Source: Bacteroidia bacterium
GTDB taxonomy: Bacteria; Bacteroidota; Bacteroidia; NS11-12g; UBA9320
NCBI GenBank assembly: GCA_018402155.1
Contig: JAGYJG010000001.1
Location: 354,831-418,830, forward strand
Direction of reading: 5' to 3'
DNA: 64,000 bases
The position numbers and the translations under genes are program-made. The notes beneath the pieces are model-generated. The model saw nothing but the letters and a program-made list of their open reading frames with translations, did no database searches and had not been told where the DNA came from. Positions 1 through 64,000 of the stretch are shown piece by piece; positions within the stretch are counted from its first letter, which is position 1; the number at the start of each line of letters is the position of its first letter.

Positions 1-3000
1 ACCTATGGTATTTATCCCATTACTATCACTTAGCCGGGCTAGAAGCAAAGGCGTATTTGAGGTGGTACCACCATGCACCCAAGACTCATCATCTATAAAT
101 AAATCTAATGCATCAAACTTATTATCCACTAATATACTATCGGATGTCCCACCCACATAGTAGTTGAGTTCTGTACCACCAGCGTGTACCAGCCCGTCTT
201 TTGCATAGTATGATAGTTTACCTTTACCTATGTTATAGGCGATATCTTTGGGCACAATAAACTGAAATTTAAATTTTCCATTAGTGGCAGTTATAACGCC
301 TTTGTACAGGACTCTATTTTGCTCCTGAAAATCTAATACATAGCTAGTAGGGTCATTCCCAAGGGTTTTGTAACTGGACGGTTTGTCAAAAAAAGTAGGG
401 AATACTTCGCCGTTAAAATTACTAAGTAGTTGATTGTTTTTGTCGCGAATTTCTCCTTCTATAGTTATCAGTTCTAGCGCATTCAGGGTATCATGTAGTG
501 CATTTGTAGTATCGTTGAAAAGACCTATTGGTACGTCATTTATAGCTGTCGTTGCTACTCTATTTTCTGGGTATAGTAGACTCATAGCTGGGTCTGCAAG
601 CAAAATAAAACAGCGCTTATTGGTAGTTTCGTTAGGATCTGAGTTTCTCATTTCTTTGTAGGCATTGCCGAGGCTAGGAAGCTTACCGTCTACTGCGCGC
701 AGTAAGTTACCATTTACCAATCGAGTATTTAGTTGGGTGTTTGCGCCTATGTAGACCAATCGCGTTGTAGCCAGCATTCCCACTGCTCCGCCAGTTGTAT
801 TTAGTAACATTAGTTCTCCCGGCGATTCTATTTCTAGGTTGTCTATCTTTGCAAGTTCACAGCTTGCCGTTATATAAAAAGATAGCTTGTCATAGTTATT
901 CCAAGCCATAATATCAGCACGAGTAACCACTCGTTCATGAGCCATACCATTTTCGCCGCCATGCCCTACATAGTTAAAAATAAGCGAACCTTTACTTTCA
1001 ATACTTTTCGTGATTTCTGCATTTACTTGTGGGTATTTATTGCCACTGCCAAAAGAAACCTGCTCAAAAGCATCCATCCATATTTTTTTTATGTTAAACA
1101 TCGGACTTTCAATGCTTAGGGCTCGTGTCATTTGCTCAGAAGGTATTACATGATCATTGTAATTTTCGTCATCGGCTAAAAAGGTTAGATTCTGTATCCA
1201 ATTTCCGCGGCTGGCAGCACTGTGGTAGTGCAGTATTTTATCTACCATTATTTGCGCTTCACTACTATTGCTGGCGGGTAGTCTTCCCACGCCTATATCC
1301 AAACTTTCATCTACGGACTGAGTACCCCATCTACCTTCATTGTCATCGAGTATGGCATAGTAGTCGTCAGAGCAATAGGATATGGGAGGATTATTGCTTT
1401 CATAACTTTGATAAATAGGAACCACATTGGTATTGTTTTGCTCTACGTCTTTATAGTCATAGCTAGCATCGCCTAGCAAGAGTACATACTTGAACGTACG
1501 TTTTGCAGTTGGAAGGTTTCCGCGGTCGTACAGAAGTTTGGTAAAATCGCGTATGCCGGTTACGTCTTGACTTCCGCTCGAAAATTCATTGAAAATTTGA
1601 TTGGAGGTAAATACCTCTACAACTAGTCCGTTTTCTCTATGAAAATTTGCTAACCGTGTGGCCTGCGTGCGCAGATCTTCCCGGGTTATTATGAGATAGT
1701 CTATATCCTTGGTTGCGTGGAGATTTTGATTTATGACTTTCTCTACAAACTCAGGCGTGGCGCAGCCTGTAGGTTGAAAAAGAACAAATAGAGGGGGGGT
1801 ATTGGCTAATGTATTTTCTGTTGCAAAGGCTACTCCCGAACCTTCAATAAAAGTATTTTGTATGCTTGGGATATTTTGTGTACTGATGTCCCATATTTCG
1901 TAGCCGACATTGTAAGGTGAAAGAGTATACTTTATATTTCCAGATAAATTGTAAGAGTGGGTGCGGATAACTTGCTGTTGTTCAAATGTGCCTAGTTTAC
2001 GAGGTACAGAAAGCACAAAATAGTCTATCCAAGCGCTAGCTTCGTTAAGTGTTTTTTGGTAATTGTACGCTACACTAATACTGTTGCCTGATGCTATACG
2101 GCTTCGCACGGTGGTTATAGGACTAGAGCCAAAAGAGTCGTCGTAATCTCCCCTAACAGAATTGTATGACACTATTGCAGCTAAACTATCGTTTAATGTA
2201 ATACGCATACTGCTGCTAAAACCAGTGAGAGACCGAGCCATGGTAACGGTATTTAGGTAAATTTTTTTACCTATCTCAACTCCTGGTACAATGTAATCAA
2301 ATCGTTTGGATGGATTGATTTGCATCTTATCTCCCCACCATCTTCTGCCTGACTTTATGTGATTTTCTTCATTTTTTTCGTGGTATATAAGGTGATCATA
2401 ACTACTCACAGTAGCAGTGGTGTTTACGTTCTGACCACTATTTTTAGTAGAAATTCGTTTTCCAGTACCCTTGTCCCAGTTCAAGTAATAATACGAAGCT
2501 ACGTCAAAGTCATGACCTTCAGCAGTATATGATGCCGGATTGGTTTGATAAAGCAACCTATTTGGACCAGTAGCATACCATAAAAAGTAATCACCATCAT
2601 CCAATTTGTTATTGTTATTGTTATCTACAGCTTTTAGCGCATTTTCTTGCAGGTCTTCAGGCCTGTCTCTGGCTATCAATTCGGGTAGCATATTACCGCC
2701 GTTACCATAAATTCTAAAGTTGGACATAATAATGGTACTAGGGTCAGCCCCCATAGCAGAAATAAAATTAGCATCTATTTTGTACACCCCGTCTTGCGTT
2801 ACGCGTACTTTATAGAAATCTCCGGAGGTAAGTACAGATTCGTATGTATGGTCTTTTTTAGATTTTAGATTTTGAGCACGTGCGAGCGGAGCGGGCGTTG
2901 TTTTTATATCCCAGTCAAAAGAGGTGATGTACTCGGTTTGATTACCAATTTTTCTCAGCGGTGTGAGGATCATATTTAAATATGGGATGCCGTTTTCTGT

Positions 3001-3354
3001 AGTTTTTAGTTGCTTTATATCAAAACTGCTGCTTAGGTAGTCGTGCAGCCTTCTGCTATTTGTTGCGACGCTTGTTATATTTTTAATATTTACTGAAAGA
3101 ACGTCGTTTTGCAAAAGGTTTATTTTAGTCACAATATAAGGTAAGGTATATAAATTATCATTAGTTGTGTTTGCAAAGCATTGATTGCAGTAATAAGGTG
3201 AAAGTACTTGGTGTATTCCTAACTCTTTATCTACAGCTACCGTTTCATTTATTTGCCATGTTAATACAGTTGTTTCAAATTGACCATAAGCGCTTTGAAA
3301 AAAGCTTATTGAAGCGGTTAGTAACCAGAATATTGAAGTTGATTTAAAAGCCAT
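1..3354 (-). CDS. porU: Type IX secretion system sortase PorU (3' end beyond window)
   Basis: This frame runs open from an ATG at 3354 to base 1 with no stop, so 1118 residues are visible and the C-terminus is outside the window. It begins with a signal peptide (MAFKSTSIFWLLTASISFFQ). The C25 gingipain-like catalytic pair is present: His798 in NYVGHGGENG and Cys832 in TASCELAK. Known role of the family: PorU removes the C-terminal sorting domain of T9SS cargo at the cell surface and attaches some cargo to A-LPS. It is divergent from porP/sprF, with gldJ behind that, a T9SS/gliding neighbourhood. The many sorting-domain proteins in this window are its likely substrates (inference). The family call is firm because both catalytic residues and the YGNGG motif are seen. 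Confidence 0.93.
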   Translation of the reverse strand, partial: MAFKSTSIFWLLTASISFFQSAYGQFETTVLTWQINETVAVDKELGIHQVLSPYYCNQCFANTTNDNLYTLPYIVTKINLLQNDVLSVNIKNITSVATNSRRLHDYLSSSFDIKQLKTTENGIPYLNMILTPLRKIGNQTEYITSFDWDIKTTPAPLARAQNLKSKKDHTYESVLTSGDFYKVRVTQDGVYKIDANFISAMGADPSTIIMSNFRIYGNGGNMLPELIARDRPEDLQENALKAVDNNNNNKLDDGDYFLWYATGPNRLLYQTNPASYTAEGHDFDVASYYYLNWDKGTGKRISTKNSGQNVNTTATVSSYDHLIYHEKNEENHIKSGRRWWGDKMQINPSKRFDYIVPGVEIGKKIYLNTVTMARSLTGFSSSMRITLNDSLAAIVSYNSVRGDYDDSFGSSPITTVRSRIASGNSISVAYNYQKTLNEASAWIDYFVLSVPRKLGTFEQQQVIRTHSYNLSGNIKYTLSPYNVGYEIWDISTQNIPSIQNTFIEGSGVAFATENTLANTPPLFVLFQPTGCATPEFVEKVINQNLHATKDIDYLIITREDLRTQATRLANFHRENGLVVEVFTSNQIFNEFSSGSQDVTGIRDFTKLLYDRGNLPTAKRTFKYVLLLGDASYDYKDVEQNNTNVVPIYQSYESNNPPISYCSDDYYAILDDNEGRWGTQSVDESLDIGVGRLPASNSSEAQIMVDKILHYHSAASRGNWIQNLTFLADDENYNDHVIPSEQMTRALSIESPMFNIKKIWMDAFEQVSFGSGNKYPQVNAEITKSIESKGSLIFNYVGHGGENGMAHERVVTRADIMAWNNYDKLSFYITASCELAKIDNLEIESPGELMLLNTTGGAVGMLATTRLVYIGANTQLNTRLVNGNLLRAVDGKLPSLGNAYKEMRNSDPNETTNKRCFILLADPAMSLLYPENRVATTAINDVPIGLFNDTTNALHDTLNALELITIEGEIRDKNNQLLSNFNGEVFPTFFDKPSSYKTLGNDPTSYVLDFQEQNRVLYKGVITATNGKFKFQFIVPKDIAYNIGKGKLSYYAKDGLVHAGGTELNYYVGGTSDSILVDNKFDALDLFIDDESWVHGGTTSNTPLLLARLSDSNGINTIG

Positions 3355-3479
3355 GCTTTTGTGTATAGTTTCTTATTATTAGTTGAACAATAGTACGACA
3401 CCTTTTATTGCCTTTGGTAAGTTTTTAGTTAAAATTGACACAATAATTATATTTTATAGGCGTATCTTTATAAATGTTA

Positions 3480-3487
3480 TATCTTTG
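3480..3487 (+). promoter_or_regulatory. Candidate -7 box of porP/sprF
   Basis: TATCTTTG matches the Bacteroidota TAnnTTTG -7 consensus. Transcription would begin near 3492-3496. That excludes the upstream ATG at 3474 and supports translation from 3516, where a clean signal peptide begins. No convincing -33 TTG lies at the usual distance. Confidence 0.5.
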
Positions 3488-3515
3488 TAAATTACAATTG
3501 AAGCGAGAGATAGAA

Positions 3516-4508
3516 ATGAGGAAATTTAAAACTGCCATTTTTTTAACGGTAAGTCTGGCTACAGCATTCCAGGCTCAGGCTCAAGATCCTGAGTTTACAC
3601 AATTTTATGCGGCACCCATTTATACTAATCCAGCAATGGCAGGGACAGCTACTTGCGGTGGAGGGGGTAGGGTAGTACTCAATTATAGAAATCAATGGCC
3701 ATCACTTCCAGGAACCTTCATAACTACAAGCGCAAGTTATGATCAGCACTTTGATAAAATAGGAGGAGGAGTATCCTTGATGGTTTTAGACGATAGAGCT
3801 GGGGAAGGGCTTTTACGAAGCCAAAGTGTATCGGCTGGATACGCCTTTCAATTGGCCGTAAATAGACGTTTTACTATGCGCTTTGGACTAGAAGGTCAAT
3901 ACGGTCAACGCAGTATTGACTGGAAGCGACTTCGTTTTGAAGATCAAATAGATCCAAGCTCAGGATTTACCGGTATCACAGCGGAACCTTTTGTTACAGA
4001 CCCCGTAAAATACGCTAATTTTTCTACAGGAGTAGTTGGTTATACCGAAAGGTTTTATGCTGGTTTGGCTGTACATAATTTAATAGAGCCTGTTCAATCA
4101 TTTTTTGGAGATGATAGAGCTGTAATACCCCGCAGATACACTGCGCATGGCGGTATAGTCATTCCGCTAGATGGTCGCAAGAATCCTGAAAGTACTATAT
4201 CTCCAAATGTACTTTTTATGCAACAAAATAAATTTACTCAAATGAACATTGGTTTCTACTATAACAAAGGACCTTTGGTTACTGGTTTATGGTTCAGGCA
4301 AACTTTTGGTACGTATACCAACTCAGACGCCTTGATGGCTTTGGTAGGTTTCAGAAAAGATAAGTTTAAATTTGGCTATAGCTTCGATTTAACGGTGTCT
4401 GACGCAAGATCTGCAGCCCCTGTAAGTCATGAGATTTCTGCCGGAATAGAATGGTGTGCAAAAAAACCCAGTAGGAAATATCGTAAGTTGTCGTGTCCAG
4501 ATTTTTAA
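3516..4508 (+). CDS. PorP/SprF family type IX secretion outer membrane protein
   Basis: A 330-residue protein starting MRKFKTAIFLTVSLATAFQAQAQ, a cleavable signal peptide, followed by the family signature DPEFTQFYAAPIYTNPAMAGT. The rest is alternating beta-strand sequence of an outer membrane barrel. PorP/SprF proteins work in T9SS, often beside secreted adhesins, and link the outer membrane to the PorE/PorK-N ring. I chose the ATG at 3516, not 3474, because the signal peptide starts there and a TATCTTTG promoter box lies in between. It is followed 78 bases later by gldJ on the same strand, so cotranscription is likely. Bacteroidota genomes carry several PorP-like paralogues; which one this is cannot be told. 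Confidence 0.88.
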   Translation: MRKFKTAIFLTVSLATAFQAQAQDPEFTQFYAAPIYTNPAMAGTATCGGGGRVVLNYRNQWPSLPGTFITTSASYDQHFDKIGGGVSLMVLDDRAGEGLLRSQSVSAGYAFQLAVNRRFTMRFGLEGQYGQRSIDWKRLRFEDQIDPSSGFTGITAEPFVTDPVKYANFSTGVVGYTERFYAGLAVHNLIEPVQSFFGDDRAVIPRRYTAHGGIVIPLDGRKNPESTISPNVLFMQQNKFTQMNIGFYYNKGPLVTGLWFRQTFGTYTNSDALMALVGFRKDKFKFGYSFDLTVSDARSAAPVSHEISAGIEWCAKKPSRKYRKLSCPDF

Positions 4509-4586
4509 TTTTTGATTTGAAAATGTATCATTGCACAATATTTAAAAAGAGAATGTAGTTGAATATATAAGGTTTTTAAAAATAAT

Positions 4587-6011
4587 ATGAGATTAAATAA
4601 ATTCACAATTGGCTTTCTATCTATGGCACTTATGACCATAGTAGCCTGTAAAAAAGAAAAATCTGCCAGCACAGGATGGAATTATAATGATTCTAAGTGG
4701 GGAGGTTTTGAAAAGCACGAGTATGCTGGCCAAGAAACAGGCCCGGGTCTTGTATTGGTTCACGGAGGAACTTTTACTATGGGGTCGTCTGAGCAAGATG
4801 TAACATATGAGCATAATAATATCGAAAGAAAAGTTACTGTCCCCTCTTTTTATATGGATGAGACGGAAGTGACTAATTCTCACTATCGAGAATATGTATA
4901 TTGGCTGAAAAGAGTATACCTTGACTATCCTGAGGTGGCTACAAATGCACTTCCAGATACAAACGTATGGAGAAATAGACTAGCGTATAACGAACCATAC
5001 GTAGATCTATATTACAGACACCCTGCTTATCAAGATTATCCAGTAGTTGGAGTAAATTGGCAACAAGCAACAGCTTATTCCGCGTGGAGAACTGACCGTG
5101 TAAACGAAATGATATTAGTTCGTGAAGGTATCTTAGAGCCGGATCCTGACCAAATTAACGAAGCAAATTTTAACACTCAAGCATATTATGTTGGTCAAAG
5201 CGACGGACTAAGTTTAGGTAAGCACCAAATGAAAGATTATAGAGTGAAAAAAGGGGGTACACGCCAAGTAAGAATGGAAGACGGAATATTACTGCCGAAG
5301 TACAGACTCCCTACAGAGGCTGAATGGGAATATGCTGCGCAAGCCAACGTTGGTGCATCCACCTATGAGAACATAAACAATAAAAAAGTATACTCATGGG
5401 AGGGCCTAACCGTAAGATATAGCGGCGGTAAAGAAAGAGATAGAGGACTTATTTACGGAAATATTAAACGTGGTAAAGGTGATCAAGGTGGTATTGCTAA
5501 TAAATTGAATGATGGAGCTATTATAACTGCGCCGGTTGCTTCTTATTGGCCCAATGACAACGGTTTATACAATATGAGTGGTAACGTGTCTGAATGGGTA
5601 ATGGATGTTTACAGACCAATGTCGTACGAAGATGTTAGTGACTTTAACTCTTTTCGAGGTAATGTCTTTGATAAAGTGAAGCTAGACGAAGACGGCATTG
5701 TAGATCTTAAGGACAGCTTGGGTCGAGTAATTTATGTAGATGTAACGGAAGAGGAAAACGTTGGTAGACGAAATTATAAAAGAGCTGACAATATAGGATA
5801 TCTAGATGAAGAATCATATATGGACGGTGAACAAGGATATGAATACAGTGTTAGCACACTTATTGATAATCAAGCACGTGTGTTTAAGGGTGGATCCTGG
5901 AACGATAGAATTTATTGGGCATCCCCCGGCACTCGTAGATTTCTAGATGAGCAACAGTCAACCTCTACTCTAGGGTTTCGTTGTGCTATGCACCGCGTAG
6001 GTGCGCCTTGA
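4587..6011 (+). CDS. gldJ: Gliding motility lipoprotein GldJ (FGE-sulfatase fold)
   Basis: A 474-residue lipoprotein: the signal peptide ends in the lipobox TIVAC with lipidated Cys21. The body is a formylglycine-generating-enzyme-like (SUMF1) domain, with GGTFTMGSS, FYMDETEVTN, PVVGVNWQQA, YRLPTEAEWEYAA, NMSGNVSEWVMD and FRCAMHR in the expected order. The WLKRVYLDYPE and DTNVWRNRLAYNEPY segments resemble GldJ specifically rather than GldK. In Flavobacterium GldJ is needed for gliding and stabilises GldK and the T9SS. It lacks any obvious sulfatase-maturation role. It is downstream of porP/sprF and followed by a strong intrinsic terminator. Confidence 0.88.
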   Translation: MRLNKFTIGFLSMALMTIVACKKEKSASTGWNYNDSKWGGFEKHEYAGQETGPGLVLVHGGTFTMGSSEQDVTYEHNNIERKVTVPSFYMDETEVTNSHYREYVYWLKRVYLDYPEVATNALPDTNVWRNRLAYNEPYVDLYYRHPAYQDYPVVGVNWQQATAYSAWRTDRVNEMILVREGILEPDPDQINEANFNTQAYYVGQSDGLSLGKHQMKDYRVKKGGTRQVRMEDGILLPKYRLPTEAEWEYAAQANVGASTYENINNKKVYSWEGLTVRYSGGKERDRGLIYGNIKRGKGDQGGIANKLNDGAIITAPVASYWPNDNGLYNMSGNVSEWVMDVYRPMSYEDVSDFNSFRGNVFDKVKLDEDGIVDLKDSLGRVIYVDVTEEENVGRRNYKRADNIGYLDEESYMDGEQGYEYSVSTLIDNQARVFKGGSWNDRIYWASPGTRRFLDEQQSTSTLGFRCAMHRVGAP

Positions 6012-6075
6012 GAACGTCAAAATTCTCTCATACAGTTTTTCTAGAGTACTGATAAAAAATAGAAATAGATATATC

Positions 6076-6107
6076 TCCCAACCATTCTTATGGTTGGGAT
6101 TTTTTTT
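6076..6107 (+). terminator. Rho-independent terminator after gldJ
   Basis: A perfect 9-bp stem (TCCCAACCA with TGGTTGGGA) around a TTCTTA loop is followed by eight T residues. It sits 65 bases after the gldJ stop and ends the porP-gldJ unit. Confidence 0.9.
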
Positions 6108-6692
6108 AATTTCTGTTGCACGATAACCGATATACTATTTTTACGCTGGTATCGAATTGCATGATAGCTGTTGTCTCAGCTCATAGTATAATTCTCAATT
6201 AATATTATTAATCGGTTATGGTATTCAAGTTTTTTTACTCATATTTTTTTACATGTGTGGTATTCACAGTACTCATTAATGTAGTTTTTGAAGTCAAAAA
6301 ACGATTGCTACTTTGGTATCTTTTATTAATTTCAGATTTATTTACTACTAGTTGGGTTTAACTACTAATATTTCGTAAAAATACTGCTTAGAGATACAAT
6401 GACCTCAAACCTACTTTCTAATTTGTATTTTGGCTCAGTTTACGTAGGGGTAATCTATGTTAGTGATATTATGGCAGAACTTAGCTTGTGGAATTTCATC
6501 AGAAACCAACATGAGGATTAAAGTTCTTTAAGTGTTCAAATTTTCTTTTACTGGCACAGATGAAAACTTTTTAAAAGGTAGTGTGAGTTTTATATCATTA
6601 GTTGATTACAGTTTCAACTTTAATACTTTCACATACTGACTAAAGTTTAATCTTATGTTTAAAGAAAAGAATAGAAGAGGTGTGTTTTTTTC
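6108..6692. other. AT-rich intergenic region, no gene seen
   Basis: About 585 bases between the gldJ terminator and the stop of the convergent GH16 gene. It is rich in A and T, has stops in all frames, and shows no repeat, RNA gene or promoter box I can defend. Confidence 0.6.
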
Positions 6693-8333
6693 TTATTCTT
6701 TACGGAATTTGGTAGCGAACTTAGTATTTTTTATTTGGCAATGTACTATATACAAACCTGCATCTAAGTGATTTAGACCATCTATATACAAGTAGTTTGA
6801 TGGGGAAGAGATATCTAGTGTTTTCACACAAACACCAATAGAATTATAAATTTGAATATGAACCGGTTCGTCCGGAAAATCACTAAGATTTATGGTGAAA
6901 TTATCTTGAACAGGATTTGGGTAAACAATAGGGACTTCAGCGGTCTTTTGACGAGTATTGGCCTTTCTGATGCCATAGACTCTTACATAATCAATTTCCA
7001 TAGCTCCTTTTGAAAAATTTTTATCAATACTTGGTTGTATAGCAACATTTAAAAGTAAATATTGTGCTTTATCAAAAGGCCAAGTTTCAGGATTTTTTTC
7101 ATCGGGCTGATAGGTGAAATGCACATTCCCATCAATACTGAAAATAAGTTTTTCTTCTGACCAATCTAGTTCATAGGTGTGAAATGAGTCAGAAGTGGTC
7201 GGTAGCATTCTGCCACCTACGTTGGTAGTATTTCCACTGCTAGAAGTTGTATGTGTGGCGCTAGAAACGTAATTTTGATTGCTGCCCCAGTGTTCTATAA
7301 TATCTATCTCACCACATGCCGGCCAAGGTGTAGTGGCAAAACCTTGCTCCTGCCAATATGCTCCGGGTTCTTCTATGTTTTTACCAAGCATCCAAATGGC
7401 TGGCCAAGTGCCTATGCCTTTAGGCATTCGTGCACGTACTTCCACCCTACCATAGGTAAATGCAAACTTTGAGTTAAGTCGTGCTGATGTATAATTCTTA
7501 GTGATATTTTGGTTGGTATAATTTTCTTTTCTGGCGGTTATAGACAAAACACCATTGCGCACATATGAATTAGAATCTTGGTCTGTATAGTGTTGTATTT
7601 CTCCATTATACCAGGTATTGCCATTTGGTAACTTTGTTTGATGAAACCATTTATGTTGGTCTACAGGTCCGTCTTCGTCAAATTCATCGAACCAAATCAA
7701 ATGGTCATAAACGGATTGACGAATTGCGGCAGCCGTATCTAGAAAAATAAAATCATCTAAGTAAGCAGTCACTTTATCGGTATTATTTTCTCCATTTACT
7801 TGCAGTACAACGCGGTTAAAATCTTGACGTTCAGTTGGTTTTAATGATTTATCATCTAGATTTATGTATGGATCAGAAGCAAAATCAAAAGATAGTTCTT
7901 GCCATTCGTTTAGTAAGATGGGTTTTATTATTTCGCACTGCGTAGCCCAAGGAGCGTTGAGATTTGAATTTTGCAGTTTCAACGATATCTGATTGCGTTG
8001 GTTCCCAGTGATATCAGCAGAGGATACGTATACTTTCAACGTAAATTTTGCATTTCTTTCTAATGAAATTATCTTTTTGCTATCAAATCTTACATTGGCA
8101 TATAAGCCGCCATTATCTTGGTATTTCATAACACTTCTACTTGAATTTTTGACACTTGAATACGGATTAGAATAAGAAGTGTTTACAGTGCAGTCATCGC
8201 CATACCAAGATGTGATATTACCGTTTCCTTCAAAGTCGTCTTGTAAAGTTTGTGCAAATCCTACATTGAAAAAAAAGGTTGAAGCAAATAGTAAGATAGA
8301 GTAAAAAAAAGTGTTTTTAGTTGCTAATGTCAT
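6693..8333 (-). CDS. Secreted GH16 beta-glucanase with N-terminal carbohydrate-binding-like domain and T9SS sorting domain
   Basis: The 546-residue protein has a signal peptide (ending VGFAQ). Residues ~28-200 form a carbohydrate-binding-like beta-sandwich. Residues ~210-455 are a glycoside hydrolase family 16 domain with the catalytic motif GEIDIIEHWG (nucleophile Glu342, Asp344, acid/base Glu347). The C-terminal T9SS type A sorting domain starts at VPIVYPNPVQDNF and ends ...GLYIVHCQIKNTKFATKFRKE. GH16 enzymes cleave beta-1,3/1,4-glucans such as laminarin, or agar/carrageenan. WPAIWMLG and the overall layout favour a laminarinase/lichenase type, but the exact substrate is not readable. Export through the T9SS is inferred from the sorting domain. 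No SusC/D pair is adjacent, so it is not in a typical polysaccharide utilisation locus. Confidence 0.9.
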   Translation of the reverse strand: MTLATKNTFFYSILLFASTFFFNVGFAQTLQDDFEGNGNITSWYGDDCTVNTSYSNPYSSVKNSSRSVMKYQDNGGLYANVRFDSKKIISLERNAKFTLKVYVSSADITGNQRNQISLKLQNSNLNAPWATQCEIIKPILLNEWQELSFDFASDPYINLDDKSLKPTERQDFNRVVLQVNGENNTDKVTAYLDDFIFLDTAAAIRQSVYDHLIWFDEFDEDGPVDQHKWFHQTKLPNGNTWYNGEIQHYTDQDSNSYVRNGVLSITARKENYTNQNITKNYTSARLNSKFAFTYGRVEVRARMPKGIGTWPAIWMLGKNIEEPGAYWQEQGFATTPWPACGEIDIIEHWGSNQNYVSSATHTTSSSGNTTNVGGRMLPTTSDSFHTYELDWSEEKLIFSIDGNVHFTYQPDEKNPETWPFDKAQYLLLNVAIQPSIDKNFSKGAMEIDYVRVYGIRKANTRQKTAEVPIVYPNPVQDNFTINLSDFPDEPVHIQIYNSIGVCVKTLDISSPSNYLYIDGLNHLDAGLYIVHCQIKNTKFATKFRKE

Positions 8334-8435
8334 ACTTATGGTAAAAGTAACTATAATTAAGTTTTAGGCAAAATAAGGGCATAGAATTAACGACATTTTA
8401 CATTAAAATGTGGTCTATTTAGGTATAAAACAAAG

Positions 8436-10409
8436 CTAGCTACATCCTTTGTTTTTATCTCCATTACTATTTTTCATATATTTTTCCATACCTTGATTAT
8501 TGGGATTTCCGTGTTTTTTGATAAACTTGTTTGCTCGTCCTTTGTATCGTTTTTTATCGGGGCTGGCTTTGCCCAGCAAGGTATTAATAAGTCCAGCCTG
8601 CTTGGTGCCGTGAAGCCTGTCTCGTATCCATTGACGATTTTCTGGTTTGTACCAAAAGAAAAATCGGTGTTGATTTTCCTTATCCTTTTTGCTCTTTGGC
8701 ACATAGTACTCATCTAGTCTGTAGGGGTGGTAGCCGGAGTAATATATAACAGTAGCTACGGTCATAGGAGTAGGGGTAAAGTCTTGTACCTGTTCCAATT
8801 GAAAACCCATATCCTTGGTTTCGGCGGCAAGGTTGGCCATATCTTCTTCTTTGCAAGCAGGGTGGCTCGAGATGAAGTATGGAGTAAGCTTTTGATTTAG
8901 CCCAAATTTTTTGTCGATTTTGTCATACATTTTTTTGAAACTGTGAAAATGCTCAAATTTAGGTTTGCGCATTATTTTAAGGGTATCATCTGAGGTATGT
9001 TCGGGAGCTACTTTCAATCTACCAGAAACATGGCGGGTTTGTACCTGTTCCATGTAGGCTATCATATCTTTTTCGTCTCCCTTTTTATTGTAAGATTTGG
9101 TGAGTAGGTCATATCGAATGCCAGAACCAATAAATGCTTTTTTTATTTTAGGGTTTGCATCTATTTTTTGATACAGATCGGTCATAGGCTTATGGCTCGT
9201 GTCTAGATTATCACAAACTACAGGATGTATACAGCTGGGAGTATTGCATCTGTCGCATATTGATTGGTCTTTGCCTTTCATTTTGTACATATTAGCACTT
9301 GGGCCAGCTATATCACTGATGTAGCCTTTAAAATCTGGCATTTCGGTCACTCGTTCTACTTCTTTTAAAATAGACTCTTCGGATCTGCTAGCAATAAATT
9401 TTCCTTGATGAGCAGAGATGGTACAGAAGCTACATCCACCAAAACAGCCTCTATGGGTATTGATACTAAATTTAATCATATCGTAGGCTGGAATAGGTCC
9501 TTTTTGGTTATACTTTGGGTGTGGAAGGCGAGTGTAGGGTAGGTCAAAAGCAAAATCAATTTCCTTTTCAGTCATAGTCTCAAATGGAGGATTAATTATT
9601 AGATTTTTGTCAAAAGTATTTTGAATTATGCGTTTGGCTTGAACACTATTACTCTCTTGCTCCACAAATTTAAAATTGGAGGCAAACGCTTTCTTATCTT
9701 GCAAACAGACTTCATGTGCGTTTAATGTGATGTCTTTCCAATTCTTATTTTTTGGTATTCCCTCGGTTTCACGACGCTGATAAGCTGTTTGTTTTACCAT
9801 AGTTAGCTGATGAAAAGGTACCCCTTTTTTCAGTAAATGAAGAATTTCTCTGAGGGGTTTTTCACCCATACCGTATACCAATAAATCAGCGCCGCTAGTT
9901 TCCAAAATATTCGGCATAAGTGTGTCACTCCAGTAGTCGTAATGAGTTACTCTGCGCAGCGAAGCTTCTATCCCACCTGCTAATATGGGAACATTTGGGT
10001 AGAGTTTTTTTAGTATTTTGGTATACACTGTGAGCGCATAGTCTGGTCTAAAATTATTAGCGCCCCCCGGTGAGTATGCATCTGTTGCTCGTTTACGCTT
10101 TCGGGCGGTGTAATGATTTACCATAGAGTCCATATTTCCACTAGTTACAGCAAAAAAGAGCTTAGGAGCTCCCAGTTTTTTAAAATCTCTTAAATCGTCT
10201 TGCCAATTGGGCTGTGGTATGATAGCTATTTTAAACCCTTCACTCTGTATAATACGACCAATAACGGCCGCACCAAAAGCTGGGTGATCTATGTAGGCAT
10301 CTCCTGTAATTAAAATTACGTCGAGGTCTGTCCATCCTCTTGCTTCTACCTCTTTTTTAGTAATTGGTAGCCATTTTGAAATGTCTAGGTTATTCTTCAC
10401 GTACTGCAA
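8436..10409 (-). CDS. ygiQ: YgiQ family radical SAM protein
   Basis: A 657-residue protein of the UPF0313/YgiQ family. The N-terminal region carries ITGDAYIDHPAFG and QPNW, typical of the family. The radical SAM cluster motif RGCFGGCSFC has Cys322, Cys326 and Cys329. A second Cys-rich patch (CDRCNTPSCIHPVVC) follows, as expected, with a basic C-terminal tail. The family binds a [4Fe-4S] cluster and S-adenosylmethionine; its substrate is unknown. The start is uncertain: the furthest in-frame start is a TTG at 10409, whose TTG is also the end of a TATTTTTG box, so translation may begin at the GTG three codons later. Same-strand neighbours are the GH16 gene downstream and the M23 gene upstream, but gaps of ~100 bases argue for separate transcription. 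Confidence 0.9.
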   Translation of the reverse strand: MQYVKNNLDISKWLPITKKEVEARGWTDLDVILITGDAYIDHPAFGAAVIGRIIQSEGFKIAIIPQPNWQDDLRDFKKLGAPKLFFAVTSGNMDSMVNHYTARKRKRATDAYSPGGANNFRPDYALTVYTKILKKLYPNVPILAGGIEASLRRVTHYDYWSDTLMPNILETSGADLLVYGMGEKPLREILHLLKKGVPFHQLTMVKQTAYQRRETEGIPKNKNWKDITLNAHEVCLQDKKAFASNFKFVEQESNSVQAKRIIQNTFDKNLIINPPFETMTEKEIDFAFDLPYTRLPHPKYNQKGPIPAYDMIKFSINTHRGCFGGCSFCTISAHQGKFIASRSEESILKEVERVTEMPDFKGYISDIAGPSANMYKMKGKDQSICDRCNTPSCIHPVVCDNLDTSHKPMTDLYQKIDANPKIKKAFIGSGIRYDLLTKSYNKKGDEKDMIAYMEQVQTRHVSGRLKVAPEHTSDDTLKIMRKPKFEHFHSFKKMYDKIDKKFGLNQKLTPYFISSHPACKEEDMANLAAETKDMGFQLEQVQDFTPTPMTVATVIYYSGYHPYRLDEYYVPKSKKDKENQHRFFFWYKPENRQWIRDRLHGTKQAGLINTLLGKASPDKKRYKGRANKFIKKHGNPNNQGMEKYMKNSNGDKNKGCS

Positions 10410-10540
10410 AAATAGTTCAAATTTGTGGTGTCGCTTTTGGTTAGATTGATTTAAGTAAATTCCAAAACCAGTAAATAGGGTGATTTAGAGTTTAAAGTGA
10501 TTTTTATTTTGAAGATAGGTCACTTTACTGATCTGTCAAT

Positions 10541-11701
10541 TTATCGGATGTGTCTCTTTACGGAGCAATTTCCATGTTTGGTTTTTTGTACAAAAAGGTA
10601 TGTCCCTGGTGTATATGGTGCCTCTACTTGTCGGCCATACGTATCAAATAAAAGTCTATCTGAAGCAGGTAGATTCAGTAATAGATTCTCTGTGGTCTCC
10701 AAACGTAGCTCATCGCAAAGTTTATGGAGTGTTTGTTTATCAATGTGTGCAGTTTCTGATACGTCAAAAGTTTTGGTTATTAGTTCAGAACCATCATATT
10801 CTAATTGTACAGTCCAGGTGCCTATTTGCAAGTTCTGGTGGTTTATGAAGCTCCAATAATAATAGTACCAATAGTCTTTATCTAAGGTCACGGAGTAGCT
10901 GAACCATGGGGTGTTTTCAGGAGTATACCAGGTTATATCAAGTGCTTTTCCAGCTCTTAGTCCATAGAGTTGTGCCCAAAAGTTGAGAGAAGAATCAGAT
11001 GACGGAGCAATAGATGAATTATTTTTCAAACGACCTCTTCTGTCTCGTAAATGGTCTATCGTAAGATTATTTTGAGAAATAAATCCGTACTCAAAAATTC
11101 CGATAGTCGTATCGTACTTTTCGGGATTTAGCCACAATGTATTAGCATTGCCACAAGATCCCGAAAAGGGATCCACGACATATGCGCTATCGTAGTATAA
11201 CTCAAAATGAAGGTGCGGGTCTGTACTGTTCCCACTACTGCCAACCAATGCTATGAAATCACCGGCATTTACGCTATCTCCTACGGCTACATTAATGCTG
11301 TTTTTTTTGAGATGAGCGTAGTAAGTATAGTATCCATTACCGTGCTGGATTGCTAGGTAGTTGCCTAGTTTTTTTGTTACGTCTCCCTCAGTTTCACGAT
11401 CATATAATCCATCTTGTGCGTAGGTCACTCTTCCTGCAGCTGCCGCAAGTACATGCACACCGCTGTCCATCTGTGCAAAACTACGAATAACAAAATCAGT
11501 ACCTTGATGACCGTCATAACTCTTTGTACCACATTGGTGGTCTTTGAACCCATCAGTTTCCCAGTCTACGTAGTTTACGATAGTCCAATCTCTGCCCTGT
11601 TCACCTTCTATGGGTGTTTCAAGAAAAGCTTGAGCAGAGGTAGATAGACTTGCCACACACCACGTAAAAATTAAAGTAACCACTAAAAGATTTTTTTTCA
11701 T
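10541..11701 (-). CDS. Secreted M23 (LytM-type) metallopeptidase
   Basis: The product of 386 residues starts MKKNLLVVTLIFTWCVASLSTSAQA, a signal peptide; I prefer this ATG at 11701 to one at 11722, seven codons earlier. Zinc ligands of the M23 family are visible: His65 and Asp69 in HQGTD, and His163/His165 in DPHLHFE. M23 enzymes cleave peptide crosslinks in peptidoglycan or act on proteins. The domain spans roughly residues 55-190. After it come ~190 residues of beta-rich sequence, and the end (LLFDTYGRQVEAPYTPGTYL then FVQKTKHGNCSVKRHIR) resembles a shortened T9SS sorting domain. It is transcribed alone, with no partner nearby. Confidence 0.87.
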   Translation of the reverse strand: MKKNLLVVTLIFTWCVASLSTSAQAFLETPIEGEQGRDWTIVNYVDWETDGFKDHQCGTKSYDGHQGTDFVIRSFAQMDSGVHVLAAAAGRVTYAQDGLYDRETEGDVTKKLGNYLAIQHGNGYYTYYAHLKKNSINVAVGDSVNAGDFIALVGSSGNSTDPHLHFELYYDSAYVVDPFSGSCGNANTLWLNPEKYDTTIGIFEYGFISQNNLTIDHLRDRRGRLKNNSSIAPSSDSSLNFWAQLYGLRAGKALDITWYTPENTPWFSYSVTLDKDYWYYYYWSFINHQNLQIGTWTVQLEYDGSELITKTFDVSETAHIDKQTLHKLCDELRLETTENLLLNLPASDRLLFDTYGRQVEAPYTPGTYLFVQKTKHGNCSVKRHIR

Positions 11702-11807
11702 GACTTTATTTTTTATATCCAACCAATTCTTACTATTTTGATGGTCAAATAAATGATAATTCTATGTAAATAATAAAAAAATATCAACCTAGCTACTGGG
11801 TATGCAA

Positions 11808-12626
11808 TCAAACTTGGCTCATCTCAAATTTTTTGGGTGTTACACCAAATTTTTTTTTGAATGCATCGATAAAATGACTCACATTGGTATATCCAAGTTG
11901 ATCAGCAATTTCTGCAATTTGAAATTCACGCTTTACAATTAGTTCGCGGGATTTACTCATTTTGTAATCTTTGAGAAAGGCATGGATAGTTTTACCATAT
12001 ATTTCTTTAAATCCAGTTTTTAGATTGTGTTCGTTTAATCCTACAAGTTTCGCAAGCTCTTTTATGGTGGGAGAGTTTTGTAAGTCACGAAGCAGAAACT
12101 CTTTTGCATCTCGAACTTTCTCTACGTTGTCTTTTTGATTCAAAAATGGACACTTGTAAGTAGTTTGGCGACGGCTGGTATTAAAGTAATCATCTAGAAT
12201 TGCGTATTTTTTTGCTTCCTTCAGTAGATGATTATTTTTATTTTCTAAAATCTCGTGTACGCATCTTCTTACAGTGGTACTCGCTTCCTCAAAATGGTGG
12301 TATTGCTCTTTTTCAAAAATAGCTGCTTGCGAGAAATTAAGCTCATCTGTACCTAAAGCTAAGATGTGATGCAAAGTGTCTATACTCAAATTGATGATAC
12401 ACAAAGACGTCTCTTCTTTTGCTAAAAAACTGAGGTTAAAACTCCTTTTTTGATCATAAAATAGGTAAGCTGAATGTGGTGGAAGTGGAATGCTACGCTG
12501 GCCCATTGGCATTTCCATTGTACATGCGTCTGAAATAAACAAGCAGATAGTTCCATTTTTATATTGATAATCAGTAGGTTGTAGTGCTACTTCAAGTATT
12601 TGTAAATCAATAGTTTCGCTATTCAT
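11808..12626 (-). CDS. AraC family transcriptional regulator
   Basis: A 272-residue protein with a variable N-terminal sensor half (residues 1-~155) and a C-terminal AraC double helix-turn-helix from ~165: FLLRDLQNSPTIKELAKLVG, the first recognition region, then QIAEIADQLGYTNVSHFIDAFKKKFGVTPKKF, the highly conserved second one. It is transcribed divergently from the HmuY/TonB operon, 189 bases away. PchR-like AraC proteins commonly control siderophore or heme uptake, so regulation of the adjacent operon is the natural inference. The effector is unknown. Confidence 0.88.
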   Translation of the reverse strand: MNSETIDLQILEVALQPTDYQYKNGTICLFISDACTMEMPMGQRSIPLPPHSAYLFYDQKRSFNLSFLAKEETSLCIINLSIDTLHHILALGTDELNFSQAAIFEKEQYHHFEEASTTVRRCVHEILENKNNHLLKEAKKYAILDDYFNTSRRQTTYKCPFLNQKDNVEKVRDAKEFLLRDLQNSPTIKELAKLVGLNEHNLKTGFKEIYGKTIHAFLKDYKMSKSRELIVKREFQIAEIADQLGYTNVSHFIDAFKKKFGVTPKKFEMSQV

Positions 12627-12785
12627 TTTTGGGTTATTTATAGAGTAACAATTAAATGATTAAATAGATTTAAAATTATAAGTACCTCATTTGTAAGTTG
12701 TTTTGTCGCTATTTTGTTTCTGTTGTAATTTCTTTTTTGGGTATTTTTATTTCTTTATAGGTTATTTTGTGTCTCTATATGACCC

Positions 12786-12793
12786 CACATTTG
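12786..12793 (+). promoter_or_regulatory. Degenerate -7 box before the HmuY-like operon
   Basis: CACATTTG differs from TAnnTTTG at the first position and lies 23 bases before the ATG. An imperfect -7 box next to a divergent AraC gene would fit an activator-dependent promoter (inference). No -33 box is clear. Confidence 0.35.
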
Positions 12794-12815
12794 CAGTCAA
12801 AATAAAATATAAGAA

Positions 12816-14042
12816 ATGAAAAAAATTATTACAAGTGTATTCTTCCTGCTATCTTTTATTGCTAACGCTCAAACTGCTGATACTGTTGTTTCACAAGGTG
12901 GCACATTAGATGTTTATTACGATTTTGAAACAACTAGTAAGGTATCACTCAATAAATCTACATGGGATATAGGGTTGACCACAGACGCACGTGGAGCTAG
13001 CATTATTATAAATGAAAATGGCGGTGTTGAGTTGTTTTTATATAGTTCTGACACTACTGAGTGGAACACCGTAGATACGACTGATTTCGGTTTCAATAAT
13101 ATTTATAACTCCGAGTCAACTTGGAATGCAGGTGCATTTGCTAACCAAGGTACAGTGCATCCAGACTATGGATGGGGTATATACGATATGAATAGACACA
13201 ACATTAATGGGAATAGAATCTTTATACTAAAAACTAAAACAGAGGTTTTTAAAAAAATAGTTATAGACCAGATGAGCCCAAGTGGAGTATACAAGCTCAG
13301 AGTTGCCAACTTGGACGGAAGCGAATTAAAGTCCTATGAATATAGCAAAACTGCACCTGAGTCTTTGGGTAAGAATTTTGCTTTACTTGACGTTGACGCC
13401 GGACTATTCATAAACGGAAATCCCTTAGCAAAGAATTGGGATATTCTATTTACCAAATATATCACTTCAGTTTCGCAAGGTCCTGTGACGTTGGATATGT
13501 CAGTAAGTGGCGTAAAAATAAATGCAGGTTGTCAAGTTGCAGAGCGAAATAGTGTAGATGTAGTTAGCGATGATACGGCTTCGCTCAATTGGAATGAAAA
13601 CATCACAGAGATAGGTTACGATTGGAAATCGTTTAATAGAAATACATTTACGTATGACATCGCTCAAGATAGGGCGTATTTTGTACGAACAAAAAATGGT
13701 GCAGTATACAAGATTTGGTTTACTGACTATACCTTGGGTAGCGGAAATTATGTTTTTAATACAAAAGAAATAAAAGCAGGAGTAAATAGCGTTGAGAAGT
13801 ATGCTAACTTGAACACTACCGTGTATCCAAATCCTACCAATGGCGTATTGCACATTTCTAACAAAGAGAATGAAGAGCTGAATGTTACTTTACTTAATGC
13901 TCAAGGAGCAGTAGTACTTGAGACAGCTATAAACGCTTTTGATGAGACAATATTTGATACAAAAGATTTAGCTAAAGGAATTTATTTTCTACAACTAAGC
14001 ACTTCAAATGCTACTAGCACGAAACGTGTAATCTTTGAATAA
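12816..14042 (+). CDS. HmuY-like heme/iron-binding protein with T9SS sorting domain
   Basis: This protein of 408 residues has a signal peptide MKKIITSVFFLLSFIANAQ. It carries HmuY-family features: YYDFETTSKVSLNKSTWDIGLTT near the N-terminus and IGYDWKSFNRNTFTYDI followed by RAYFVRTKNGAVYKIWFTDY. A T9SS type A sorting domain begins at TTVYPNPTNGVLHI and ends KGIYFLQLSTSNATSTKRVIFE. HmuY of Porphyromonas binds heme and passes it to the TonB receptor HmuR. The next gene is such a receptor and overlaps this one by 8 bases. Heme as ligand is inferred from family and context; the binding residues are not conserved enough to read. Confidence 0.8.
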   Translation: MKKIITSVFFLLSFIANAQTADTVVSQGGTLDVYYDFETTSKVSLNKSTWDIGLTTDARGASIIINENGGVELFLYSSDTTEWNTVDTTDFGFNNIYNSESTWNAGAFANQGTVHPDYGWGIYDMNRHNINGNRIFILKTKTEVFKKIVIDQMSPSGVYKLRVANLDGSELKSYEYSKTAPESLGKNFALLDVDAGLFINGNPLAKNWDILFTKYITSVSQGPVTLDMSVSGVKINAGCQVAERNSVDVVSDDTASLNWNENITEIGYDWKSFNRNTFTYDIAQDRAYFVRTKNGAVYKIWFTDYTLGSGNYVFNTKEIKAGVNSVEKYANLNTTVYPNPTNGVLHISNKENEELNVTLLNAQGAVVLETAINAFDETIFDTKDLAKGIYFLQLSTSNATSTKRVIFE

Positions 14043-16236
14043 GTTAAGTTACATAGCACTATTATTTATGTTTGTCCCTGCGTTTTCGTGGGGACAAATA
14101 TCTATTACGGCATTGGATGGTGAGACTTCCGATCCCGTGGACTTTAGCTTACTAGGAAGAGCTGAAAATGGAGATACTTTAAAGCTGTTCTCTGCGAACG
14201 GTCAGATATCTTTTTCATCTGCTAACTCTCAGAAAGTAACAGTGTATGCTAAAGGCTACGAACAAAAGTTTTTGATAGTATATCCAAATACCAGTTACAC
14301 AATTCAGCTTCAAAGAGGCTATTATAACATAGATGAAGCTATAGTCACAGACATTCATTCCACTAAAAGTCTGCACAATACAGTACTCAATATTTCTAAA
14401 ATATCTGCGAAAAAGATAGAAGAACTTGGAGCGGTAGACCTCCGAGATGCTCTCACATTTGAAAATAATATCAGAATGAGTAGAGATAATGCAATAGGAT
14501 CAACGGGTATAACTATGATGGGTATAGGTGGAGACAATGTAAAGTTGTTGATTGATGGAGTTCCTGTTATAGGACGCTTATTCAACCAGCTAGATTTGGA
14601 ACAATTTAATCTAGAAAATGCCAAACAGATAGAGGTGATTCGTGGACCAATGTCTGTAATATATGGTAGTAATGCGCTAGCGGGAACTATCAATATAGTG
14701 ACTAATAATACGAGTGTAAAGCCCCGCCTTAATCTAAATTCAAACTATGAAACAGATGGACAATATGCTTTAACTGGTACGGCATCAAAATCATGGGGTA
14801 AACACTTTGTGACCCTCAGTGGAGGTAGAACTATGTTCACTGGATGGAGTGCAAATGATGTAGATAGGACTTTTGACTGGCTGCCCAAAGAGCAATATAC
14901 GGGTAGGGTACAATATAGCTATAAACATAATAATGCGAGTATAAATGTGAGAAGCGAGATGCTACGTTCACAACTGCTGGATAGGGGTGCACCAATTTTG
15001 CCCTATAAAGAAACGGCAGTTGACCAACATTATACAAACAAAAGATTTGATAATAGTTTGAGTTATCAGAATCAAATAGGCAAATCAAGCTTACAGATTA
15101 TAGCGGGAAACAATAGTTTTAGCAGAATAAAAAATAAGTACTTCCGAAACCTAGTATACTTAGAGGATGTGTTAGTAGTAGGAGAGGAGGAGCAAGACAC
15201 GCAAACGTTTAACGCTTCTGTGCTTAGAGCTATTTATGGACTAGATAAAGCTAAAACATGGGGGATAGAAACATTGATCGGTTTTGACGGAAACTATGAA
15301 ACAGGGACAGGAAATCGCCTACAAGGAGGGCAAAAAGAGCAGCTGGATGCAGCACTTTTTGCAAGTGCGGAAAAGCAACTTAACTCATTTGCTTTAGTAC
15401 GTGGCGGGATTCGCTATGCCTACAATTCTGTTTTTGCATCGCCTTTGCTCTATTCTTTGCAAACAAAATTTAACCTCCGTAATTCACAAATAATCAAATT
15501 GGCATATGGTAAAGGTTTTAGAGCGCCTTCTCTAAAGGAATTGTATTTGGATTTTACAGATAGTCGTCACGAGGTGTTCGGAGATAGCTCGCTACTTTCA
15601 GAAACCTCACATTCCTTCACTGCTAGCTATGCCAAGTTTTACAAAGTGAAAAATGCACAAATGACAACTACTATAGACGGTTTTTATAACAACATAGGTA
15701 ATAAAATTGAGCTAATAGTAACAGGACCTATACAAGCAAGGTACGGAAATATTGGTAACTATGAGTCTGTGGGTGGAGATGTTACCCAAAAGATAGTTCA
15801 CGATGATTTTTCGGTTAGTGCTACTTTCAATTATACCGGTATATATAATGGTGTAGAGGGAAGCAAAAAAGAATTTTTCTTCTCTCCACAAGTAGTTATT
15901 AATCCTTCTTACAGATGGAAAAAGCATGGAATATCTGCTAATTTATTTTTCAATCATTTTGGTGAGGTATCAAGGGTTTTCAGCAATGCAGATAGTGTCA
16001 ATGTAAATATTCAACAACAAGCTGCCTACTCTATGCTAGATTTTACCATTAATAAATCATTTAAGAATAAGCAACTAAGATTAACTTTAGGCGCTCGAAA
16101 CATACTTGGCGTAGTTAATATAAATGCCAATTCAACTGATGTTGGAGCTCATACACCTAGTACTACGTTTATATCTGTGAGTCCAGGTCGAACCTATTTT
16201 ATCAATGTACGTTATGAACTATTTAAGAAAGACTAA
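14035..16236 (+). CDS. TonB-dependent outer membrane receptor of the HmuY operon
   Basis: The 733-residue receptor starts at a TTG that overlaps the end of the HmuY-like gene by 8 bases, which suggests translational coupling; the signal peptide MNKLSYIALLFMFVPAFSWGQ supports this start. A short carboxypeptidase-regulatory-like domain comes first, then the plug (residues ~110-230) with LLIDGVPV and IEVIRGPMSVIYGSNALAGTINIVT. The 22-stranded barrel follows, with the RAPSLKELYLDF signature. HmuR/FecA-like receptors import heme, siderophores or cobalamin with TonB energy. Between two HmuY-like proteins, heme or iron chelates are the likely substrates (inference). Confidence 0.9.
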   Translation: MNKLSYIALLFMFVPAFSWGQISITALDGETSDPVDFSLLGRAENGDTLKLFSANGQISFSSANSQKVTVYAKGYEQKFLIVYPNTSYTIQLQRGYYNIDEAIVTDIHSTKSLHNTVLNISKISAKKIEELGAVDLRDALTFENNIRMSRDNAIGSTGITMMGIGGDNVKLLIDGVPVIGRLFNQLDLEQFNLENAKQIEVIRGPMSVIYGSNALAGTINIVTNNTSVKPRLNLNSNYETDGQYALTGTASKSWGKHFVTLSGGRTMFTGWSANDVDRTFDWLPKEQYTGRVQYSYKHNNASINVRSEMLRSQLLDRGAPILPYKETAVDQHYTNKRFDNSLSYQNQIGKSSLQIIAGNNSFSRIKNKYFRNLVYLEDVLVVGEEEQDTQTFNASVLRAIYGLDKAKTWGIETLIGFDGNYETGTGNRLQGGQKEQLDAALFASAEKQLNSFALVRGGIRYAYNSVFASPLLYSLQTKFNLRNSQIIKLAYGKGFRAPSLKELYLDFTDSRHEVFGDSSLLSETSHSFTASYAKFYKVKNAQMTTTIDGFYNNIGNKIELIVTGPIQARYGNIGNYESVGGDVTQKIVHDDFSVSATFNYTGIYNGVEGSKKEFFFSPQVVINPSYRWKKHGISANLFFNHFGEVSRVFSNADSVNVNIQQQAAYSMLDFTINKSFKNKQLRLTLGARNILGVVNINANSTDVGAHTPSTTFISVSPGRTYFINVRYELFKKD

Positions 16237-17134
16237 TTACCTATATATATTGTTTTTAGCTGCTTGTTTTCCGAAGGAGGAAGCAGTATCTCCAATACCT
16301 CGTATCAATGCGTCTGTCAGTTTGGATGCAGGTGAATATAAAAATACAGTAGTTTTCTATTCATTGGACAGTTCTAAAGTAGTGGCACAGGCTAGCCCTA
16401 TGAGTTGGGACTTTTATGTAGATGAAGAGGTTATTCGTCTAAATTATTTTAGGAGTATGCGTGTGGCTATTTTTGACGGTGCCTGGGATAAGTTAGCTGA
16501 CACTTCTGGATTAAAATTTAAGTACTTGACTCATGACAATGAAGACACTTTAGAACAATGGGAAATGGCAGAAAACCAAGTCTATGTGGTTGATTATGGA
16601 TTGGATAATGAGTTTAATCCAATTGGATTAATTTCTGTGCGTTTTGAAAGAAGTCGAAATGGACTAAAAATAGCTTATAAACACTTAGGAGAGTTAGAGC
16701 TTCAGCAGATATTAGTAGATAAATCTTCTTTTTATTACAACCTACGTACCCAAACAATTCTTGATTTGCCCACCGAACGAGAATATGATTTGGCCTTTGG
16801 GAGGTATACAGACTTAGTAACATTAGATAATATCACCCAAGAGTATACAATATACGGGGTCATTCAAGGACGGGCAAGTGCTTATGCTGAAAACAAATCG
16901 TTTGATGAAATTGGAGAGGCAAATTTTGAGACCATGAAGTTATCTTATCACAAAACTGTGATTGGCTGGGACTGGAAGAATTTTAATCTAAGTAAAAATG
17001 CTTTTGAAATTCTGGAAAATCGTACCTACCTAGTCCAAAGCAATGCACAATTTGAATTTAAACTTCGATTTGTGAATTTTTATAATTCTTTGGGCCAGTC
17101 GGGGCATCCTACCTTTGAGTGGCAGTTGCTCTGA
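16214..17134 (+). CDS. HmuY-like surface lipoprotein, third gene of the uptake operon
   Basis: A 306-residue lipoprotein with lipobox LAAC (Cys18). It overlaps the receptor gene by 23 bases; an alternative ATG three codons upstream (16205) is possible. The C-terminal part IGWDWKNFNLSKNAFEILENRTYLVQ, followed by KLRFVNFY, aligns by eye with IGYDWKSFNRNTFTYDIAQDRAYFVR and KIWFTDY in the first gene of the operon. The two are therefore distant paralogues of HmuY type, one T9SS-exported and one lipid-anchored. A plausible role is a relay of ligand from secreted binder to membrane-anchored binder to receptor; that is inference. Confidence 0.72.
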   Translation: MNYLRKTNYLYILFLAACFPKEEAVSPIPRINASVSLDAGEYKNTVVFYSLDSSKVVAQASPMSWDFYVDEEVIRLNYFRSMRVAIFDGAWDKLADTSGLKFKYLTHDNEDTLEQWEMAENQVYVVDYGLDNEFNPIGLISVRFERSRNGLKIAYKHLGELELQQILVDKSSFYYNLRTQTILDLPTEREYDLAFGRYTDLVTLDNITQEYTIYGVIQGRASAYAENKSFDEIGEANFETMKLSYHKTVIGWDWKNFNLSKNAFEILENRTYLVQSNAQFEFKLRFVNFYNSLGQSGHPTFEWQLL

Positions 17135-17147
17135 AGGTATTTATAAG

Positions 17148-17173
17148 AGTTTACTAGAGGTATCTAGTAAACT
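17148..17173. repeat. 11-bp inverted repeat between convergent genes
   Basis: AGTTTACTAGA and TCTAGTAAACT form a perfect stem around GGTA, 14 bases after the lipoprotein stop and 100 bases before the lspA stop. There is no T run on either side. It may mark the 3' ends of both transcripts but does not meet the usual terminator criteria. Confidence 0.45.
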
Positions 17174-17272
17174 TCTTAAGTTGCATTTCTAGAATTGATG
17201 AATAATTTTTTGTTTTTTGGGACTAAGGGCTGTTTTGCCGGAATCACAAAACTGTGCTACAAAACAAAACGT

Positions 17273-17914
17273 CTATTTGGCAATCTCGTTAAATAATCTA
17301 CTTCTAAAAGCTATTATAGTGAAAACTCCAGTACTAATAGCGGCATCCGCAATATTAAAAACTGGTCTAAAAAACTGGAAACGTGAGCCCCCAAAATAAG
17401 GAATCCAATTTGGCCAAAAAGTATCGATGAGTGGGAAATAAAGCATATCTACAACTTTTCCCTTAAAAAAAGGTGCGTACCCGCCACCTTCGGGCAGTAA
17501 TGTGGCAACAGTGTGGTAGGTGCTTTCACTAAATATTTTTCCGTAAATCAAGCTATCAACAATATTGCCTAAAGCGCCAGCTAGTATCAAGGAAACCAGG
17601 ACTACAAGAGCGGTTTTAGCACCCTCTTTGATTAAGTTTTTTATATATATAAATATAATTAAAGAGGCGATGATTCGAAACGAAGTAAGTACTATTTTCC
17701 CCCAATTTCCGCCGATTTCTAATCCAAAGGCCATACCAGGATTTTCTGTGAAATGAAGTTCAAACCAATTGTTAATTATCATCTTGCTCTCACCTAAAGT
17801 GAAAGATGTTTTGATATGGTATTTTAGCCACTGGTCTAACACTAGCACAATGAGCACAGTTATAGCCACTAAAGCAAGTTGTGATTTTTTCGATAGCGTT
17901 TTACCCAACTCCAT
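17273..17914 (-). CDS. lspA: Lipoprotein signal peptidase (signal peptidase II)
   Basis: A 213-residue integral membrane aspartyl protease that cleaves the signal peptide of prolipoproteins ahead of the lipidated Cys. The family blocks are present: LDQWLKYHI, NPGMAFGL, GALGNIVDSLIYG with catalytic Asp120, and FNIADAAISTGV with catalytic Asp190. It is somewhat long because of an insertion between the two Asp blocks (residues ~127-175), common in Bacteroidota. The gene starts 3 bases after the dksA-like stop and is the last gene of an ileS-dksA-lspA operon. Its likely substrates here include GldJ, TamL and the cassette lipoproteins. Confidence 0.94.
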   Translation of the reverse strand: MELGKTLSKKSQLALVAITVLIVLVLDQWLKYHIKTSFTLGESKMIINNWFELHFTENPGMAFGLEIGGNWGKIVLTSFRIIASLIIFIYIKNLIKEGAKTALVVLVSLILAGALGNIVDSLIYGKIFSESTYHTVATLLPEGGGYAPFFKGKVVDMLYFPLIDTFWPNWIPYFGGSRFQFFRPVFNIADAAISTGVFTIIAFRSRLFNEIAK

Positions 17915-17917
17915 TAT

Positions 17918-18298
17918 CTACTTATACTGGTTCCTTTTTGCATCCATACTTTGGGTAGTGTGTGGCACAGCCTTCAATCTATCTTTATGTATTAATTTAC
18001 CTGTTACCCTGCAAATACCATATGTTTTATTTTCTATACGCACTAGTGCATTTTGCAAGTTGATAATGAATTTTTGTTGGCGGGCAGCAAGTTGACCTGC
18101 ATTTTCCTTTTGCTGAGAGGCACTACCGTCATCTATTGCAACGTATGCACTTGCTGTATCGTCTGTGCCATTTTCATTTTCAAAGGCTATTTGATTTTTG
18201 AGGTATTGATATTCCTCAGTAGCACTTTCCAGTTTTGCTAAAATGAGTTGTTTAAATTCAGCTAAGTCTGCATCGCTGTATCGTAATGATTCTGTCAT
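17918..18298 (-). CDS. DksA/TraR family regulator with a degenerate zinc finger
   Basis: The 126-residue protein has an N-terminal coiled coil and a C-terminal DksA-type segment, YGICRVTGKLIHKDRLKAVP. Only one Cys is left where classical DksA has four Zn-binding ones. DksA-like proteins enter the RNA polymerase secondary channel and adjust transcription, often together with ppGpp. The Cys-poor form is, from general knowledge, usual in Bacteroidota and not a sign of decay. It is tightly packed between ileS (8 bases) and lspA (3 bases). Confidence 0.85.
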   Translation of the reverse strand: MTESLRYSDADLAEFKQLILAKLESATEEYQYLKNQIAFENENGTDDTASAYVAIDDGSASQQKENAGQLAARQQKFIINLQNALVRIENKTYGICRVTGKLIHKDRLKAVPHTTQSMDAKRNQYK

Positions 18299-18306
18299 AG
18301 TAATTT

Positions 18307-21300
18307 TTAGTGAGAAAGTTTTATTTTAATAATGTGTTGATTGATATCTATTGTTTCGTTGCTGTTTAATTCAGATGTCGTATTTATAGCATCAGCTAAA
18401 ATTTCGCCGCAAATATATTCATTATAATTAAGCAAAACTTCATTAATGTAATTGTGACTTTCTAAGGTTACAATTATTTTATCAGTTACAACAAAATCAT
18501 GCTCCTTTCTCAAATTTTGTATTTTATTGACTAATTCACGAGCTATTCCCTCTTGCTTTAGCTCATGAGTGAGTTCTAAATCTAATGCCACGGTATAGTT
18601 AGTATCACTCATTATTTGCCAACCAGGAATGTCGGCTGTTTTTATCTCTACATCATGTGCACTTATTTGGTAAATAGTTCCGTTTGCAGTAACCTCTACT
18701 GTATTTCCACCCTCTAGGGTTGCAATTTGTTCGTTTGTAAATGCAGCTATGGGTGCGGTTATGGCTTTCATATCTTTACCAACTTTAGCGCCCAAAGCCT
18801 TAAAATTTGGTTTAGCAGATTTTTTTATAATGGAGGAATTTCGGTCAATTATTTCTATTTCTTTGATATTAACTTCAGATTTTATAACGTCCGCTACTTT
18901 TTTTAAATTAGTTGCAAATGTCTCATTTAAGGCAGGGATAATTGCTTTACTCAATGGCTGACGTACTTTTATATTTTCAAGTTTTCGTATGCGTAAAATT
19001 AGTGAAGTAATACGCTGTGATATTTCAATTTGAGCTTCTAACTCAACGTTGATTAGTTGTTCATTTTCAGTTGGGAAATCTTGCAGATGAACAGACGTTT
19101 CGGTAAAATTTAAGTCGCGGAATAGCTGATCTGCATAAAAAGGACTGAAGCTACACATTAGTTTTGCGACGGTATCTAGGCAGGTATGTAGTGTTTGGTA
19201 TGCTGCTATTTTATCTTGGCTGATTTCATCTTTCCAAAATCTACGTCTATTTAACCTGATATACCAATTACTTAGGTCGTCTATGACAAAGCTTTGTATT
19301 GCTCTAGTAGCTTTAGTAGGTTCGTAGTCGTCCATTTCAGCAGCCACAAGTTTTATAAGTGAGTTTAGTTTACTTAGTATCCAGCGGTCTAGTTCAGACC
19401 GTTGAGCCATAGGTACAGATTCTTCCTCATTTTTAAATGTATCAATATTGGCATATAAAGCATAAAATCCATAGGTATTGTGCAATGTGCCAAAAAACTT
19501 CCGCTTGGTTTCATCTAAGCCAGCAGTGTCAAATTTTAAATTATCCCAAGGTGCTGAGTTACTTAGCATATACCAACGTATAATATCTGCACCATGCTGA
19601 TCTACGGCCGTAAAAGGATCTATTGTATTGCCTTTACTTTTTGACATTTTATTGCCATTTTTGTCTTGCACAAGGCCGTTTGCCATTACGGTTTTGTAGG
19701 CTACGGAGTCTTCTAGCATTACGGATATAGTATGTAAGGTGAAAAACCACCCTCTGGTTTGGTCGACACCTTCTGCTATAAAATCGGCAGGATAGTGAGT
19801 TCGGTTATTTATTTTGTTCTCATTTTCGAAAGGATAGTGTAGTTGTGCAAAAGGCATAGATCCCGAGTCAAACCATACGTCTATTAGATCGGTTTCTCGT
19901 ATCATAGGCTTACCGTCTTCAGACACTAATATCACATCATCAATAAATGGACGGTGTAAATCAAAATTTTCGTTAATGGGATTATGGGTCATTAGCCCAG
20001 CATCTACTGATTTATCCACCTCAATTTTTAATTCATTTACAGAACCAATGCATACTTCTTGTTCGCCATCTTCTGTCCGCCATATGGGCAAAGGCGTACC
20101 CCAATAGCGGCTTCTACTCAGATTCCAATCGACAAGATTTTCTAACCAATTACCGAATCTTCCTACACCTGTACTGGCAGGTTTCCAGTTTATAGTTTTG
20201 TTCAGTTCTATGAGCCGATCTTTTACAGCTGTTGTTTTTATAAACCAGCTCTCCAAAGGATAATAAAGTATTGGCTTGTCTGTGCGCCAGCAGTGTGGGT
20301 AGGTATGCTCGTATTTTTCTACTTTAAAAGCTTTATTTTCCGTTTTGAGCTTTATCGCAATTTTCACATCAGTGCTTTGATAACCCGGTACTGTCTCGTC
20401 CTCGTTGGTATAGTTTTTTACATACAAACCCGAAAACTCGCCTAGACCTTCTACAAACTTGCCTTGCTTGTCTACTAAGGTAAGAGACCCAATATTATTT
20501 TGCTTTGCCACTATATAGTCATCGCTCCCAAAGCTTGGAGCTAAGTGTACTATGCCTGTTCCATCTTCTGTGGTTACAAAGTTGGCCGCTATTATTTCGA
20601 AGGCCTTCCCATCCTCGGGTTGTTTATATGGCAAAAGTTGTTCATATTGTTGACCTACAAGCGTCTCGCCTTTCAGTTCTTTTATTATCTCAAATGGTAT
20701 TACTTTGTCCCCTGCTTTGTAGTCTAAGAGCAAAAGATTTTCATTTTTTGGACTAAAATACTTGCCTACTAATTTGCTCGCGAGTATAACAGTGATTTTT
20801 TCGAAGGTGTACGGATTATACGTTTTTACTACGGTATAGTCTATTTTAGGGCCAATACCCAGTGCAGTATTGCTTGGCAAAGTCCAAGGGGTAGTGGTCC
20901 AAGCTATGCAGTAGGTATCTCCCCAGTCTAGATTAAGCTGCACTTGTTCAGCATTTTTCAACTTAAATTGGGCCACAACAGTGGTGTCTTTAACATCTTT
21001 ATAGGTTCCGGGTTGGTTTAGCTCATGAGAGCTGAGGCCTGTACCTGCAGCTGGTGAATAAGGCTGTATAGTATGTCCCTTATAAATGAAACCCTTATCA
21101 TAAAGTCTTTTGAGTAGATTCCATACTGACTCTATATATGCTTGCTCGTAGGTGACATAAGGATGTTCTAAATCTACCCAATAGCCAATTTTTTGCGTTA
21201 GCTCATCCCATTTATCCTTGTATTTTAGTACATCTTGACGACAAGCGGCATTGTATTCCTCAACGCTTATTTTAGAGCCAATATCCTCTTTTGTTATGCC

Positions 21301-21612
21301 TAAGTTCTTTTCTACCTGCAATTCTACTGGAAGGCCGTGAGTATCCCAGCCTGCCTTTCGCTCTACAAGAAAACCTTGCATTGTTTTATACCTGCAAAAA
21401 ACATCTTTGATGCTGCGACTAATAACGTGATGTATACCCGGCATACCATTGGCTGATGGCGGTCCTTCATAAAATACAAACGCCTTATTATTCTGACGGT
21501 TTGTTACACTTTTTTCGAATACAAGATTATGTTTCCAGTATTCAAGTACTTCTTTTTCAGTCTCGGGTATATCTAATTGATTGTACTGATTATATTTTTT
21601 GATGCTGGCCAT
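18307..21612 (-). CDS. ileS: Isoleucyl-tRNA synthetase
   Basis: This class I aminoacyl-tRNA synthetase has 1101 residues. The HIGH-equivalent is GIHH (residues 59-62, in SANGMPGIHHVISR) and KMSKS is at 655-659 (NKMSKSKGNTIDP). The length and the long C-terminal region match the eukaryote-like IleS type found in Bacteroidota, which is often mupirocin-tolerant; tolerance is not readable here. The editing (CP1) domain lies between the two motifs, with TTPWTLPSNTA. First gene of ileS-dksA-lspA; no T-box or other leader is seen. A TACCTTTG -7 box lies 36 bases upstream on its strand. Confidence 0.96.
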   Translation of the reverse strand: MASIKKYNQYNQLDIPETEKEVLEYWKHNLVFEKSVTNRQNNKAFVFYEGPPSANGMPGIHHVISRSIKDVFCRYKTMQGFLVERKAGWDTHGLPVELQVEKNLGITKEDIGSKISVEEYNAACRQDVLKYKDKWDELTQKIGYWVDLEHPYVTYEQAYIESVWNLLKRLYDKGFIYKGHTIQPYSPAAGTGLSSHELNQPGTYKDVKDTTVVAQFKLKNAEQVQLNLDWGDTYCIAWTTTPWTLPSNTALGIGPKIDYTVVKTYNPYTFEKITVILASKLVGKYFSPKNENLLLLDYKAGDKVIPFEIIKELKGETLVGQQYEQLLPYKQPEDGKAFEIIAANFVTTEDGTGIVHLAPSFGSDDYIVAKQNNIGSLTLVDKQGKFVEGLGEFSGLYVKNYTNEDETVPGYQSTDVKIAIKLKTENKAFKVEKYEHTYPHCWRTDKPILYYPLESWFIKTTAVKDRLIELNKTINWKPASTGVGRFGNWLENLVDWNLSRSRYWGTPLPIWRTEDGEQEVCIGSVNELKIEVDKSVDAGLMTHNPINENFDLHRPFIDDVILVSEDGKPMIRETDLIDVWFDSGSMPFAQLHYPFENENKINNRTHYPADFIAEGVDQTRGWFFTLHTISVMLEDSVAYKTVMANGLVQDKNGNKMSKSKGNTIDPFTAVDQHGADIIRWYMLSNSAPWDNLKFDTAGLDETKRKFFGTLHNTYGFYALYANIDTFKNEEESVPMAQRSELDRWILSKLNSLIKLVAAEMDDYEPTKATRAIQSFVIDDLSNWYIRLNRRRFWKDEISQDKIAAYQTLHTCLDTVAKLMCSFSPFYADQLFRDLNFTETSVHLQDFPTENEQLINVELEAQIEISQRITSLILRIRKLENIKVRQPLSKAIIPALNETFATNLKKVADVIKSEVNIKEIEIIDRNSSIIKKSAKPNFKALGAKVGKDMKAITAPIAAFTNEQIATLEGGNTVEVTANGTIYQISAHDVEIKTADIPGWQIMSDTNYTVALDLELTHELKQEGIARELVNKIQNLRKEHDFVVTDKIIVTLESHNYINEVLLNYNEYICGEILADAINTTSELNSNETIDINQHIIKIKLSH

Positions 21613-21647
21613 GTGTTGTAGTACTGCGCTGTTTTTTTTGAAGTTGA

Positions 21648-21655
21648 CAAAGGTA
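21648..21655 (-). promoter_or_regulatory. Candidate -7 box of ileS
   Basis: On the minus strand this reads TACCTTTG, a full TAnnTTTG match, 36 bases before the ileS ATG. It lies back to back with a plus-strand TACTTTTG box. Confidence 0.5.
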
Positions 21656-21656
21656 G

Positions 21657-21664
21657 TACTTTTG
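21657..21664 (+). promoter_or_regulatory. Candidate -7 box of the glycosyltransferase gene
   Basis: TACTTTTG matches TAnnTTTG and lies 30 bases before the ATG at 21694. One base separates it from the divergent ileS box, so the two promoters share their upstream DNA. Confidence 0.5.
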
Positions 21665-21693
21665 TATACTTATTTTTTTGATAAGCAGCCTGT

Positions 21694-22506
21694 ATGAAAA
21701 TTGTAGTAAAAGCAAATGGTGGATTGGGAAATAAAATGAGGGTTATTTCCTCTTGCGTCGCGCTTAGTCAAAAATTAGAAGAAACTATATATATACTTTG
21801 GGTCAGAAACTATGAGCTAAATTGCGCCTACAGAGATTTATTTGAGCCTATAGATGGACTAGTTGTTACCGATTTAGCTTACATACCCAGTTGGAACAAA
21901 ATTGGCTTAAAATTACGAGCCTTGAAGTTAAAAAAAACGTACGAATACTTCGATATTTGTTATACCGATATAGATATTCTTGAGATACTTCAAGGTAATA
22001 AAGATATTTCTGATTGCATAAGTGGAATGAAATCTGTGTTCTTAGATACTTGTCAGCAGTTTTATGGCGAAACACAATTTTTATCTTACCCTTCACCCAT
22101 TGCACCAATTAGATCAGAAATTAAACGTAGAATTGCTCTTTTAGGTTCAGGATATATTGGAGTTCACATACGGCGCGGAGATAACAACAAGGCCAGAGAA
22201 TATAGCATTACAGAATTGTTTGTGGCTCAGATGAGCAAAAAGATTGAGCAATATCCATCCGTAAAGTTTTTTTTGGCAACAGATGACAAAAATGAAGTAA
22301 CTACTCTGAAAGATTTTTTTGGAAATCGTATTTTTCATTTTACTAAACGTCTCAAAAGAAATGAACCTGAGCATATTGTTCAGGCTTTGGTGGACCTGAT
22401 GGTGCTATCCAATGCAAGCGAAATTTTTGGCAGTTATTTCAGTAGTTTTAGTGAAGTGGCAGCATCAATTGGAAGAATAAAATTAAATGTTATCAAAAGT
22501 GAATGA
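21694..22506 (+). CDS. Fucosyltransferase-like glycosyltransferase
   Basis: A 270-residue protein without signal peptide. It begins MKIVVKANGGLGNKMRVISSCVAL, the GGLGN(Q/K)M motif of nucleotide-sugar-binding fucosyltransferase-like enzymes, and later has YIGVHIRRGDN, the HxRRGD peptide of GT11/GT23-type fucosyltransferases. The end carries LVDLMVLSNASEIFGSYFSSFSEVAA, the usual C-terminal block of the superfamily. It probably transfers fucose or a related sugar from a GDP-sugar to a surface glycan (inference). It is isolated, with no other glycan genes next to it. Confidence 0.7.
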   Translation: MKIVVKANGGLGNKMRVISSCVALSQKLEETIYILWVRNYELNCAYRDLFEPIDGLVVTDLAYIPSWNKIGLKLRALKLKKTYEYFDICYTDIDILEILQGNKDISDCISGMKSVFLDTCQQFYGETQFLSYPSPIAPIRSEIKRRIALLGSGYIGVHIRRGDNNKAREYSITELFVAQMSKKIEQYPSVKFFLATDDKNEVTTLKDFFGNRIFHFTKRLKRNEPEHIVQALVDLMVLSNASEIFGSYFSSFSEVAASIGRIKLNVIKSE

Positions 22507-22990
22507 AAGTTAGATTGTGTATCAGAGCTACCTTTTTTTTCTTAGTTTTTTTAAAGATTTTGATTGTATTTCAATAATTTAAAAAGGGGTAAATTATACT
22601 ATTTTTTTTTACTTTATTCAAGCCAATAATTATGGCGCTTTAAAAAAGTACTAGATTTAGGTATAAAAACTCCCTTTTAGCATTCGAAATTAGCGGTATA
22701 GATTTTTTGCTTATACCTTAAGCTCCAAGTGCAATACCAGGTGCATTTTTGGGCACTTATGCCTCTTAAAAAAAATCAAAGCGGTTCAATATACAATTGC
22801 TTGGAAATTTGCTCATTTTGGTTTTAAAATCTTTTTGCGGTAACCACCACACTATATCCCAATCTTGTTGTAATCTGATTTTTTTTTCTTTTCCTTTGCT
22901 ATAAGAAGCTAATAATGAAAATTTATCAATAACTCTATTGTCTTGAAAAATAGAAGAGAAATAGGAGTTAAAATGAAAATAAGTTTAGAC
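22507..22990. other. AT-rich intergenic region, no gene seen
   Basis: About 480 bases between two convergent genes, with many homopolymeric A/T runs. A weak AAGTGC...GCACTT inverted repeat occurs near 22728-22759. I see no open frame, RNA gene or clear terminator. Confidence 0.5.
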
Positions 22991-25453
22991 CTAAGAATGC
23001 TTTATTTTTTTACTATCATAGGAAAGAAGCAAGCTAGGCAGAAGTATTAGATTACTCAATAAAGCTACAAGTAGCGTAAGTGCTGTAAATAAGCCCAGTG
23101 CTATCGTGCCACCAAAATCTGAAAAAACAAAAATAATAAAACCGAAGAAGAGAATAACAGCAGTATAAATCATACTTGTGCTAATTTCTCGTTGTACTTT
23201 CGCTACAGCTTTAGGTACACTTGCTGAATGTTTTAATTCCATTTTATATTTGGTGAGAAAGTGAATAGAAAAATCTACTGCAATACCAAATGCCACACTA
23301 AAAACCAGAACGGTACTTGGCTTAAAATTCACACCAAAAAATCCCATGATCCCTGCTGTAAATAGTAAGGGTATGAGATTTGGAATAATACTAATTACAA
23401 TCATTCGTGTAGATTTGAAAATGCTAGCCATGAGCATAGAAATTATTATGAAGGCGATCATTAGGCTCATCAAAAGATTATTTATGAGATAGTCATTGCC
23501 TTTTAAGAATATTATACTCGTGCCGGTTATTGACAAGTCTGTCCTACTTGTACTATCTACTGGTGTATAGGTGACCTTCGCTATACTATGATATGTAGTA
23601 TCAAAAGATGCAGTAACAGAGTCAATTAGTTCTATGGCTATTATAGAGTCAGTAAACGTGTATTGTGTTTTTTTGCGAAAATTGAAAATGGTATCTGCCA
23701 ACAATTCAACTTGCTCTTTTAGTTTTTTGATTTGCACGCTGCCCACATCCGCCATTTGTACGCTTATTCTAGCTTTTTGTTTGTTTTCGTCTACTAGGCT
23801 GTTTAACATTTCGGTATTTGTGTTTCCTTTTGGCAGAGCATCCATTATGCTTCCTAGGTCTAACATGCTTGGAGGCCTATATCTTCTCGGGTCCCCGTCA
23901 TAATAGGATTGGTTTAAGAATTTCATAGTTTGTGAGATGCTGACTGGTTTGCTAAATTCGGGATAATCACTCAGTTTTCTCTCCAATAGATCTATGTTTA
24001 GTAGCGTACGTACATCTGAAATACCTTGTTCCCTTCGTGTATTTACTACAATTTCAAAGGGCATTACACCATTGATATTTTCTTCAAAAAACTTTAAATC
24101 TGTATACAATTTATCAGTCTTTGAAATGTCATCTACCATATATCCTACGTTTTTGAGCCTAGTCATTCCAAAAATGGATGTAGCCACTAACGCAATGGTC
24201 ACAATGTAAACGGCTTTTCGTTGGGTCTGCACCAAATTTGCTATTTTGGCTATTAAAACATTTAAAAATTTGTAATCTAAATGTTTTGTATGGCGTTTTT
24301 TTGGTGCTGGGAGGTAGCTAAATAAAACAGGAATTAGAATAATGGAAACAAGAAAAACGGCCATAAGAGCTAGAAATGCAGTCAGCCCAAATTCTTGTAA
24401 CACCGAGCTACCTGTCAACACAAATACACCAAATCCTACAGCAGTCGTTAGATTTGTAAAAAGTACTGCTCTACCTACTTTGGAGATAACCCGTTGTAGC
24501 GATTTAATCTTATTTTTATGATTTCGGTATTCTTCGTGGTATTTATTGAGCAAGTAAATACAGTTGGCTATACCTATGACTACTATGAGTGGGGGTAGTA
24601 ATCCAATAAACATAGTAATCTTGAAGCCGAGGGTGACAAGAATTCCCATGCACCAAATCACACCGACTATAACCGTGAGTAGTGAAAATATGAGGGTAGG
24701 AAAACTCCTAAAAAAGAAAAGCAAAATAAGTGAGGTTAGAAGTATGGAGACCAACGTAAAACGTACAAGTTCTTGCTGTATTATTTGGGACATTTTAGTC
24801 CGAATAAATGGGAGACCCGAAAAGTGTACGTCCACACCAAATTTGTCACATACTGCGGTTACTTGGTCTTCTATACCACCCACAAATGGCACGCGTTCTT
24901 TTGTGTCGAGTATATTTTTTTCCAACGTAATCGCCATTAACGTGAAATTACTGCTGTCCTTAAAAACTAATCCTTCGTAAAATCTTAAATCGTGAAGAGC
25001 AACAAAGATGCTATCAAGATCTTTTTGAGTTTGGGGTTTTTCGTGTATAAAGTTTTCACTAACTAGTTGTATTTTCTCGCTAGGATAACCCTCAAAGGTG
25101 TCTAATTTAGTTTGCTTTTTTAAAACCTTTAGATTGGTCAGAGAAAGTACTTGTTTTATATTTTTTTTGTGGCTGAGGGATTCCGTTAAATCATACCACG
25201 CATTAAAAAAGTTCAGCTGGCGAAGTTTGTCGGTTTTTATTCCGACTACCATCACACTGCCGTCATCCCCAAAGGTTTTTTTAAATTCTTTGTAGGCTAT
25301 CATGTCGGAATCATCATCCGGAATGAATTTTGGATTATCGTATGCTAGTTGCACATTCATTGTTTGGTACAGCATAAATGCAGTAGTCACAACTAATGAA
25401 ATAATGAGCACTAACCTATTACGTAGTATTGTACTTGCGATTTTTTCCCACAT
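22991..25453 (-). CDS. MMPL/RND-family membrane exporter
   Basis: The product has 820 residues and the duplicated RND/MMPL layout: TM1 at ~15-30, a periplasmic domain, five TM segments (~230-385), then TM at ~415, a second periplasmic domain and five TM segments (~660-810). GLLPPLIVVIGIANCIYLLNKY and VFSVAFGIAVDFSIHFLTKY are the matching TM4-like helices of each half, the second with an acidic residue suited to proton coupling. The family exports lipids, hopanoids or other hydrophobic compounds. No membrane-fusion or TolC partner is next to it, and the substrate is unknown. A TACTTTTG -7 box lies 15 bases upstream of the ATG. Confidence 0.85.
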   Translation of the reverse strand: MWEKIASTILRNRLVLIISLVVTTAFMLYQTMNVQLAYDNPKFIPDDDSDMIAYKEFKKTFGDDGSVMVVGIKTDKLRQLNFFNAWYDLTESLSHKKNIKQVLSLTNLKVLKKQTKLDTFEGYPSEKIQLVSENFIHEKPQTQKDLDSIFVALHDLRFYEGLVFKDSSNFTLMAITLEKNILDTKERVPFVGGIEDQVTAVCDKFGVDVHFSGLPFIRTKMSQIIQQELVRFTLVSILLTSLILLFFFRSFPTLIFSLLTVIVGVIWCMGILVTLGFKITMFIGLLPPLIVVIGIANCIYLLNKYHEEYRNHKNKIKSLQRVISKVGRAVLFTNLTTAVGFGVFVLTGSSVLQEFGLTAFLALMAVFLVSIILIPVLFSYLPAPKKRHTKHLDYKFLNVLIAKIANLVQTQRKAVYIVTIALVATSIFGMTRLKNVGYMVDDISKTDKLYTDLKFFEENINGVMPFEIVVNTRREQGISDVRTLLNIDLLERKLSDYPEFSKPVSISQTMKFLNQSYYDGDPRRYRPPSMLDLGSIMDALPKGNTNTEMLNSLVDENKQKARISVQMADVGSVQIKKLKEQVELLADTIFNFRKKTQYTFTDSIIAIELIDSVTASFDTTYHSIAKVTYTPVDSTSRTDLSITGTSIIFLKGNDYLINNLLMSLMIAFIIISMLMASIFKSTRMIVISIIPNLIPLLFTAGIMGFFGVNFKPSTVLVFSVAFGIAVDFSIHFLTKYKMELKHSASVPKAVAKVQREISTSMIYTAVILFFGFIIFVFSDFGGTIALGLFTALTLLVALLSNLILLPSLLLSYDSKKIKHS

Positions 25454-25467
25454 ACTAGAAATCGCTG

Positions 25468-25475
25468 CAAAAGTA
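25468..25475 (-). promoter_or_regulatory. Candidate -7 box of the MMPL exporter gene
   Basis: On the minus strand this reads TACTTTTG, a full TAnnTTTG match, ending 15 bases before the ATG at 25453. It implies a very short 5' leader. Confidence 0.45.
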
Positions 25476-25709
25476 ATTAATTACGAACCACAGACAACAG
25501 CAAATCATAAGATGGGAATCGGCTTTCATTATCATATATTTAGAGTACTACTTCCACTCCTGTTGGAGTGCTGCAGCACGCTGCTAATCAGATAAAATTT
25601 CGAATTTTTTTTTCTACTAGTTTAGTATTAAAATATCCAATTCTTTAAGTAGTATTGAAATTGATTTGTAATGAATAGAGCCGTCAGTAGATAATTCAAA
25701 TGGCCCGTT

Positions 25710-26663
25710 TTATTCAAATGGTAATCCAAGGTGAGTGATATCATAACCATTCAAAAAATCTTGAATATTCATCTGTCGCTTTCCCTGAATTTTTACATTG
25801 AGTAATGTCACAAAGCCGTCGGAAACTGCTACTTTTAAATATTTTTTTCCATCGCTTATATAGGTGCCTGCCTTGTGTTGATGTTGTATTTCTTCGGATA
25901 CTGCATGGTATATCTGCATTTTTTTGCCGTGAAACATAGTGTGAGCGGTGGGAGATGGACTTAGTCCTCTAATCAAATTTACGATATTTTTATGTGTATC
26001 TGCCCAGTTTATTCCTGTGTTTTCTGTAAATAGTTTTGGAGCACTTTTAAGATTTTCTCCGCCTATTTGAGGAATAGTTGCCGTATCTCCTTTGGTCAGC
26101 ATTTGTAGGGTTTGGTGTACGGCTTCTGCTCCGAGATACATCAGTTTGTTGTGTAAGTTGCCTGCATTGTCTTCTGGGTTTATGTTACATTTTTTTTGTA
26201 CCAGTAAGTCTCCTGTATCTATCTCATGTTTTAATTTAAATGTGGTTACTCCAGTCTCTGTCTCGCCATTTATTATAGCCCAGTTGATGGGTGCAGCACC
26301 GCGATATTGTGGTAGGAGTGAGGCATGAAGGTTATAAGTGCCCATAGGGGGCATATTCCAAACGGCTTCGGGTAACATTCTAAAAGCAATAACTAATTGT
26401 AAATCAGCCTTGTATGATTCTAATTCTAATAAAAATTCTTCGTTTTTGAGATTTGTGGGTTGCAAGCAAGCTATGTTCTGCTCACGAGCATATGTGGTTA
26501 CTGGTGTGGCGACTAGCTTCATACCTCTGCCAGCTGGTCGGTCTGGTGCCGATACTACGACCACTACATTATAGCCGCATGCAATAATCTGCTCAAGTTG
26601 ATACCGAGCAAATTCTGGATTTCCCAAGAAAGCAATTCGCAGTTCTATTTTTTTTTTCGACAC
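25710..26663 (-). CDS. fmt: Methionyl-tRNA formyltransferase
   Basis: A 317-residue enzyme that formylates initiator Met-tRNA with 10-formyl-THF. It has the hydrolase/formyltransferase fold start RIAFLGNPEFARYQLEQI, the catalytic stretch YNLHASLLPQYRGAAPINWA, and KLKHEIDTGDLL with the conserved Asp. The C-terminal OB-fold tRNA-binding half follows (residues ~205-317). It overlaps lepB by one base and is the last gene of dapB-lepB-fmt. The usual def neighbour is absent from this window. Confidence 0.95.
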   Translation of the reverse strand: MSKKKIELRIAFLGNPEFARYQLEQIIACGYNVVVVVSAPDRPAGRGMKLVATPVTTYAREQNIACLQPTNLKNEEFLLELESYKADLQLVIAFRMLPEAVWNMPPMGTYNLHASLLPQYRGAAPINWAIINGETETGVTTFKLKHEIDTGDLLVQKKCNINPEDNAGNLHNKLMYLGAEAVHQTLQMLTKGDTATIPQIGGENLKSAPKLFTENTGINWADTHKNIVNLIRGLSPSPTAHTMFHGKKMQIYHAVSEEIQHQHKAGTYISDGKKYLKVAVSDGFVTLLNVKIQGKRQMNIQDFLNGYDITHLGLPFE

Positions 26664-27934
26664 TAATGAATTCTATTAAACAATCTACTCCATCGTATGC
26701 GGCTCAAAATATTTTTATGCCTCCCGCCATAAATTCCATCTTGCTCTATGCTCATCCAAATAAAAAGTGCTTTCCCTACAATGTGATCTTCTGGTACAAA
26801 ACCCCAATAACGCGAGTCTGCACTTCGGTGCCGGTTATCTCCCATCATAAAGTAGTAGTTCATTTTTACAGTATATTCAGCTATCTCTTTACCGTTTATG
26901 TATGCTTTATCTCCTTTTATTTCATAGCTGTTATTGCCCTCATATTTTTGTATTAGGTCTTTATATATCCAAATCGTTCGGCTATTCATCGGCAGTATAT
27001 CCCCTTTTTTGGGTACATAAATGCTGCCGTAGTTGTCTCTACTCCAAGGAAGTTGTTCTGGTATATGAGGAAAAATTTCTGGATAATTTCCTAGTTCATC
27101 AATCTTTTTGGAAATATCTATAACACCCTGAAATTGAGCTAATGCATCCTTATTTTGTTCGGTTATAAAAAGCTCGTAATAACCTGTACCATTAGTGCCA
27201 TATTCAGATATATCTATATTTTCTAAGTCTCTTCTACCAACAGCAATACTTGTTTGCATTGCATAACTCATCTGCCCGTTAATTGCTACTTGTGCTCGTT
27301 TTCCGTTTACATATACCCAGCCGTCTACCACTTTTAGGCTATCACCTGCTATAGCTACACAACGCTTTATATAGTTGGTTTTTTTATCTGTTGGGTGATT
27401 ATCCTCGCCAGGATAATTGAAAACTACAATATCATTGTTTTCTATAGTTTCAATTCCGGGTAGTCTGCAGTAGGCTAGTTTTAGTGCCTCTGAGTATGCT
27501 TTACCTCCAAGTAGTGGGAGTTCTTGGTGGACAAAAGGAAAAGAAATGGGCGTCATAGGCACACGCGGGCCATAGTTTAGTTTGCTCACAAATAAAAAAT
27601 CTCCACGCAGCAATGATTTTTCCATACTTGATGTAGGTATTTGATATGCCTCTATAAAAAATGTACGAATAAGTGTGGCAGCTATAATTGCAAACATACC
27701 TGCGTCTATCCACTCTCCGCCAGACATGCTTTTTCGCATCTTATAGCGAAACATGTAATAAACCCAAATAGCTACTTGCCAAAAAACAAAGTAAATAATC
27801 GGTGAAATAATTCCACTGTTAGAGCTCAAAATAAGTATTACAAATGTGAGCAGGTTGAGAACACTGAAAACGATATAAAAAATGGCAGCTCGCTTGCTTA
27901 GTAGTTGCCAATCTTTTTTGAAGTTGAATTTCAT
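26663..27934 (-). CDS. lepB: Signal peptidase I
   Basis: The 423-residue S26 protease cleaves Sec signal peptides at the inner membrane. N-terminal TM segments lie at ~18-38 and ~43-62, with a further hydrophobic stretch at ~78-93. The catalytic Ser is in QIPTSSMEKSL (Ser103), the general-base Lys in YIKRCVAIAGDSL (Lys190), and box E is MGDNRHRSADSRYWGFVPED. It is longer than E. coli LepB because of an insertion between residues ~215 and ~320, typical of Bacteroidota. It lies 12 bases after dapB and overlaps fmt. Confidence 0.95.
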   Translation of the reverse strand: MKFNFKKDWQLLSKRAAIFYIVFSVLNLLTFVILILSSNSGIISPIIYFVFWQVAIWVYYMFRYKMRKSMSGGEWIDAGMFAIIAATLIRTFFIEAYQIPTSSMEKSLLRGDFLFVSKLNYGPRVPMTPISFPFVHQELPLLGGKAYSEALKLAYCRLPGIETIENNDIVVFNYPGEDNHPTDKKTNYIKRCVAIAGDSLKVVDGWVYVNGKRAQVAINGQMSYAMQTSIAVGRRDLENIDISEYGTNGTGYYELFITEQNKDALAQFQGVIDISKKIDELGNYPEIFPHIPEQLPWSRDNYGSIYVPKKGDILPMNSRTIWIYKDLIQKYEGNNSYEIKGDKAYINGKEIAEYTVKMNYYFMMGDNRHRSADSRYWGFVPEDHIVGKALFIWMSIEQDGIYGGRHKNILSRIRWSRLFNRIH

Positions 27935-27946
27935 ATTTTTTTATTT

Positions 27947-28672
27947 TTAAAATTGTAGTAAATCTTTCATTCCATAAACGCCTTTTTTATTAGCCACCCA
28001 TTCGGCTGCTAGTACTGCTCCTTGGGCAAAACCAAGCCTATTTTTCGCGTTATGACTTATAGTTATTTCATCTATTTTACTATCGTATGTTACTGCGTGA
28101 AAACCGGGGATTCCTTCGCTGCGTTTACATTTTATTTGCAAATCAAGCGGAGATAAGCTGGCTTTTTGCCCCTCCAGTAATCCAACGTAGTTATTTTTTC
28201 TATCAACTTGAGATAGTATGCCCTCTGCCAGTGTCACAGCTGTGCCGCTTGGATGATCCAACTTTTGCAAGTGATGTGTTTCTGTTATTTGTACCTCATA
28301 CTGATTGAAGTTATTCATAATTCTTCCTAGCTGCTCATTAATATGAAACAATATGTTTACACCTATACTAAAGTTGGTTGCGGTAAAAAGTGTTTTTTTT
28401 TCTGAAATGGCGCGCTGTGCTAATTTTTCATAATGCTCGTACCATGCTGTAGTGCCCACTACTACTGGAATGTCGGCATCAAAACATTTGGCAATATTAA
28501 GATGAGCAACATTTGGCTGCGTAAATTCTATTGCCACATCAGCTTGGTGCAGATCTGTGGACTTAAAATCTCCACAATCTATTCTAGCAACTATCGTGTG
28601 GCCGCGTTCTTTAGAAACTTGTTCTATGGTTTTACCCATCCTTCCATATCCGATAAGAGCTATTTTAAGCAT
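27947..28672 (-). CDS. dapB: 4-hydroxy-tetrahydrodipicolinate reductase
   Basis: A 241-residue enzyme of the lysine/diaminopimelate pathway: the NAD(P)H Rossmann start KIALIGYGRMGKTIEQ, VGTTAWYE, and the signature ETHHLQKLDHPSGTAVTLAE containing the catalytic His-Lys region. It supplies meso-DAP for peptidoglycan together with LysA (elsewhere in this window), which drains the same pathway. First gene of dapB-lepB-fmt. A minus-strand TAATTTTG box ends 8 bases before the ATG, so the mRNA may be almost leaderless. Confidence 0.95.
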   Translation of the reverse strand: MLKIALIGYGRMGKTIEQVSKERGHTIVARIDCGDFKSTDLHQADVAIEFTQPNVAHLNIAKCFDADIPVVVGTTAWYEHYEKLAQRAISEKKTLFTATNFSIGVNILFHINEQLGRIMNNFNQYEVQITETHHLQKLDHPSGTAVTLAEGILSQVDRKNNYVGLLEGQKASLSPLDLQIKCKRSEGIPGFHAVTYDSKIDEITISHNAKNRLGFAQGAVLAAEWVANKKGVYGMKDLLQF

Positions 28673-28679
28673 AAAGGCG

Positions 28680-28687
28680 CAAAATTA
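28680..28687 (-). promoter_or_regulatory. Candidate -7 box of dapB-lepB-fmt
   Basis: On the minus strand this reads TAATTTTG, a full TAnnTTTG match. Transcription would start about at the dapB ATG (28672), implying a nearly leaderless mRNA. Confidence 0.45.
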
Positions 28688-28728
28688 ATAGATAAGTTCA
28701 CTTACTTTGCCTTTTCAATTTTTAAGAT

Positions 28729-29751
28729 TTGAACAAAGCAACACGAAAAGGATTTGGAGTATTTTTAGTTTTGGCACTTTTTGCCATAGCGGGAGCTTAT
28801 ATTGTATTGTTCAAAGGCAATACATCCGCCATAGACGAAGACTATTTTTATGTACGACAAAACGAGAGCTACGAGCAGATGCGTGCTAACCTAGTGCAGC
28901 ACTCTATTGTGAAAAATATACAAACCTTTGACATAGTGGCCATGCAAATGAATCTCAGTAGTGACTTCAAGCCAGGTCGTTATAAAATACCTAAAGGACT
29001 CAGTAATATAGAATTAGTTCAGAAATTGAGACAGGGTAAGTGGGAAAAAGTAGTAATAAAAATACCGATAGAAATGACACGTAAAGAATTACTAGATTAT
29101 CTCAGCAAAAACTTAGAGCCAGATCGTGATGAAATTGTACGAGCATTAAATGGTGATTGGGTTAAGCAAAATGGCTTTACTTCCGAAAATAAATGGTGTA
29201 TTTTTTTACCAGATCATTATTATTTCAATTGGGCTACAACTGCAGATATGTTGGTAAGGCGTTTTGAAAATGAGTACAATTCGTTTTGGATAGAAAGTAG
29301 ACTCAGTAAGGCAAAACAACTTGGAATGACTACCAAGGAAGTTACGATTTTAGCTAGCATTGTAGATGGGGAGGCTATTCATGTAGATGAAATGCCAATA
29401 ATAGCTGGACTTTATATCAATAGGCTAAAAAAAGGTCAACGCCTACAAAGTGACCCTACAGTACTATATGCAGTAGGAGGGGAGGGTAGACGACGAGTTC
29501 TTTATGATGACTTGCGCAGGGCTCATCCCTACAATACATATATTAATGTTGGATTACCTCCTGGTCCAATTTTTGTTCCAGATAAACGAGCTGTAGATGC
29601 GGTGCTTAACCCTACCTCACACAATTTTATTTTTATGTGTGCAAGACCAGACGGTTCTTTTCGGCATAATTTTACCTCCAGCTTGGCTCAGCATAATAAG
29701 AATGCCGCAGAGTATCGTAAAAGTTTAGATAAAAAAGGAGTCAAACGATAA
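28729..29751 (+). CDS. mltG: Endolytic transglycosylase MltG
   Basis: This YceG/MltG family protein has 340 residues. One N-terminal TM helix (GVFLVLALFAIAGAYIVLF) anchors it; a LysM-like region follows and then the catalytic domain with ILASIVDGEA (catalytic Glu in the E-A pair), QSDPTVLYAVG and PYNTYINVGLPPGPI. It cleaves nascent peptidoglycan strands and so sets glycan chain length. The start is a TTG: an in-frame TAA lies two codons upstream and no ATG is available before the TM helix. Divergent from dapB. Confidence 0.93.
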   Translation: MNKATRKGFGVFLVLALFAIAGAYIVLFKGNTSAIDEDYFYVRQNESYEQMRANLVQHSIVKNIQTFDIVAMQMNLSSDFKPGRYKIPKGLSNIELVQKLRQGKWEKVVIKIPIEMTRKELLDYLSKNLEPDRDEIVRALNGDWVKQNGFTSENKWCIFLPDHYYFNWATTADMLVRRFENEYNSFWIESRLSKAKQLGMTTKEVTILASIVDGEAIHVDEMPIIAGLYINRLKKGQRLQSDPTVLYAVGGEGRRRVLYDDLRRAHPYNTYINVGLPPGPIFVPDKRAVDAVLNPTSHNFIFMCARPDGSFRHNFTSSLAQHNKNAAEYRKSLDKKGVKR

Positions 29752-29878
29752 TATGCTCTAAGCTGCGCATATTATCGTTAAAAATTTAATAGTAAGTTGC
29801 TTGTATTCTGGCGATTGTAGCGTTATACATTTATTGCAATTGCATCCAGATTAAAACAAAAAGAACGGTTGGGTAAAT

Positions 29879-31768
29879 TTAGAATCTGCGTCTGCGTTTA
29901 GCGCCGTGGCTACCTCCTGGCCGGCTACTTCCACCACCTCTATGCTCTCGCCCACCGCCACTTTTTGGGCTCCGCTCGCGGGTACCTCTATCTCTGCTAT
30001 CGCTTCTGTCTCTGCTATCGCTGCTTCTTCTTTCTCCACGGTCTGCAATGGTGCCGCCTGTTTTTGGTGAGCTTTCCTCTATACTTACCTCTCTTCCATT
30101 ATGCTCCATATTCTTAGATGCGCGTTGCAAATCTTCGGTGTAGCCTTTTTCCATTTCAAAGAACGAGAACATTTTCATAATTTCAATCTGGCCTATTTCG
30201 GGTGATTTGCCTTCCATATGAGAGTTTATCATGCCCATTAATATCTTTGGATTGAAACCGTCTTTTTTTCCTTGATTTATGAAGTAGCGTGTCATGTTTG
30301 CAGCTGTTTTGTGCTCTTTTCGCTCTCTTCTATCTCCACTATCTCCTCGGTCTCTTCTGTCTCCTCGGTCTCTTCTATCTCCTCGGTCGTCATCCCTCTG
30401 GGCATCCTTTTCTCTATTTCTGTCACGCTCGCGCTTGTCAGAGGTTTTATTTAAATCTGGCGCGTCTCGGTAGTATTCTAAAAAGCGATTAAACTCTGTT
30501 GAAACTATTTTCTTGATAACCTCCTCTTTACTCATTTCCTCAAATTTTGCATAAATCTGTGGAAGGAAGCTATCAATATGACTATTGGCTATTTCCGTTT
30601 CTTTGATGTTGTCTATGAGGTTAAAAAGCTGTTTCTCGCATATTTCTTGTCCTCCGGGTATATCAACGCGTTCAAATTTTCTACCAATTTTTTTCTCAAG
30701 GTATCTTAGGCGTTTTTCTTCGTTTCCTGTGAGTAGAGAGATAGAGTAGCCCTCGTTTCCAGCTCTTCCTGTTCTACCACTTCGGTGCACATAAACAGCA
30801 TCTTCGTCTGGTAGTTTAAAATTGATAACGTGGGTCAGTTCGTTTACATCTAAACCGCGAGCTGCCACATCGGTAGCCACTAGCAGTTGTAGTGCACGGT
30901 TACGAAATTTACCCATAACATAGTCCCGTTGGGCTTGAGATAAATCGCCGTGTAGTGCGTCGGTGTTGTATCCATCCTCTGCCAAGCGTTCTGCTACTTC
31001 CTTTGTTTCCGCTCTAGTTCTACAAAAAATAATACCATATATATCTGGAGATATATCCACTGCTCTTTTTAGTGCAGGGTAGCGGTCTCTATTGTTTATT
31101 TTATAGTATTGGTGGGTTACGCTGGTATTGGCCTCTTGCTTACTACCTGCGGTTATCTCAGCTGGGTTGTTCATATACTTTTTACTTAGCTTTACCATGT
31201 CTGGTGGCATAGTAGCAGAGAAAAGTAGTGTTTGTTTTTCAGCAGGAGTATTGGCTAAAATAGCATCTAAGTCTTCGGCAAAACCCATACTCAACATCTC
31301 GTCGGCCTCGTCTAATACTAGAAATTCAACGGTCTCAAGGTTTAGTCGGTTACGCTTTATTAGGTCTAGAGTACGGCCAGGTGTTCCCACCACAATATCG
31401 CATCCATTTTCTATCTTTTTAATTTGGCTGCTTATATCAGCTCCGCCGTATACAGCTACAACCTTTAGACCAGACATATTTTTACTGTAGCTTTTTATGT
31501 CTTCAGTTATTTGTAAACCCAGCTCTCGTGTAGGACTGAGTATAATGCATTTCACTCCTTTTTTGCTGGTGTCTATTTGGTTTAGGATAGGCAGACCAAA
31601 AGCAGCTGTTTTTCCTGTGCCGGTTTGGGCAAATGCTATTAGGTCCTGTTTCGATTCTAAAATCTTTGGTAGGGCTAGTTCTTGAATTCTGGTTGGATGT
31701 TCATAACCCAATTCTTCTATGGCGCTCAAAATCTCAGATTTTAAACCCATCTCTTTAAATGTACTCAT
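29879..31768 (-). CDS. DEAD-box RNA helicase with basic RGG/RD-rich tails
   Basis: The 629-residue helicase carries the Q motif (HPTRIQELALP), Walker A AQTGTGKTAAFGLP, PTRELGLQ, DEAD, SAT, and motif VI HRSGRTGRAG. After the RecA domains comes a low-complexity GDRRDRG repeat (~450-480). A DbpA-like RNA-binding domain follows (~490-560), then an Arg/Ser/Gly tail ending GAKRRRRF. This is the DeaD/CsdA type, which remodels structured RNA in ribosome assembly and cold adaptation. A TACCTTTG -7 box ~100 bases upstream implies a long leader, common in cold-shock helicases. Confidence 0.93.
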   Translation of the reverse strand: MSTFKEMGLKSEILSAIEELGYEHPTRIQELALPKILESKQDLIAFAQTGTGKTAAFGLPILNQIDTSKKGVKCIILSPTRELGLQITEDIKSYSKNMSGLKVVAVYGGADISSQIKKIENGCDIVVGTPGRTLDLIKRNRLNLETVEFLVLDEADEMLSMGFAEDLDAILANTPAEKQTLLFSATMPPDMVKLSKKYMNNPAEITAGSKQEANTSVTHQYYKINNRDRYPALKRAVDISPDIYGIIFCRTRAETKEVAERLAEDGYNTDALHGDLSQAQRDYVMGKFRNRALQLLVATDVAARGLDVNELTHVINFKLPDEDAVYVHRSGRTGRAGNEGYSISLLTGNEEKRLRYLEKKIGRKFERVDIPGGQEICEKQLFNLIDNIKETEIANSHIDSFLPQIYAKFEEMSKEEVIKKIVSTEFNRFLEYYRDAPDLNKTSDKRERDRNREKDAQRDDDRGDRRDRGDRRDRGDSGDRRERKEHKTAANMTRYFINQGKKDGFNPKILMGMINSHMEGKSPEIGQIEIMKMFSFFEMEKGYTEDLQRASKNMEHNGREVSIEESSPKTGGTIADRGERRSSDSRDRSDSRDRGTRERSPKSGGGREHRGGGSSRPGGSHGAKRRRRF

Positions 31769-31868
31769 TCTTCTATATGTTTGATATAGCGATAGAGCAC
31801 ATTTCTAAAACCTCAAACGACTAAGGTGTTGTTATTCTGACAGTGGTGCTCCGCTGCTAATTTTGCTG

Positions 31869-31876
31869 CAAAGGTA
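31869..31876 (-). promoter_or_regulatory. Candidate -7 box of the DEAD-box helicase gene
   Basis: On the minus strand this reads TACCTTTG, a full TAnnTTTG match, 100 bases upstream of the ATG at 31768. Confidence 0.45.
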
Positions 31877-31971
31877 ACAATAAAGTCGACTGCTGATGTT
31901 TTTGTTTTTTTTTAAATTTAAAAACTTACACTCAATTAACAAGTGCGACACCACTTAGTTGGTGAAGGTGT

Positions 31972-32023
31972 ATAAGAAACAAAAGGTATCTGGGGCATGC
32001 CCCAGATACCTTTTGTTTCTTAT
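31972..32023. repeat. 52-bp perfect palindrome with no loop
   Basis: Two 26-base arms are exact reverse complements meeting at GCATGC (centre TGGGGCATGCCCCA, outer arms ATAAGAAAC and GTTTCTTAT). It sits between two divergent genes, where no transcription terminator is needed, 128 bases before the integrase. Each half ends in T-rich sequence, so as RNA it would look like a bidirectional terminator. Insulation of the integrase, protein binding or a cruciform are all possible. Confidence 0.9.
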
Positions 32024-32071
32024 TTTACATTTTCTTTCCTCCAAGTAAGTATATTTTAATACGAAAGTACG

Positions 32072-32102
32072 TTATTCGTTCCGAACCGTTTAGAACGAAT
32101 AA
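32072..32102. promoter_or_regulatory. Operator-like inverted repeat upstream of the integrase
   Basis: TTATTCGTTC and GAACGAATAA are perfect 10-bp arms separated by 11 bases, so the half-site centres are two helical turns apart. It lies 49 bases before the integrase ATG. This is a good shape for a dimeric repressor site. The protein is unknown; whether it is an SOS (LexA) site cannot be judged from one copy. Confidence 0.55.
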
Positions 32103-32151
32103 AGCGCAAACTCTTCTACTATCTCCCCTGTTTTTTGTTCATATTAGCTCT

Positions 32152-33270
32152 ATGATATCTGCAACTTCAAGACAAAGCACTACTAACCAAAAGATTACCA
32201 TCTACAAACCACTGCCCAAAAGCAAGCGAATAAAGTTACACATACCGTATCAGATGAAACTAGAACGAGAAGCCTTTAAACAGCTCAACACTTCATTTTA
32301 CCACCCTACTCAAAAGCTATGGAGTATTGTGAATACGGAGGAGAATAAAGAAGAGGTGAGAAAGCTATTTAAAGGCAAATTGGTAGTCAAGGACACAGAT
32401 ACCACGCCTGCCCAACCTAAGGTATTGCTATCAGAAAAAAGCCAAAACGAGCTAGATAAAAATTACCAAAAACTGGTGCTAAAAGGGCTAAGCACAAATA
32501 CTATAAATACCTACCAAGGAAACTTGGTGCAGTTTTTCTCCTACTTTGAAAATGCTGATTTGCACAATGTTACCAAAGATCAGATCGAAGGCTTTGTGTA
32601 TACCTTGGTAAGTAAATATAAAATAAGTGAGCAAAAGCAAAACAGTGTAATAAATGCCATAAAGAGCTATTACGAGCATACACTAGGCAAGCCGCGAGAA
32701 TATTATAATATAACACGACCCAAAAAGAGTAAAGACTTGCCTAACGTACTAAGCAAGGAAGAAGTGAAAGCCATTATAAACTCGCCACAAAACATAAAAC
32801 ACAAGGCTATACTGTACACCATATATAGCGGGGGATTGCGGCTAGGCGAACTGATTCGGCTGCGGGTAACGGATATACGCAGCGACGAAGGATTTATTTT
32901 TATAAAAGACAGTAAAGGCAAGCGGGATAGACACACCGTTTTAAGTCCTAGCTTGCTGATAATACTCCGGCAATACTACAAATCACATAAACCCAGTTAC
33001 TGGTTATTCGAAGGACAGGATGGCGGGCAGTATTCTGCCACCAGTATACAATCCATATTTCGAAAATCGGTAAAGGACACGAAATCAAATCCTTGGAGCA
33101 CGCCACACACATTGAGGCATAGCTTTGCTACGCATCTATTACAAGCAGGGGTAAGCATGAGGCACATACAAAGTGCATTAGGACACAGTAGTAGCAAGAC
33201 AACAGAGGTATATACCCACGTAATGAATATTTCTAACAAAACCATAAAAAGTCCTTTGGATTTATTGTAA
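32152..33270 (+). CDS. XerC/D-like tyrosine recombinase, integrase of the cassette array
   Basis: A 372-residue protein. Residues ~15-78 are an extra N-terminal domain (TIYKPLPKSKRIKLHIPYQM, HPTQKLWSIV). Residues ~95-185 form the SAM-like core-binding domain, and ~195-372 the catalytic domain with Arg230 (SGGLRLGEL), Lys255/Lys257, His319-Arg322 (HTLRHSFATHLL), His345 (LGHSS) and nucleophile Tyr354 (VYTHV). The full catalytic set is intact. Between the Lys and HxxR regions it has only a short linker, so the ~16-residue patch that defines integron IntI is not visible. The end KTIKSPLDLL is, from memory, typical of a common Bacteroidota integrase group. It lies directly upstream of and in the same orientation as the attC-like array, and is the only recombinase in the window. 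Confidence 0.9.
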   Translation: MISATSRQSTTNQKITIYKPLPKSKRIKLHIPYQMKLEREAFKQLNTSFYHPTQKLWSIVNTEENKEEVRKLFKGKLVVKDTDTTPAQPKVLLSEKSQNELDKNYQKLVLKGLSTNTINTYQGNLVQFFSYFENADLHNVTKDQIEGFVYTLVSKYKISEQKQNSVINAIKSYYEHTLGKPREYYNITRPKKSKDLPNVLSKEEVKAIINSPQNIKHKAILYTIYSGGLRLGELIRLRVTDIRSDEGFIFIKDSKGKRDRHTVLSPSLLIILRQYYKSHKPSYWLFEGQDGGQYSATSIQSIFRKSVKDTKSNPWSTPHTLRHSFATHLLQAGVSMRHIQSALGHSSSKTTEVYTHVMNISNKTIKSPLDLL

Positions 33271-33379
33271 GGTTTAGTTAATTTTGGGGGGTAATAGAAA
33301 TGATACGTATAACCAGTTCACAATGTTTCATCGTATACCTTTTTAATGAGACATGTTTTCTATAGTGTACATAGTGGAA

Positions 33380-33426
33380 ATATGCACAATAGGGTGTTTC
33401 TATTGCGCATATACTGATGTTGCAAG
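33380..33426 (+). other. attI-like hairpin site next to the integrase
   Basis: ATATGCACAATAG (33380-33392) pairs with CTATTGCGCATAT (33400-33412) with one mismatch, an A-C on top that becomes a T-G wobble on the bottom strand. It is followed by GATGTTGCAAG. The latter is nearly complementary to the left core CTTGCAACAAC of the first array site (33823-33833), the same start/end pairing seen in the true cassettes. No left core (AAC) precedes it, as in integron attI sites. Function is inferred. Confidence 0.5.
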
Positions 33427-33586
33427 ATATGTAGAGAGAAAAAAATGCGGTCTAATTCGTTGATTTTTTTAAAGTCATTTTAACAAAAAAACCAACACCA
33501 AATAACCACACCGAACGCCTTTAAAACGAAAAAAGTTCATAAAAAAACAACTGTTGCGAAAAAAGATTTGATTCTCTAAAACCAAA

Positions 33587-33780
33587 CAACGCCGAACTAA
33601 AAACAGACCCGAAAAGCCAGTCAACAACCTAATTGAAGAAAGCATTTTTGCGAAATTTAAGAAAGAAAAAAAGGAAAAAACCAACGCCGAACTAGTTAAA
33701 AGATTAGGGAGTTAGCTTGCAAAAGCAATACATAAAGTCGAGTATCATCCCGCATTTTTGCGGACTTAGAGAAAGATTAA
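33587..33780. repeat. Two diverged ~100-bp tandem units
   Basis: Units begin with the identical 13-mer CAACGCCGAACTA at 33587 and 33682 and share GCATTTTTGCG followed by a GAAAGAAAAA-type A-rich segment (33642 and 33752). The sequences between have diverged strongly. Confidence 0.5.
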
Positions 33781-33821
33781 AAAAAGAAAAAGCAGGGCGC
33801 AATCGTTGTGGATAAGACACA

Positions 33822-33956
33822 CCTTGCAACAACAGCTACACAAAATGCACGAGTAAAGTTTGTATTTTTTTGTGTATTTTTAGAGAATTAAAAGATTAAA
33901 GGTTTCTTTGCTGAGTGAGTGTTTGTGCACTTCGTGTAGCTGAGACCGTTGGTGAT
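33822..33956 (+). other. attC-like site A (5' boundary of cassette 1)
   Basis: Left core CTTGCAACAAC (to 33833), then CAGCTACAC and TGCAC. The right half has GTGCACTTCGTGTAGCTGAG and the core GTTGGTGATAACC (33948-33960). The arms pair over AGCTACAC and TGCAC across ~75 bases of spacer. Crossover is expected after the G of GTT. Confidence 0.65.
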
Positions 33957-33961
33957 AACCA

Positions 33962-34156
33962 AAAGAAAGAAAAGTAGGCGAGTTAGTGATTGCGAAAAAA
34001 GCAGTATATTAGCTGACCGAACCATTCGCTTGTAAACGAATGCAGCTTTTTCTGACAGTTAAAAACCAGCATTAAAAACTGCAAGAACTTAATCAACTCT
34101 AGCAGTGATTTTTAATGTTCCGCAGAAAACGGAACGGTTTAAACAAATTAGAAAAA
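33962..34156 (+). promoter_or_regulatory. Shared structured leader, copy 1
   Basis: This ~195-base leader is nearly identical to those of cassettes 2 and 3. It contains three stem-loops: CATTCG/CGAATG, CTGCAAG with a partly paired CTAGCAG, and GTTCCG/CGGAAC. The last contains an ATG that starts MFRRKRNGLNK, in this copy in frame with the main gene. No perfect TAnnTTTG box is seen; TATATTAG near its 5' part is the nearest. Confidence 0.7.
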
Positions 34157-36310
34157 ATGAAAAAAACAATTTTAAGAAAAATGGTGCTGCTAGTAGGGCT
34201 AGCATTGCTCGGATTTACAACGTATGGACAGGATGAAAATGATGGGGAGTCATATTTTGATTCCAGCAAACTATCTGGTAATGCACCTGCTTTAATGACG
34301 GAGTGTTACTCACAAGGGATAAAACAAAGTTTTGTATTACACTTCGCAGAAGAAAGTGCTCTTGTCCTCGATTTACACGAAACACCCGTTTATCCTATCA
34401 CAATTCAATCGTCTAGCGATATTATCCTAAGTAGTATATACTCTAAGAATAATGTAATTCCGTTACCCAAGTTCTCTAACTATAAGGTGAAATCATTTAA
34501 TAGCTGCGGTGACGAGGTCGTTTTATTAGATGTAAGTACTACTCCTGTAAGCATAGGAGGTTCTTTTGGGCTACCCCAGAAGCTATACGACCAGCTAGCG
34601 AAAAATAGCACTGACGGTCAAGATAGAACTATCCTTGATTATCTGAGTAGTAACGAAGTACTGAATAAAGTAGAAAAACTCTTTGTGCTCCAAAACTACT
34701 ATTTCGAAGGTGATTTAGCTTTAGCTAAACTACCAACAGATAATGATGATATTCCCACTGAGCATGGTGGAGGTCCCTTTGGTCATTTAGGTGACAGTAT
34801 TATATTGGGTGTAGAAGATGGGTTTGGCAGACTAGGAGATATTATAGGTGCAGTTGTATGGGCAGATCCTACCAGAAACTGCTTATGTAAGGCTACTTTT
34901 CCATACGCCCAAGGTGATCACTCTATAAAAGAACGTAAGCATTTGAGAAATCCAAGTGATCCAAATTCATTCAACTGGTTTGAGCACAAATATACGTGGG
35001 GCAAGCACTACTGGCCTTCTAGTACAGGAGACCATAAAGTGTGGTGGTGGAATGACTGGAACAAAGGCGCTATCCGTAATCATGAAGCTGACATTTATAT
35101 GAAGCGAGTAGGCTCTGATAAAGCAGGAAGTTGGAAAAGACCTGACGCTACAAATGCCGCTTCACCTTATCTGACACACTTAGAATACAACCTGAACTGT
35201 GAAAGTAAAGAATACCAAAAAGATGACTGCATGTGTGAAGATAGAGTATTATACGTAGGAGCTAATTATACTACTCAGATCAATGCAGGTGGAGGAAAAT
35301 TAAATTGTTTTGGATGTGGCAAAGGTTATGCGTGGCAAGCTAGCGGTGAAGATTGGGCTTTTCTAACTAAATCTTCGCAAAAAACGGGAATGGGCATTCT
35401 GGATGGAGGAAGGTTAAAAGTAGTTGCTTGGGATCAAGTATCACCTAATACCGATTGGGATAGGGCTTGGTTTGATTTAGCTAAAAACCTGCTAATTACC
35501 GCAGGAAAAGTAGCATTAGGTGACAGCACAGCGTGGGCAGATAGCGGGACTATCTCACGAGTAGTAGATAACGTGAAAACACTAGCAACATCTAGCCCCG
35601 TCGTCGGGGTTTCTGGGCGGGCAGCGAGTGCAAACGGTGCTCTAATATCTGGAGGTGCCGGAACAGCAGGCTACTCAGTAAACCTATTACCCAATGACCC
35701 TACTTGGATTACGATTCATTCTTTTGCCTCTCACTATCTCACTGGTCATACCAAATATGAAGCAGATGTGCGAATCAATAGTTATGATTGGCTAGCTGGG
35801 TTTCTAGACTATAAGAAGACGGACGAATGCTGCACAGAAGAATTTTTCAATTGGGTGGTTGGTGTAAATGATATTGCTCAAAATGAGTTAGCACTTAGAC
35901 AAGTCAATCAATTCATAAAATCTAAAAATCCAAGATTAACACCACAGTTTCCTAATCTAGTTGATCTAGAGTTTACTGGCCACAATGAATTTTGTCATCT
36001 CATACCTTTCAGCACAATTGGCCCAAAATACGAGGGCAATTTATGCCCACCAGAGTATTTTAGCAGTTTTGCACTGACTGCAGGAGGTAATACACCTGTA
36101 GATTCAGACATACTTCCTATCGGCACACAGTACCAAGTTGCAAATATGCTAGATGGTGTGGTGGCTGATCAAGGTAGCACCAACTATGAAATGACTCTGG
36201 GTAATCTAAAGAACCAAGTTTTACAGAATGGGGCTTTAAGGCACGGCTACTACTCTCTAATGATAACCGTAAACAATGAAGTTTACTATATTAAAATATT
36301 GAAACAATGA
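34157..36310 (+). CDS. T9SS-type surface protein of cassette 1
   Basis: The protein has 717 residues from MKKTILRKMVLLVGLALLGFTTYGQ, a signal peptide almost identical to those of cassettes 2 and 3. An in-frame ATG at 34115 (MFRRKRNGLNKLEK) lies in the leader hairpin and is not part of a signal peptide. Cys motifs NCLCKATF, DDCMCEDRVL and TDECCTEEFF correspond in order to KCICQYTL, EECLCSKKVD and INYCCSKKW of the cassette 3 protein, so the two are remote relatives. Otherwise the body matches nothing I know. The end GYYSLMITVNNEVYYIKILKQ is like the last strands of a sorting domain. It overlaps the lipoprotein gene by 4 bases (ATGA). Confidence 0.75.
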   Translation: MKKTILRKMVLLVGLALLGFTTYGQDENDGESYFDSSKLSGNAPALMTECYSQGIKQSFVLHFAEESALVLDLHETPVYPITIQSSSDIILSSIYSKNNVIPLPKFSNYKVKSFNSCGDEVVLLDVSTTPVSIGGSFGLPQKLYDQLAKNSTDGQDRTILDYLSSNEVLNKVEKLFVLQNYYFEGDLALAKLPTDNDDIPTEHGGGPFGHLGDSIILGVEDGFGRLGDIIGAVVWADPTRNCLCKATFPYAQGDHSIKERKHLRNPSDPNSFNWFEHKYTWGKHYWPSSTGDHKVWWWNDWNKGAIRNHEADIYMKRVGSDKAGSWKRPDATNAASPYLTHLEYNLNCESKEYQKDDCMCEDRVLYVGANYTTQINAGGGKLNCFGCGKGYAWQASGEDWAFLTKSSQKTGMGILDGGRLKVVAWDQVSPNTDWDRAWFDLAKNLLITAGKVALGDSTAWADSGTISRVVDNVKTLATSSPVVGVSGRAASANGALISGGAGTAGYSVNLLPNDPTWITIHSFASHYLTGHTKYEADVRINSYDWLAGFLDYKKTDECCTEEFFNWVVGVNDIAQNELALRQVNQFIKSKNPRLTPQFPNLVDLEFTGHNEFCHLIPFSTIGPKYEGNLCPPEYFSSFALTAGGNTPVDSDILPIGTQYQVANMLDGVVADQGSTNYEMTLGNLKNQVLQNGALRHGYYSLMITVNNEVYYIKILKQ

Positions 36311-36903
36311 GAAATACTATTTTTATAGCTACAATTTTCATCCTTGCAGGGTTATCGTCCTGCAAGGAAGAATGTAAAACCTGTCCAGATGGATATGGAT
36401 TAGTAAATGACGAATGCGAATGCTTAGGATATGTGAATGGCGGTCAATGTTATTCCTTAAATAATTTACTAAGATCAGACCCAAAATTCGAAGGTGATCT
36501 TTATTATAGTTTTGATGAAAACTCTTCGTCAAATTTTACTTTTTCTTCAAATCCTCAGCTTATTTCTATTTCTCCATGGATTGAGACAGGAGTTAATTCT
36601 GAGTCAGCTAAAATTCTACTTGTAGAAAACAGAGAAGCTAGTAATTTTAATAATGTTACTTTAATGACCACAGTCAAACGACCAAAAGGACAAGATTCTG
36701 CGTGGTTTGAACCTTTTTGGAATGAAAAAGGTTTTGGTCCAGGTAGCACTGCATTTGCAGAAACCAAAGTAATTAACGAGAAAACTTGCTATCTAAGGCC
36801 TTATCTAGTTCAACTGGATAGCCGCCTGTATCGTCTTCATCTGAAATGGGAAACTGAAGCAGGTGAGGTGGTGGATATTTGCACAAAAATATTCCGTAAA
36901 TAA
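36307..36903 (+). CDS. Cys-rich lipoprotein of cassette 1
   Basis: This lipoprotein of 198 residues has its lipid Cys at 19 (LSSC). An EGF-like Cys cluster follows: CKEECKTCPDGYGLVNDECE, then CLGYVNGGQC. The lipoprotein of cassette 3 begins in the same way (CKDDCEEPNTNCQG...DGNCQC), so both seem to belong to one family paired with the large surface protein. The start codon overlaps the upstream stop as ATGA, which implies coupled translation. A role as anchor, chaperone or immunity partner for the large protein is speculation. Confidence 0.75.
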   Translation: MRNTIFIATIFILAGLSSCKEECKTCPDGYGLVNDECECLGYVNGGQCYSLNNLLRSDPKFEGDLYYSFDENSSSNFTFSSNPQLISISPWIETGVNSESAKILLVENREASNFNNVTLMTTVKRPKGQDSAWFEPFWNEKGFGPGSTAFAETKVINEKTCYLRPYLVQLDSRLYRLHLKWETEAGEVVDICTKIFRK

Positions 36904-36910
36904 GATAGGC

Positions 36911-37015
36911 TAATCACCAACACTATGTATACGTAATGCCGCTTATGTACACGCTGTAGCAGGGCTTGTTCGCCGTGGCGAAGCGGCACTACGCATACAC
37001 TCACCGTTAGCGGTT
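36911..37015 (+). other. attC-like site B
   Basis: Left core ATCACCAAC, right core GTTAGCGGTT (37006-37015). The arms TGTATACGTAATGCCGCT (from 36926) and AGCGGCACTACGCATACA pair over 18 positions with two A-C mismatches on the top strand, both T-G wobbles on the bottom strand. The spacer holds a second hairpin (CGCCGTGGCG). Confidence 0.75.
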
Positions 37016-37020
37016 ATTCA

Positions 37021-37214
37021 AAAGAAAGAAAAGTAGGCGAGTTAGTGATTGCGAAAAAAGCAGTATATTAGCCGACCGAACCATTCGCTTGTAAACGAAT
37101 GCAGCTCTGGAATAAGGTTAAAACCCACATTGAAAAAACTGCAAGAACTTAATCAACACTTGTAGCAATTTTAATGTTCCGAAGAAAACGGAATGGTTTA
37201 ACAAATAAGACAGA
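37021..37214 (+). promoter_or_regulatory. Shared structured leader, copy 2
   Basis: It is about 90% identical to copies 1 and 3. Stems: CATTCG/CGAATG; CTGCAAG/CTTGTAG (G-U replaces a pair of copy 3); GTTCCG/CGGAAT (again G-U). The pairing is kept while the sequence changes, which favours a functional RNA. Confidence 0.7.
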
Positions 37215-37218
37215 ATGA
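37174..37218 (+). CDS. Possible leader peptide MFRRKRNGLTNKTE
   Basis: A 14-codon frame starts in the third leader hairpin and its TGA overlaps the ATG of the large gene (ATGA). The first nine residues are the same in all three leader copies, despite one synonymous change (CGC/CGA). It may be a translated, coupling leader peptide or just a by-product of hairpin conservation. Confidence 0.35.
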   Translation: MFRRKRNGLTNKTE

Positions 37219-40200
37219 AAAAAACAATTTTAACAAAAATGGTAATGCTAGTAGGACTAGTATTGCTGGGTTTTACAAGCTACAGTCAGGCTGATTGTCA
37301 GGTAATTGCAAATCCATTAACGGTCAATAATAGTAATGCAAGTATTGCTGCAACACCTATATGCGGTACTCACAAAGACTACATTCCTAGTAATACCAAT
37401 CCAGAATACACTCCAATAAAAACTATTAGGTTAGTACTGCATTCCTTTTGCGACGATAACGGGAATGGTAATTATAATGACATTCAAATTGACAACCCTT
37501 CTCACAATACACAGTCTCAATACTGGAACTCAATCATCAACGGCTTTAATAATAAATTTTCAGATTTTAAATTAGAAACTAGACAAGTGCCTAGTTTTCC
37601 TTCGCCTCTTTTAAGTGACAGTAGAGTGAGATTTCAACTGAATCAGTCTGATATATTTATTCATAAAAACACAGCTGATATGAATAAATTTGGTAGTACA
37701 TATTTTATCTACAACAAATACGTGAGCAATAATTCTTCAATGACATATAAAGATGACGCTCTACATATTTTTCTGATGGCAAATGGTAGTTACTCCTACT
37801 CGTCAATTGGGGCCAACTATGTAATGATAGGCAGCGATTTTATTGGGTACTTTGCAAATGGCGAAGTGTGGAATAGCACGAATAATATAGCACACGAAAT
37901 GGGTCATGCAATGGGCTTGTATCATACCAACCGCTTTAATACAACGCCACAAGGTACATCTAATAGTTGCTCAAGTACTTGGGATGATTATTGCGATGAT
38001 ACTCCCCCAGCAGGTACACTAAATCCATGTCCTTGTTGGAATGGTAATGCTGACGAATGGGGGCATAATGACCCCAACCCGTGCTCATATAATTTAATGG
38101 CTTACAACGCGAAACAATACTCGTTGACTAGAGAACAAATAGGCCGAATCCATTGGTTCTTAACCAATAATAGCACGTGCAGAAAGTATGTTATTGAAAA
38201 TTATTGTACTTACAATGCAACTAATTCAATATCTATCGGTAATTCATCACATTTGGTTTGGTCAAACACAAGATTTTTTGATGGAGACATTGTTATTGAA
38301 GCGAATTCTTCATTGACAATTAAGTGCTTTTTGGGAATGTCGAGTGGTTCAAAGATCATAGTAAACAAGGGGGGTAAACTAAATATTGATGGAGGGACGA
38401 TTGGCACTAAATGCGGCGGTCAATGGCAAGGCATCTACGTAGAAGGTGATAAAAGTTTATCTCAAGGTCCGGCAGGTAATCAAGGTTCTGTATTTATTCA
38501 GAATGGTGGAATAATAGAACACGCCAGAACAGGAGTTACTCTATGTGGATTAGATGCAAATGGTAATTTAGATCTCTCAAAAAGTGGAGGAAGAATAATT
38601 GCTAATGAGGCCATATTTCGAGATAACTTTAGAGATGTATCATTTACAGGCTACCATCATTTCCCTTCTAGTTCATCTTTCTCTACTGCAAATGTGTCAA
38701 GTTTTATTAAATGTGAGTTCATTACTACTAACAACTACAAAAGTGATTTTGTCTCAGATATATGGCCTAATGTCACTATGTGGGGAGTAGTTCATGTTCG
38801 CTTCAGAGGCTGCACTTGGCACGATCAAAGAGATGGGTCAGTGGATGCTAGAATGGATGACTATTTACAACGAAGAGTTGGAATGTTCACCATGGACGCT
38901 AGTTACATTATCACAGACTTATATTCTAGTCAGCCATTAGAGGGTAGCCCACCAAATGCCTTAACGAATTCTAGTTTCATCGATATGAGATATGGTATTG
39001 AATCAATAGACAATCCACTCTCAGGCAATAACTACACTGCTGGCAGACCCAGTACAGTCCAAGATGTACAGTTTGAGAACTGTCTTGGAGGTATTTATCA
39101 TAGTGGTGTAGAAGGAGCTTTACTCAGCAGAAATGAGTTCCAAATAAAGCCCTATGCAGTGCCTACTTTTAGAGATATAGAAGCTTACGGTATTTACTTG
39201 GACAATTGCAACGGATATCAAGCAGAAGGCAACAAGTTCTCATCTAACTGGGCTGTAGACCCTAGTAATAATCTCTCGGTTGGATTCATAACCACTGCAA
39301 ACGAAGATAGAAATAATGATATCTATAGAAATACTTTTGATGATAATCTGCTCGGTGCTGAAGCTATTGGTTGGAATCGTCACCAAGATGTTGGCAATCA
39401 TTGGACCGTTGGACTTAAATACCGATGCAATAGTTTTGCTAACATCAGTGATAATGATTTAGATATATGGGCCACCCACCATCAGACTATCCCATATACT
39501 GCAGCACAGACAGGTTTACCACAGCAAGGGGGTGGGTTAGATCCTATGGGAAATGTATTTGGAGTGTATGGCAGTACAGGTAACAGAAACTTCAACTACC
39601 TGCAAAACCCAAATACTTTTGTTCAATATTTTCACCATGATCCAGTTTCAGAGCCAAGAGTGGAGCCTGTTATCCACTTCGGAGTGAATAGCCATAATAC
39701 TGGGGTTGCATATTCAAATTCTCAATGCCCTGACAACACTGCAACAGGTTACTACGTAAATGGAACCAGCATAAGCAGCACAAATGCTCATATGAGCATG
39801 TTGATAGTAAAGACTGGTGAGCTGCGAGATCTTGTAGATGGAGGCAATACCGTAGATTTAGTTAATCAATTATTGGCAGTGACCCCAAGTACCGCAGTTG
39901 GTCTAGTGACAAATATGACGGACTATTCGCCCTACTTGTCAGATGAAGTGCTCTTATTACTCAGCACGAGTTACTCAGTTATTACTCACTCACAGATAAG
40001 GGATTTGCTGTTGCTGAATCCACATAGTGCTCGTAATCCGAATATAATAAATGCACTGCAAAACAGAACTGATAATTTTCCAACGGCATACATTGACTCT
40101 GTCATTGGGGTATCTAACATTTATACAGCTAGAGATTATCTCATGGATGAAGTGTATCACCATAGCAATGCCTACGATGCGGGAGTTAATAGTATACTGA

Positions 40201-40961
40201 TAAAAGCACTCAATGATAGTGTAGATAGATTTGAGGAGATTGTGGAGCCTCTTTTGCTAGCATCCAACAGACCGCAACACAAGTATCGTTTAGCCTCATT
40301 ATATGACAGTAGAGGTAATGCGTCTGACGCCAATTCTACTTTAGTATCTATACCTGTTATGCCTGATTTTGACCCAAGCCGTCTTGACTTTCACAATGAT
40401 TTATTGGCACTCCGAGCTACATTGAGTTCATGGAATCAAGCCAATGTGGATATTACCAATCTTGATGCTGCTCAGATTGCTCTACTTCAGACTTATGAGC
40501 AAAAATCAAATGGGATACAATATAAAGTAAAGCCGCTACTCAAACTTAATGAGGCATCCAGCTATATAGCACCTATCTATGCCCCAGATATGACACCTTC
40601 CAGTGCCCTTCGCACAAGTAAGAATGAGAATACTTCAAGTATCTCTGCTGAACGGTCAAATGATAGAATTAGACAAACTGAATCAATTGTATCAGGTGAG
40701 CACAAAGTCTTAGGATTAAAACTTTATCCCAATCCTGTACAGAAGCAACTTAATGTCGCCTACGAAATAGAAGGAGATATCCATACAGGATCTATTACAA
40801 TCTATACTTTACAGGGCAAACAAGTAAATACAGTGAAATTGACAGAAGCATCTGGCGTGGAGTTATTAGATGTGTCTGGCATTCGCAATGGACAGTATAT
40901 ATGCACCATAGAAGCGAACGGAGAAGTCTTGAAACGGCTTAAATTTACCATCACCCGCTAA
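37215..40961 (+). CDS. Secreted pappalysin-like (M43-type) metalloprotease with beta-helix region and T9SS domain
   Basis: A 1248-residue protein. The signal peptide MKKTILTKMVMLVGLVLLGFTSYSQ is shared with cassette 1. The metzincin zinc motif HEMGHAMGLYH begins at His227, and the Met-turn is in PCSYNLMAYNAK. Residues ~340-800 look like a right-handed beta-helix, with repeated GG-x-I-x-G and 'DNC/FENC' turns and segments such as GGTIGTKCGGQWQGIYVEG. The C-terminus is a T9SS type A sorting domain (LKLYPNPVQKQLNVAYEIEG ... GQYICTIEANGEVLKRLKFT). Probable role: a surface or released protease acting on large substrates (inference). The next gene overlaps as TAATG. Confidence 0.85.
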   Translation: MKKTILTKMVMLVGLVLLGFTSYSQADCQVIANPLTVNNSNASIAATPICGTHKDYIPSNTNPEYTPIKTIRLVLHSFCDDNGNGNYNDIQIDNPSHNTQSQYWNSIINGFNNKFSDFKLETRQVPSFPSPLLSDSRVRFQLNQSDIFIHKNTADMNKFGSTYFIYNKYVSNNSSMTYKDDALHIFLMANGSYSYSSIGANYVMIGSDFIGYFANGEVWNSTNNIAHEMGHAMGLYHTNRFNTTPQGTSNSCSSTWDDYCDDTPPAGTLNPCPCWNGNADEWGHNDPNPCSYNLMAYNAKQYSLTREQIGRIHWFLTNNSTCRKYVIENYCTYNATNSISIGNSSHLVWSNTRFFDGDIVIEANSSLTIKCFLGMSSGSKIIVNKGGKLNIDGGTIGTKCGGQWQGIYVEGDKSLSQGPAGNQGSVFIQNGGIIEHARTGVTLCGLDANGNLDLSKSGGRIIANEAIFRDNFRDVSFTGYHHFPSSSSFSTANVSSFIKCEFITTNNYKSDFVSDIWPNVTMWGVVHVRFRGCTWHDQRDGSVDARMDDYLQRRVGMFTMDASYIITDLYSSQPLEGSPPNALTNSSFIDMRYGIESIDNPLSGNNYTAGRPSTVQDVQFENCLGGIYHSGVEGALLSRNEFQIKPYAVPTFRDIEAYGIYLDNCNGYQAEGNKFSSNWAVDPSNNLSVGFITTANEDRNNDIYRNTFDDNLLGAEAIGWNRHQDVGNHWTVGLKYRCNSFANISDNDLDIWATHHQTIPYTAAQTGLPQQGGGLDPMGNVFGVYGSTGNRNFNYLQNPNTFVQYFHHDPVSEPRVEPVIHFGVNSHNTGVAYSNSQCPDNTATGYYVNGTSISSTNAHMSMLIVKTGELRDLVDGGNTVDLVNQLLAVTPSTAVGLVTNMTDYSPYLSDEVLLLLSTSYSVITHSQIRDLLLLNPHSARNPNIINALQNRTDNFPTAYIDSVIGVSNIYTARDYLMDEVYHHSNAYDAGVNSILIKALNDSVDRFEEIVEPLLLASNRPQHKYRLASLYDSRGNASDANSTLVSIPVMPDFDPSRLDFHNDLLALRATLSSWNQANVDITNLDAAQIALLQTYEQKSNGIQYKVKPLLKLNEASSYIAPIYAPDMTPSSALRTSKNENTSSISAERSNDRIRQTESIVSGEHKVLGLKLYPNPVQKQLNVAYEIEGDIHTGSITIYTLQGKQVNTVKLTEASGVELLDVSGIRNGQYICTIEANGEVLKRLKFTITR

Positions 40962-42571
40962 TGAGAAGTCTAATAACAATAATGTACTTACTGAGCATCT
41001 GCCTTCTGGCAGATGCTCAGCAGGTATATACGTATGTGCTCACAGATGGGTGGCAGGCTACAAAGGCTTTTGACTATGGTGATGACACCTGTGTCATAGT
41101 AGGATTGGTCTCAGACCCAAACCCGAGTACAAAACATCGTTTTCATTTTACGACTATCGATGGTGAAAATGAAATATTAAAAGTAGATACCTTCAAATTG
41201 CCCAAAAGTGAGTATGTGTCTTACAATTATCCATTTGGGGTTTCAAAGTCTGAAAATTCTATAATAATTGCAGGTACAAGAGACTCTACTGGTGGTAAAC
41301 CGAAAAGTACAACATATAGTGTAGATAAAGATAAGGGAATTTCAAAGGTTTTTGATGAGTCTATAGGCTACGTAAGTTTACTTGCTGCCTCTTATTACAA
41401 AGGAGAGAACAATACGAGGATTTCTTTTGGTTCGTATTTAGATAGTAGCAGAGAAAATACATATCAGTCTCATTTGAATATAAATAATAACAATAGACAA
41501 GTTATTAAGACTTTTCACAACAAAAATCTGCTATCTGAATACGGCCCTACAAATACATACGCAAAACAATTAATTCCAACAAAAGACTTAGGGTTTTTAC
41601 TCGTAAATCAGATCAAACCTAGAGATCATCCATTTGTAGACATCCACCAAGGTCTCATCATAAAAGTGGATAGCCTCGGCCAGGAGCAGTGGCGACTACC
41701 TATATGGGAAGATAGTACTACGGTGTATGATCTACAAGCAGCACCTCTTGCAAACGGGAATTTTTTGGCTATGTATCAAGATTTTTATTATCAACCTGAT
41801 AAACCGCCGGGTAATACCAACAAATTTTATCCTGCTGGTAATCTTCGATATCAACCTTGGTTTGTAGAATTTAATGAGGAGGGACAAATCGTAAGCAAGT
41901 GGAATATACGAAAGGAATTAGAGAAAAAAAGGGGGGTGCAAGATGCTTATAACGCTCGATTTAGTCATTATTTGGTTGAAGAAGATGGTAGTATATTATG
42001 TGTAGGATCTTCTCGTGATAATGGCAAGTACGGTTATGACGTAGGCTTTTTACTCAAACTAGACAAGAATGGCCAATATCTTTGGTATAGACAGTATGAA
42101 CTATCTATAGCTGCACCTTACAATGGAGGAAAAGAAAATATATACATCTACGGTATCACTGCTCTGAAAAATGGCGGGTATGCCCTTGCCGGCGAATACC
42201 GCAGTGATCCGAGTGATAGTTTTCCGAATGGTACGCAGCGAGGGTTGGCACTTTTTGTAGATAGCTTTGGTTGTATGGAGCCTGGCTGTCAGAAGAATGA
42301 TAATATAAGTGTAAATGAACTACGGGCAGATAAGGCATTATTCTCAGTATATCCTAATCCGAGTAGTCGTAGCATACAAATCTCCAGTGCACATAACCAA
42401 CTTCCTGAAAAAGTAGAAGTATATGATATGCAAGGCAGAGCCGTAGATTATACCCTAAGCAACTCACTAACAAATAACGAAATATCGATTGACTGCCATT
42501 CAGGTATTTACTATCTGAAAATATACCGTGACGACGGATTCTATGAAACACATAAAATAATTATACAATGA
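40961..42571 (+). CDS. T9SS-sorted secreted protein, beta-propeller-like
   Basis: This 536-residue protein has a signal peptide MRSLITIMYLLSICLLADAQ. It contains repeated blade-like units (GFLLVNQIKP.., LANGNFLAMYQD, DGSILCVGSSRDNG, KNGGYALAGEYR), like delta-60/beta-propeller repeats common in Bacteroidota exoproteins. The sorting domain is ALFSVYPNPSSRSIQISS to IYYLKIYRDDGFYETHKIIIQ. It shares one base with the metalloprotease stop and four bases with the next start, so the three genes are a coupled operon inside one cassette. Ligand and function unknown. Confidence 0.75.
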   Translation: MRSLITIMYLLSICLLADAQQVYTYVLTDGWQATKAFDYGDDTCVIVGLVSDPNPSTKHRFHFTTIDGENEILKVDTFKLPKSEYVSYNYPFGVSKSENSIIIAGTRDSTGGKPKSTTYSVDKDKGISKVFDESIGYVSLLAASYYKGENNTRISFGSYLDSSRENTYQSHLNINNNNRQVIKTFHNKNLLSEYGPTNTYAKQLIPTKDLGFLLVNQIKPRDHPFVDIHQGLIIKVDSLGQEQWRLPIWEDSTTVYDLQAAPLANGNFLAMYQDFYYQPDKPPGNTNKFYPAGNLRYQPWFVEFNEEGQIVSKWNIRKELEKKRGVQDAYNARFSHYLVEEDGSILCVGSSRDNGKYGYDVGFLLKLDKNGQYLWYRQYELSIAAPYNGGKENIYIYGITALKNGGYALAGEYRSDPSDSFPNGTQRGLALFVDSFGCMEPGCQKNDNISVNELRADKALFSVYPNPSSRSIQISSAHNQLPEKVEVYDMQGRAVDYTLSNSLTNNEISIDCHSGIYYLKIYRDDGFYETHKIIIQ

Positions 42572-43425
42572 GAAAACTATATACATTTCTGATACTGTTA
42601 ATATCCATAGCGACAAATGCTCAGTATTTCGGTAATGAAATCTGTTTCCTAGAGAAACATATAAGTGCTCAGTCAAATACACTCTCTGGGAACGTAGTTC
42701 GTTTAAAATATCTAAATTCTACGGGTATTGATAAAAAATATAGCTTCAAATCAGACACGATTATAGAAAGGAATGATTCCATTTTTATACAAAAAAATAC
42801 AATTCCTCAAGGAATAAGCACGACTTTTTTGTACTCACCATATATAAAAGATTTAGATAGCTTCATTATTCAATATACGTATCTCAACAACGAGGTTGAG
42901 ACCATCACTTTTTATATTGATTCAGTAACTTCAAATGGCATTTCTGAAATCACACACTTTCACAACAAACCAACTCAAAATGGATATATAGAATATTTTT
43001 CTTGGCGAGATAGTCTTGGTGATTTAAACTATGGACCAAATTTTTTAGATGTATTTAATTGGATTGATTATAGTATCGAATACTTAGCATATTCAAAAAA
43101 TAATGAGATCTATTTCATGGATGGACAGCCTTGGGAAACTGAAGGAGACACAAGCTGCGAGTTTAATCAAAGTCTTAAGACGTTGAGTATCAAAGAACCG
43201 ACCTTACAAAGCTTGGTCTTATATCCCAATCCAAGCTGTGGCTACATCAATTTAAATTTAAATGCATCTACGGGGTACAGTATTTATAATTCTAAGGGTA
43301 TTCTGGTTATGCAAGGATCTTATAATAGCCAAATTGACATTTCTGGTTTAAAGACAGGCATTTATTATATAGAAATATTGGGTATTGAAGGAAATGTAAG
43401 ACGAGGTAGATTCATCAAAGAATAA
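42568..43425 (+). CDS. T9SS-sorted hypothetical protein, third gene of cassette 2
   Basis: A 285-residue protein: signal peptide (MRKLYTFLILLISIATNAQ), ~180 residues of unrecognised beta-rich sequence, and a T9SS type A domain (LVLYPNPSCGYINLNLNAS to GIYYIEILGIEGNVRRGRFI). It overlaps the previous gene by ATGA. It ends 10 bases before the attC-like site, the tight spacing usual for integron cassettes. Confidence 0.72.
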   Translation: MRKLYTFLILLISIATNAQYFGNEICFLEKHISAQSNTLSGNVVRLKYLNSTGIDKKYSFKSDTIIERNDSIFIQKNTIPQGISTTFLYSPYIKDLDSFIIQYTYLNNEVETITFYIDSVTSNGISEITHFHNKPTQNGYIEYFSWRDSLGDLNYGPNFLDVFNWIDYSIEYLAYSKNNEIYFMDGQPWETEGDTSCEFNQSLKTLSIKEPTLQSLVLYPNPSCGYINLNLNASTGYSIYNSKGILVMQGSYNSQIDISGLKTGIYYIEILGIEGNVRRGRFIKE

Positions 43426-43432
43426 CAAAGGC

Positions 43433-43520
43433 TAATCACCAACACATGTATATACAGAATGCCAAGCCCACCCACAAGCTACCGCACATTTGGCACTTCG
43501 CATATACCCACGTTGGTGAT
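43433..43520 (+). other. attC-like site C
   Basis: Left core ATCACCAAC (43435-43443), right core GTTGGTGATAACC (from 43512). Arms 43447-43464 and 43491-43508 pair with three A-C positions that become T-G wobbles on the bottom strand, against one G-T on the top. Confidence 0.75.
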
Positions 43521-43525
43521 AACCT

Positions 43526-43720
43526 AAAGAAAGAAAAGTAGGCGAGTTAGTGATTGCGAAAAAAGCAGTATATTAGTCGACCGAACCATTCGCTTGTAAA
43601 CGAATGCAGCTCTGGACTAAAGGTTAAAACCAGCATTGAAAAACTGCAAGAACTTCATCAACCCTTGCAGCAATTTTAATGTTCCGAAGAAAACGGAACG
43701 GTTTAAACAAATAAGACAAA
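43526..43720 (+). promoter_or_regulatory. Shared structured leader, copy 3
   Basis: The same layout as copies 1 and 2, with fully paired stems CATTCG/CGAATG, CTGCAA/TTGCAG and GTTCCG/CGGAAC. The small frame in the last stem (43679-43714) reads MFRRKRNGLNK and stops six bases before the main ATG. Confidence 0.7.
43679..43714 (+). CDS. Possible leader peptide MFRRKRNGLNK
   Basis: An 11-codon frame in the third hairpin of leader copy 3, matching the peptide of copies 1 and 2 over the first nine residues. Whether it is translated is unknown. Confidence 0.3.
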   Translation: MFRRKRNGLNK

Positions 43721-45985
43721 ATGAAAAAAACAATTTTAACAAAAATGATGCTGCTACTTGTAGTAGTTGCATTTAGCACAGCCAGTATGGCTCAAACCGA
43801 CAGTTTAGCTAGTCTCTTCTATCAAAATGTTCAAACTTCTAACAACGTCTTACGTTTTGAAAATGACGCACTTGCATCCGTAAGATTTACAAGCGGTAGC
43901 TTAACTGACAACTTCCAATACTACCTGAAAGACGAAAATGGGTTAATCGTCTCCCCTAAACAAACGAATAATGCTTGGAACGAAGTTTTATTCGAGAATC
44001 TGCACCTTGATACAGATTATTCTATTCACACTAGTTTTCAAGGCCAAGAATATCTAGTAGGCTATTTTCATACCAGAGATAACTCTCTTGAACCCTTTGA
44101 AGCATCTGAAACCCTATTTAACGCCCTAGAAGATTGGTATGAAATCCCTCAGGCAACAAGACCAGAAGCAGGTGAGTACCTTATTGCCCAACCGTCTATT
44201 CCGTTTTTTGAGAGTATTGCCTATCTGCAAGCATTGTATGATATGCCTCATCTGCCAAATTCTCTTTTAGAAGAAAATTCTGTATCAAACATTATTGATA
44301 TTTGGGTAGACTATGGAGACCCAAATGATAGTATCCCTACACCTCCAGATTTAGGAGATGAAGTTTATGAAGCAACACTCAACTTCAAACCTCTCGACCC
44401 AGCTACCATAGACAAGTGCATTTGTCAGTATACGTTGAAAACTAGACCAACAAAGGATGCTAAAACAAGTTATATTGATAAAGACTACAACTACTACATC
44501 ACTCAAAAACCACGACGCTACTTCCAACTGGGTAATTGGTTTCCTAACTCAAACACTAATACGTACGAGTACATAGAAAATGGTTTTGCTGGCCCAGCAA
44601 AGCACGTAGAATACGAGCTTAATGGCTATCGAACTGGACAAACAATAAGCGGGGACGACGGATTTTTAAGTTCAGACCCTAGCTTAACCACAGCAGACCA
44701 CTATGCTGGCATAGAAATGCTTCTCTTCTGTGAAGGTCTTCCTCAAAAGATTTTGAATCGCCTAGTGTTAGTTTATCCTTCTGATGAAGAGCCCGATTTC
44801 GACTTTCTTACTCCTACTCCTGCCGAAGAATGCCTATGCTCGAAAAAAGTGGATCTTTGCTGGCGGTATGATGCAGAAATCTTTGTCGAAGCTAAAGAAA
44901 ATAGCTGCGGTGGGTTAAGGGATAACAAAGGAGCACTCACCGTGCAGGACTATATAGAGGTGACTCTCCAGCAAGGTAGCGGCTCGACTGAACTCCTACG
45001 CTCTAATAATGCATCTATTCTAGCCAAGTGTAACGCCAATAGATTAGAAAAAACGGTAAAACAAACCGAGCTTATAGCTAAAAATGCAGAAATTATAGCT
45101 AAAAATGCCGAGATAGCCGCTGTGCAGACTGAACTTGATAGTGAACGTGCAAAAAGCCCACAAGACCCTGTAAAGATTGCTGAACTTGAAGCAAAGTTGG
45201 CAACTAAGCTAGCAGAACTTCAGGCGAAACAGTCAGAACTATTAGGTAAGATTAAAGAAGTAGATGATGTAGAAATTGATTGTTCCTCCTCCACATCGAG
45301 AAACAATCTTACTGAAGAGTGCAGACAAATCACCTTAAAAAGCAATGAAACTACCATTTTTAGAATGAATAATGGTTATAAGATTACTGCTGAGGGGAAA
45401 AACTGTTTTGTAGCCAGAGCAGACATAAAAAGTGATTTTTATCTTACTGCTATTATGCAGCAGCCCAACCTCACACCTAATGATATAAACTACTGTTGCT
45501 CTAAGAAATGGGGCAGGTATTTCTTAGGTTCTTTTGCTGGTGCTCCTTTGTCTTTAGTTCAAGCCAAACAAGAAGTAGGTTCTCGATTTGATTTTGCTGG
45601 TAGTTGGGATGCTCCGTATAACAATCTTTCCACCAACCCTACTATGGTTTACGATATGGATGTGCTCATCGGTGGGCAGAATTGTGATGATGTTATCTTT
45701 AACAACACACGAGTTGAACAAAAACGTAACACCTATTTTAATGACGTAGATGCAAGAATTATCGGTTTAGATAAGATAGCTATCTCACAAATACCAACCA
45801 CTGAAGAACAAACAGTAAACACTCAAGTAGTTATAACGGATATGACAGGAAAAGTAATAGCTAACACCAACACCTTTAATTCTCAAATAACCATAGAAAA
45901 CTTGCCTCTTAGAAAAGGAGTGTACTTTGTATCACTCATAGCGGGCAATAATTTCAAAACCTTTAAAATTTTAAATTATGAATAA
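43721..45985 (+). CDS. T9SS-sorted surface protein of cassette 3 with coiled-coil segment
   Basis: The product has 754 residues. Signal peptide MKKTILTKMMLLLVVVAFST, ending SMAQ, starts like cassettes 1 and 2 and then diverges. The CxC/CC motifs KCICQYTL, EECLCSKKVD and INYCCSKKW correspond to those of the cassette 1 protein. Residues ~445-520 are a strongly helical, heptad-like stretch (LIAKNAEIIAKNAEIAAVQ repeated, then AELEAKLATKLAELQAKQSE), a likely coiled coil or stalk. The C-terminal T9SS domain has the adhesin-like ITDMTGKVIANT and RKGVYFVSLIAGNNFKTFKI. It overlaps the lipoprotein gene by 8 bases. Function unknown; a surface adhesin or effector is possible. Confidence 0.75.
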   Translation: MKKTILTKMMLLLVVVAFSTASMAQTDSLASLFYQNVQTSNNVLRFENDALASVRFTSGSLTDNFQYYLKDENGLIVSPKQTNNAWNEVLFENLHLDTDYSIHTSFQGQEYLVGYFHTRDNSLEPFEASETLFNALEDWYEIPQATRPEAGEYLIAQPSIPFFESIAYLQALYDMPHLPNSLLEENSVSNIIDIWVDYGDPNDSIPTPPDLGDEVYEATLNFKPLDPATIDKCICQYTLKTRPTKDAKTSYIDKDYNYYITQKPRRYFQLGNWFPNSNTNTYEYIENGFAGPAKHVEYELNGYRTGQTISGDDGFLSSDPSLTTADHYAGIEMLLFCEGLPQKILNRLVLVYPSDEEPDFDFLTPTPAEECLCSKKVDLCWRYDAEIFVEAKENSCGGLRDNKGALTVQDYIEVTLQQGSGSTELLRSNNASILAKCNANRLEKTVKQTELIAKNAEIIAKNAEIAAVQTELDSERAKSPQDPVKIAELEAKLATKLAELQAKQSELLGKIKEVDDVEIDCSSSTSRNNLTEECRQITLKSNETTIFRMNNGYKITAEGKNCFVARADIKSDFYLTAIMQQPNLTPNDINYCCSKKWGRYFLGSFAGAPLSLVQAKQEVGSRFDFAGSWDAPYNNLSTNPTMVYDMDVLIGGQNCDDVIFNNTRVEQKRNTYFNDVDARIIGLDKIAISQIPTTEEQTVNTQVVITDMTGKVIANTNTFNSQITIENLPLRKGVYFVSLIAGNNFKTFKILNYE

Positions 45986-46580
45986 GCAATTAATTTTAGC
46001 AATAATAGTAGGTGCTTTTATTTTTATAATAGGCTGCAAAGACGATTGTGAAGAACCCAATACCAACTGTCAAGGGATGTATGTTTTCAGGGATGGTAAC
46101 TGCCAATGCCCTGAAAACAGTGTGGATATGGGTAGGTATGTGTGTAAAGAATACTCAGAAAACAATTTTTGGATACAAGAAGGTGACCCTTGCCTTGGGC
46201 AGGCTTACATCTTTTTTGGTAATACAGGTAAGGACATTTTTGACCAAAACCAGCAAACCATTGATATGTCTTGGAGTATTGGAGAAGAAAGCGGTGGTAT
46301 TGGAGGCAGTTATGAAAAGATTGATAAGATTGGTAATCAGTACTATCTAATCTATAGCAGTCACAACACTATACAGCACGATTTGAATGAATTTAAAGAG
46401 TGTGTAGGCGAAGAATATGGATTTTATGACCTAGAACTTAAAATTGATTTAGACTGGTCTACTGCTGATGTGACTTATAAATTTTGGAACGATTCCGACA
46501 CCTCTATTCACGTAAAAAAAGAATGGGGGCCGGAATTTAAAGCGGTTTACAAAAGCAATACAGGCCCAAAAGAAAGATAG
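45978..46580 (+). CDS. Cys-rich lipoprotein of cassette 3
   Basis: A 200-residue lipoprotein (lipid Cys20, IIGC) with the N-terminal Cys cluster CKDDCEEPNTNCQG, DGNCQCPENSVDMGRYVC, similar in spacing to that of the cassette 1 lipoprotein. The remaining ~140 residues (beta-rich, ending WGPEFKAVYKSNTGPKER) are not recognised. Translationally coupled to the T9SS protein by an 8-base overlap and ending just before the attC-like site. Confidence 0.73.
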   Translation: MNKQLILAIIVGAFIFIIGCKDDCEEPNTNCQGMYVFRDGNCQCPENSVDMGRYVCKEYSENNFWIQEGDPCLGQAYIFFGNTGKDIFDQNQQTIDMSWSIGEESGGIGGSYEKIDKIGNQYYLIYSSHNTIQHDLNEFKECVGEEYGFYDLELKIDLDWSTADVTYKFWNDSDTSIHVKKEWGPEFKAVYKSNTGPKER

Positions 46581-46581
46581 G

Positions 46582-46670
46582 CTATCACCAACACAAAATA
46601 AAACGCAATGCCGCTCCTGCCCACACGCCATACAAGGGCGGCACTACGCATACACTCACGTTACCCAACA
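46582..46670 (+). other. attC-like site D
   Basis: Left core TATCACCAAC, right core GTTACCCAAC (from 46660). The arms ACGCAATGCCGC and GCGGCACTACGCAT pair; in the inner arm all mismatches (A-C, C-A, A-C) become wobbles on the bottom strand. Confidence 0.75.
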
Positions 46671-47186
46671 TTAAAAAAACAGACAATTAGAATTTAAACT
46701 GAACGGAAAAATCAAAAAATTAATATGAAATTTTACACTTCAATGCCTGAAAGTCTGAAACCATATTTTAAAGCGGAATTGGACAAATATCGAACTGAAT
46801 ACTCAATCGGAAATTTACAAATTGCTTGGAATCATTTAGAACGGGCTCATATAATTGGACAAAAATATCCTTACGCTCATACTTTTGTGCATTGGAAAAT
46901 GTTACAATTCGGAATTAAAATAAAAAGTGGAAAAGAAATTATCGGACAAATTCCACGTCTGATTTTTGGAGGTGTAAAATCCTTTGTTGGGAAAATTCCA
47001 GTTGGAAACCCTGGAGGAGCGAATGTTCCACCTTTAAAGCCATTTCCGATTGAACAGGAATTGCAAAATATTTTTGCGAAAGCAAGAATTGATATAATCT
47101 GAAAAGAATAAACGTTGGGTAACAGCGTGTATAAGAAATAGCGGGTTTAGTGATAAATTTAAAGGTTAGTGCTTTCTGAACACACG
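46661..47186 (+). mobile_element. Integron-like cassette 4
   Basis: A typical small one-gene cassette of 526 bases. The start GTTACCCAACATT complements its 3' core AACGTTGGGTAAC over 12 of 13 bases, the difference again at position 11. It lacks the shared leader. Confidence 0.75.
46725..47102 (+). CDS. DUF3703-like protein of cassette 4
   Basis: This 125-residue cytosolic protein has no signal peptide, unlike nearly all other cassette cargo. YFKAELDKYRTEY, WNHLERAHIIGQKYPYAHTFVHWKML and the Gly-rich GKIPVGNPGGANVPPLKPFPI match my memory of the DUF3703 family, whose members often sit near metal-resistance or mobile genes. Its biochemical role is unknown. Codons are more A/T-biased (AAA, GAA, TTT) than in cassettes 1-3, suggesting another origin. 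Confidence 0.65.
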   Translation: MKFYTSMPESLKPYFKAELDKYRTEYSIGNLQIAWNHLERAHIIGQKYPYAHTFVHWKMLQFGIKIKSGKEIIGQIPRLIFGGVKSFVGKIPVGNPGGANVPPLKPFPIEQELQNIFAKARIDII

Positions 47187-47195
47187 TTATGACAA
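47112..47195 (+). other. attC-like site E (less regular)
   Basis: Left core GTTGGGTAAC (47114-47123) clearly matches the start of cassette 4. Right core GTTATGAC (47186-47193) is preceded by ACACAC, which pairs with GTGTAT on the left. The arms pair worse than in the other sites. Confidence 0.55.
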
Positions 47196-47245
47196 GACAA
47201 GTTGGTCAGTCGAAAAAATCCAATTATCAAAAGGAGAACTTATGA
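47189..47245 (+). CDS. 18-codon frame overlapping the cassette 5 gene
   Basis: MTRQVGQSKKSNYQKENL begins inside the site E core (GTTATG) and its TGA overlaps the next ATG as ATGA. It could be a leader for coupled translation, or the two frames could be the pieces of one frameshifted gene. Confidence 0.25.
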   Translation: MTRQVGQSKKSNYQKENL

Positions 47246-47415
47246 TTAGTAGTATCTCGACAAAGAAAGAAATTGAAAATCTACAAGATATCACTGAAGT
47301 TGCCCAAGATACTGTAGCTCCTTACAATTTTACAGCAACCAAAAGACAGTTTAAGAAGTTTGTGAAAAATGATGGATTTAGAGATAGTGAAACATTTGTA
47401 AAATTGAAAAAATAA
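47242..47415 (+). CDS. Small hypothetical protein of cassette 5
   Basis: A 57-residue charged protein (MISSISTKKEIENLQDITEV ... FKKFVKNDGFRDSETFVKLKK), with no signal peptide. It is preceded by AAAAGGAGAACTT, an unusually strong Shine-Dalgarno for this phylum, which supports the start. The size and position (7 bases before the attC-like left core) fit a typical mini-cassette gene. No family recognised; a toxin or antitoxin-like role is conceivable but unsupported. Confidence 0.55.
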   Translation: MISSISTKKEIENLQDITEVAQDTVAPYNFTATKRQFKKFVKNDGFRDSETFVKLKK

Positions 47416-47419
47416 AAAA

Positions 47420-47557
47420 CGCTCTACAACACTGTATATAGCTTATGGCGGGTGAACGGCTGCCAGCAAGGTTTTCGTTCCTTAGCCAACTTTGGTTTCG
47501 GTGGATAGGAAAGTACTTCGAAACCGCCACAAGCCATACACTCGCCGTTGGCAGTAA
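47420..47557 (+). other. attC-like site F
   Basis: Left core CTCTACAAC (47422-47430), right core GTTGGCAGTAATTA (from 47547). The arms at 47433-47451 and 47524-47541 pair well; the three inner mismatches are all A-C on top, T-G on the bottom strand. The ~70-base spacer holds further GGTTTTCG/CGAAACC-type pairing. Confidence 0.75.
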
Positions 47558-47585
47558 TTATAAAGAACAATTAAAACAATAGAAT

Positions 47586-49361
47586 ATGAACAGAAAAAAA
47601 ATCATCACAGCAGTATTAATTTTGACAAGTTGGACAGCAACTTTTGGACAAAATTTAATTGAAACATCAAAAGACAAATCAAATCTAAAAATGCAAACAT
47701 TTAACAACCGAATGGCAGTAACAGATTTTCTTCCAATAAATATTAATTTAGACGCTTTAAATAATAAGAAGGGGAAAATCAAATTTTGGGAAATAGATGA
47801 AGAAATACAACAAACGAAACTTGATGTTAGAAGTTTAAAAAATTATTCTTGGTTTGGAAGCAACTTGGAAAAGACAACATCAGTTATTATTTCTGTTTCA
47901 GACAATGATATACAAGGAATAGTAACATACAATACTGAACTTTTTAGAATTGAAACAATTGACAACAAATATTATTTAACAAAAATAGACCAAAATAAGT
48001 ACCCTAAAGAAGAATGCGGAGTTCATTCAATTCAAAAACAAGAAGATAGAGATACTAATTCTGTTTCACCATATAATGACACAAATGATAACTATGGTTT
48101 TAATAAAATGATTTCGGGCGAACCTTTTACTTGTCGTTTAAGATTGTTGGTGCTATATACGCCTGCTGCTAAGAATGCTGTGTCAGATATTTCAAATACT
48201 ATTCAACTTGCCGTTGATGAAATGAAATTATCTTTTATTAATAGTAATGTAAATCGAGAAATTGAGCTAGTGTTTGTTGGTGAAACAAATTATGTTGAGT
48301 CTGGTCTTTCATATAGCGGAAGCGACAACGATTTAACAAGATTTTCAGGAACATCAGACGGACATATGGACGAAGTGCACAATCTAAGAGAAAAACATCA
48401 AGCTGACATTTGTATTTTGGTCTATGATGACCAAAGTTTATGCGGTATAGCGAGGGGGATTAAAGTTTCAACAGGAAATGCTTTTTGTTTGGTAAACTAT
48501 GATTGTGCAACAGGCAATTACTCTTTTGCTCACGAAATTGCTCATTTAATAGGTTGTCAGCATCATACAAATGACCCAACTCATTCAGGTGCAGCATCTG
48601 CATATCCATTTGCACACGGATATAAAAGCCCTAATAACGATTGGCGAACAATTATGGCTTATAGTTGCACGGGAGGCTGCCCTAGATTGTTATTTTGGTC
48701 TAATCCAAATATTAATTTTGGAGGTGTACCAATGGGTACAACAAATTCCCATAACAATACAAGAATGTTAAACGAAAAAATACCCAATGCTATGTCTTTC
48801 TTACAGCCTACAAATAATTTAATTATTCAAAATAGCGACATCAGTAATTCGTTAGGGGGCGATATAATTGCAAAGAACAAAATTGAAACATCGGGTGTTG
48901 TAACCATTCAAAGTGGACAAGAATACTCATTCAGGTCAGGAGGTGAGATTATATTAGAGCCAGGATTTACGGCAGAAGCAGGCAGTAATTTTGTAGCTGA
49001 AATAGTTGAAGTAAACGATTGTGGACAGCCAGATGGAGAAAACTCAGATTATGGCGTAGCGACTGATGAACCACAATACTTAACGGATGAATCTAAAAAA
49101 ATCTTTTTAGATTTTATTGTATATCCTAACCCCACAGAAAACACTATTCAGGTAAGTTTTAATGTTGAAAATCAAGGAAACATCAAAATAACAGTATTCG
49201 ATTATACTGGACGTAAAGTAAAAGACCTAGGAGTTCATACGGTTTCTAATGGCTCATTTAACAAAGAATTTAATTTATCAGAGTTACAAAGCAATATTTA
49301 TTTTATTGTCCTGTCTTTTGAGGACAAAAAGATATTAGTTCAAAAAATTGTAAAAAAATAA
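47586..49361 (+). CDS. Secreted reprolysin-like metalloprotease with 3-coathanger and T9SS domains
   Basis: A 591-residue protein with signal peptide MNRKKIITAVLILTSWTATFGQ and a ~170-residue propeptide-like region. The protease domain carries the metzincin motif HEIAHLIGCQHH (His316, Glu317, His320, His326) and Met-turn MAYSC. Residues ~415-475 are a 3-coathanger stack motif (GGEIILEPGFTAEAGSNFVAEI). The end is a T9SS type A domain (FIVYPNPTENTIQVSFNVEN to IYFIVLSFEDKKILVQKIVKK). Export by T9SS and a degradative or toxic role are inferred. Codon use is more A/T-rich than in cassettes 1-3. Confidence 0.87.
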   Translation: MNRKKIITAVLILTSWTATFGQNLIETSKDKSNLKMQTFNNRMAVTDFLPININLDALNNKKGKIKFWEIDEEIQQTKLDVRSLKNYSWFGSNLEKTTSVIISVSDNDIQGIVTYNTELFRIETIDNKYYLTKIDQNKYPKEECGVHSIQKQEDRDTNSVSPYNDTNDNYGFNKMISGEPFTCRLRLLVLYTPAAKNAVSDISNTIQLAVDEMKLSFINSNVNREIELVFVGETNYVESGLSYSGSDNDLTRFSGTSDGHMDEVHNLREKHQADICILVYDDQSLCGIARGIKVSTGNAFCLVNYDCATGNYSFAHEIAHLIGCQHHTNDPTHSGAASAYPFAHGYKSPNNDWRTIMAYSCTGGCPRLLFWSNPNINFGGVPMGTTNSHNNTRMLNEKIPNAMSFLQPTNNLIIQNSDISNSLGGDIIAKNKIETSGVVTIQSGQEYSFRSGGEIILEPGFTAEAGSNFVAEIVEVNDCGQPDGENSDYGVATDEPQYLTDESKKIFLDFIVYPNPTENTIQVSFNVENQGNIKITVFDYTGRKVKDLGVHTVSNGSFNKEFNLSELQSNIYFIVLSFEDKKILVQKIVKK

Positions 49362-49365
49362 AGCT

Positions 49366-49734
49366 ATGAAAAGTAAAATATTATTATCGATAACACTCCT
49401 CTTATTAATCTTTTCTTGTAAAAAGGAGCAAATAGAAAAAGAAGTTACCATTAGATTTAATAATGGTTCAGGAGACTTTGTTTGTGGTGAATGGTGCGGG
49501 ACGACTATAGAAATAGTCAATGGCAAAAATTATTTAAAATCTAAATTTGAACTTCCTGATGAGGTTGTAAGTAAATGGGAATGGTGGAATAGAGAATATA
49601 TCGCAACAATAAAATTCTTAAAAGAAACCTGTAACTGCAAAAATGGAGATATTGAACCTTTTCCACCGGGTTCAAACAATTTTCCTATGGAAGAGTTGAA
49701 GATGATTGAAATAATTAAAATTAGAGAAAAATAA
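49366..49734 (+). CDS. Small lipoprotein paired with the cassette 6 metalloprotease
   Basis: The 122-residue lipoprotein (lipid Cys18, IFSC) starts 5 bases after the protease stop and ends 3 bases before the attC-like core. Internal Cys pairs VCGEWC and CNC may form disulfides. It is unlike the cassette 1 and 3 lipoproteins apart from the lipid anchor. Since it moves with a protease, an inhibitor or self-protection role is a testable guess; nothing in its sequence proves it. Confidence 0.7.
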   Translation: MKSKILLSITLLLLIFSCKKEQIEKEVTIRFNNGSGDFVCGEWCGTTIEIVNGKNYLKSKFELPDEVVSKWEWWNREYIATIKFLKETCNCKNGDIEPFPPGSNNFPMEELKMIEIIKIREK

Positions 49735-49875
49735 CTACTGCCAACATCATATTTGCAAAAGCGGGGGTTTCGTGTTTCAATGAAAGTGAATTGCTAAATT
49801 CAAGTTTTGTTCATCTAATGAAGTTCAGTGCTAAAAATCCCCGCCTTCGCAAATATGAGAAACGTTAGCGGTTAT
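49735..49875 (+). other. attC-like site G (best preserved)
   Basis: Left core ACTGCCAAC, right core GTTAGCGGTT (from 49864). The arms CATATTTGCAAAAGCGGGG (49748-49766) and 49839-49857 pair over all 19 positions except two A-C mismatches, both T-G wobbles on the bottom strand. The ~70-base spacer forms a variable terminal structure. Confidence 0.82.
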
Positions 49876-49894
49876 TCAAGAAAAGATTTTTGCC

Positions 49895-49902
49895 TATCTT
49901 TG
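49895..49902 (+). promoter_or_regulatory. Candidate -7 box inside cassette 7
   Basis: TATCTTTG matches TAnnTTTG, 190 bases before the gene. The long leader contains the hairpins CTCTATTAATAGAG and ACCGACTGAATTCGGT (followed by T5). It differs from the shared leader of cassettes 1-3 but also holds a hairpin shortly before the ATG. Confidence 0.45.
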
Positions 49903-50092
49903 GGTAAGCAGAAATAAGGAAAGAAAGAACAAAATCCCTCTATTAATAGAGAAAACTCAAAAATGTTCTAATCTATTAACCATTGAAAACCAAAACGGTG
50001 AAACGTGACAACTAAGCACCAAGCTAAAAAAAAGGAGTTAGCCAAAACAGTGACCGACTGAATTCGGTTTTTAAAATTTATAAAAACAAATT

Positions 50093-50551
50093 ATGAAAAA
50101 AAGTATTTTTATTTTAATGATTTCCATCTTAAGTTTAACTTTTTGTGGAAGTCCTGTTTATGGTCAAGTTGTAGGGGAACTCCAAGGAGGCGTCCCAGTA
50201 ATTACTGTAGATCAACAATCTTTGATATCTACTTATAACAAAAATCTTCTTACCTTGTCAGGTATTGATGGACAGTTTATAAGTGTTAGTTTAGTAATTT
50301 CTACTGAGGCTGGTATTGATTATTATTTGGTTTTTAATGGCCCGGTTTACAAATCTTCTTTGCCAGCCAACTTAGGAAGTGATGGACTTTCTATTATCGC
50401 TATTGGAACAATGAGTTGTACTACAAGTGCATGTTCAAGTGAAGATTTTGGGTGCGTCCCAAGAGGAAACGGTCTCAGTTGCTCCCCTTGTGCGAACAAA
50501 GGTACATGCACTAAAACTGTTTCGTCAGATTCTATGATCGAATCAATGTAA
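50093..50551 (+). CDS. Small exported Cys-rich protein of cassette 7
   Basis: A 152-residue protein with signal peptide MKKSIFILMISILSLTFCGS, ending PVYGQ. A beta-rich middle follows, then a Cys-rich end (SCTTSACSSEDFGCVPRGNG, then SCSPCANKGTC). No sorting domain and no recognised family. It might be a small secreted toxin, adhesin or inhibitor; no evidence decides. Confidence 0.6.
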   Translation: MKKSIFILMISILSLTFCGSPVYGQVVGELQGGVPVITVDQQSLISTYNKNLLTLSGIDGQFISVSLVISTEAGIDYYLVFNGPVYKSSLPANLGSDGLSIIAIGTMSCTTSACSSEDFGCVPRGNGLSCSPCANKGTCTKTVSSDSMIESM

Positions 50552-50553
50552 AA

Positions 50554-50642
50554 CAAACCGCTAACACAAAATGAAACGCAATGCCGCTCCGCCGCGGCGG
50601 ACAGGCTGTGCTGCACGTGCGTTTATTCGAAACGTCATGCAT
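50554..50642 (+). other. attC-like site H (decayed, 3' end of array)
   Basis: The left core AACCGCTAAC is good, and ACGCAATGCCGCT is as in site D. The right half is poor: ACGTGCGTTTATTCG pairs partly and the core reads GTCATGC instead of GTTRNNN. The spacer contains the 12-bp palindrome CCGCCGCGGCGG. The array stops here. Confidence 0.6.
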
Positions 50643-50991
50643 TAAAAGACAAATAGCACATTACTTTCTTTTCTATTTTTAAGAAAAAAAGTAACCGAAT
50701 TATGGACTCACACTAGCATATTTTTTTCGGCCATGCTAAAAAAGCTATACAAACATCCGCTTGTTGAATGCAAACAGATCAGTACTAAGCCAAATTTTAT
50801 CCACGCTATCATTCCCAAAATAGAATAACGTCAAACACTACTCTACGTAGGAAGCATATTCGCAGCAGTTTATTTTTACTGAGCATAAAGTTGAGATATC
50901 GTTTAAACTTATACCCAAATACACAAAATATATGTGAGCAAAGGTCAGTTTGCTTTTACTTTGCAGTAGATTTTTAATAAGACAACAAAAA
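50643..50991. other. Array-to-chromosome junction, no gene seen
   Basis: About 350 bases between the last attC-like site and trxB. There is no open frame. TTTACTTTG at 50955-50963 (TA-n-TTTG, one base short of the consensus spacing) may be part of the trxB promoter. Confidence 0.5.
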
Positions 50992-51939
50992 ATGGAAAAA
51001 GTAGAATGTTTAATCATAGGCTCCGGACCAGCAGGATATACAGCTGCAATATATGCGGCCCGTGCTGATATGAAACCGGTTGTTTATGAAGGACTTCAGC
51101 CCGGAGGTCAGCTCACTATTACTACTGACGTAGAAAATTATCCTGGATATCCAGATGGGATTATGGGGCCTCAAATGATGGAACACTTTAAAAATCAGGC
51201 TGTGCGTTTGGGTGCAGATGTGCGCTTTGGTATGGTCACCTCTGTGCGTTTTAGTGAAACTGGTGAAAATCATTTTGTGACAGTAGATGAAAAAACAGAG
51301 ATTGAAGCAGAAACGGTAATTATAAGCACAGGAGCTAGTGCAAAATGGCTCGGAATACCAAGCGAGCAGAGACTCAATGGAAGTGGTGTTAGTGCATGCG
51401 CCGTTTGTGATGGTTTTTTTTACCGTGGACGTGATGTGGCTATTGTAGGCGCTGGAGATACTGCCGCTGAAGAAGCTAGTTATCTTGCAAAAATTTGCAG
51501 TAAAGTGTATATGCTTGTGCGCAAAGACGAAATGCGCGCCTCTAAAGCTATGCAGCACCGAGTAAATAGCCTTACCAATGTAGAAATACTTTACAATACC
51601 GAAACTGATGAAATACTAGGGGAGTCTGCTGTAGAGGCGGTGCGCATTGTAAATAACGTTACTGGTGAGAAAAAAGAAATACCCATTCACGGTTTTTTTG
51701 TGGCTATAGGTCATAAACCGAATACAGATATTTTTAAGAAGTACCTCAAAATGAATGATGCTGGATATATTTTGACGCATCCAGATAGTACTAAAACTGA
51801 TATACCAGGTGTATTTGTATGTGGCGATGCTCAGGATTTTACATACAGACAAGCTGTTACTGCAGCAGGCACCGGCTGCATGGCTGCTTTGGATGCCGAA
51901 CGCTATATTAGTGCTAGAGGAATGACTAATATGGAATAA
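50992..51939 (+). CDS. trxB: Thioredoxin reductase
   Basis: The 315-residue low-molecular-weight TrxB has the FAD motif GSGPAGYTAAIYAARA, the redox-active CAVC (Cys136, Cys139), NADPH motif VGAGDTAAEEASYLA and the C-terminal FAD block GVFVCGDAQDFTYRQAVTAAGTGCMAALDAE. I start at the ATG at 50992 because MEKVECLIIGSG is the normal N-terminus; 14 codons upstream are in frame but unlikely. It reduces thioredoxin with NADPH. It marks the return to core chromosome after the cassette array. Confidence 0.95.
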   Translation: MEKVECLIIGSGPAGYTAAIYAARADMKPVVYEGLQPGGQLTITTDVENYPGYPDGIMGPQMMEHFKNQAVRLGADVRFGMVTSVRFSETGENHFVTVDEKTEIEAETVIISTGASAKWLGIPSEQRLNGSGVSACAVCDGFFYRGRDVAIVGAGDTAAEEASYLAKICSKVYMLVRKDEMRASKAMQHRVNSLTNVEILYNTETDEILGESAVEAVRIVNNVTGEKKEIPIHGFFVAIGHKPNTDIFKKYLKMNDAGYILTHPDSTKTDIPGVFVCGDAQDFTYRQAVTAAGTGCMAALDAERYISARGMTNME

Positions 51940-52251
51940 ATTATTTAGAAATACTTCAGATTACAGGGCTTCATGTCGGCTATTTTACTGAAAAGTGTAA
52001 GCCACATCAAGCCTTCTTTTATTGCTCACGACAAAGAATTTTTTATTAAATTCTAAATATTCGAATGCCTTATTTAAAGAAGTTCTATTTTATTGGACGC
52101 ATGATAAGTTTTGTGAATAACGCGAAGATGGCTAGTATTTCAAAAAAGGATTACATTTGCAGTAAATCTTTAAACCAGAGCAGACAGCAAAATTAATAAA
52201 ATATCCTCAAGAATCCGCTCTAACTTAAAAATAAATCCAAAAAACTTTCTA
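51940..52251. other. Intergenic region with promoter box
   Basis: About 310 bases; the only signal seen is TACATTTG at 52152-52159. No gene. Confidence 0.5.
52152..52159 (+). promoter_or_regulatory. Candidate -7 box of the transglycosylase gene
   Basis: TACATTTG fits TAnnTTTG and lies 92 bases before the ATG at 52252, giving a leader of ~85 bases. Confidence 0.45.
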
Positions 52252-52797
52252 ATGAAAAATTTGAGCAAGCACAATTCATTGGGTGCATTATTATGTATAG
52301 TAATAGTGGCTACTAGTTTTGTGAACAGACAAAAAGTCCAGAAGAATGTACCTAACGTATTTGATGCGGGAGTTGAGAAAAAAACACCAACACCAATACC
52401 TATAGTAGTAAAATCTAAATCAGTACTAGAAGTTGCAGACTCCATCTGTAAAGAGGCCGGTGTTCCTTTTGAATTGGTAAAGGAAATAGGTCAAAATGAG
52501 AGTGCATGGCGCTATATAAAAAATACCAAAGGGGGGTCAGATAATGGCGACCTTCAGGTGATAGACCAAACCTACTGGTATTGGTACAAAAAACTAAACC
52601 TCGAGGGCGGCAAAACACGAAGAAATTATCTCAAGGTTGGCATTTATTATTTAAAAAGTTTGCATACCCGCTATGGGAGCTGGGAGAAAGCAAGGTTCGC
52701 TTATGGCCGGGGGCATTGGCGTGGTCCAGAGACTTGGACCGCTTTAGAACACAAGTTTATGTCAAAAATAGACTTCACCAAATATGATAATAATTAA
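52252..52797 (+). CDS. Small lytic transglycosylase (SLT-like)
   Basis: A 181-residue protein with a basic N-terminus and hydrophobic signal/anchor (LGALLCIVIVATSFV). The goose-lysozyme-like core starts at DSICKEAGVPFELVKEIGQNESAW, with the catalytic Glu in QNESAW. NGDLQVIDQTYWYWYK corresponds to the usual G-L-M-Q-I block, and YLKVGIYYLKSLHTRYGSWEKARFAYGRG to the C-terminal signature. It would cleave peptidoglycan glycan strands in the periplasm. No partner gene nearby; size and single domain suggest a local remodelling role. Confidence 0.8.
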   Translation: MKNLSKHNSLGALLCIVIVATSFVNRQKVQKNVPNVFDAGVEKKTPTPIPIVVKSKSVLEVADSICKEAGVPFELVKEIGQNESAWRYIKNTKGGSDNGDLQVIDQTYWYWYKKLNLEGGKTRRNYLKVGIYYLKSLHTRYGSWEKARFAYGRGHWRGPETWTALEHKFMSKIDFTKYDNN

Positions 52798-53485
52798 TTT
52801 TTTTTGGATAATATGCCAATGAAAAATTAGGAATTACCCATTCTGTTAACTGTAATATAGTAGCTATCTTTACTTTTCAATATTTGTTTTATTTAGCTAT
52901 GTATACTAAAATAATTTGGTTCACAGTTAGTTATTGTTAAATCAATACTGCAGATAATTTTGACCATTATCCAATCGCAATTTATCTAGTCAGAATTCTG
53001 AGCATTTATTTGGTTTCGCCGCTCATGGCAAGTGAATTCAGTAGGATAGTAGAACAGTGTTGGGTTATTCAGTTGATTGAACTCTTTGCATTTACATCTT
53101 GAATAACTCTATTTTTTTTATAAAAAAGTTTTAAAATTTGATTGTATATTCCTCATAAAAATTCTTGCACTTACATATCTTGAATAACAGAAAAAGTATA
53201 ATTATTTTCATACGCAGGTTATGTCAAAGATATTAATTTGGAAAACGTAGCATTCTGACGCATATCAAAGCTCAGAACTATTAGTCGGGTTGCATTGTGA
53301 AAACTAGTCATATTTAAATTCAATATGGTGACTGGGTTAAATGCAATAAATAGTGTAAAGTGTTGCATATCAGAAAATCATTTAATACTGCAGTATTGGT
53401 ATTAATTCTTGGGTTTTTGTTCTTTTAGGTAAAGTAGCACATAACGTAAATCTTCTATGTATTTTTGTTAAAATTGTATGAAAAT
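52798..53485. other. 688-base AT-rich intergenic region with a short direct repeat
   Basis: No gene is seen. TTGCATTTACATCTTGAATAAC (53086-53107) recurs with small changes at 53165-53188, 79 bases later. The region is otherwise featureless. Confidence 0.5.
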
Positions 53486-54451
53486 ATGCAAGATGCTTCT
53501 CAAAAATATAGGCGTAGTGTAGCTGTCCCAGTATTTGTAGTTTTATTCATTTTTTCTTTGAGTTTGTCTATGTATTTATTCGTTAGATACGCAGAAAATT
53601 CGAAGATGTTACAAAATCAGCAAGAGGAGTTAATAGAATTATACTTAGGTCTTCAGCTCAATAAAGATTCTATTCAAGATCGACTAATAGAGGTAGAGCG
53701 ACTATTACAGGAACGTATAGATAAAAACTTAGCACAGTTAGATTTAAACAATGAATTGCGTAAAGAACTAGTAGCCAAAAAAAGTGAGCTAAAGTTGGCT
53801 TATGGTCGAATATCAAAGATATTAAATAAAAAAGATGAGTTTACTTCACCCACAGTTGGTTACAAAAATTTGTTGAGGGCCCAAGATGAAATTAGTAAAT
53901 TACAAAAAATAAATTCCATGTATTTAAGTCAAATAGAAGAATTACAAAAAATAAATTCAAATACTAAGCAAGATGCACAATTGGCATTTGATAGAGCTGC
54001 GTCATTTGGTGCTCAAAATGATAGTCTTTTGTTGGCTAGTACTATTGTCAACCAAAAACTTCGGGCAGCAAATATTTTGCAGGTTGTAAATTTTAGAATA
54101 TCACCTATTCGTATGTACAGAGGAAGGCAAGAAACAATAAATAAAGCACGTAAAGTAGAGCGATTAAAATGTGAATTTATGGTATCTGCAAGTAACTTTA
54201 TATCCTGTGGCGATAAGGAGGTATCAATTAGAGTCAAATCTCCAAATGGTTCTGTTATTGTCAAAGAAACACAGGAGCTGACTGACATTAGTGAGCCTGT
54301 TACTTTAAGACAAACAATGACATACGATGGCACAGAGAAACTAGTTACTTACTACTATCAGCAGTTAGAAGCATATACTAAAGGTGAGTATAGTGCAGAA
54401 TTGCTAGAAGACAGTGCTGTTTTGGCGAGATGCACCTTCCTTTTATTATAG
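53486..54451 (+). CDS. Membrane-anchored coiled-coil protein, unknown function
   Basis: A 321-residue protein from the ATG at 53486; an in-frame TTG seven codons upstream is less likely. One TM helix (VAVPVFVVLFIFSLSLSMYLFV, residues ~14-35) is followed by a long heptad-rich coiled coil (~40-185: QQEELIELYLGLQL, RLIEVERLLQERIDKNL, KLQKINSMYLSQIEELQKIN). A compact beta-rich C-terminal domain (~200-321) follows. I do not recognise the family; the layout resembles periplasmic or cytoskeletal scaffolding proteins. It is convergent with lysA and overlaps it by 6 bases at the 3' ends. Confidence 0.65.
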   Translation: MQDASQKYRRSVAVPVFVVLFIFSLSLSMYLFVRYAENSKMLQNQQEELIELYLGLQLNKDSIQDRLIEVERLLQERIDKNLAQLDLNNELRKELVAKKSELKLAYGRISKILNKKDEFTSPTVGYKNLLRAQDEISKLQKINSMYLSQIEELQKINSNTKQDAQLAFDRAASFGAQNDSLLLASTIVNQKLRAANILQVVNFRISPIRMYRGRQETINKARKVERLKCEFMVSASNFISCGDKEVSIRVKSPNGSVIVKETQELTDISEPVTLRQTMTYDGTEKLVTYYYQQLEAYTKGEYSAELLEDSAVLARCTFLLL

Positions 54452-55678
54452 CTCGATTTCTATCTGATTTTCAAGGAGGTATTCCAGATTTTCACGCTTT
54501 CGAATAAGGTGTGCTTTCCCATTATAAACCAATACCTCAGCTGGTCGAAGTCTACTATTGTAATTACTACTCATACTAAATCCGTAGGCTCCAGCATTAC
54601 CAATGGCTAATATATCGCCTACACGAACCTCATTTAGTCTTCTGTCGTAGCCTAGAGTATCACTCTCACATATGTACCCTACAACGGAATATATACGTTC
54701 AGTTCCCTTTGGGTTGCTTACATTCACAATATGGTGATATGCGTCGTACATCATAGGCCTTAATAAATGGTTTTGTCCTGAATTTACTCCCGCAAATACT
54801 GTGGACGTAGTTTGTTTAACCACATTCACACTAACAAGAAACTGCCCAGCATTACTTACCAAATATTTTCCTGGCTCAAACCACAGCTCTAGATTTTTAC
54901 CATAATCCTTGCAAAAGGCCTTAAAACTGTCAACAATTTTAGCTCCTATATCGTTTACATCCGTGGTTATGTCACCTTCTTTGTATTTTACTTTAAAACC
55001 ACTACCAAAATCCATAAATTCCAGATTTGCAAAAGACTTTGCTGCTTCATATAGTAATTGAGCGCCTCTCAAAAAGACTTCAGCATCTAGAATATCACTA
55101 CCCGTGTGCATATGCAAACCATTGACATTTATATTTAGTGCATCTACAATCCTTTTAATATGTGGCACTTGGTAAATACTGATACCAAATTTACTGTCAA
55201 TATGACCTACGGAAATGTGAGTGTTGCCACCTGCCATTATATGTGGATTTAGACGAATACAGCAAGGAACTGTATTCCCATACTCATTCCCAAATCGTTC
55301 TAAAATACTTAGCTCATCAATGTTAATAATTAAACCAAGTTTTACGGCTTCCTTTATTTCTTCAAAAGACACACTGTTTGGTGTAAATAGGATTTCATTT
55401 GGCTCAAAACCCGCATGAAGACCAAGTTTTGCCTCCTCAATGCTTACAGTATCTAATCCAGCACCCTCATTTTTTAGCAGTTTTAGTACATTTATATTGG
55501 TGAGTGCTTTACACGCATATTTCAGCTTGACTTCTACACCTGTAAATGCATTTTTTAATTCGTGGTAATTTGCTATGATTTGATCCGCGTCATATACATA
55601 TACTGGGGTCTCAAATTTTTTTGCTATGCCTTGCAGAGTTACTCCACCCACTGCATAACCGTCTTTGGTTAATTCCAT
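54446..55678 (-). CDS. lysA: Diaminopimelate decarboxylase
   Basis: The 410-residue fold-type III PLP enzyme has the PLP lysine in KYACKALTN (Lys57), FGSGFKVKY as the phosphate-binding glycine loop, GLHMHTGSDI, WFEPGKYLVSNAG and the active-site Cys in CESDTLG. It converts meso-diaminopimelate to lysine, the last step of the pathway that DapB (27947-28672) also serves. Transcribed alone. Its 3' end overlaps the convergent coiled-coil gene by 6 bases. Confidence 0.95.
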   Translation of the reverse strand: MELTKDGYAVGGVTLQGIAKKFETPVYVYDADQIIANYHELKNAFTGVEVKLKYACKALTNINVLKLLKNEGAGLDTVSIEEAKLGLHAGFEPNEILFTPNSVSFEEIKEAVKLGLIINIDELSILERFGNEYGNTVPCCIRLNPHIMAGGNTHISVGHIDSKFGISIYQVPHIKRIVDALNINVNGLHMHTGSDILDAEVFLRGAQLLYEAAKSFANLEFMDFGSGFKVKYKEGDITTDVNDIGAKIVDSFKAFCKDYGKNLELWFEPGKYLVSNAGQFLVSVNVVKQTTSTVFAGVNSGQNHLLRPMMYDAYHHIVNVSNPKGTERIYSVVGYICESDTLGYDRRLNEVRVGDILAIGNAGAYGFSMSSNYNSRLRPAEVLVYNGKAHLIRKRENLEYLLENQIEIEL

Positions 55679-55764
55679 ATTTTTCTTTTCTCTGTGTTTT
55701 AAGATTTAGTTTGGGGGCTAAAGCTAATTATTTTTATTTTTTTACGTCGTAATTCTTAGTTGTT

Positions 55765-56058
55765 TTATACCCGAGTATCTCGCATTTTATTGTGCTGTAA
55801 AATAGCTTGTGCTCTATATTTTGGATTAGTGTTTGAGCTAAAAAACTGCGGTATAACAACTCTATCTAAATCTTCTAATTCTTCAAATAATCGAGCAAAT
55901 CCTTTTGTATCCAATGAAATGTCATAATCAGGTGAAAATACATTGAGCTCTTTACTATTTCCAGTATCATATTCACACACCGAGATAATTAGCAAAATAG
56001 CTAATAATAATTCTATATTTTTGGACGGTTTTAATCGTCGGTGGTGACATTTATACAT
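55765..56058 (-). CDS. Small hypothetical membrane or exported protein
   Basis: A 97-residue frame from ATG (MYKCHHRRLKPSKNIELLLA), with one hydrophobic segment (IELLLAILLIISVC) and a polar C-terminal half (FARLFEELEDLDRVV, KYRAQAILQHNKM). The frame is open 23 codons further upstream, overlapping the tamL end, but that part looks like shadow sequence. The segment ISVC is not a good lipobox. It may be cotranscribed behind tamL. Real but unrecognised at moderate confidence. Confidence 0.45.
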   Translation of the reverse strand: MYKCHHRRLKPSKNIELLLAILLIISVCEYDTGNSKELNVFSPDYDISLDTKGFARLFEELEDLDRVVIPQFFSSNTNPKYRAQAILQHNKMRDTRV

Positions 56059-56083
56059 TAAACAAGTTGATTTTCTGCTGGTT

Positions 56084-58411
56084 TTAAAATGGAAAACCGA
56101 CGGCGAAATTAAGTGCTGTGTTGTCAAAAATCCATCTTTTTTGCGAAAAGTCTTTGATGACCCATTTTTCTCCTGTTAGTTTAGAGGGGTCGTGTAAAGC
56201 TATACCCCAATCCGTACGAAAAACCACATACGTTAAATCAAATCGTAAGCCTATTCCGGAATTGAAAGCTATTTCTTTATAAAATCGGTTAAACTTAAAC
56301 TCTGCATTTTCAAAATTCGGGTTTTCTCTGAAATTCCAAATATTTCCTGCGTCGGCAAAAATAGCACCATCCACAATTTTGTCAATTATGTCAAATCTGA
56401 ATTCAGCACTTCCTTGCAGCATTAGTTCGCCTGTTTTTTCTATTCTAACATCATTTGCACTGTCGCTGTAGCTTCCAGGGCCTAGTGTGCGTGGTCTCCA
56501 GGCGCGAAGACCACTACCTCCACCTACAAAAAATCGACGTTCGAAGGGCAAAAAAACAGTATTGCCGTAAGGTATACCTGCACCTGCAAAAAATCTGTAA
56601 GCTAATGCGTTATTTTCATCGATACTATGATTTAGGCTTATATCTATGTCTGAGCGAGCATATTGTGAATATTTGATTTGGCCTATTTCTTTATCAATTC
56701 CTGTTTGAGTAGTGAATAGATTAAAATATAATGAAGCTAAATTCCCAGAAAGTTCTGCAACATTTGAGCGCACCTGCCAATAGTGAAATGGATTAAGATC
56801 TTTGTTACTCCAAAACAAAGAAGCCGTAGGACCAGATATAATATTATTGGTCAATAATTGCTCTGTATAAAAACGGGATCCGGCATCCAGAGATTGTAAA
56901 AATTCTCCTTCTACCACGGCTTGATTTATACTAAGTCTGAGTGGGGTTATACCATATGAAAACCGCCCACGACTAAAAGCATAGGTAAAGTTGAATGGTA
57001 TCACATTTCGGGTAAAATTTATATTTCTATCATGTAAAAATGAGACATTGAGTCTAGTACTTTTTTTGACAAAAACTTGGCTGAATTTATTGCGTTCAAA
57101 AAAGACTAAGGAGGGTATTTTCAATTCTGCGTTCATACCTTGTCTAAAACTATTGATTGTGTTTGCCTGATCGCTTTTTTTGAGCTGAGTTTCTAATGCA
57201 GTAATTGAACTAATACTGAATGTTTCTCCCCCACCAAATACATTTCTATTAGCAAGAGAAAGTACATTAGCTATACCTGCACTTTGCTGACTACCAAATA
57301 CGTTGTTTTGGTTATTTACAGCAATACCATCACCCTGAGCAGTAATAATGGCTTGAGGCTCCCAAGTAAAATCGTGCTTTGGTGCTGTTTGTAGTATGAT
57401 TTTTGCCGTAAGCTTATTAAGGCTATCTGTGCTGGACGGCTCAAACCGGATGGTTACAAAATTAAACAATCCAGTAGACAGTAAATTACTGTATGTGCCC
57501 TGCACCTTGCTAGCGTTATACACATCCCCTGGTCTAAAAAGAATATTCTTGCTCAAGGATGTTGGTTTTATGTAATAGCTGCCCTCCAAAAAAAGCAGCC
57601 CTTGGTGATAAAATGTGTCTTGGCTTTCAGCATCTCCTATGCTTACAAAAATTTTATCTATGGTCTGTTTGTAATGAGGTTCCCTATTTTTTTTATTCCT
57701 AATGTTTACTACTACATCTGCTTTGAGTTTATTTTGATTAGTGTCTATTTGAAAATCTATAAATGAACTATTAAAGTAGTAATAACCTTGGTTGCGAAGC
57801 AAGGTATTTAGCCTGTTTCGTTCTTCTTCAATTTTTTCAAAATCAAGACGCTGACCTACTCGTAGTTTCTGCTCACTTATTGTAGCTTGAATTTCCCGTT
57901 CTATAGATAATGATGTACTATTGTATACTAGACTATTTATAGTGTGTACTTTATCTAAGTTTACTGTATAGGTTACCCTTGCTCGTTTGTTTAAAAGTTT
58001 TTTTGGAATGATTTTGTAGGTTACCTCGTTTTCTAAAAAGCCTTTACTGAAATAGTACTCTGATAGGCGCTTAGCTGACAGGTTCATTTTGTTGCTGTCT
58101 ATCAATACAGGGGCTTCGCCTACTTTTTCCATTAACCTTCTAAAACCTCTCTTCTTTTTACCTACTCCTATACCTTTAGTACCATATTGATAGGCCCAAA
58201 GATGAAATTTTATAAATCCAAGAAGTTCTCGGTTTGGGCGCTGCTTTATATTGTCTTTTTCATCGCTCAGATCTATTGACTTTACATCTGCACGTTGTAT
58301 TTTATTTTGCACCAAAAGTTGCTGGCCTTCGGGTACTACTTTCGTAATATTACAAGCACTTAAACTCCCAAACAGGAGAAGTATGAGACAATATTTTAAC
58401 TTTGTGTTCAA
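56084..58411 (-). CDS. tamL: TamL-type Omp85 outer membrane lipoprotein
   Basis: The protein has 775 residues with a lipoprotein signal (lipobox LSAC, Cys20) followed by NITKVVPEGQQLLVQNKIQ. POTRA-like domains cover ~30-370 and a C-terminal Omp85/BamA-like 16-strand barrel follows, with the lid-loop type motif (FERRFFVGGGSGLRAWRPRTLGPG) and a final Phe. This lipidated TamA variant is known in Bacteroidota as TamL and works with TamB in outer membrane biogenesis. TamB is not adjacent here. The start is a TTG with no in-frame ATG before the signal peptide. It is divergent from the methyltransferase with only 15 bases between starts. Confidence 0.85.
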   Translation of the reverse strand: MNTKLKYCLILLLFGSLSACNITKVVPEGQQLLVQNKIQRADVKSIDLSDEKDNIKQRPNRELLGFIKFHLWAYQYGTKGIGVGKKKRGFRRLMEKVGEAPVLIDSNKMNLSAKRLSEYYFSKGFLENEVTYKIIPKKLLNKRARVTYTVNLDKVHTINSLVYNSTSLSIEREIQATISEQKLRVGQRLDFEKIEEERNRLNTLLRNQGYYYFNSSFIDFQIDTNQNKLKADVVVNIRNKKNREPHYKQTIDKIFVSIGDAESQDTFYHQGLLFLEGSYYIKPTSLSKNILFRPGDVYNASKVQGTYSNLLSTGLFNFVTIRFEPSSTDSLNKLTAKIILQTAPKHDFTWEPQAIITAQGDGIAVNNQNNVFGSQQSAGIANVLSLANRNVFGGGETFSISSITALETQLKKSDQANTINSFRQGMNAELKIPSLVFFERNKFSQVFVKKSTRLNVSFLHDRNINFTRNVIPFNFTYAFSRGRFSYGITPLRLSINQAVVEGEFLQSLDAGSRFYTEQLLTNNIISGPTASLFWSNKDLNPFHYWQVRSNVAELSGNLASLYFNLFTTQTGIDKEIGQIKYSQYARSDIDISLNHSIDENNALAYRFFAGAGIPYGNTVFLPFERRFFVGGGSGLRAWRPRTLGPGSYSDSANDVRIEKTGELMLQGSAEFRFDIIDKIVDGAIFADAGNIWNFRENPNFENAEFKFNRFYKEIAFNSGIGLRFDLTYVVFRTDWGIALHDPSKLTGEKWVIKDFSQKRWIFDNTALNFAVGFPF
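58397..58404 (+). promoter_or_regulatory. Candidate -7 box of the trmH-like gene
   Basis: TAACTTTG fits TAnnTTTG and lies inside the first codons of the divergent tamL, 23 bases before the TTG start at 58427. The two divergent promoters must therefore overlap coding sequence. Confidence 0.45.
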
Positions 58412-58426
58412 ATTTATACAAAACCA

Positions 58427-59146
58427 TTGATTAGTAAAGCTAAGTTAAGGCAGTACCAACAATTAAGTTCTAAAAAGTTTAGACAAAAGTATGGTCTATT
58501 TGTCGTTGAAGGACAAAAATCTGTTAGTGAATTAGTAGCAAGCGATTGGCCAGTGGAGTCTATTCTATGCACTTCTGCTTTTTTGAGCAGTTATACAGGT
58601 GTTCTAGAGGATAACTGTAAGGTAGTGAGTAGGGCAGATTTTCAAGCTATATCACAGCTCAAAAATCCACAAGAAATTTTAGCTATAGCTCGTCACCACG
58701 AAATAATTCATAATATTTCACCTTGGCAAATTGCTCTGGACGGCATCAATGACCCAGGTAATTTGGGCACAATTATTCGCATAGCAGATTGGTTTGGAAT
58801 AAATACCATCTATGCAAGCAAGGATACAGTAGACTTGTACAACAATAAGGTGATACAGAGCACTATGGGTTCGTTTTTGCGCGTTAATGTAATTCAAGGA
58901 GATTTATGCGATCTGTTGGTTGGAAAAACAGTTTTTGCTACCTTGCTAAATGGTCAAAACATTCGCAATGTACCCAGTACTAGTGGCGGTGTTTTACTCA
59001 TTGGTAACGAAGCAAATGGGATTAAACCGGAATTACTTCATAGGCTGGTTCATACGGCTATAACTATACCTGGCAGTGGCTCTACCGAAAGCCTAAATGC
59101 AGCAATGGCAACTGCTATTTGTTGCGAACGATTATTGGGAGGGTAG
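58427..59146 (+). CDS. TrmH/SpoU family RNA 2'-O-methyltransferase
   Basis: A 239-residue SPOUT enzyme. The N-terminal substrate-binding part (KKFRQKYGLFVVEGQKSVSE) is followed by the three SpoU motifs GINDPGNLGTIIRIADWFG, LLIGNEANGI and IPGSGSTESLNAAMA, forming the knotted SAM site. It methylates a ribose of rRNA or tRNA; TrmH, RlmB and TsnR-like members cannot be separated here. The start is the TTG at 58427, giving MISKAKLRQYQQL. Confidence 0.9.
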   Translation: MISKAKLRQYQQLSSKKFRQKYGLFVVEGQKSVSELVASDWPVESILCTSAFLSSYTGVLEDNCKVVSRADFQAISQLKNPQEILAIARHHEIIHNISPWQIALDGINDPGNLGTIIRIADWFGINTIYASKDTVDLYNNKVIQSTMGSFLRVNVIQGDLCDLLVGKTVFATLLNGQNIRNVPSTSGGVLLIGNEANGIKPELLHRLVHTAITIPGSGSTESLNAAMATAICCERLLGG

Positions 59147-59169
59147 TTTAAACTATACTAAATTGAGAT

Positions 59170-60069
59170 TTACCAAGAAATTCGAAGGCCTATACCGTGC
59201 TGTGCATTTGCCTGTGTTACAGTATGTAACTCTGGTATGGAAGTCACATTGATACTTGGTCTCATCTCATAAAACAAATGTGTTTGTTGCCAAAAGTCTC
59301 TTTTATTTCCTACCCTAAAATCAACTCCTAATGGAATGTACGCTGATGCTCCGAAATTGGTTTTATTTCGTTGTTTCTCAAACTTTTTGTTACTGTTGGG
59401 TAAATAGTAATCCAATGTGGTCCTACCATCCGAAAATGTTGCTGCTGTTCTGCTAAATTGGCTTTGCTCTATTTCAGTAAAAGCATTCAGTGAAACACCA
59501 GCCGCAATTCCAATACCGGTAAATAGCGACCATCGTCCCATCGGATTGGTTCTGAAAATAAGAGAAGCATCAATTTGAAGTTGTTCTGATGAGTAGGTCA
59601 TTTGATGAATTTCTGTATTCACTGAATCTAAAAATACTGTCTCATTTGTTTGCGATGAGATTAAAGTGTCGTAAGGCGTCCGATCTTCTTTGTATACGTT
59701 GAAAGCTAGTGAAGAGGCTGACAGGTAACGAATGCCTAGTCGAAATTGAGGGGTGGTTTTCGGTGGTGATGCATGCTCATTTTTGAGTTCAAAACCCAAC
59801 ATAAAAGAAAATGAAGAATTTAGGTCTCCATTATAGATTTTGTATTGAGAAAAATCAGAGATAGAACTATTTAGTAATACAGACTGGGGAGCTAGGGACT
59901 TAAAATCTGCAAGTGTTCCGTTGGTGTTTTGAGCAAAGCTTATGCATTGCAGTACTTGAACATCTTGAATTCTTATTTTTTTGCTGGGTGTACTTGGTGT
60001 GTCTTGGCCAAAACTTGCGCCGAACGCAATAATCAGTGTAAATGTAATTGAAAATTGTATGGTTTTCAT
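59170..60069 (-). CDS. Probable outer membrane beta-barrel protein
   Basis: A 299-residue protein with signal peptide MKTIQFSITFTLIIAFGASFGQ, alternating hydrophobic/polar strands (FSFMLGFEL, FRLGIRYLS, WSLFTGIGIAAGVSLNAF, TNFGASAYIPLGVDFRVG) and an aromatic terminal residue (GIGLRISW). That is the pattern of an outer membrane barrel. No specific family seen. Convergent with the methyltransferase, 24 bases apart. Confidence 0.65.
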   Translation of the reverse strand: MKTIQFSITFTLIIAFGASFGQDTPSTPSKKIRIQDVQVLQCISFAQNTNGTLADFKSLAPQSVLLNSSISDFSQYKIYNGDLNSSFSFMLGFELKNEHASPPKTTPQFRLGIRYLSASSLAFNVYKEDRTPYDTLISSQTNETVFLDSVNTEIHQMTYSSEQLQIDASLIFRTNPMGRWSLFTGIGIAAGVSLNAFTEIEQSQFSRTAATFSDGRTTLDYYLPNSNKKFEKQRNKTNFGASAYIPLGVDFRVGNKRDFWQQTHLFYEMRPSINVTSIPELHTVTQANAQHGIGLRISW

Positions 60070-60372
60070 AGGTTGTATAATTGTTCTATAAGTCAGGCAG
60101 AGTTTTTGTCAAGGATGTTATTATTATAATTACTCATTCAAAAATACTCCAAATTGTTGAAATACGGTTGCAACTATTTGGGTGGCAGTATTTTTTCAGC
60201 CCCTTTTTGCGATTCCAACTAAAACAGCTAGATTGTTTTTTGAGAAGTGAAAGCGGTAGTGCGTAGCGAGTACTATCAATAGCTACAAAAAAGCGCTACT
60301 TGTTAAAATAGCGCTCAAAAATGTCTTATTTTGAAGGTTTGTGTTATGTTTTAATGGTGAACATAAGGAGGG
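60070..60372. other. Intergenic region, no gene seen
   Basis: About 300 bases between two minus-strand genes. GCGCTACTTG...AAATAGCGC (60291-60313) is a weak inverted repeat. The 61-codon plus-strand frame here lacks any start context. Confidence 0.45.
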
Positions 60373-60786
60373 CTAACAGTACTCCTTGTATACCTCTTGC
60401 AAATGTCCGGCAATCATTTCTGCAGTGCGTCCTTCTATATGGTGACGCTCTACAAAATGTACAAGTTCTCCATCTTTAAAAAATCCAATACTTGGGCTAC
60501 TAGGAGGGTACGGAAGAAGATGCTCGCGAGCTGCAGCTACTGCCTCAGAATCTTGACCGGCAAATACGGTGAAAAGGTTATCTGGTTTTTTATCACCTAA
60601 GAGGGAACCCACAGCACCGGGTCTTGCACTTCCTGCGGCACATCCACATACGCTATTTACTACTAGAAGTGCTGTTCCTTTAGCAGATGATAGGGCAGTA
60701 TTTACTTGGCTTGCGTCTCTTAATTCTGTGAAACCATTATTTGTTAAATCGGCTCGCATTGGAGCCACTAATTCTTCTGGATACAT
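60373..60786 (-). CDS. BrxA/BrxB family bacilliredoxin
   Basis: The 137-residue thioredoxin-fold protein has the active site VNSVCGCAAGSARPGA, i.e. CGC (Cys47, Cys49), diagnostic of the YphP/YqiW family. The end is VHFVERHHIEGRTAEMIAGH. In Bacillus these proteins remove bacillithiol from oxidised proteins. In Bacteroidota they are common and a redox-repair role is likely. It is divergent from ahcY. Confidence 0.9.
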   Translation of the reverse strand: MYPEELVAPMRADLTNNGFTELRDASQVNTALSSAKGTALLVVNSVCGCAAGSARPGAVGSLLGDKKPDNLFTVFAGQDSEAVAAAREHLLPYPPSSPSIGFFKDGELVHFVERHHIEGRTAEMIAGHLQEVYKEYC

Positions 60787-60849
60787 GTTGTTCTTATAAA
60801 TAATTGCAAATATGCAACAAAACGAAGGAAAGGTTTGTTCTTAAAGTAT

Positions 60850-60857
60850 TAAATTTG
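60850..60857 (+). promoter_or_regulatory. Candidate -7 box of ahcY
   Basis: TAAATTTG fits TAnnTTTG, 20 bases before the ATG at 60877. The short leader leaves no room for a SAM or SAH riboswitch. Confidence 0.5.
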
Positions 60858-60876
60858 CAGCCGTAATTTATAAATA

Positions 60877-62187
60877 ATGACAACACAAACAATGAGCAAT
60901 TACAAAGTAAAAGACATTTCGCTAGCAGACTGGGGACGAAAAGAAATCAACATTGCCGAAGCAGAAATGCCAGGACTAATGGCACTGAGGGAAGAGTTTG
61001 GCGAGAGTAAACCGCTGGCAGGTGCTCGCATTGCTGGATGTCTACACATGACCATACAGACCGCTGTACTTATAGAAACCCTACAAGCTTTGGGAGCAGA
61101 AGTGACCTGGAGTAGCTGTAATATATTTTCTACCCAAGATCAAGCTGCAGCTGCTGTTGCAGCTGCAGGTACTGCTGTTTTTGCGTGGAAAGGGATGAAC
61201 GAGGAGGAGTTTGATTGGTGTATAGAGCAAACATTGCATGCATTTGAAGGAGGGAAATCGCTCAATATGATTCTTGACGATGGTGGAGATTTAACCAACA
61301 TGGTGCTAGACAAATACCCTCAATTGGTGGGTGATATACGGGGTATTTCTGAAGAAACTACTACCGGTGTACTTAGATTGTACGATAGGTTTAAAGCGGG
61401 AACGCTGCCACTTCCAGCCATAAATATAAATGACTCTGTGACCAAGTCTAAATTTGATAACAAATACGGATGCAAAGAATCTGCTGTAGATGCTATACGA
61501 AGAGCAACAGATGTTATGATAGCTGGTAAAGTAGCAATAGTTGCAGGATATGGTGATGTTGGAAAAGGTACTGCTGCGTCTCTAGCCGGAGCCGGTGCTA
61601 GAGTTATAGTAACCGAAATAGACCCTATCTGTGCCTTGCAAGCTGCAATGGACGGATTTGAGGTTAAAAAAATGGAAAATGCAATTCCTAGAGCTCAAAT
61701 CATTGTTACTGCCACAGGCAATAAAGATATTTTGACAGAGAAACACTTCAAACTAATGAATGATAAGACTATAGTTTGTAACATTGGCCACTTCGATAAT
61801 GAGATAGATATTGCCTATTTAAATAAGGCCTATGGAGACACCAAATATGAAGTAAAACCACAAGTTGATGTTTATAATGTAGATGGCAATGAGCTTATTG
61901 TTCTTGCCGAAGGTAGACTGGTAAATTTAGGTTGTGCTACGGGTCATCCATCGTTTGTGATGAGTAACTCGTTTACAAATCAAACCTTAGCACAATTAGA
62001 ACTCTGGCAAAATAGTGAGAACTACGAAAATCAAGTATATGTTTTACCAAAACACCTTGATGAGAAAGTAGCTGCGCTCCACCTTGCCAAAATAGGAGTG
62101 GAGCTAGAAGAATTATCCGTAGACCAAGCAGACTATATCGGTGTTGGTCTTAATGGACCATACAAAAGCGACGCTTACAGATACTAG
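60877..62187 (+). CDS. ahcY: Adenosylhomocysteinase
   Basis: A 436-residue enzyme that hydrolyses S-adenosylhomocysteine to adenosine and homocysteine, relieving inhibition of methyltransferases such as the TrmH-like gene nearby. Seen: [59 protein letters not shown], the NAD-binding [31 protein letters not shown] and the C-terminal [10 protein letters not shown] with its cofactor-contacting Lys/Tyr. Closed by a strong bidirectional terminator. Confidence 0.97.
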
Positions 62188-62210
62188 TATTTAGTAGGTG
62201 TACGCTACAC

Positions 62211-62249
62211 AAAAAAAGCCCAATCACAATTTGTGATAGGGCTTTTTTT
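62211..62249. terminator. Bidirectional terminator between ahcY and the aminotransferase gene
   Basis: AAAAAAAGCCC pairs with GGGCTTTTTTT, continued after one A-A mismatch by ATCACAA/TTGTGAT. The A run on the left and T run on the right serve both convergent transcripts. Confidence 0.9.
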
Positions 62250-62268
62250 GTAGTTGAATCGTAAAGTC

Positions 62269-62982
62269 CTATTTTATTCTGATTACTCCTGTGGTAGCTT
62301 TACACAAGTATACTGCATCTGCTATTTCTATATCTTGCATAGTTAAGTTTTTTTCTGAGATAGCGAAGCCATAATTGCTAAGCAAGTATCGCTGTGTTAC
62401 CCCATTTACCCCACCAGAATGCAAACTAGGAATGAAAAAATGTTCTCCTTGCTGAATGAGAACAGTACTATTTAATTCTTCGCAAATAATGCCGTGAGTG
62501 TTTTGCAAAAACAAGTAATCTACTTGTTTGGCTTGTTTATATTTTGCAGCTAACACATAGTATACACTGCTCATACTTTTTACCGTCATCCATTTTGTGA
62601 TGGGTTTTGATTCGGAATAAAGCGAAAAACTCCCTTTTTGGATGGGCGCTTGATGCAGGTCTGAGGCTAAATCTAGAGAAGTAGGTAGAAAAAAAGTGAG
62701 CGAGTGCGGTTCAAAAGAATGATCAAAGGCTACATAGTCTGAGTTGGGTAGGTATTTGCCTTCTCCATCTCTAAAAAAATTGATTCGTAAGCTCCCGTTT
62801 GGCATGTATGAGTTTGCTATTCCATAAATAAAATCTTCAGTAATATCAAAGCTTGCGCGTAAGGAATAAATTTCTAGTGCTTCGGAAATACGCTGAAGAT
62901 GATTAAAAATCAGGGGGATACTTCCGTTTAAAATTCGTATGGTCTCAAAAAAACCGTCGCCATATAAATATCCTCTGTTCAT
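62269..62982 (-). CDS. Aminotransferase class IV / 4-amino-4-deoxychorismate lyase-like enzyme
   Basis: The 237-residue fold-type IV PLP enzyme starts MNRGYLYGDGFFETIRI (the usual G-D-G-x-F-E start). It has a likely PLP lysine in WMTVKSMSSVYYVLA and the EELNSTVLI block followed by SGGVNGVTQRYLL. PabC, which makes p-aminobenzoate for folate, and branched-chain or D-amino acid aminotransferases share this fold. The short length favours PabC, but no pabA/B is adjacent. It lies 4 bases after nupC, so the two are probably cotranscribed. Confidence 0.8.
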   Translation of the reverse strand: MNRGYLYGDGFFETIRILNGSIPLIFNHLQRISEALEIYSLRASFDITEDFIYGIANSYMPNGSLRINFFRDGEGKYLPNSDYVAFDHSFEPHSLTFFLPTSLDLASDLHQAPIQKGSFSLYSESKPITKWMTVKSMSSVYYVLAAKYKQAKQVDYLFLQNTHGIICEELNSTVLIQQGEHFFIPSLHSGGVNGVTQRYLLSNYGFAISEKNLTMQDIEIADAVYLCKATTGVIRIK

Positions 62983-62986
62983 AGTT

Positions 62987-64000
62987 TTATGTAAATAGCA
63001 TACCTGCTATAGTTGCCGTCATAAGACAAGCGAGCGTGCCGCCAAGGAGTGCGCGAAGCCCGAGTTTAGCCAATACGCCACGTTGGTTTGGGGCTATTGC
63101 GCTTATGCCGCCTATTTGAATGCCAATAGATGCAAAGTTGGAAAATCCGCACAATGCGTATGTGAGAATTACTGTAGAGCGGTGCCCAAGTTGTGAGCCC
63201 CCTTCCGCAGCTATCAAATCTTTCAGTGATAGGTAAGCTATAAACTCATTTATTACAGTTTTTTCGCCTAGCAATTGGCCGCTCAATAGAATGTCTTGCG
63301 CGTCTATACCTATCACCCAAGCTAGCGGAGCGAATGCAAAACCTAGTATCATCTGTAAATTAAGACCTTGGTATTGAGTGTTCTCTGCTATACTTGCGTT
63401 CAGACCGGTATAGCTTCCTACAATGTCAAATAAGAAATAATTTATCATAGCGATAAATGCCAAGAATACGAGAATCATTCCACCTACATTTATCGCTAGT
63501 TTGATACCATCAGTGGTGCCGTTAGATATAGCTTCTAGTGGTCCTGAACCTATGGTGTCTTTATCTATATCTAGCTGTTGATTCACATTTTCGGTTTCGG
63601 GGTAAAGTATTTTAGCACACACAATAGCAGCGGGAGCCGATAGAATAGAAGCTGTGAGGAGATGTTTTGCAAATTCTTGTTGAGCTGCTAAATCGTCACC
63701 GCCCAAAAATCCAATAAAAGCTGCAAATACGCCACCTGCTATTGTAGCCATTCCGCCAGTCATTAAACACAATATTTCTGACTTACTCATTTTGGCAATG
63801 TAGGGCTTTACCAAAAGCGGAGCCTCGGTTTGCCCTACAAATATATTGGCAGCTGCAGCCAGACTCTCGGCACCAGATAGACGCATCGTCTTGCTCAATA
63901 TCCACGCAAATCCGAAAACAATTTTTTGTAAAAAACCAAGGTAATACAATAACGAAGTTAGAGCAGAGACGAAAACAACTGTAGGTAATACTTTAAACGC
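62987..64000 (-). CDS. NupC/CNT family nucleoside transporter (5' end beyond window)
   Basis: The frame stays open to base 64000, reading AFKVLPTVVFVSALTSLLYY; the internal TTG at 63949 is therefore not the start. The visible 337 residues cover the C-terminal three quarters of a concentrative nucleoside transporter: FLQKIVFGFAWILSKTMRLSGAESL, NIFVGQTEAPLLVKPYI, TGGMATIAGGVFAAFIGFLG, NPTS-like loop region, and YALCGFSNFASIGIQIGGI. Such proteins import nucleosides with Na+ or H+. An insertion near residues ~135-160 of the visible part carries a charged loop. Confidence 0.92.
   Translation of the reverse strand, partial: AFKVLPTVVFVSALTSLLYYLGFLQKIVFGFAWILSKTMRLSGAESLAAAANIFVGQTEAPLLVKPYIAKMSKSEILCLMTGGMATIAGGVFAAFIGFLGGDDLAAQQEFAKHLLTASILSAPAAIVCAKILYPETENVNQQLDIDKDTIGSGPLEAISNGTTDGIKLAINVGGMILVFLAFIAMINYFLFDIVGSYTGLNASIAENTQYQGLNLQMILGFAFAPLAWVIGIDAQDILLSGQLLGEKTVINEFIAYLSLKDLIAAEGGSQLGHRSTVILTYALCGFSNFASIGIQIGGISAIAPNQRGVLAKLGLRALLGGTLACLMTATIAGMLFT

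Follow-up and report, generated by a model that had tools for sequence, protein, structure and literature searches.

A perfect 52-bp palindrome, probably a bidirectional terminator-type hairpin, at the apparent joint between an integrase block and a helicase promoter region in a Bacteroidia bacterium

Main

Intrinsic (Rho-independent) terminators combine a stable, G+C-rich hairpin with a T-rich tract downstream of it, and perfect stems can be created in one step by template switching during replication (PMC8794818). Here we present a perfect 52-bp palindrome from the genome of a Bacteroidia bacterium (GCA_018402155.1), located within a window of 64,000 nt, which is the whole stretch of DNA that was analysed (contig JAGYJG010000001.1, positions 354,831–418,830 of the forward strand). 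As in bidirectional intrinsic terminators, the element has a G+C-rich core, a tetraloop and a T-rich tract on both strands, each T-tract faced by an A-tract so that the whole is palindromic, and similar hairpins of the same genome sit past stop codons. Unlike those terminators, it is not placed at the end of an intact gene, it has the longest perfect arm in our sample and its T-tract is impure. We interpret it, with a probability of roughly 0.6, as a long bidirectional intrinsic-terminator-type hairpin placed on the junction between the integrase block and the helicase promoter, inside the truncated 5′ end of a zinc-ribbon gene. The palindrome and the two genes that flank it are as follows.

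29879..31768, minus strand: DEAD-box RNA helicase with a DbpA-type RNA-binding domain, the gene left of the palindrome
31972..32023, no strand: perfect 52-bp palindrome, defined by sequence and fold, between the helicase and tyrosine recombinase genes
32152..33270, plus strand: tyrosine recombinase adjoining a cassette array, the gene right of the palindrome

Structure of the palindrome

The two arms (31972–31997 and 31998–32023) comprise 26 bases each and are 100% complementary with a spacer of 0 nt; comparison of the arms, together with the identity of the flanking genes, confirms the earlier note's description of a loop-free palindrome between divergent helicase and integrase genes. Base composition predicts about 7e-11 such palindromes per 64 kb and about 3e-9 per genome, and the palindrome is real and far beyond chance. 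Whichever strand is transcribed, the RNA forms a 24-bp stem capped by a CAUG loop, with energies of −46.9 and −41.3 kcal/mol on the two strands (z about −10 on both). A T-rich tail (TTTTGTTTCTTATTTT) comes after the G+C core of the hairpin (GGTATCTGGGG/CCCCAGATACC) on each strand, so that the palindrome has both parts of an intrinsic terminator, and it ranked first among the terminator-like sites in a scan of 19 kb. No intact annotated gene ends at this point; the palindrome starts approximately 20 bp into a leftward gene stump that has a near-consensus promoter.

Outside the perfect palindrome, about 9 bp of further imperfect pairing can be formed if three bases are bulged. A longer inverted duplication in the flanks was not convincing: 20 of 2,000 shuffles equalled the nearest 25/35 nt, and nothing was found farther out. 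Chimeric reads can produce perfect inverted repeats, and a fold-back artefact of sequencing or assembly could in principle have done so here; such an artefact would mirror a much longer stretch than the 26 bases observed, which have unrelated sequence on each side within a 2.4-Mb contig, and we consider its probability close to negligible.

Distribution of the palindrome and of similar hairpins

The palindrome occurs once in its own 2.49-Mb genome, the search elsewhere in the genome that the earlier note had proposed having returned a single copy. No second copy of an arm was found within the window at up to three mismatches (shuffles likewise give 0), the 18 other genomes of the genus contain no copy, although 34 nt at its right edge match one of them (G002), and a search of plasmids, phages and viral contigs returned none. 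The palindrome is also absent upstream of the second integrase copy of its own genome and upstream of the relatives' integrases examined.

Several classes of element were considered for the palindrome. A REP/ERIC-type repeat was ruled out by the presence of one copy per genome. An integron attC or attI site was rejected because the palindrome has neither the boxes nor the bulge that the attC-like sites of the adjoining array both have. A regulator operator was rejected because the palindrome is single-copy and is neither conserved upstream of orthologous genes nor repeated at members of a regulon. In Rfam, it reaches the gathering score of no family; the weak matches, far below threshold, are to eukaryotic microRNA hairpins and were dismissed, since any perfect hairpin yields such matches.

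We surveyed 464 kb of the genome, including 20 sampled stretches of 20 kb, for perfect hairpins with arms of at least 11 and loops of at most 8, and found 19. Their arms, when ranked, measure 26 (the 52-bp palindrome, the longest), 25, 19, 18 and 16. The hairpin with an arm of 25 (loop of 5), at L175 12686–12740, is located 11 nt past a stop codon in the gap separating two convergent genes, and its architecture is like that of the palindrome. Divergent gaps account for 23% of the gaps by number and 27% by length, and none of the other intergenic hairpins (arms of at least 11) in the 464-kb sample lies in one. The shape of the palindrome is thus ordinary for this genome; its position is the odd part. 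Several copies placed after convergent operons, which the earlier note would have taken as the mark of a plain terminator-type repeat, were not found, although unrelated perfect hairpins of the same type do follow ordinary genes, convergent pairs included.

The integrase side and the zinc-ribbon stump

The region from 32185 to 33424 shares 98.95% identity with a second copy of the integrase elsewhere in this genome (G000:C1:1389844-1390953). The identity ends abruptly on both sides, at codon 12 and at 154 bp past the stop codon, and the first 11 codons and the upstream sequence differ. From the sequences, this pattern looks like gene conversion between two arrays, and the right end of the identity is a candidate attI junction. 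A third integrase fragment is present at C1:1950423. The integrase scores under the NCBIfam cut-offs for integron integrase.

The integrase is followed (33270–50950) by an integron-like cassette array in which genes for secreted proteins, several of them carrying a T9SS sorting tail, are set apart by attC-like hairpins. Three of the genes begin with similar signal peptides and are preceded by a 180-bp leader, repeated at 33962, 37021 and 43526. The attC-like sites at 36905–37020 and 43427–43530 have the boxes CACCAAC.../...GTTGGTG or CGCTAAC.../...GTTAGCG and imperfect stems with bulges; similar ends are found near 46577–46668, 49735–49880 and 50562, and the boxes differ from the canonical GTTRRRY. 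The palindrome resembles integron attC sites in its location next to a tyrosine recombinase to which a cassette array is attached, and differs from them in sharing no array boxes, in being free of bulges and in lying upstream of the integrase instead of in the array.

In 54 of 77 loci of the integrase family (a set that includes some duplicates), a divergent zinc-ribbon gene is located upstream, mostly 60–210 bp from the integrase start and normally at a distance of about 100 bp. In our window, the corresponding region contains the following features.

31955..32044, minus strand: zinc-ribbon gene stump, a TTG-started frame of 29 codons, LEERKCKIRNKRYLGHAPDTFCFLYTFTN followed by a stop, matching the family profile
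32062..32069, minus strand: −7 element TACTTTCG of the orphaned zinc-ribbon promoter, close to the consensus and directed towards the palindrome
32072..32102, no strand: inverted repeat TTATTCGTTCCGAAC/GTTTAGAACGAATAA, corresponding to a conserved motif that relatives have between zinc-ribbon gene and integrase

The stump frame begins LEERKCKI..., with the family-matching codons RKCKI at 32035–32021, after which it runs into the palindrome, which spans the stretch where the zinc-ribbon gene has its two Cys knuckles. Against the family profile, the stump beats 5,000 of 5,000 shuffles. Past the palindrome the likeness is no better than that of shuffles, and the remainder of the gene was not found in the window. 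The nearest DNA match to the stump is in G002 (85% over 32005–32038), adjoining or just upstream of that genome's own integrase (fragment); the best zinc-ribbon copy in the genome under study lies beside integrase copy 2, and there are two distant relatives. By profile and position, the palindrome lies in the remnant of a truncated divergent zinc-ribbon gene of which only the first codons are left. The orphaned −7 element has one mismatch to the consensus (relatives have TATATTTG or TATATTCG there), and the palindrome starts approximately 40 bp downstream of it.

A motif like TTATTCGTTCnTAACGGTTA (32050–32110) is conserved at many Bacteroidota loci in the interval that separates zinc-ribbon gene and integrase, and may be an operator, the core of a divergent promoter or a binding site of the recombinase; the inverted repeat at 32072..32102 is likewise a candidate operator or recombinase site. 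The palindrome itself lies approximately 130 bp upstream of the integrase start, where it could serve as a protein-binding site (an operator, or a recombinase or att-type site) that controls or delimits the integrase. We regard this as very improbable: the palindrome is a single copy missing upstream of the second integrase of its own genome and in all other relatives examined, the site conserved across the family is a different inverted repeat nearer the integrase gene, and the attC-like sites of the array have other boxes and imperfect stems. The proposal in the earlier note that the palindrome binds a protein accordingly found no support, given its one copy and its lack of conservation in relatives.

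The helicase side and the rearrangement joint

On the other side of the palindrome, the helicase promoter has a conserved element.

31869..31876, minus strand: −7 element TACCTTTG of the helicase promoter (of the Bacteroidota type TAnnTTTG), retained by 13 of 14 relatives from the genus

In flavobacteria, the main sigma factor is reported to have TAnnTTTG as its −7 box (PMC9723704). DNA homology to the helicase loci of relatives stops at about 31883, just upstream of this element, and nothing in the genus convincingly matches the filler from 31883 to 31971. The genes trmH, bamA, lysA, p53, lytG and trxB (p53 and lytG are working names) precede the helicase in most relatives of the genus. In the window, the trxB...trmH block is inverted relative to these genomes, with trxB at 50950 and trmH ending at 59146, and the integrase and its array separate the inverted block from the helicase. 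In tracing the other edge of the inversion, ahcY was found in one relative (G010) on a different contig from the helicase. An orphan protein (59170–60069) adjoins trmH and has no match among the 18 other genus genomes.

The palindrome therefore sits in a gap of approximately 140 bp between the helicase-side and the integrase-side homology (from about 31883 to about 32024–32044). The zinc-ribbon stump, the end of the helicase-side homology and the inverted trxB...trmH block together indicate that it marks the left joint of a rearrangement by which an integrase and cassette block appears to have been joined to the helicase promoter region. The earlier note had offered the palindrome as a possible marker of the mobile region's left edge; this holds for its position between the two ends of homology, and there is no evidence for it as a recombination signal.

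In three genus relatives (G001, G012 and G018), the stop codon of pyrG is directly followed by a hairpin, which lies approximately 190–236 bp upstream of this helicase; in two of them it is a perfect palindrome (46 bp in one, 34 bp in the other), and in the third it is interrupted. The pyrG hairpin (L151, L152 and L155) has been kept in three species despite several stem changes, as a natural conserved palindromic terminator. These hairpins are like the palindrome in being long, perfect or nearly so and about 200 bp upstream of the helicase, and unlike it in sequence and in following an intact co-directional gene; an upstream stop signal is thus a recurrent arrangement for this helicase. The palindrome might be the left-over terminator of a former helicase neighbour such as pyrG that the rearrangement carried in or left in place, the zinc-ribbon likeness inside it having arisen by chance. 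Relatives with such hairpins in the same place speak for this, whereas the pyrG hairpins differ from the palindrome in sequence, no such hairpin is present in relatives where the gap is short and the neighbour is the ancestral trmH, and the zinc-ribbon match extends ungapped from the flank into the right arm, all of which make a left-over terminator distinctly unlikely.

Function of the terminator-type hairpin

In the preferred reading as a bidirectional terminator, RNA polymerase moving leftward from the residual zinc-ribbon promoter, or arriving from either side, would make a stable hairpin and then a U-rich tract, and would stop. Leftward transcripts would thereby be kept from running into the helicase promoter, and transcription arriving from the left would be kept out of the integrase. 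Insulation against transcription from outside, which the earlier note had suggested, would be the likeliest role, and shielding of the helicase side from the orphaned leftward promoter may be the likelier direction. The lack of an intact annotated gene ending at the palindrome, the one mismatch of the orphaned promoter to the consensus and the very short transcript that the zinc-ribbon stump would give argue against a terminator. The long A/T-rich outer pairing of the palindrome can compete with the RNA–DNA hybrid of the U-tract, which means that termination efficiency cannot be inferred from the hairpin.

Origin of the palindrome

The frame that passes through the palindrome keeps the G and FC of the family motif KCxxC-x5-GRxDKxFC in register, and only 18 of 20,000 random palindromes score as well in this test, which was devised after the sequence had been seen. 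The retention of the motif in register suggests that the palindrome formed in place, perhaps by homogenization of a natural quasi-palindrome in which A-rich Lys codons face T-rich Phe codons. Replication template switching, which is known to homogenize quasi-palindromes in this way (PMC8794818), could have perfected the hairpin where it stood in such an A/T-rich quasi-palindrome of the dead gene. Like stems made by template switching (PMC8794818), the palindrome is a perfect inverted copy with no run of compensatory single changes, and it lies in a decayed gene; unlike them, it has no direct ancestor at hand that would prove the event. We tentatively propose, as a scenario that is on balance unlikely, that a terminator was born at the rearrangement joint, template switching having turned the 5′ coding sequence of the truncated gene into a perfect bidirectional terminator that silenced the orphaned promoter in one mutational step.

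The main rival to the terminator reading is a functionless scar, that is, a fold-back or template-switch product of the joining of the integrase block to the helicase region that has no transcriptional role and survives because it is young and, at 52 bp, tolerably short. Its placement in the gap between homologous flanks, its absence from every relative, the register with the KCxxC-G-FC motif and the one-step formation of perfect stems are all consistent with a scar. Against this, a random fold-back need not have produced a G+C core and T-rich tails that match the other terminator hairpins of the genome, and the register test is post hoc; a scar is a real, though minority, possibility.

Discussion

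The interpretation offered in the earlier note is partly supported as a whole. The palindrome looks like an ordinary kind of element in an informative position, and not like a new mobile-element signal. A terminator-like palindrome between divergent genes is explained if a divergent gene reading into this spot once existed, as its surviving stump indicates, and the case shows how a terminator-like hairpin can come to occupy a divergent gap. The left joint of the integron-like block is at the same time narrowed to approximately 140 bp. If the passage from coding sequence to hairpin were proven, the palindrome would provide a clean bacterial case of the birth of a terminator in one step.
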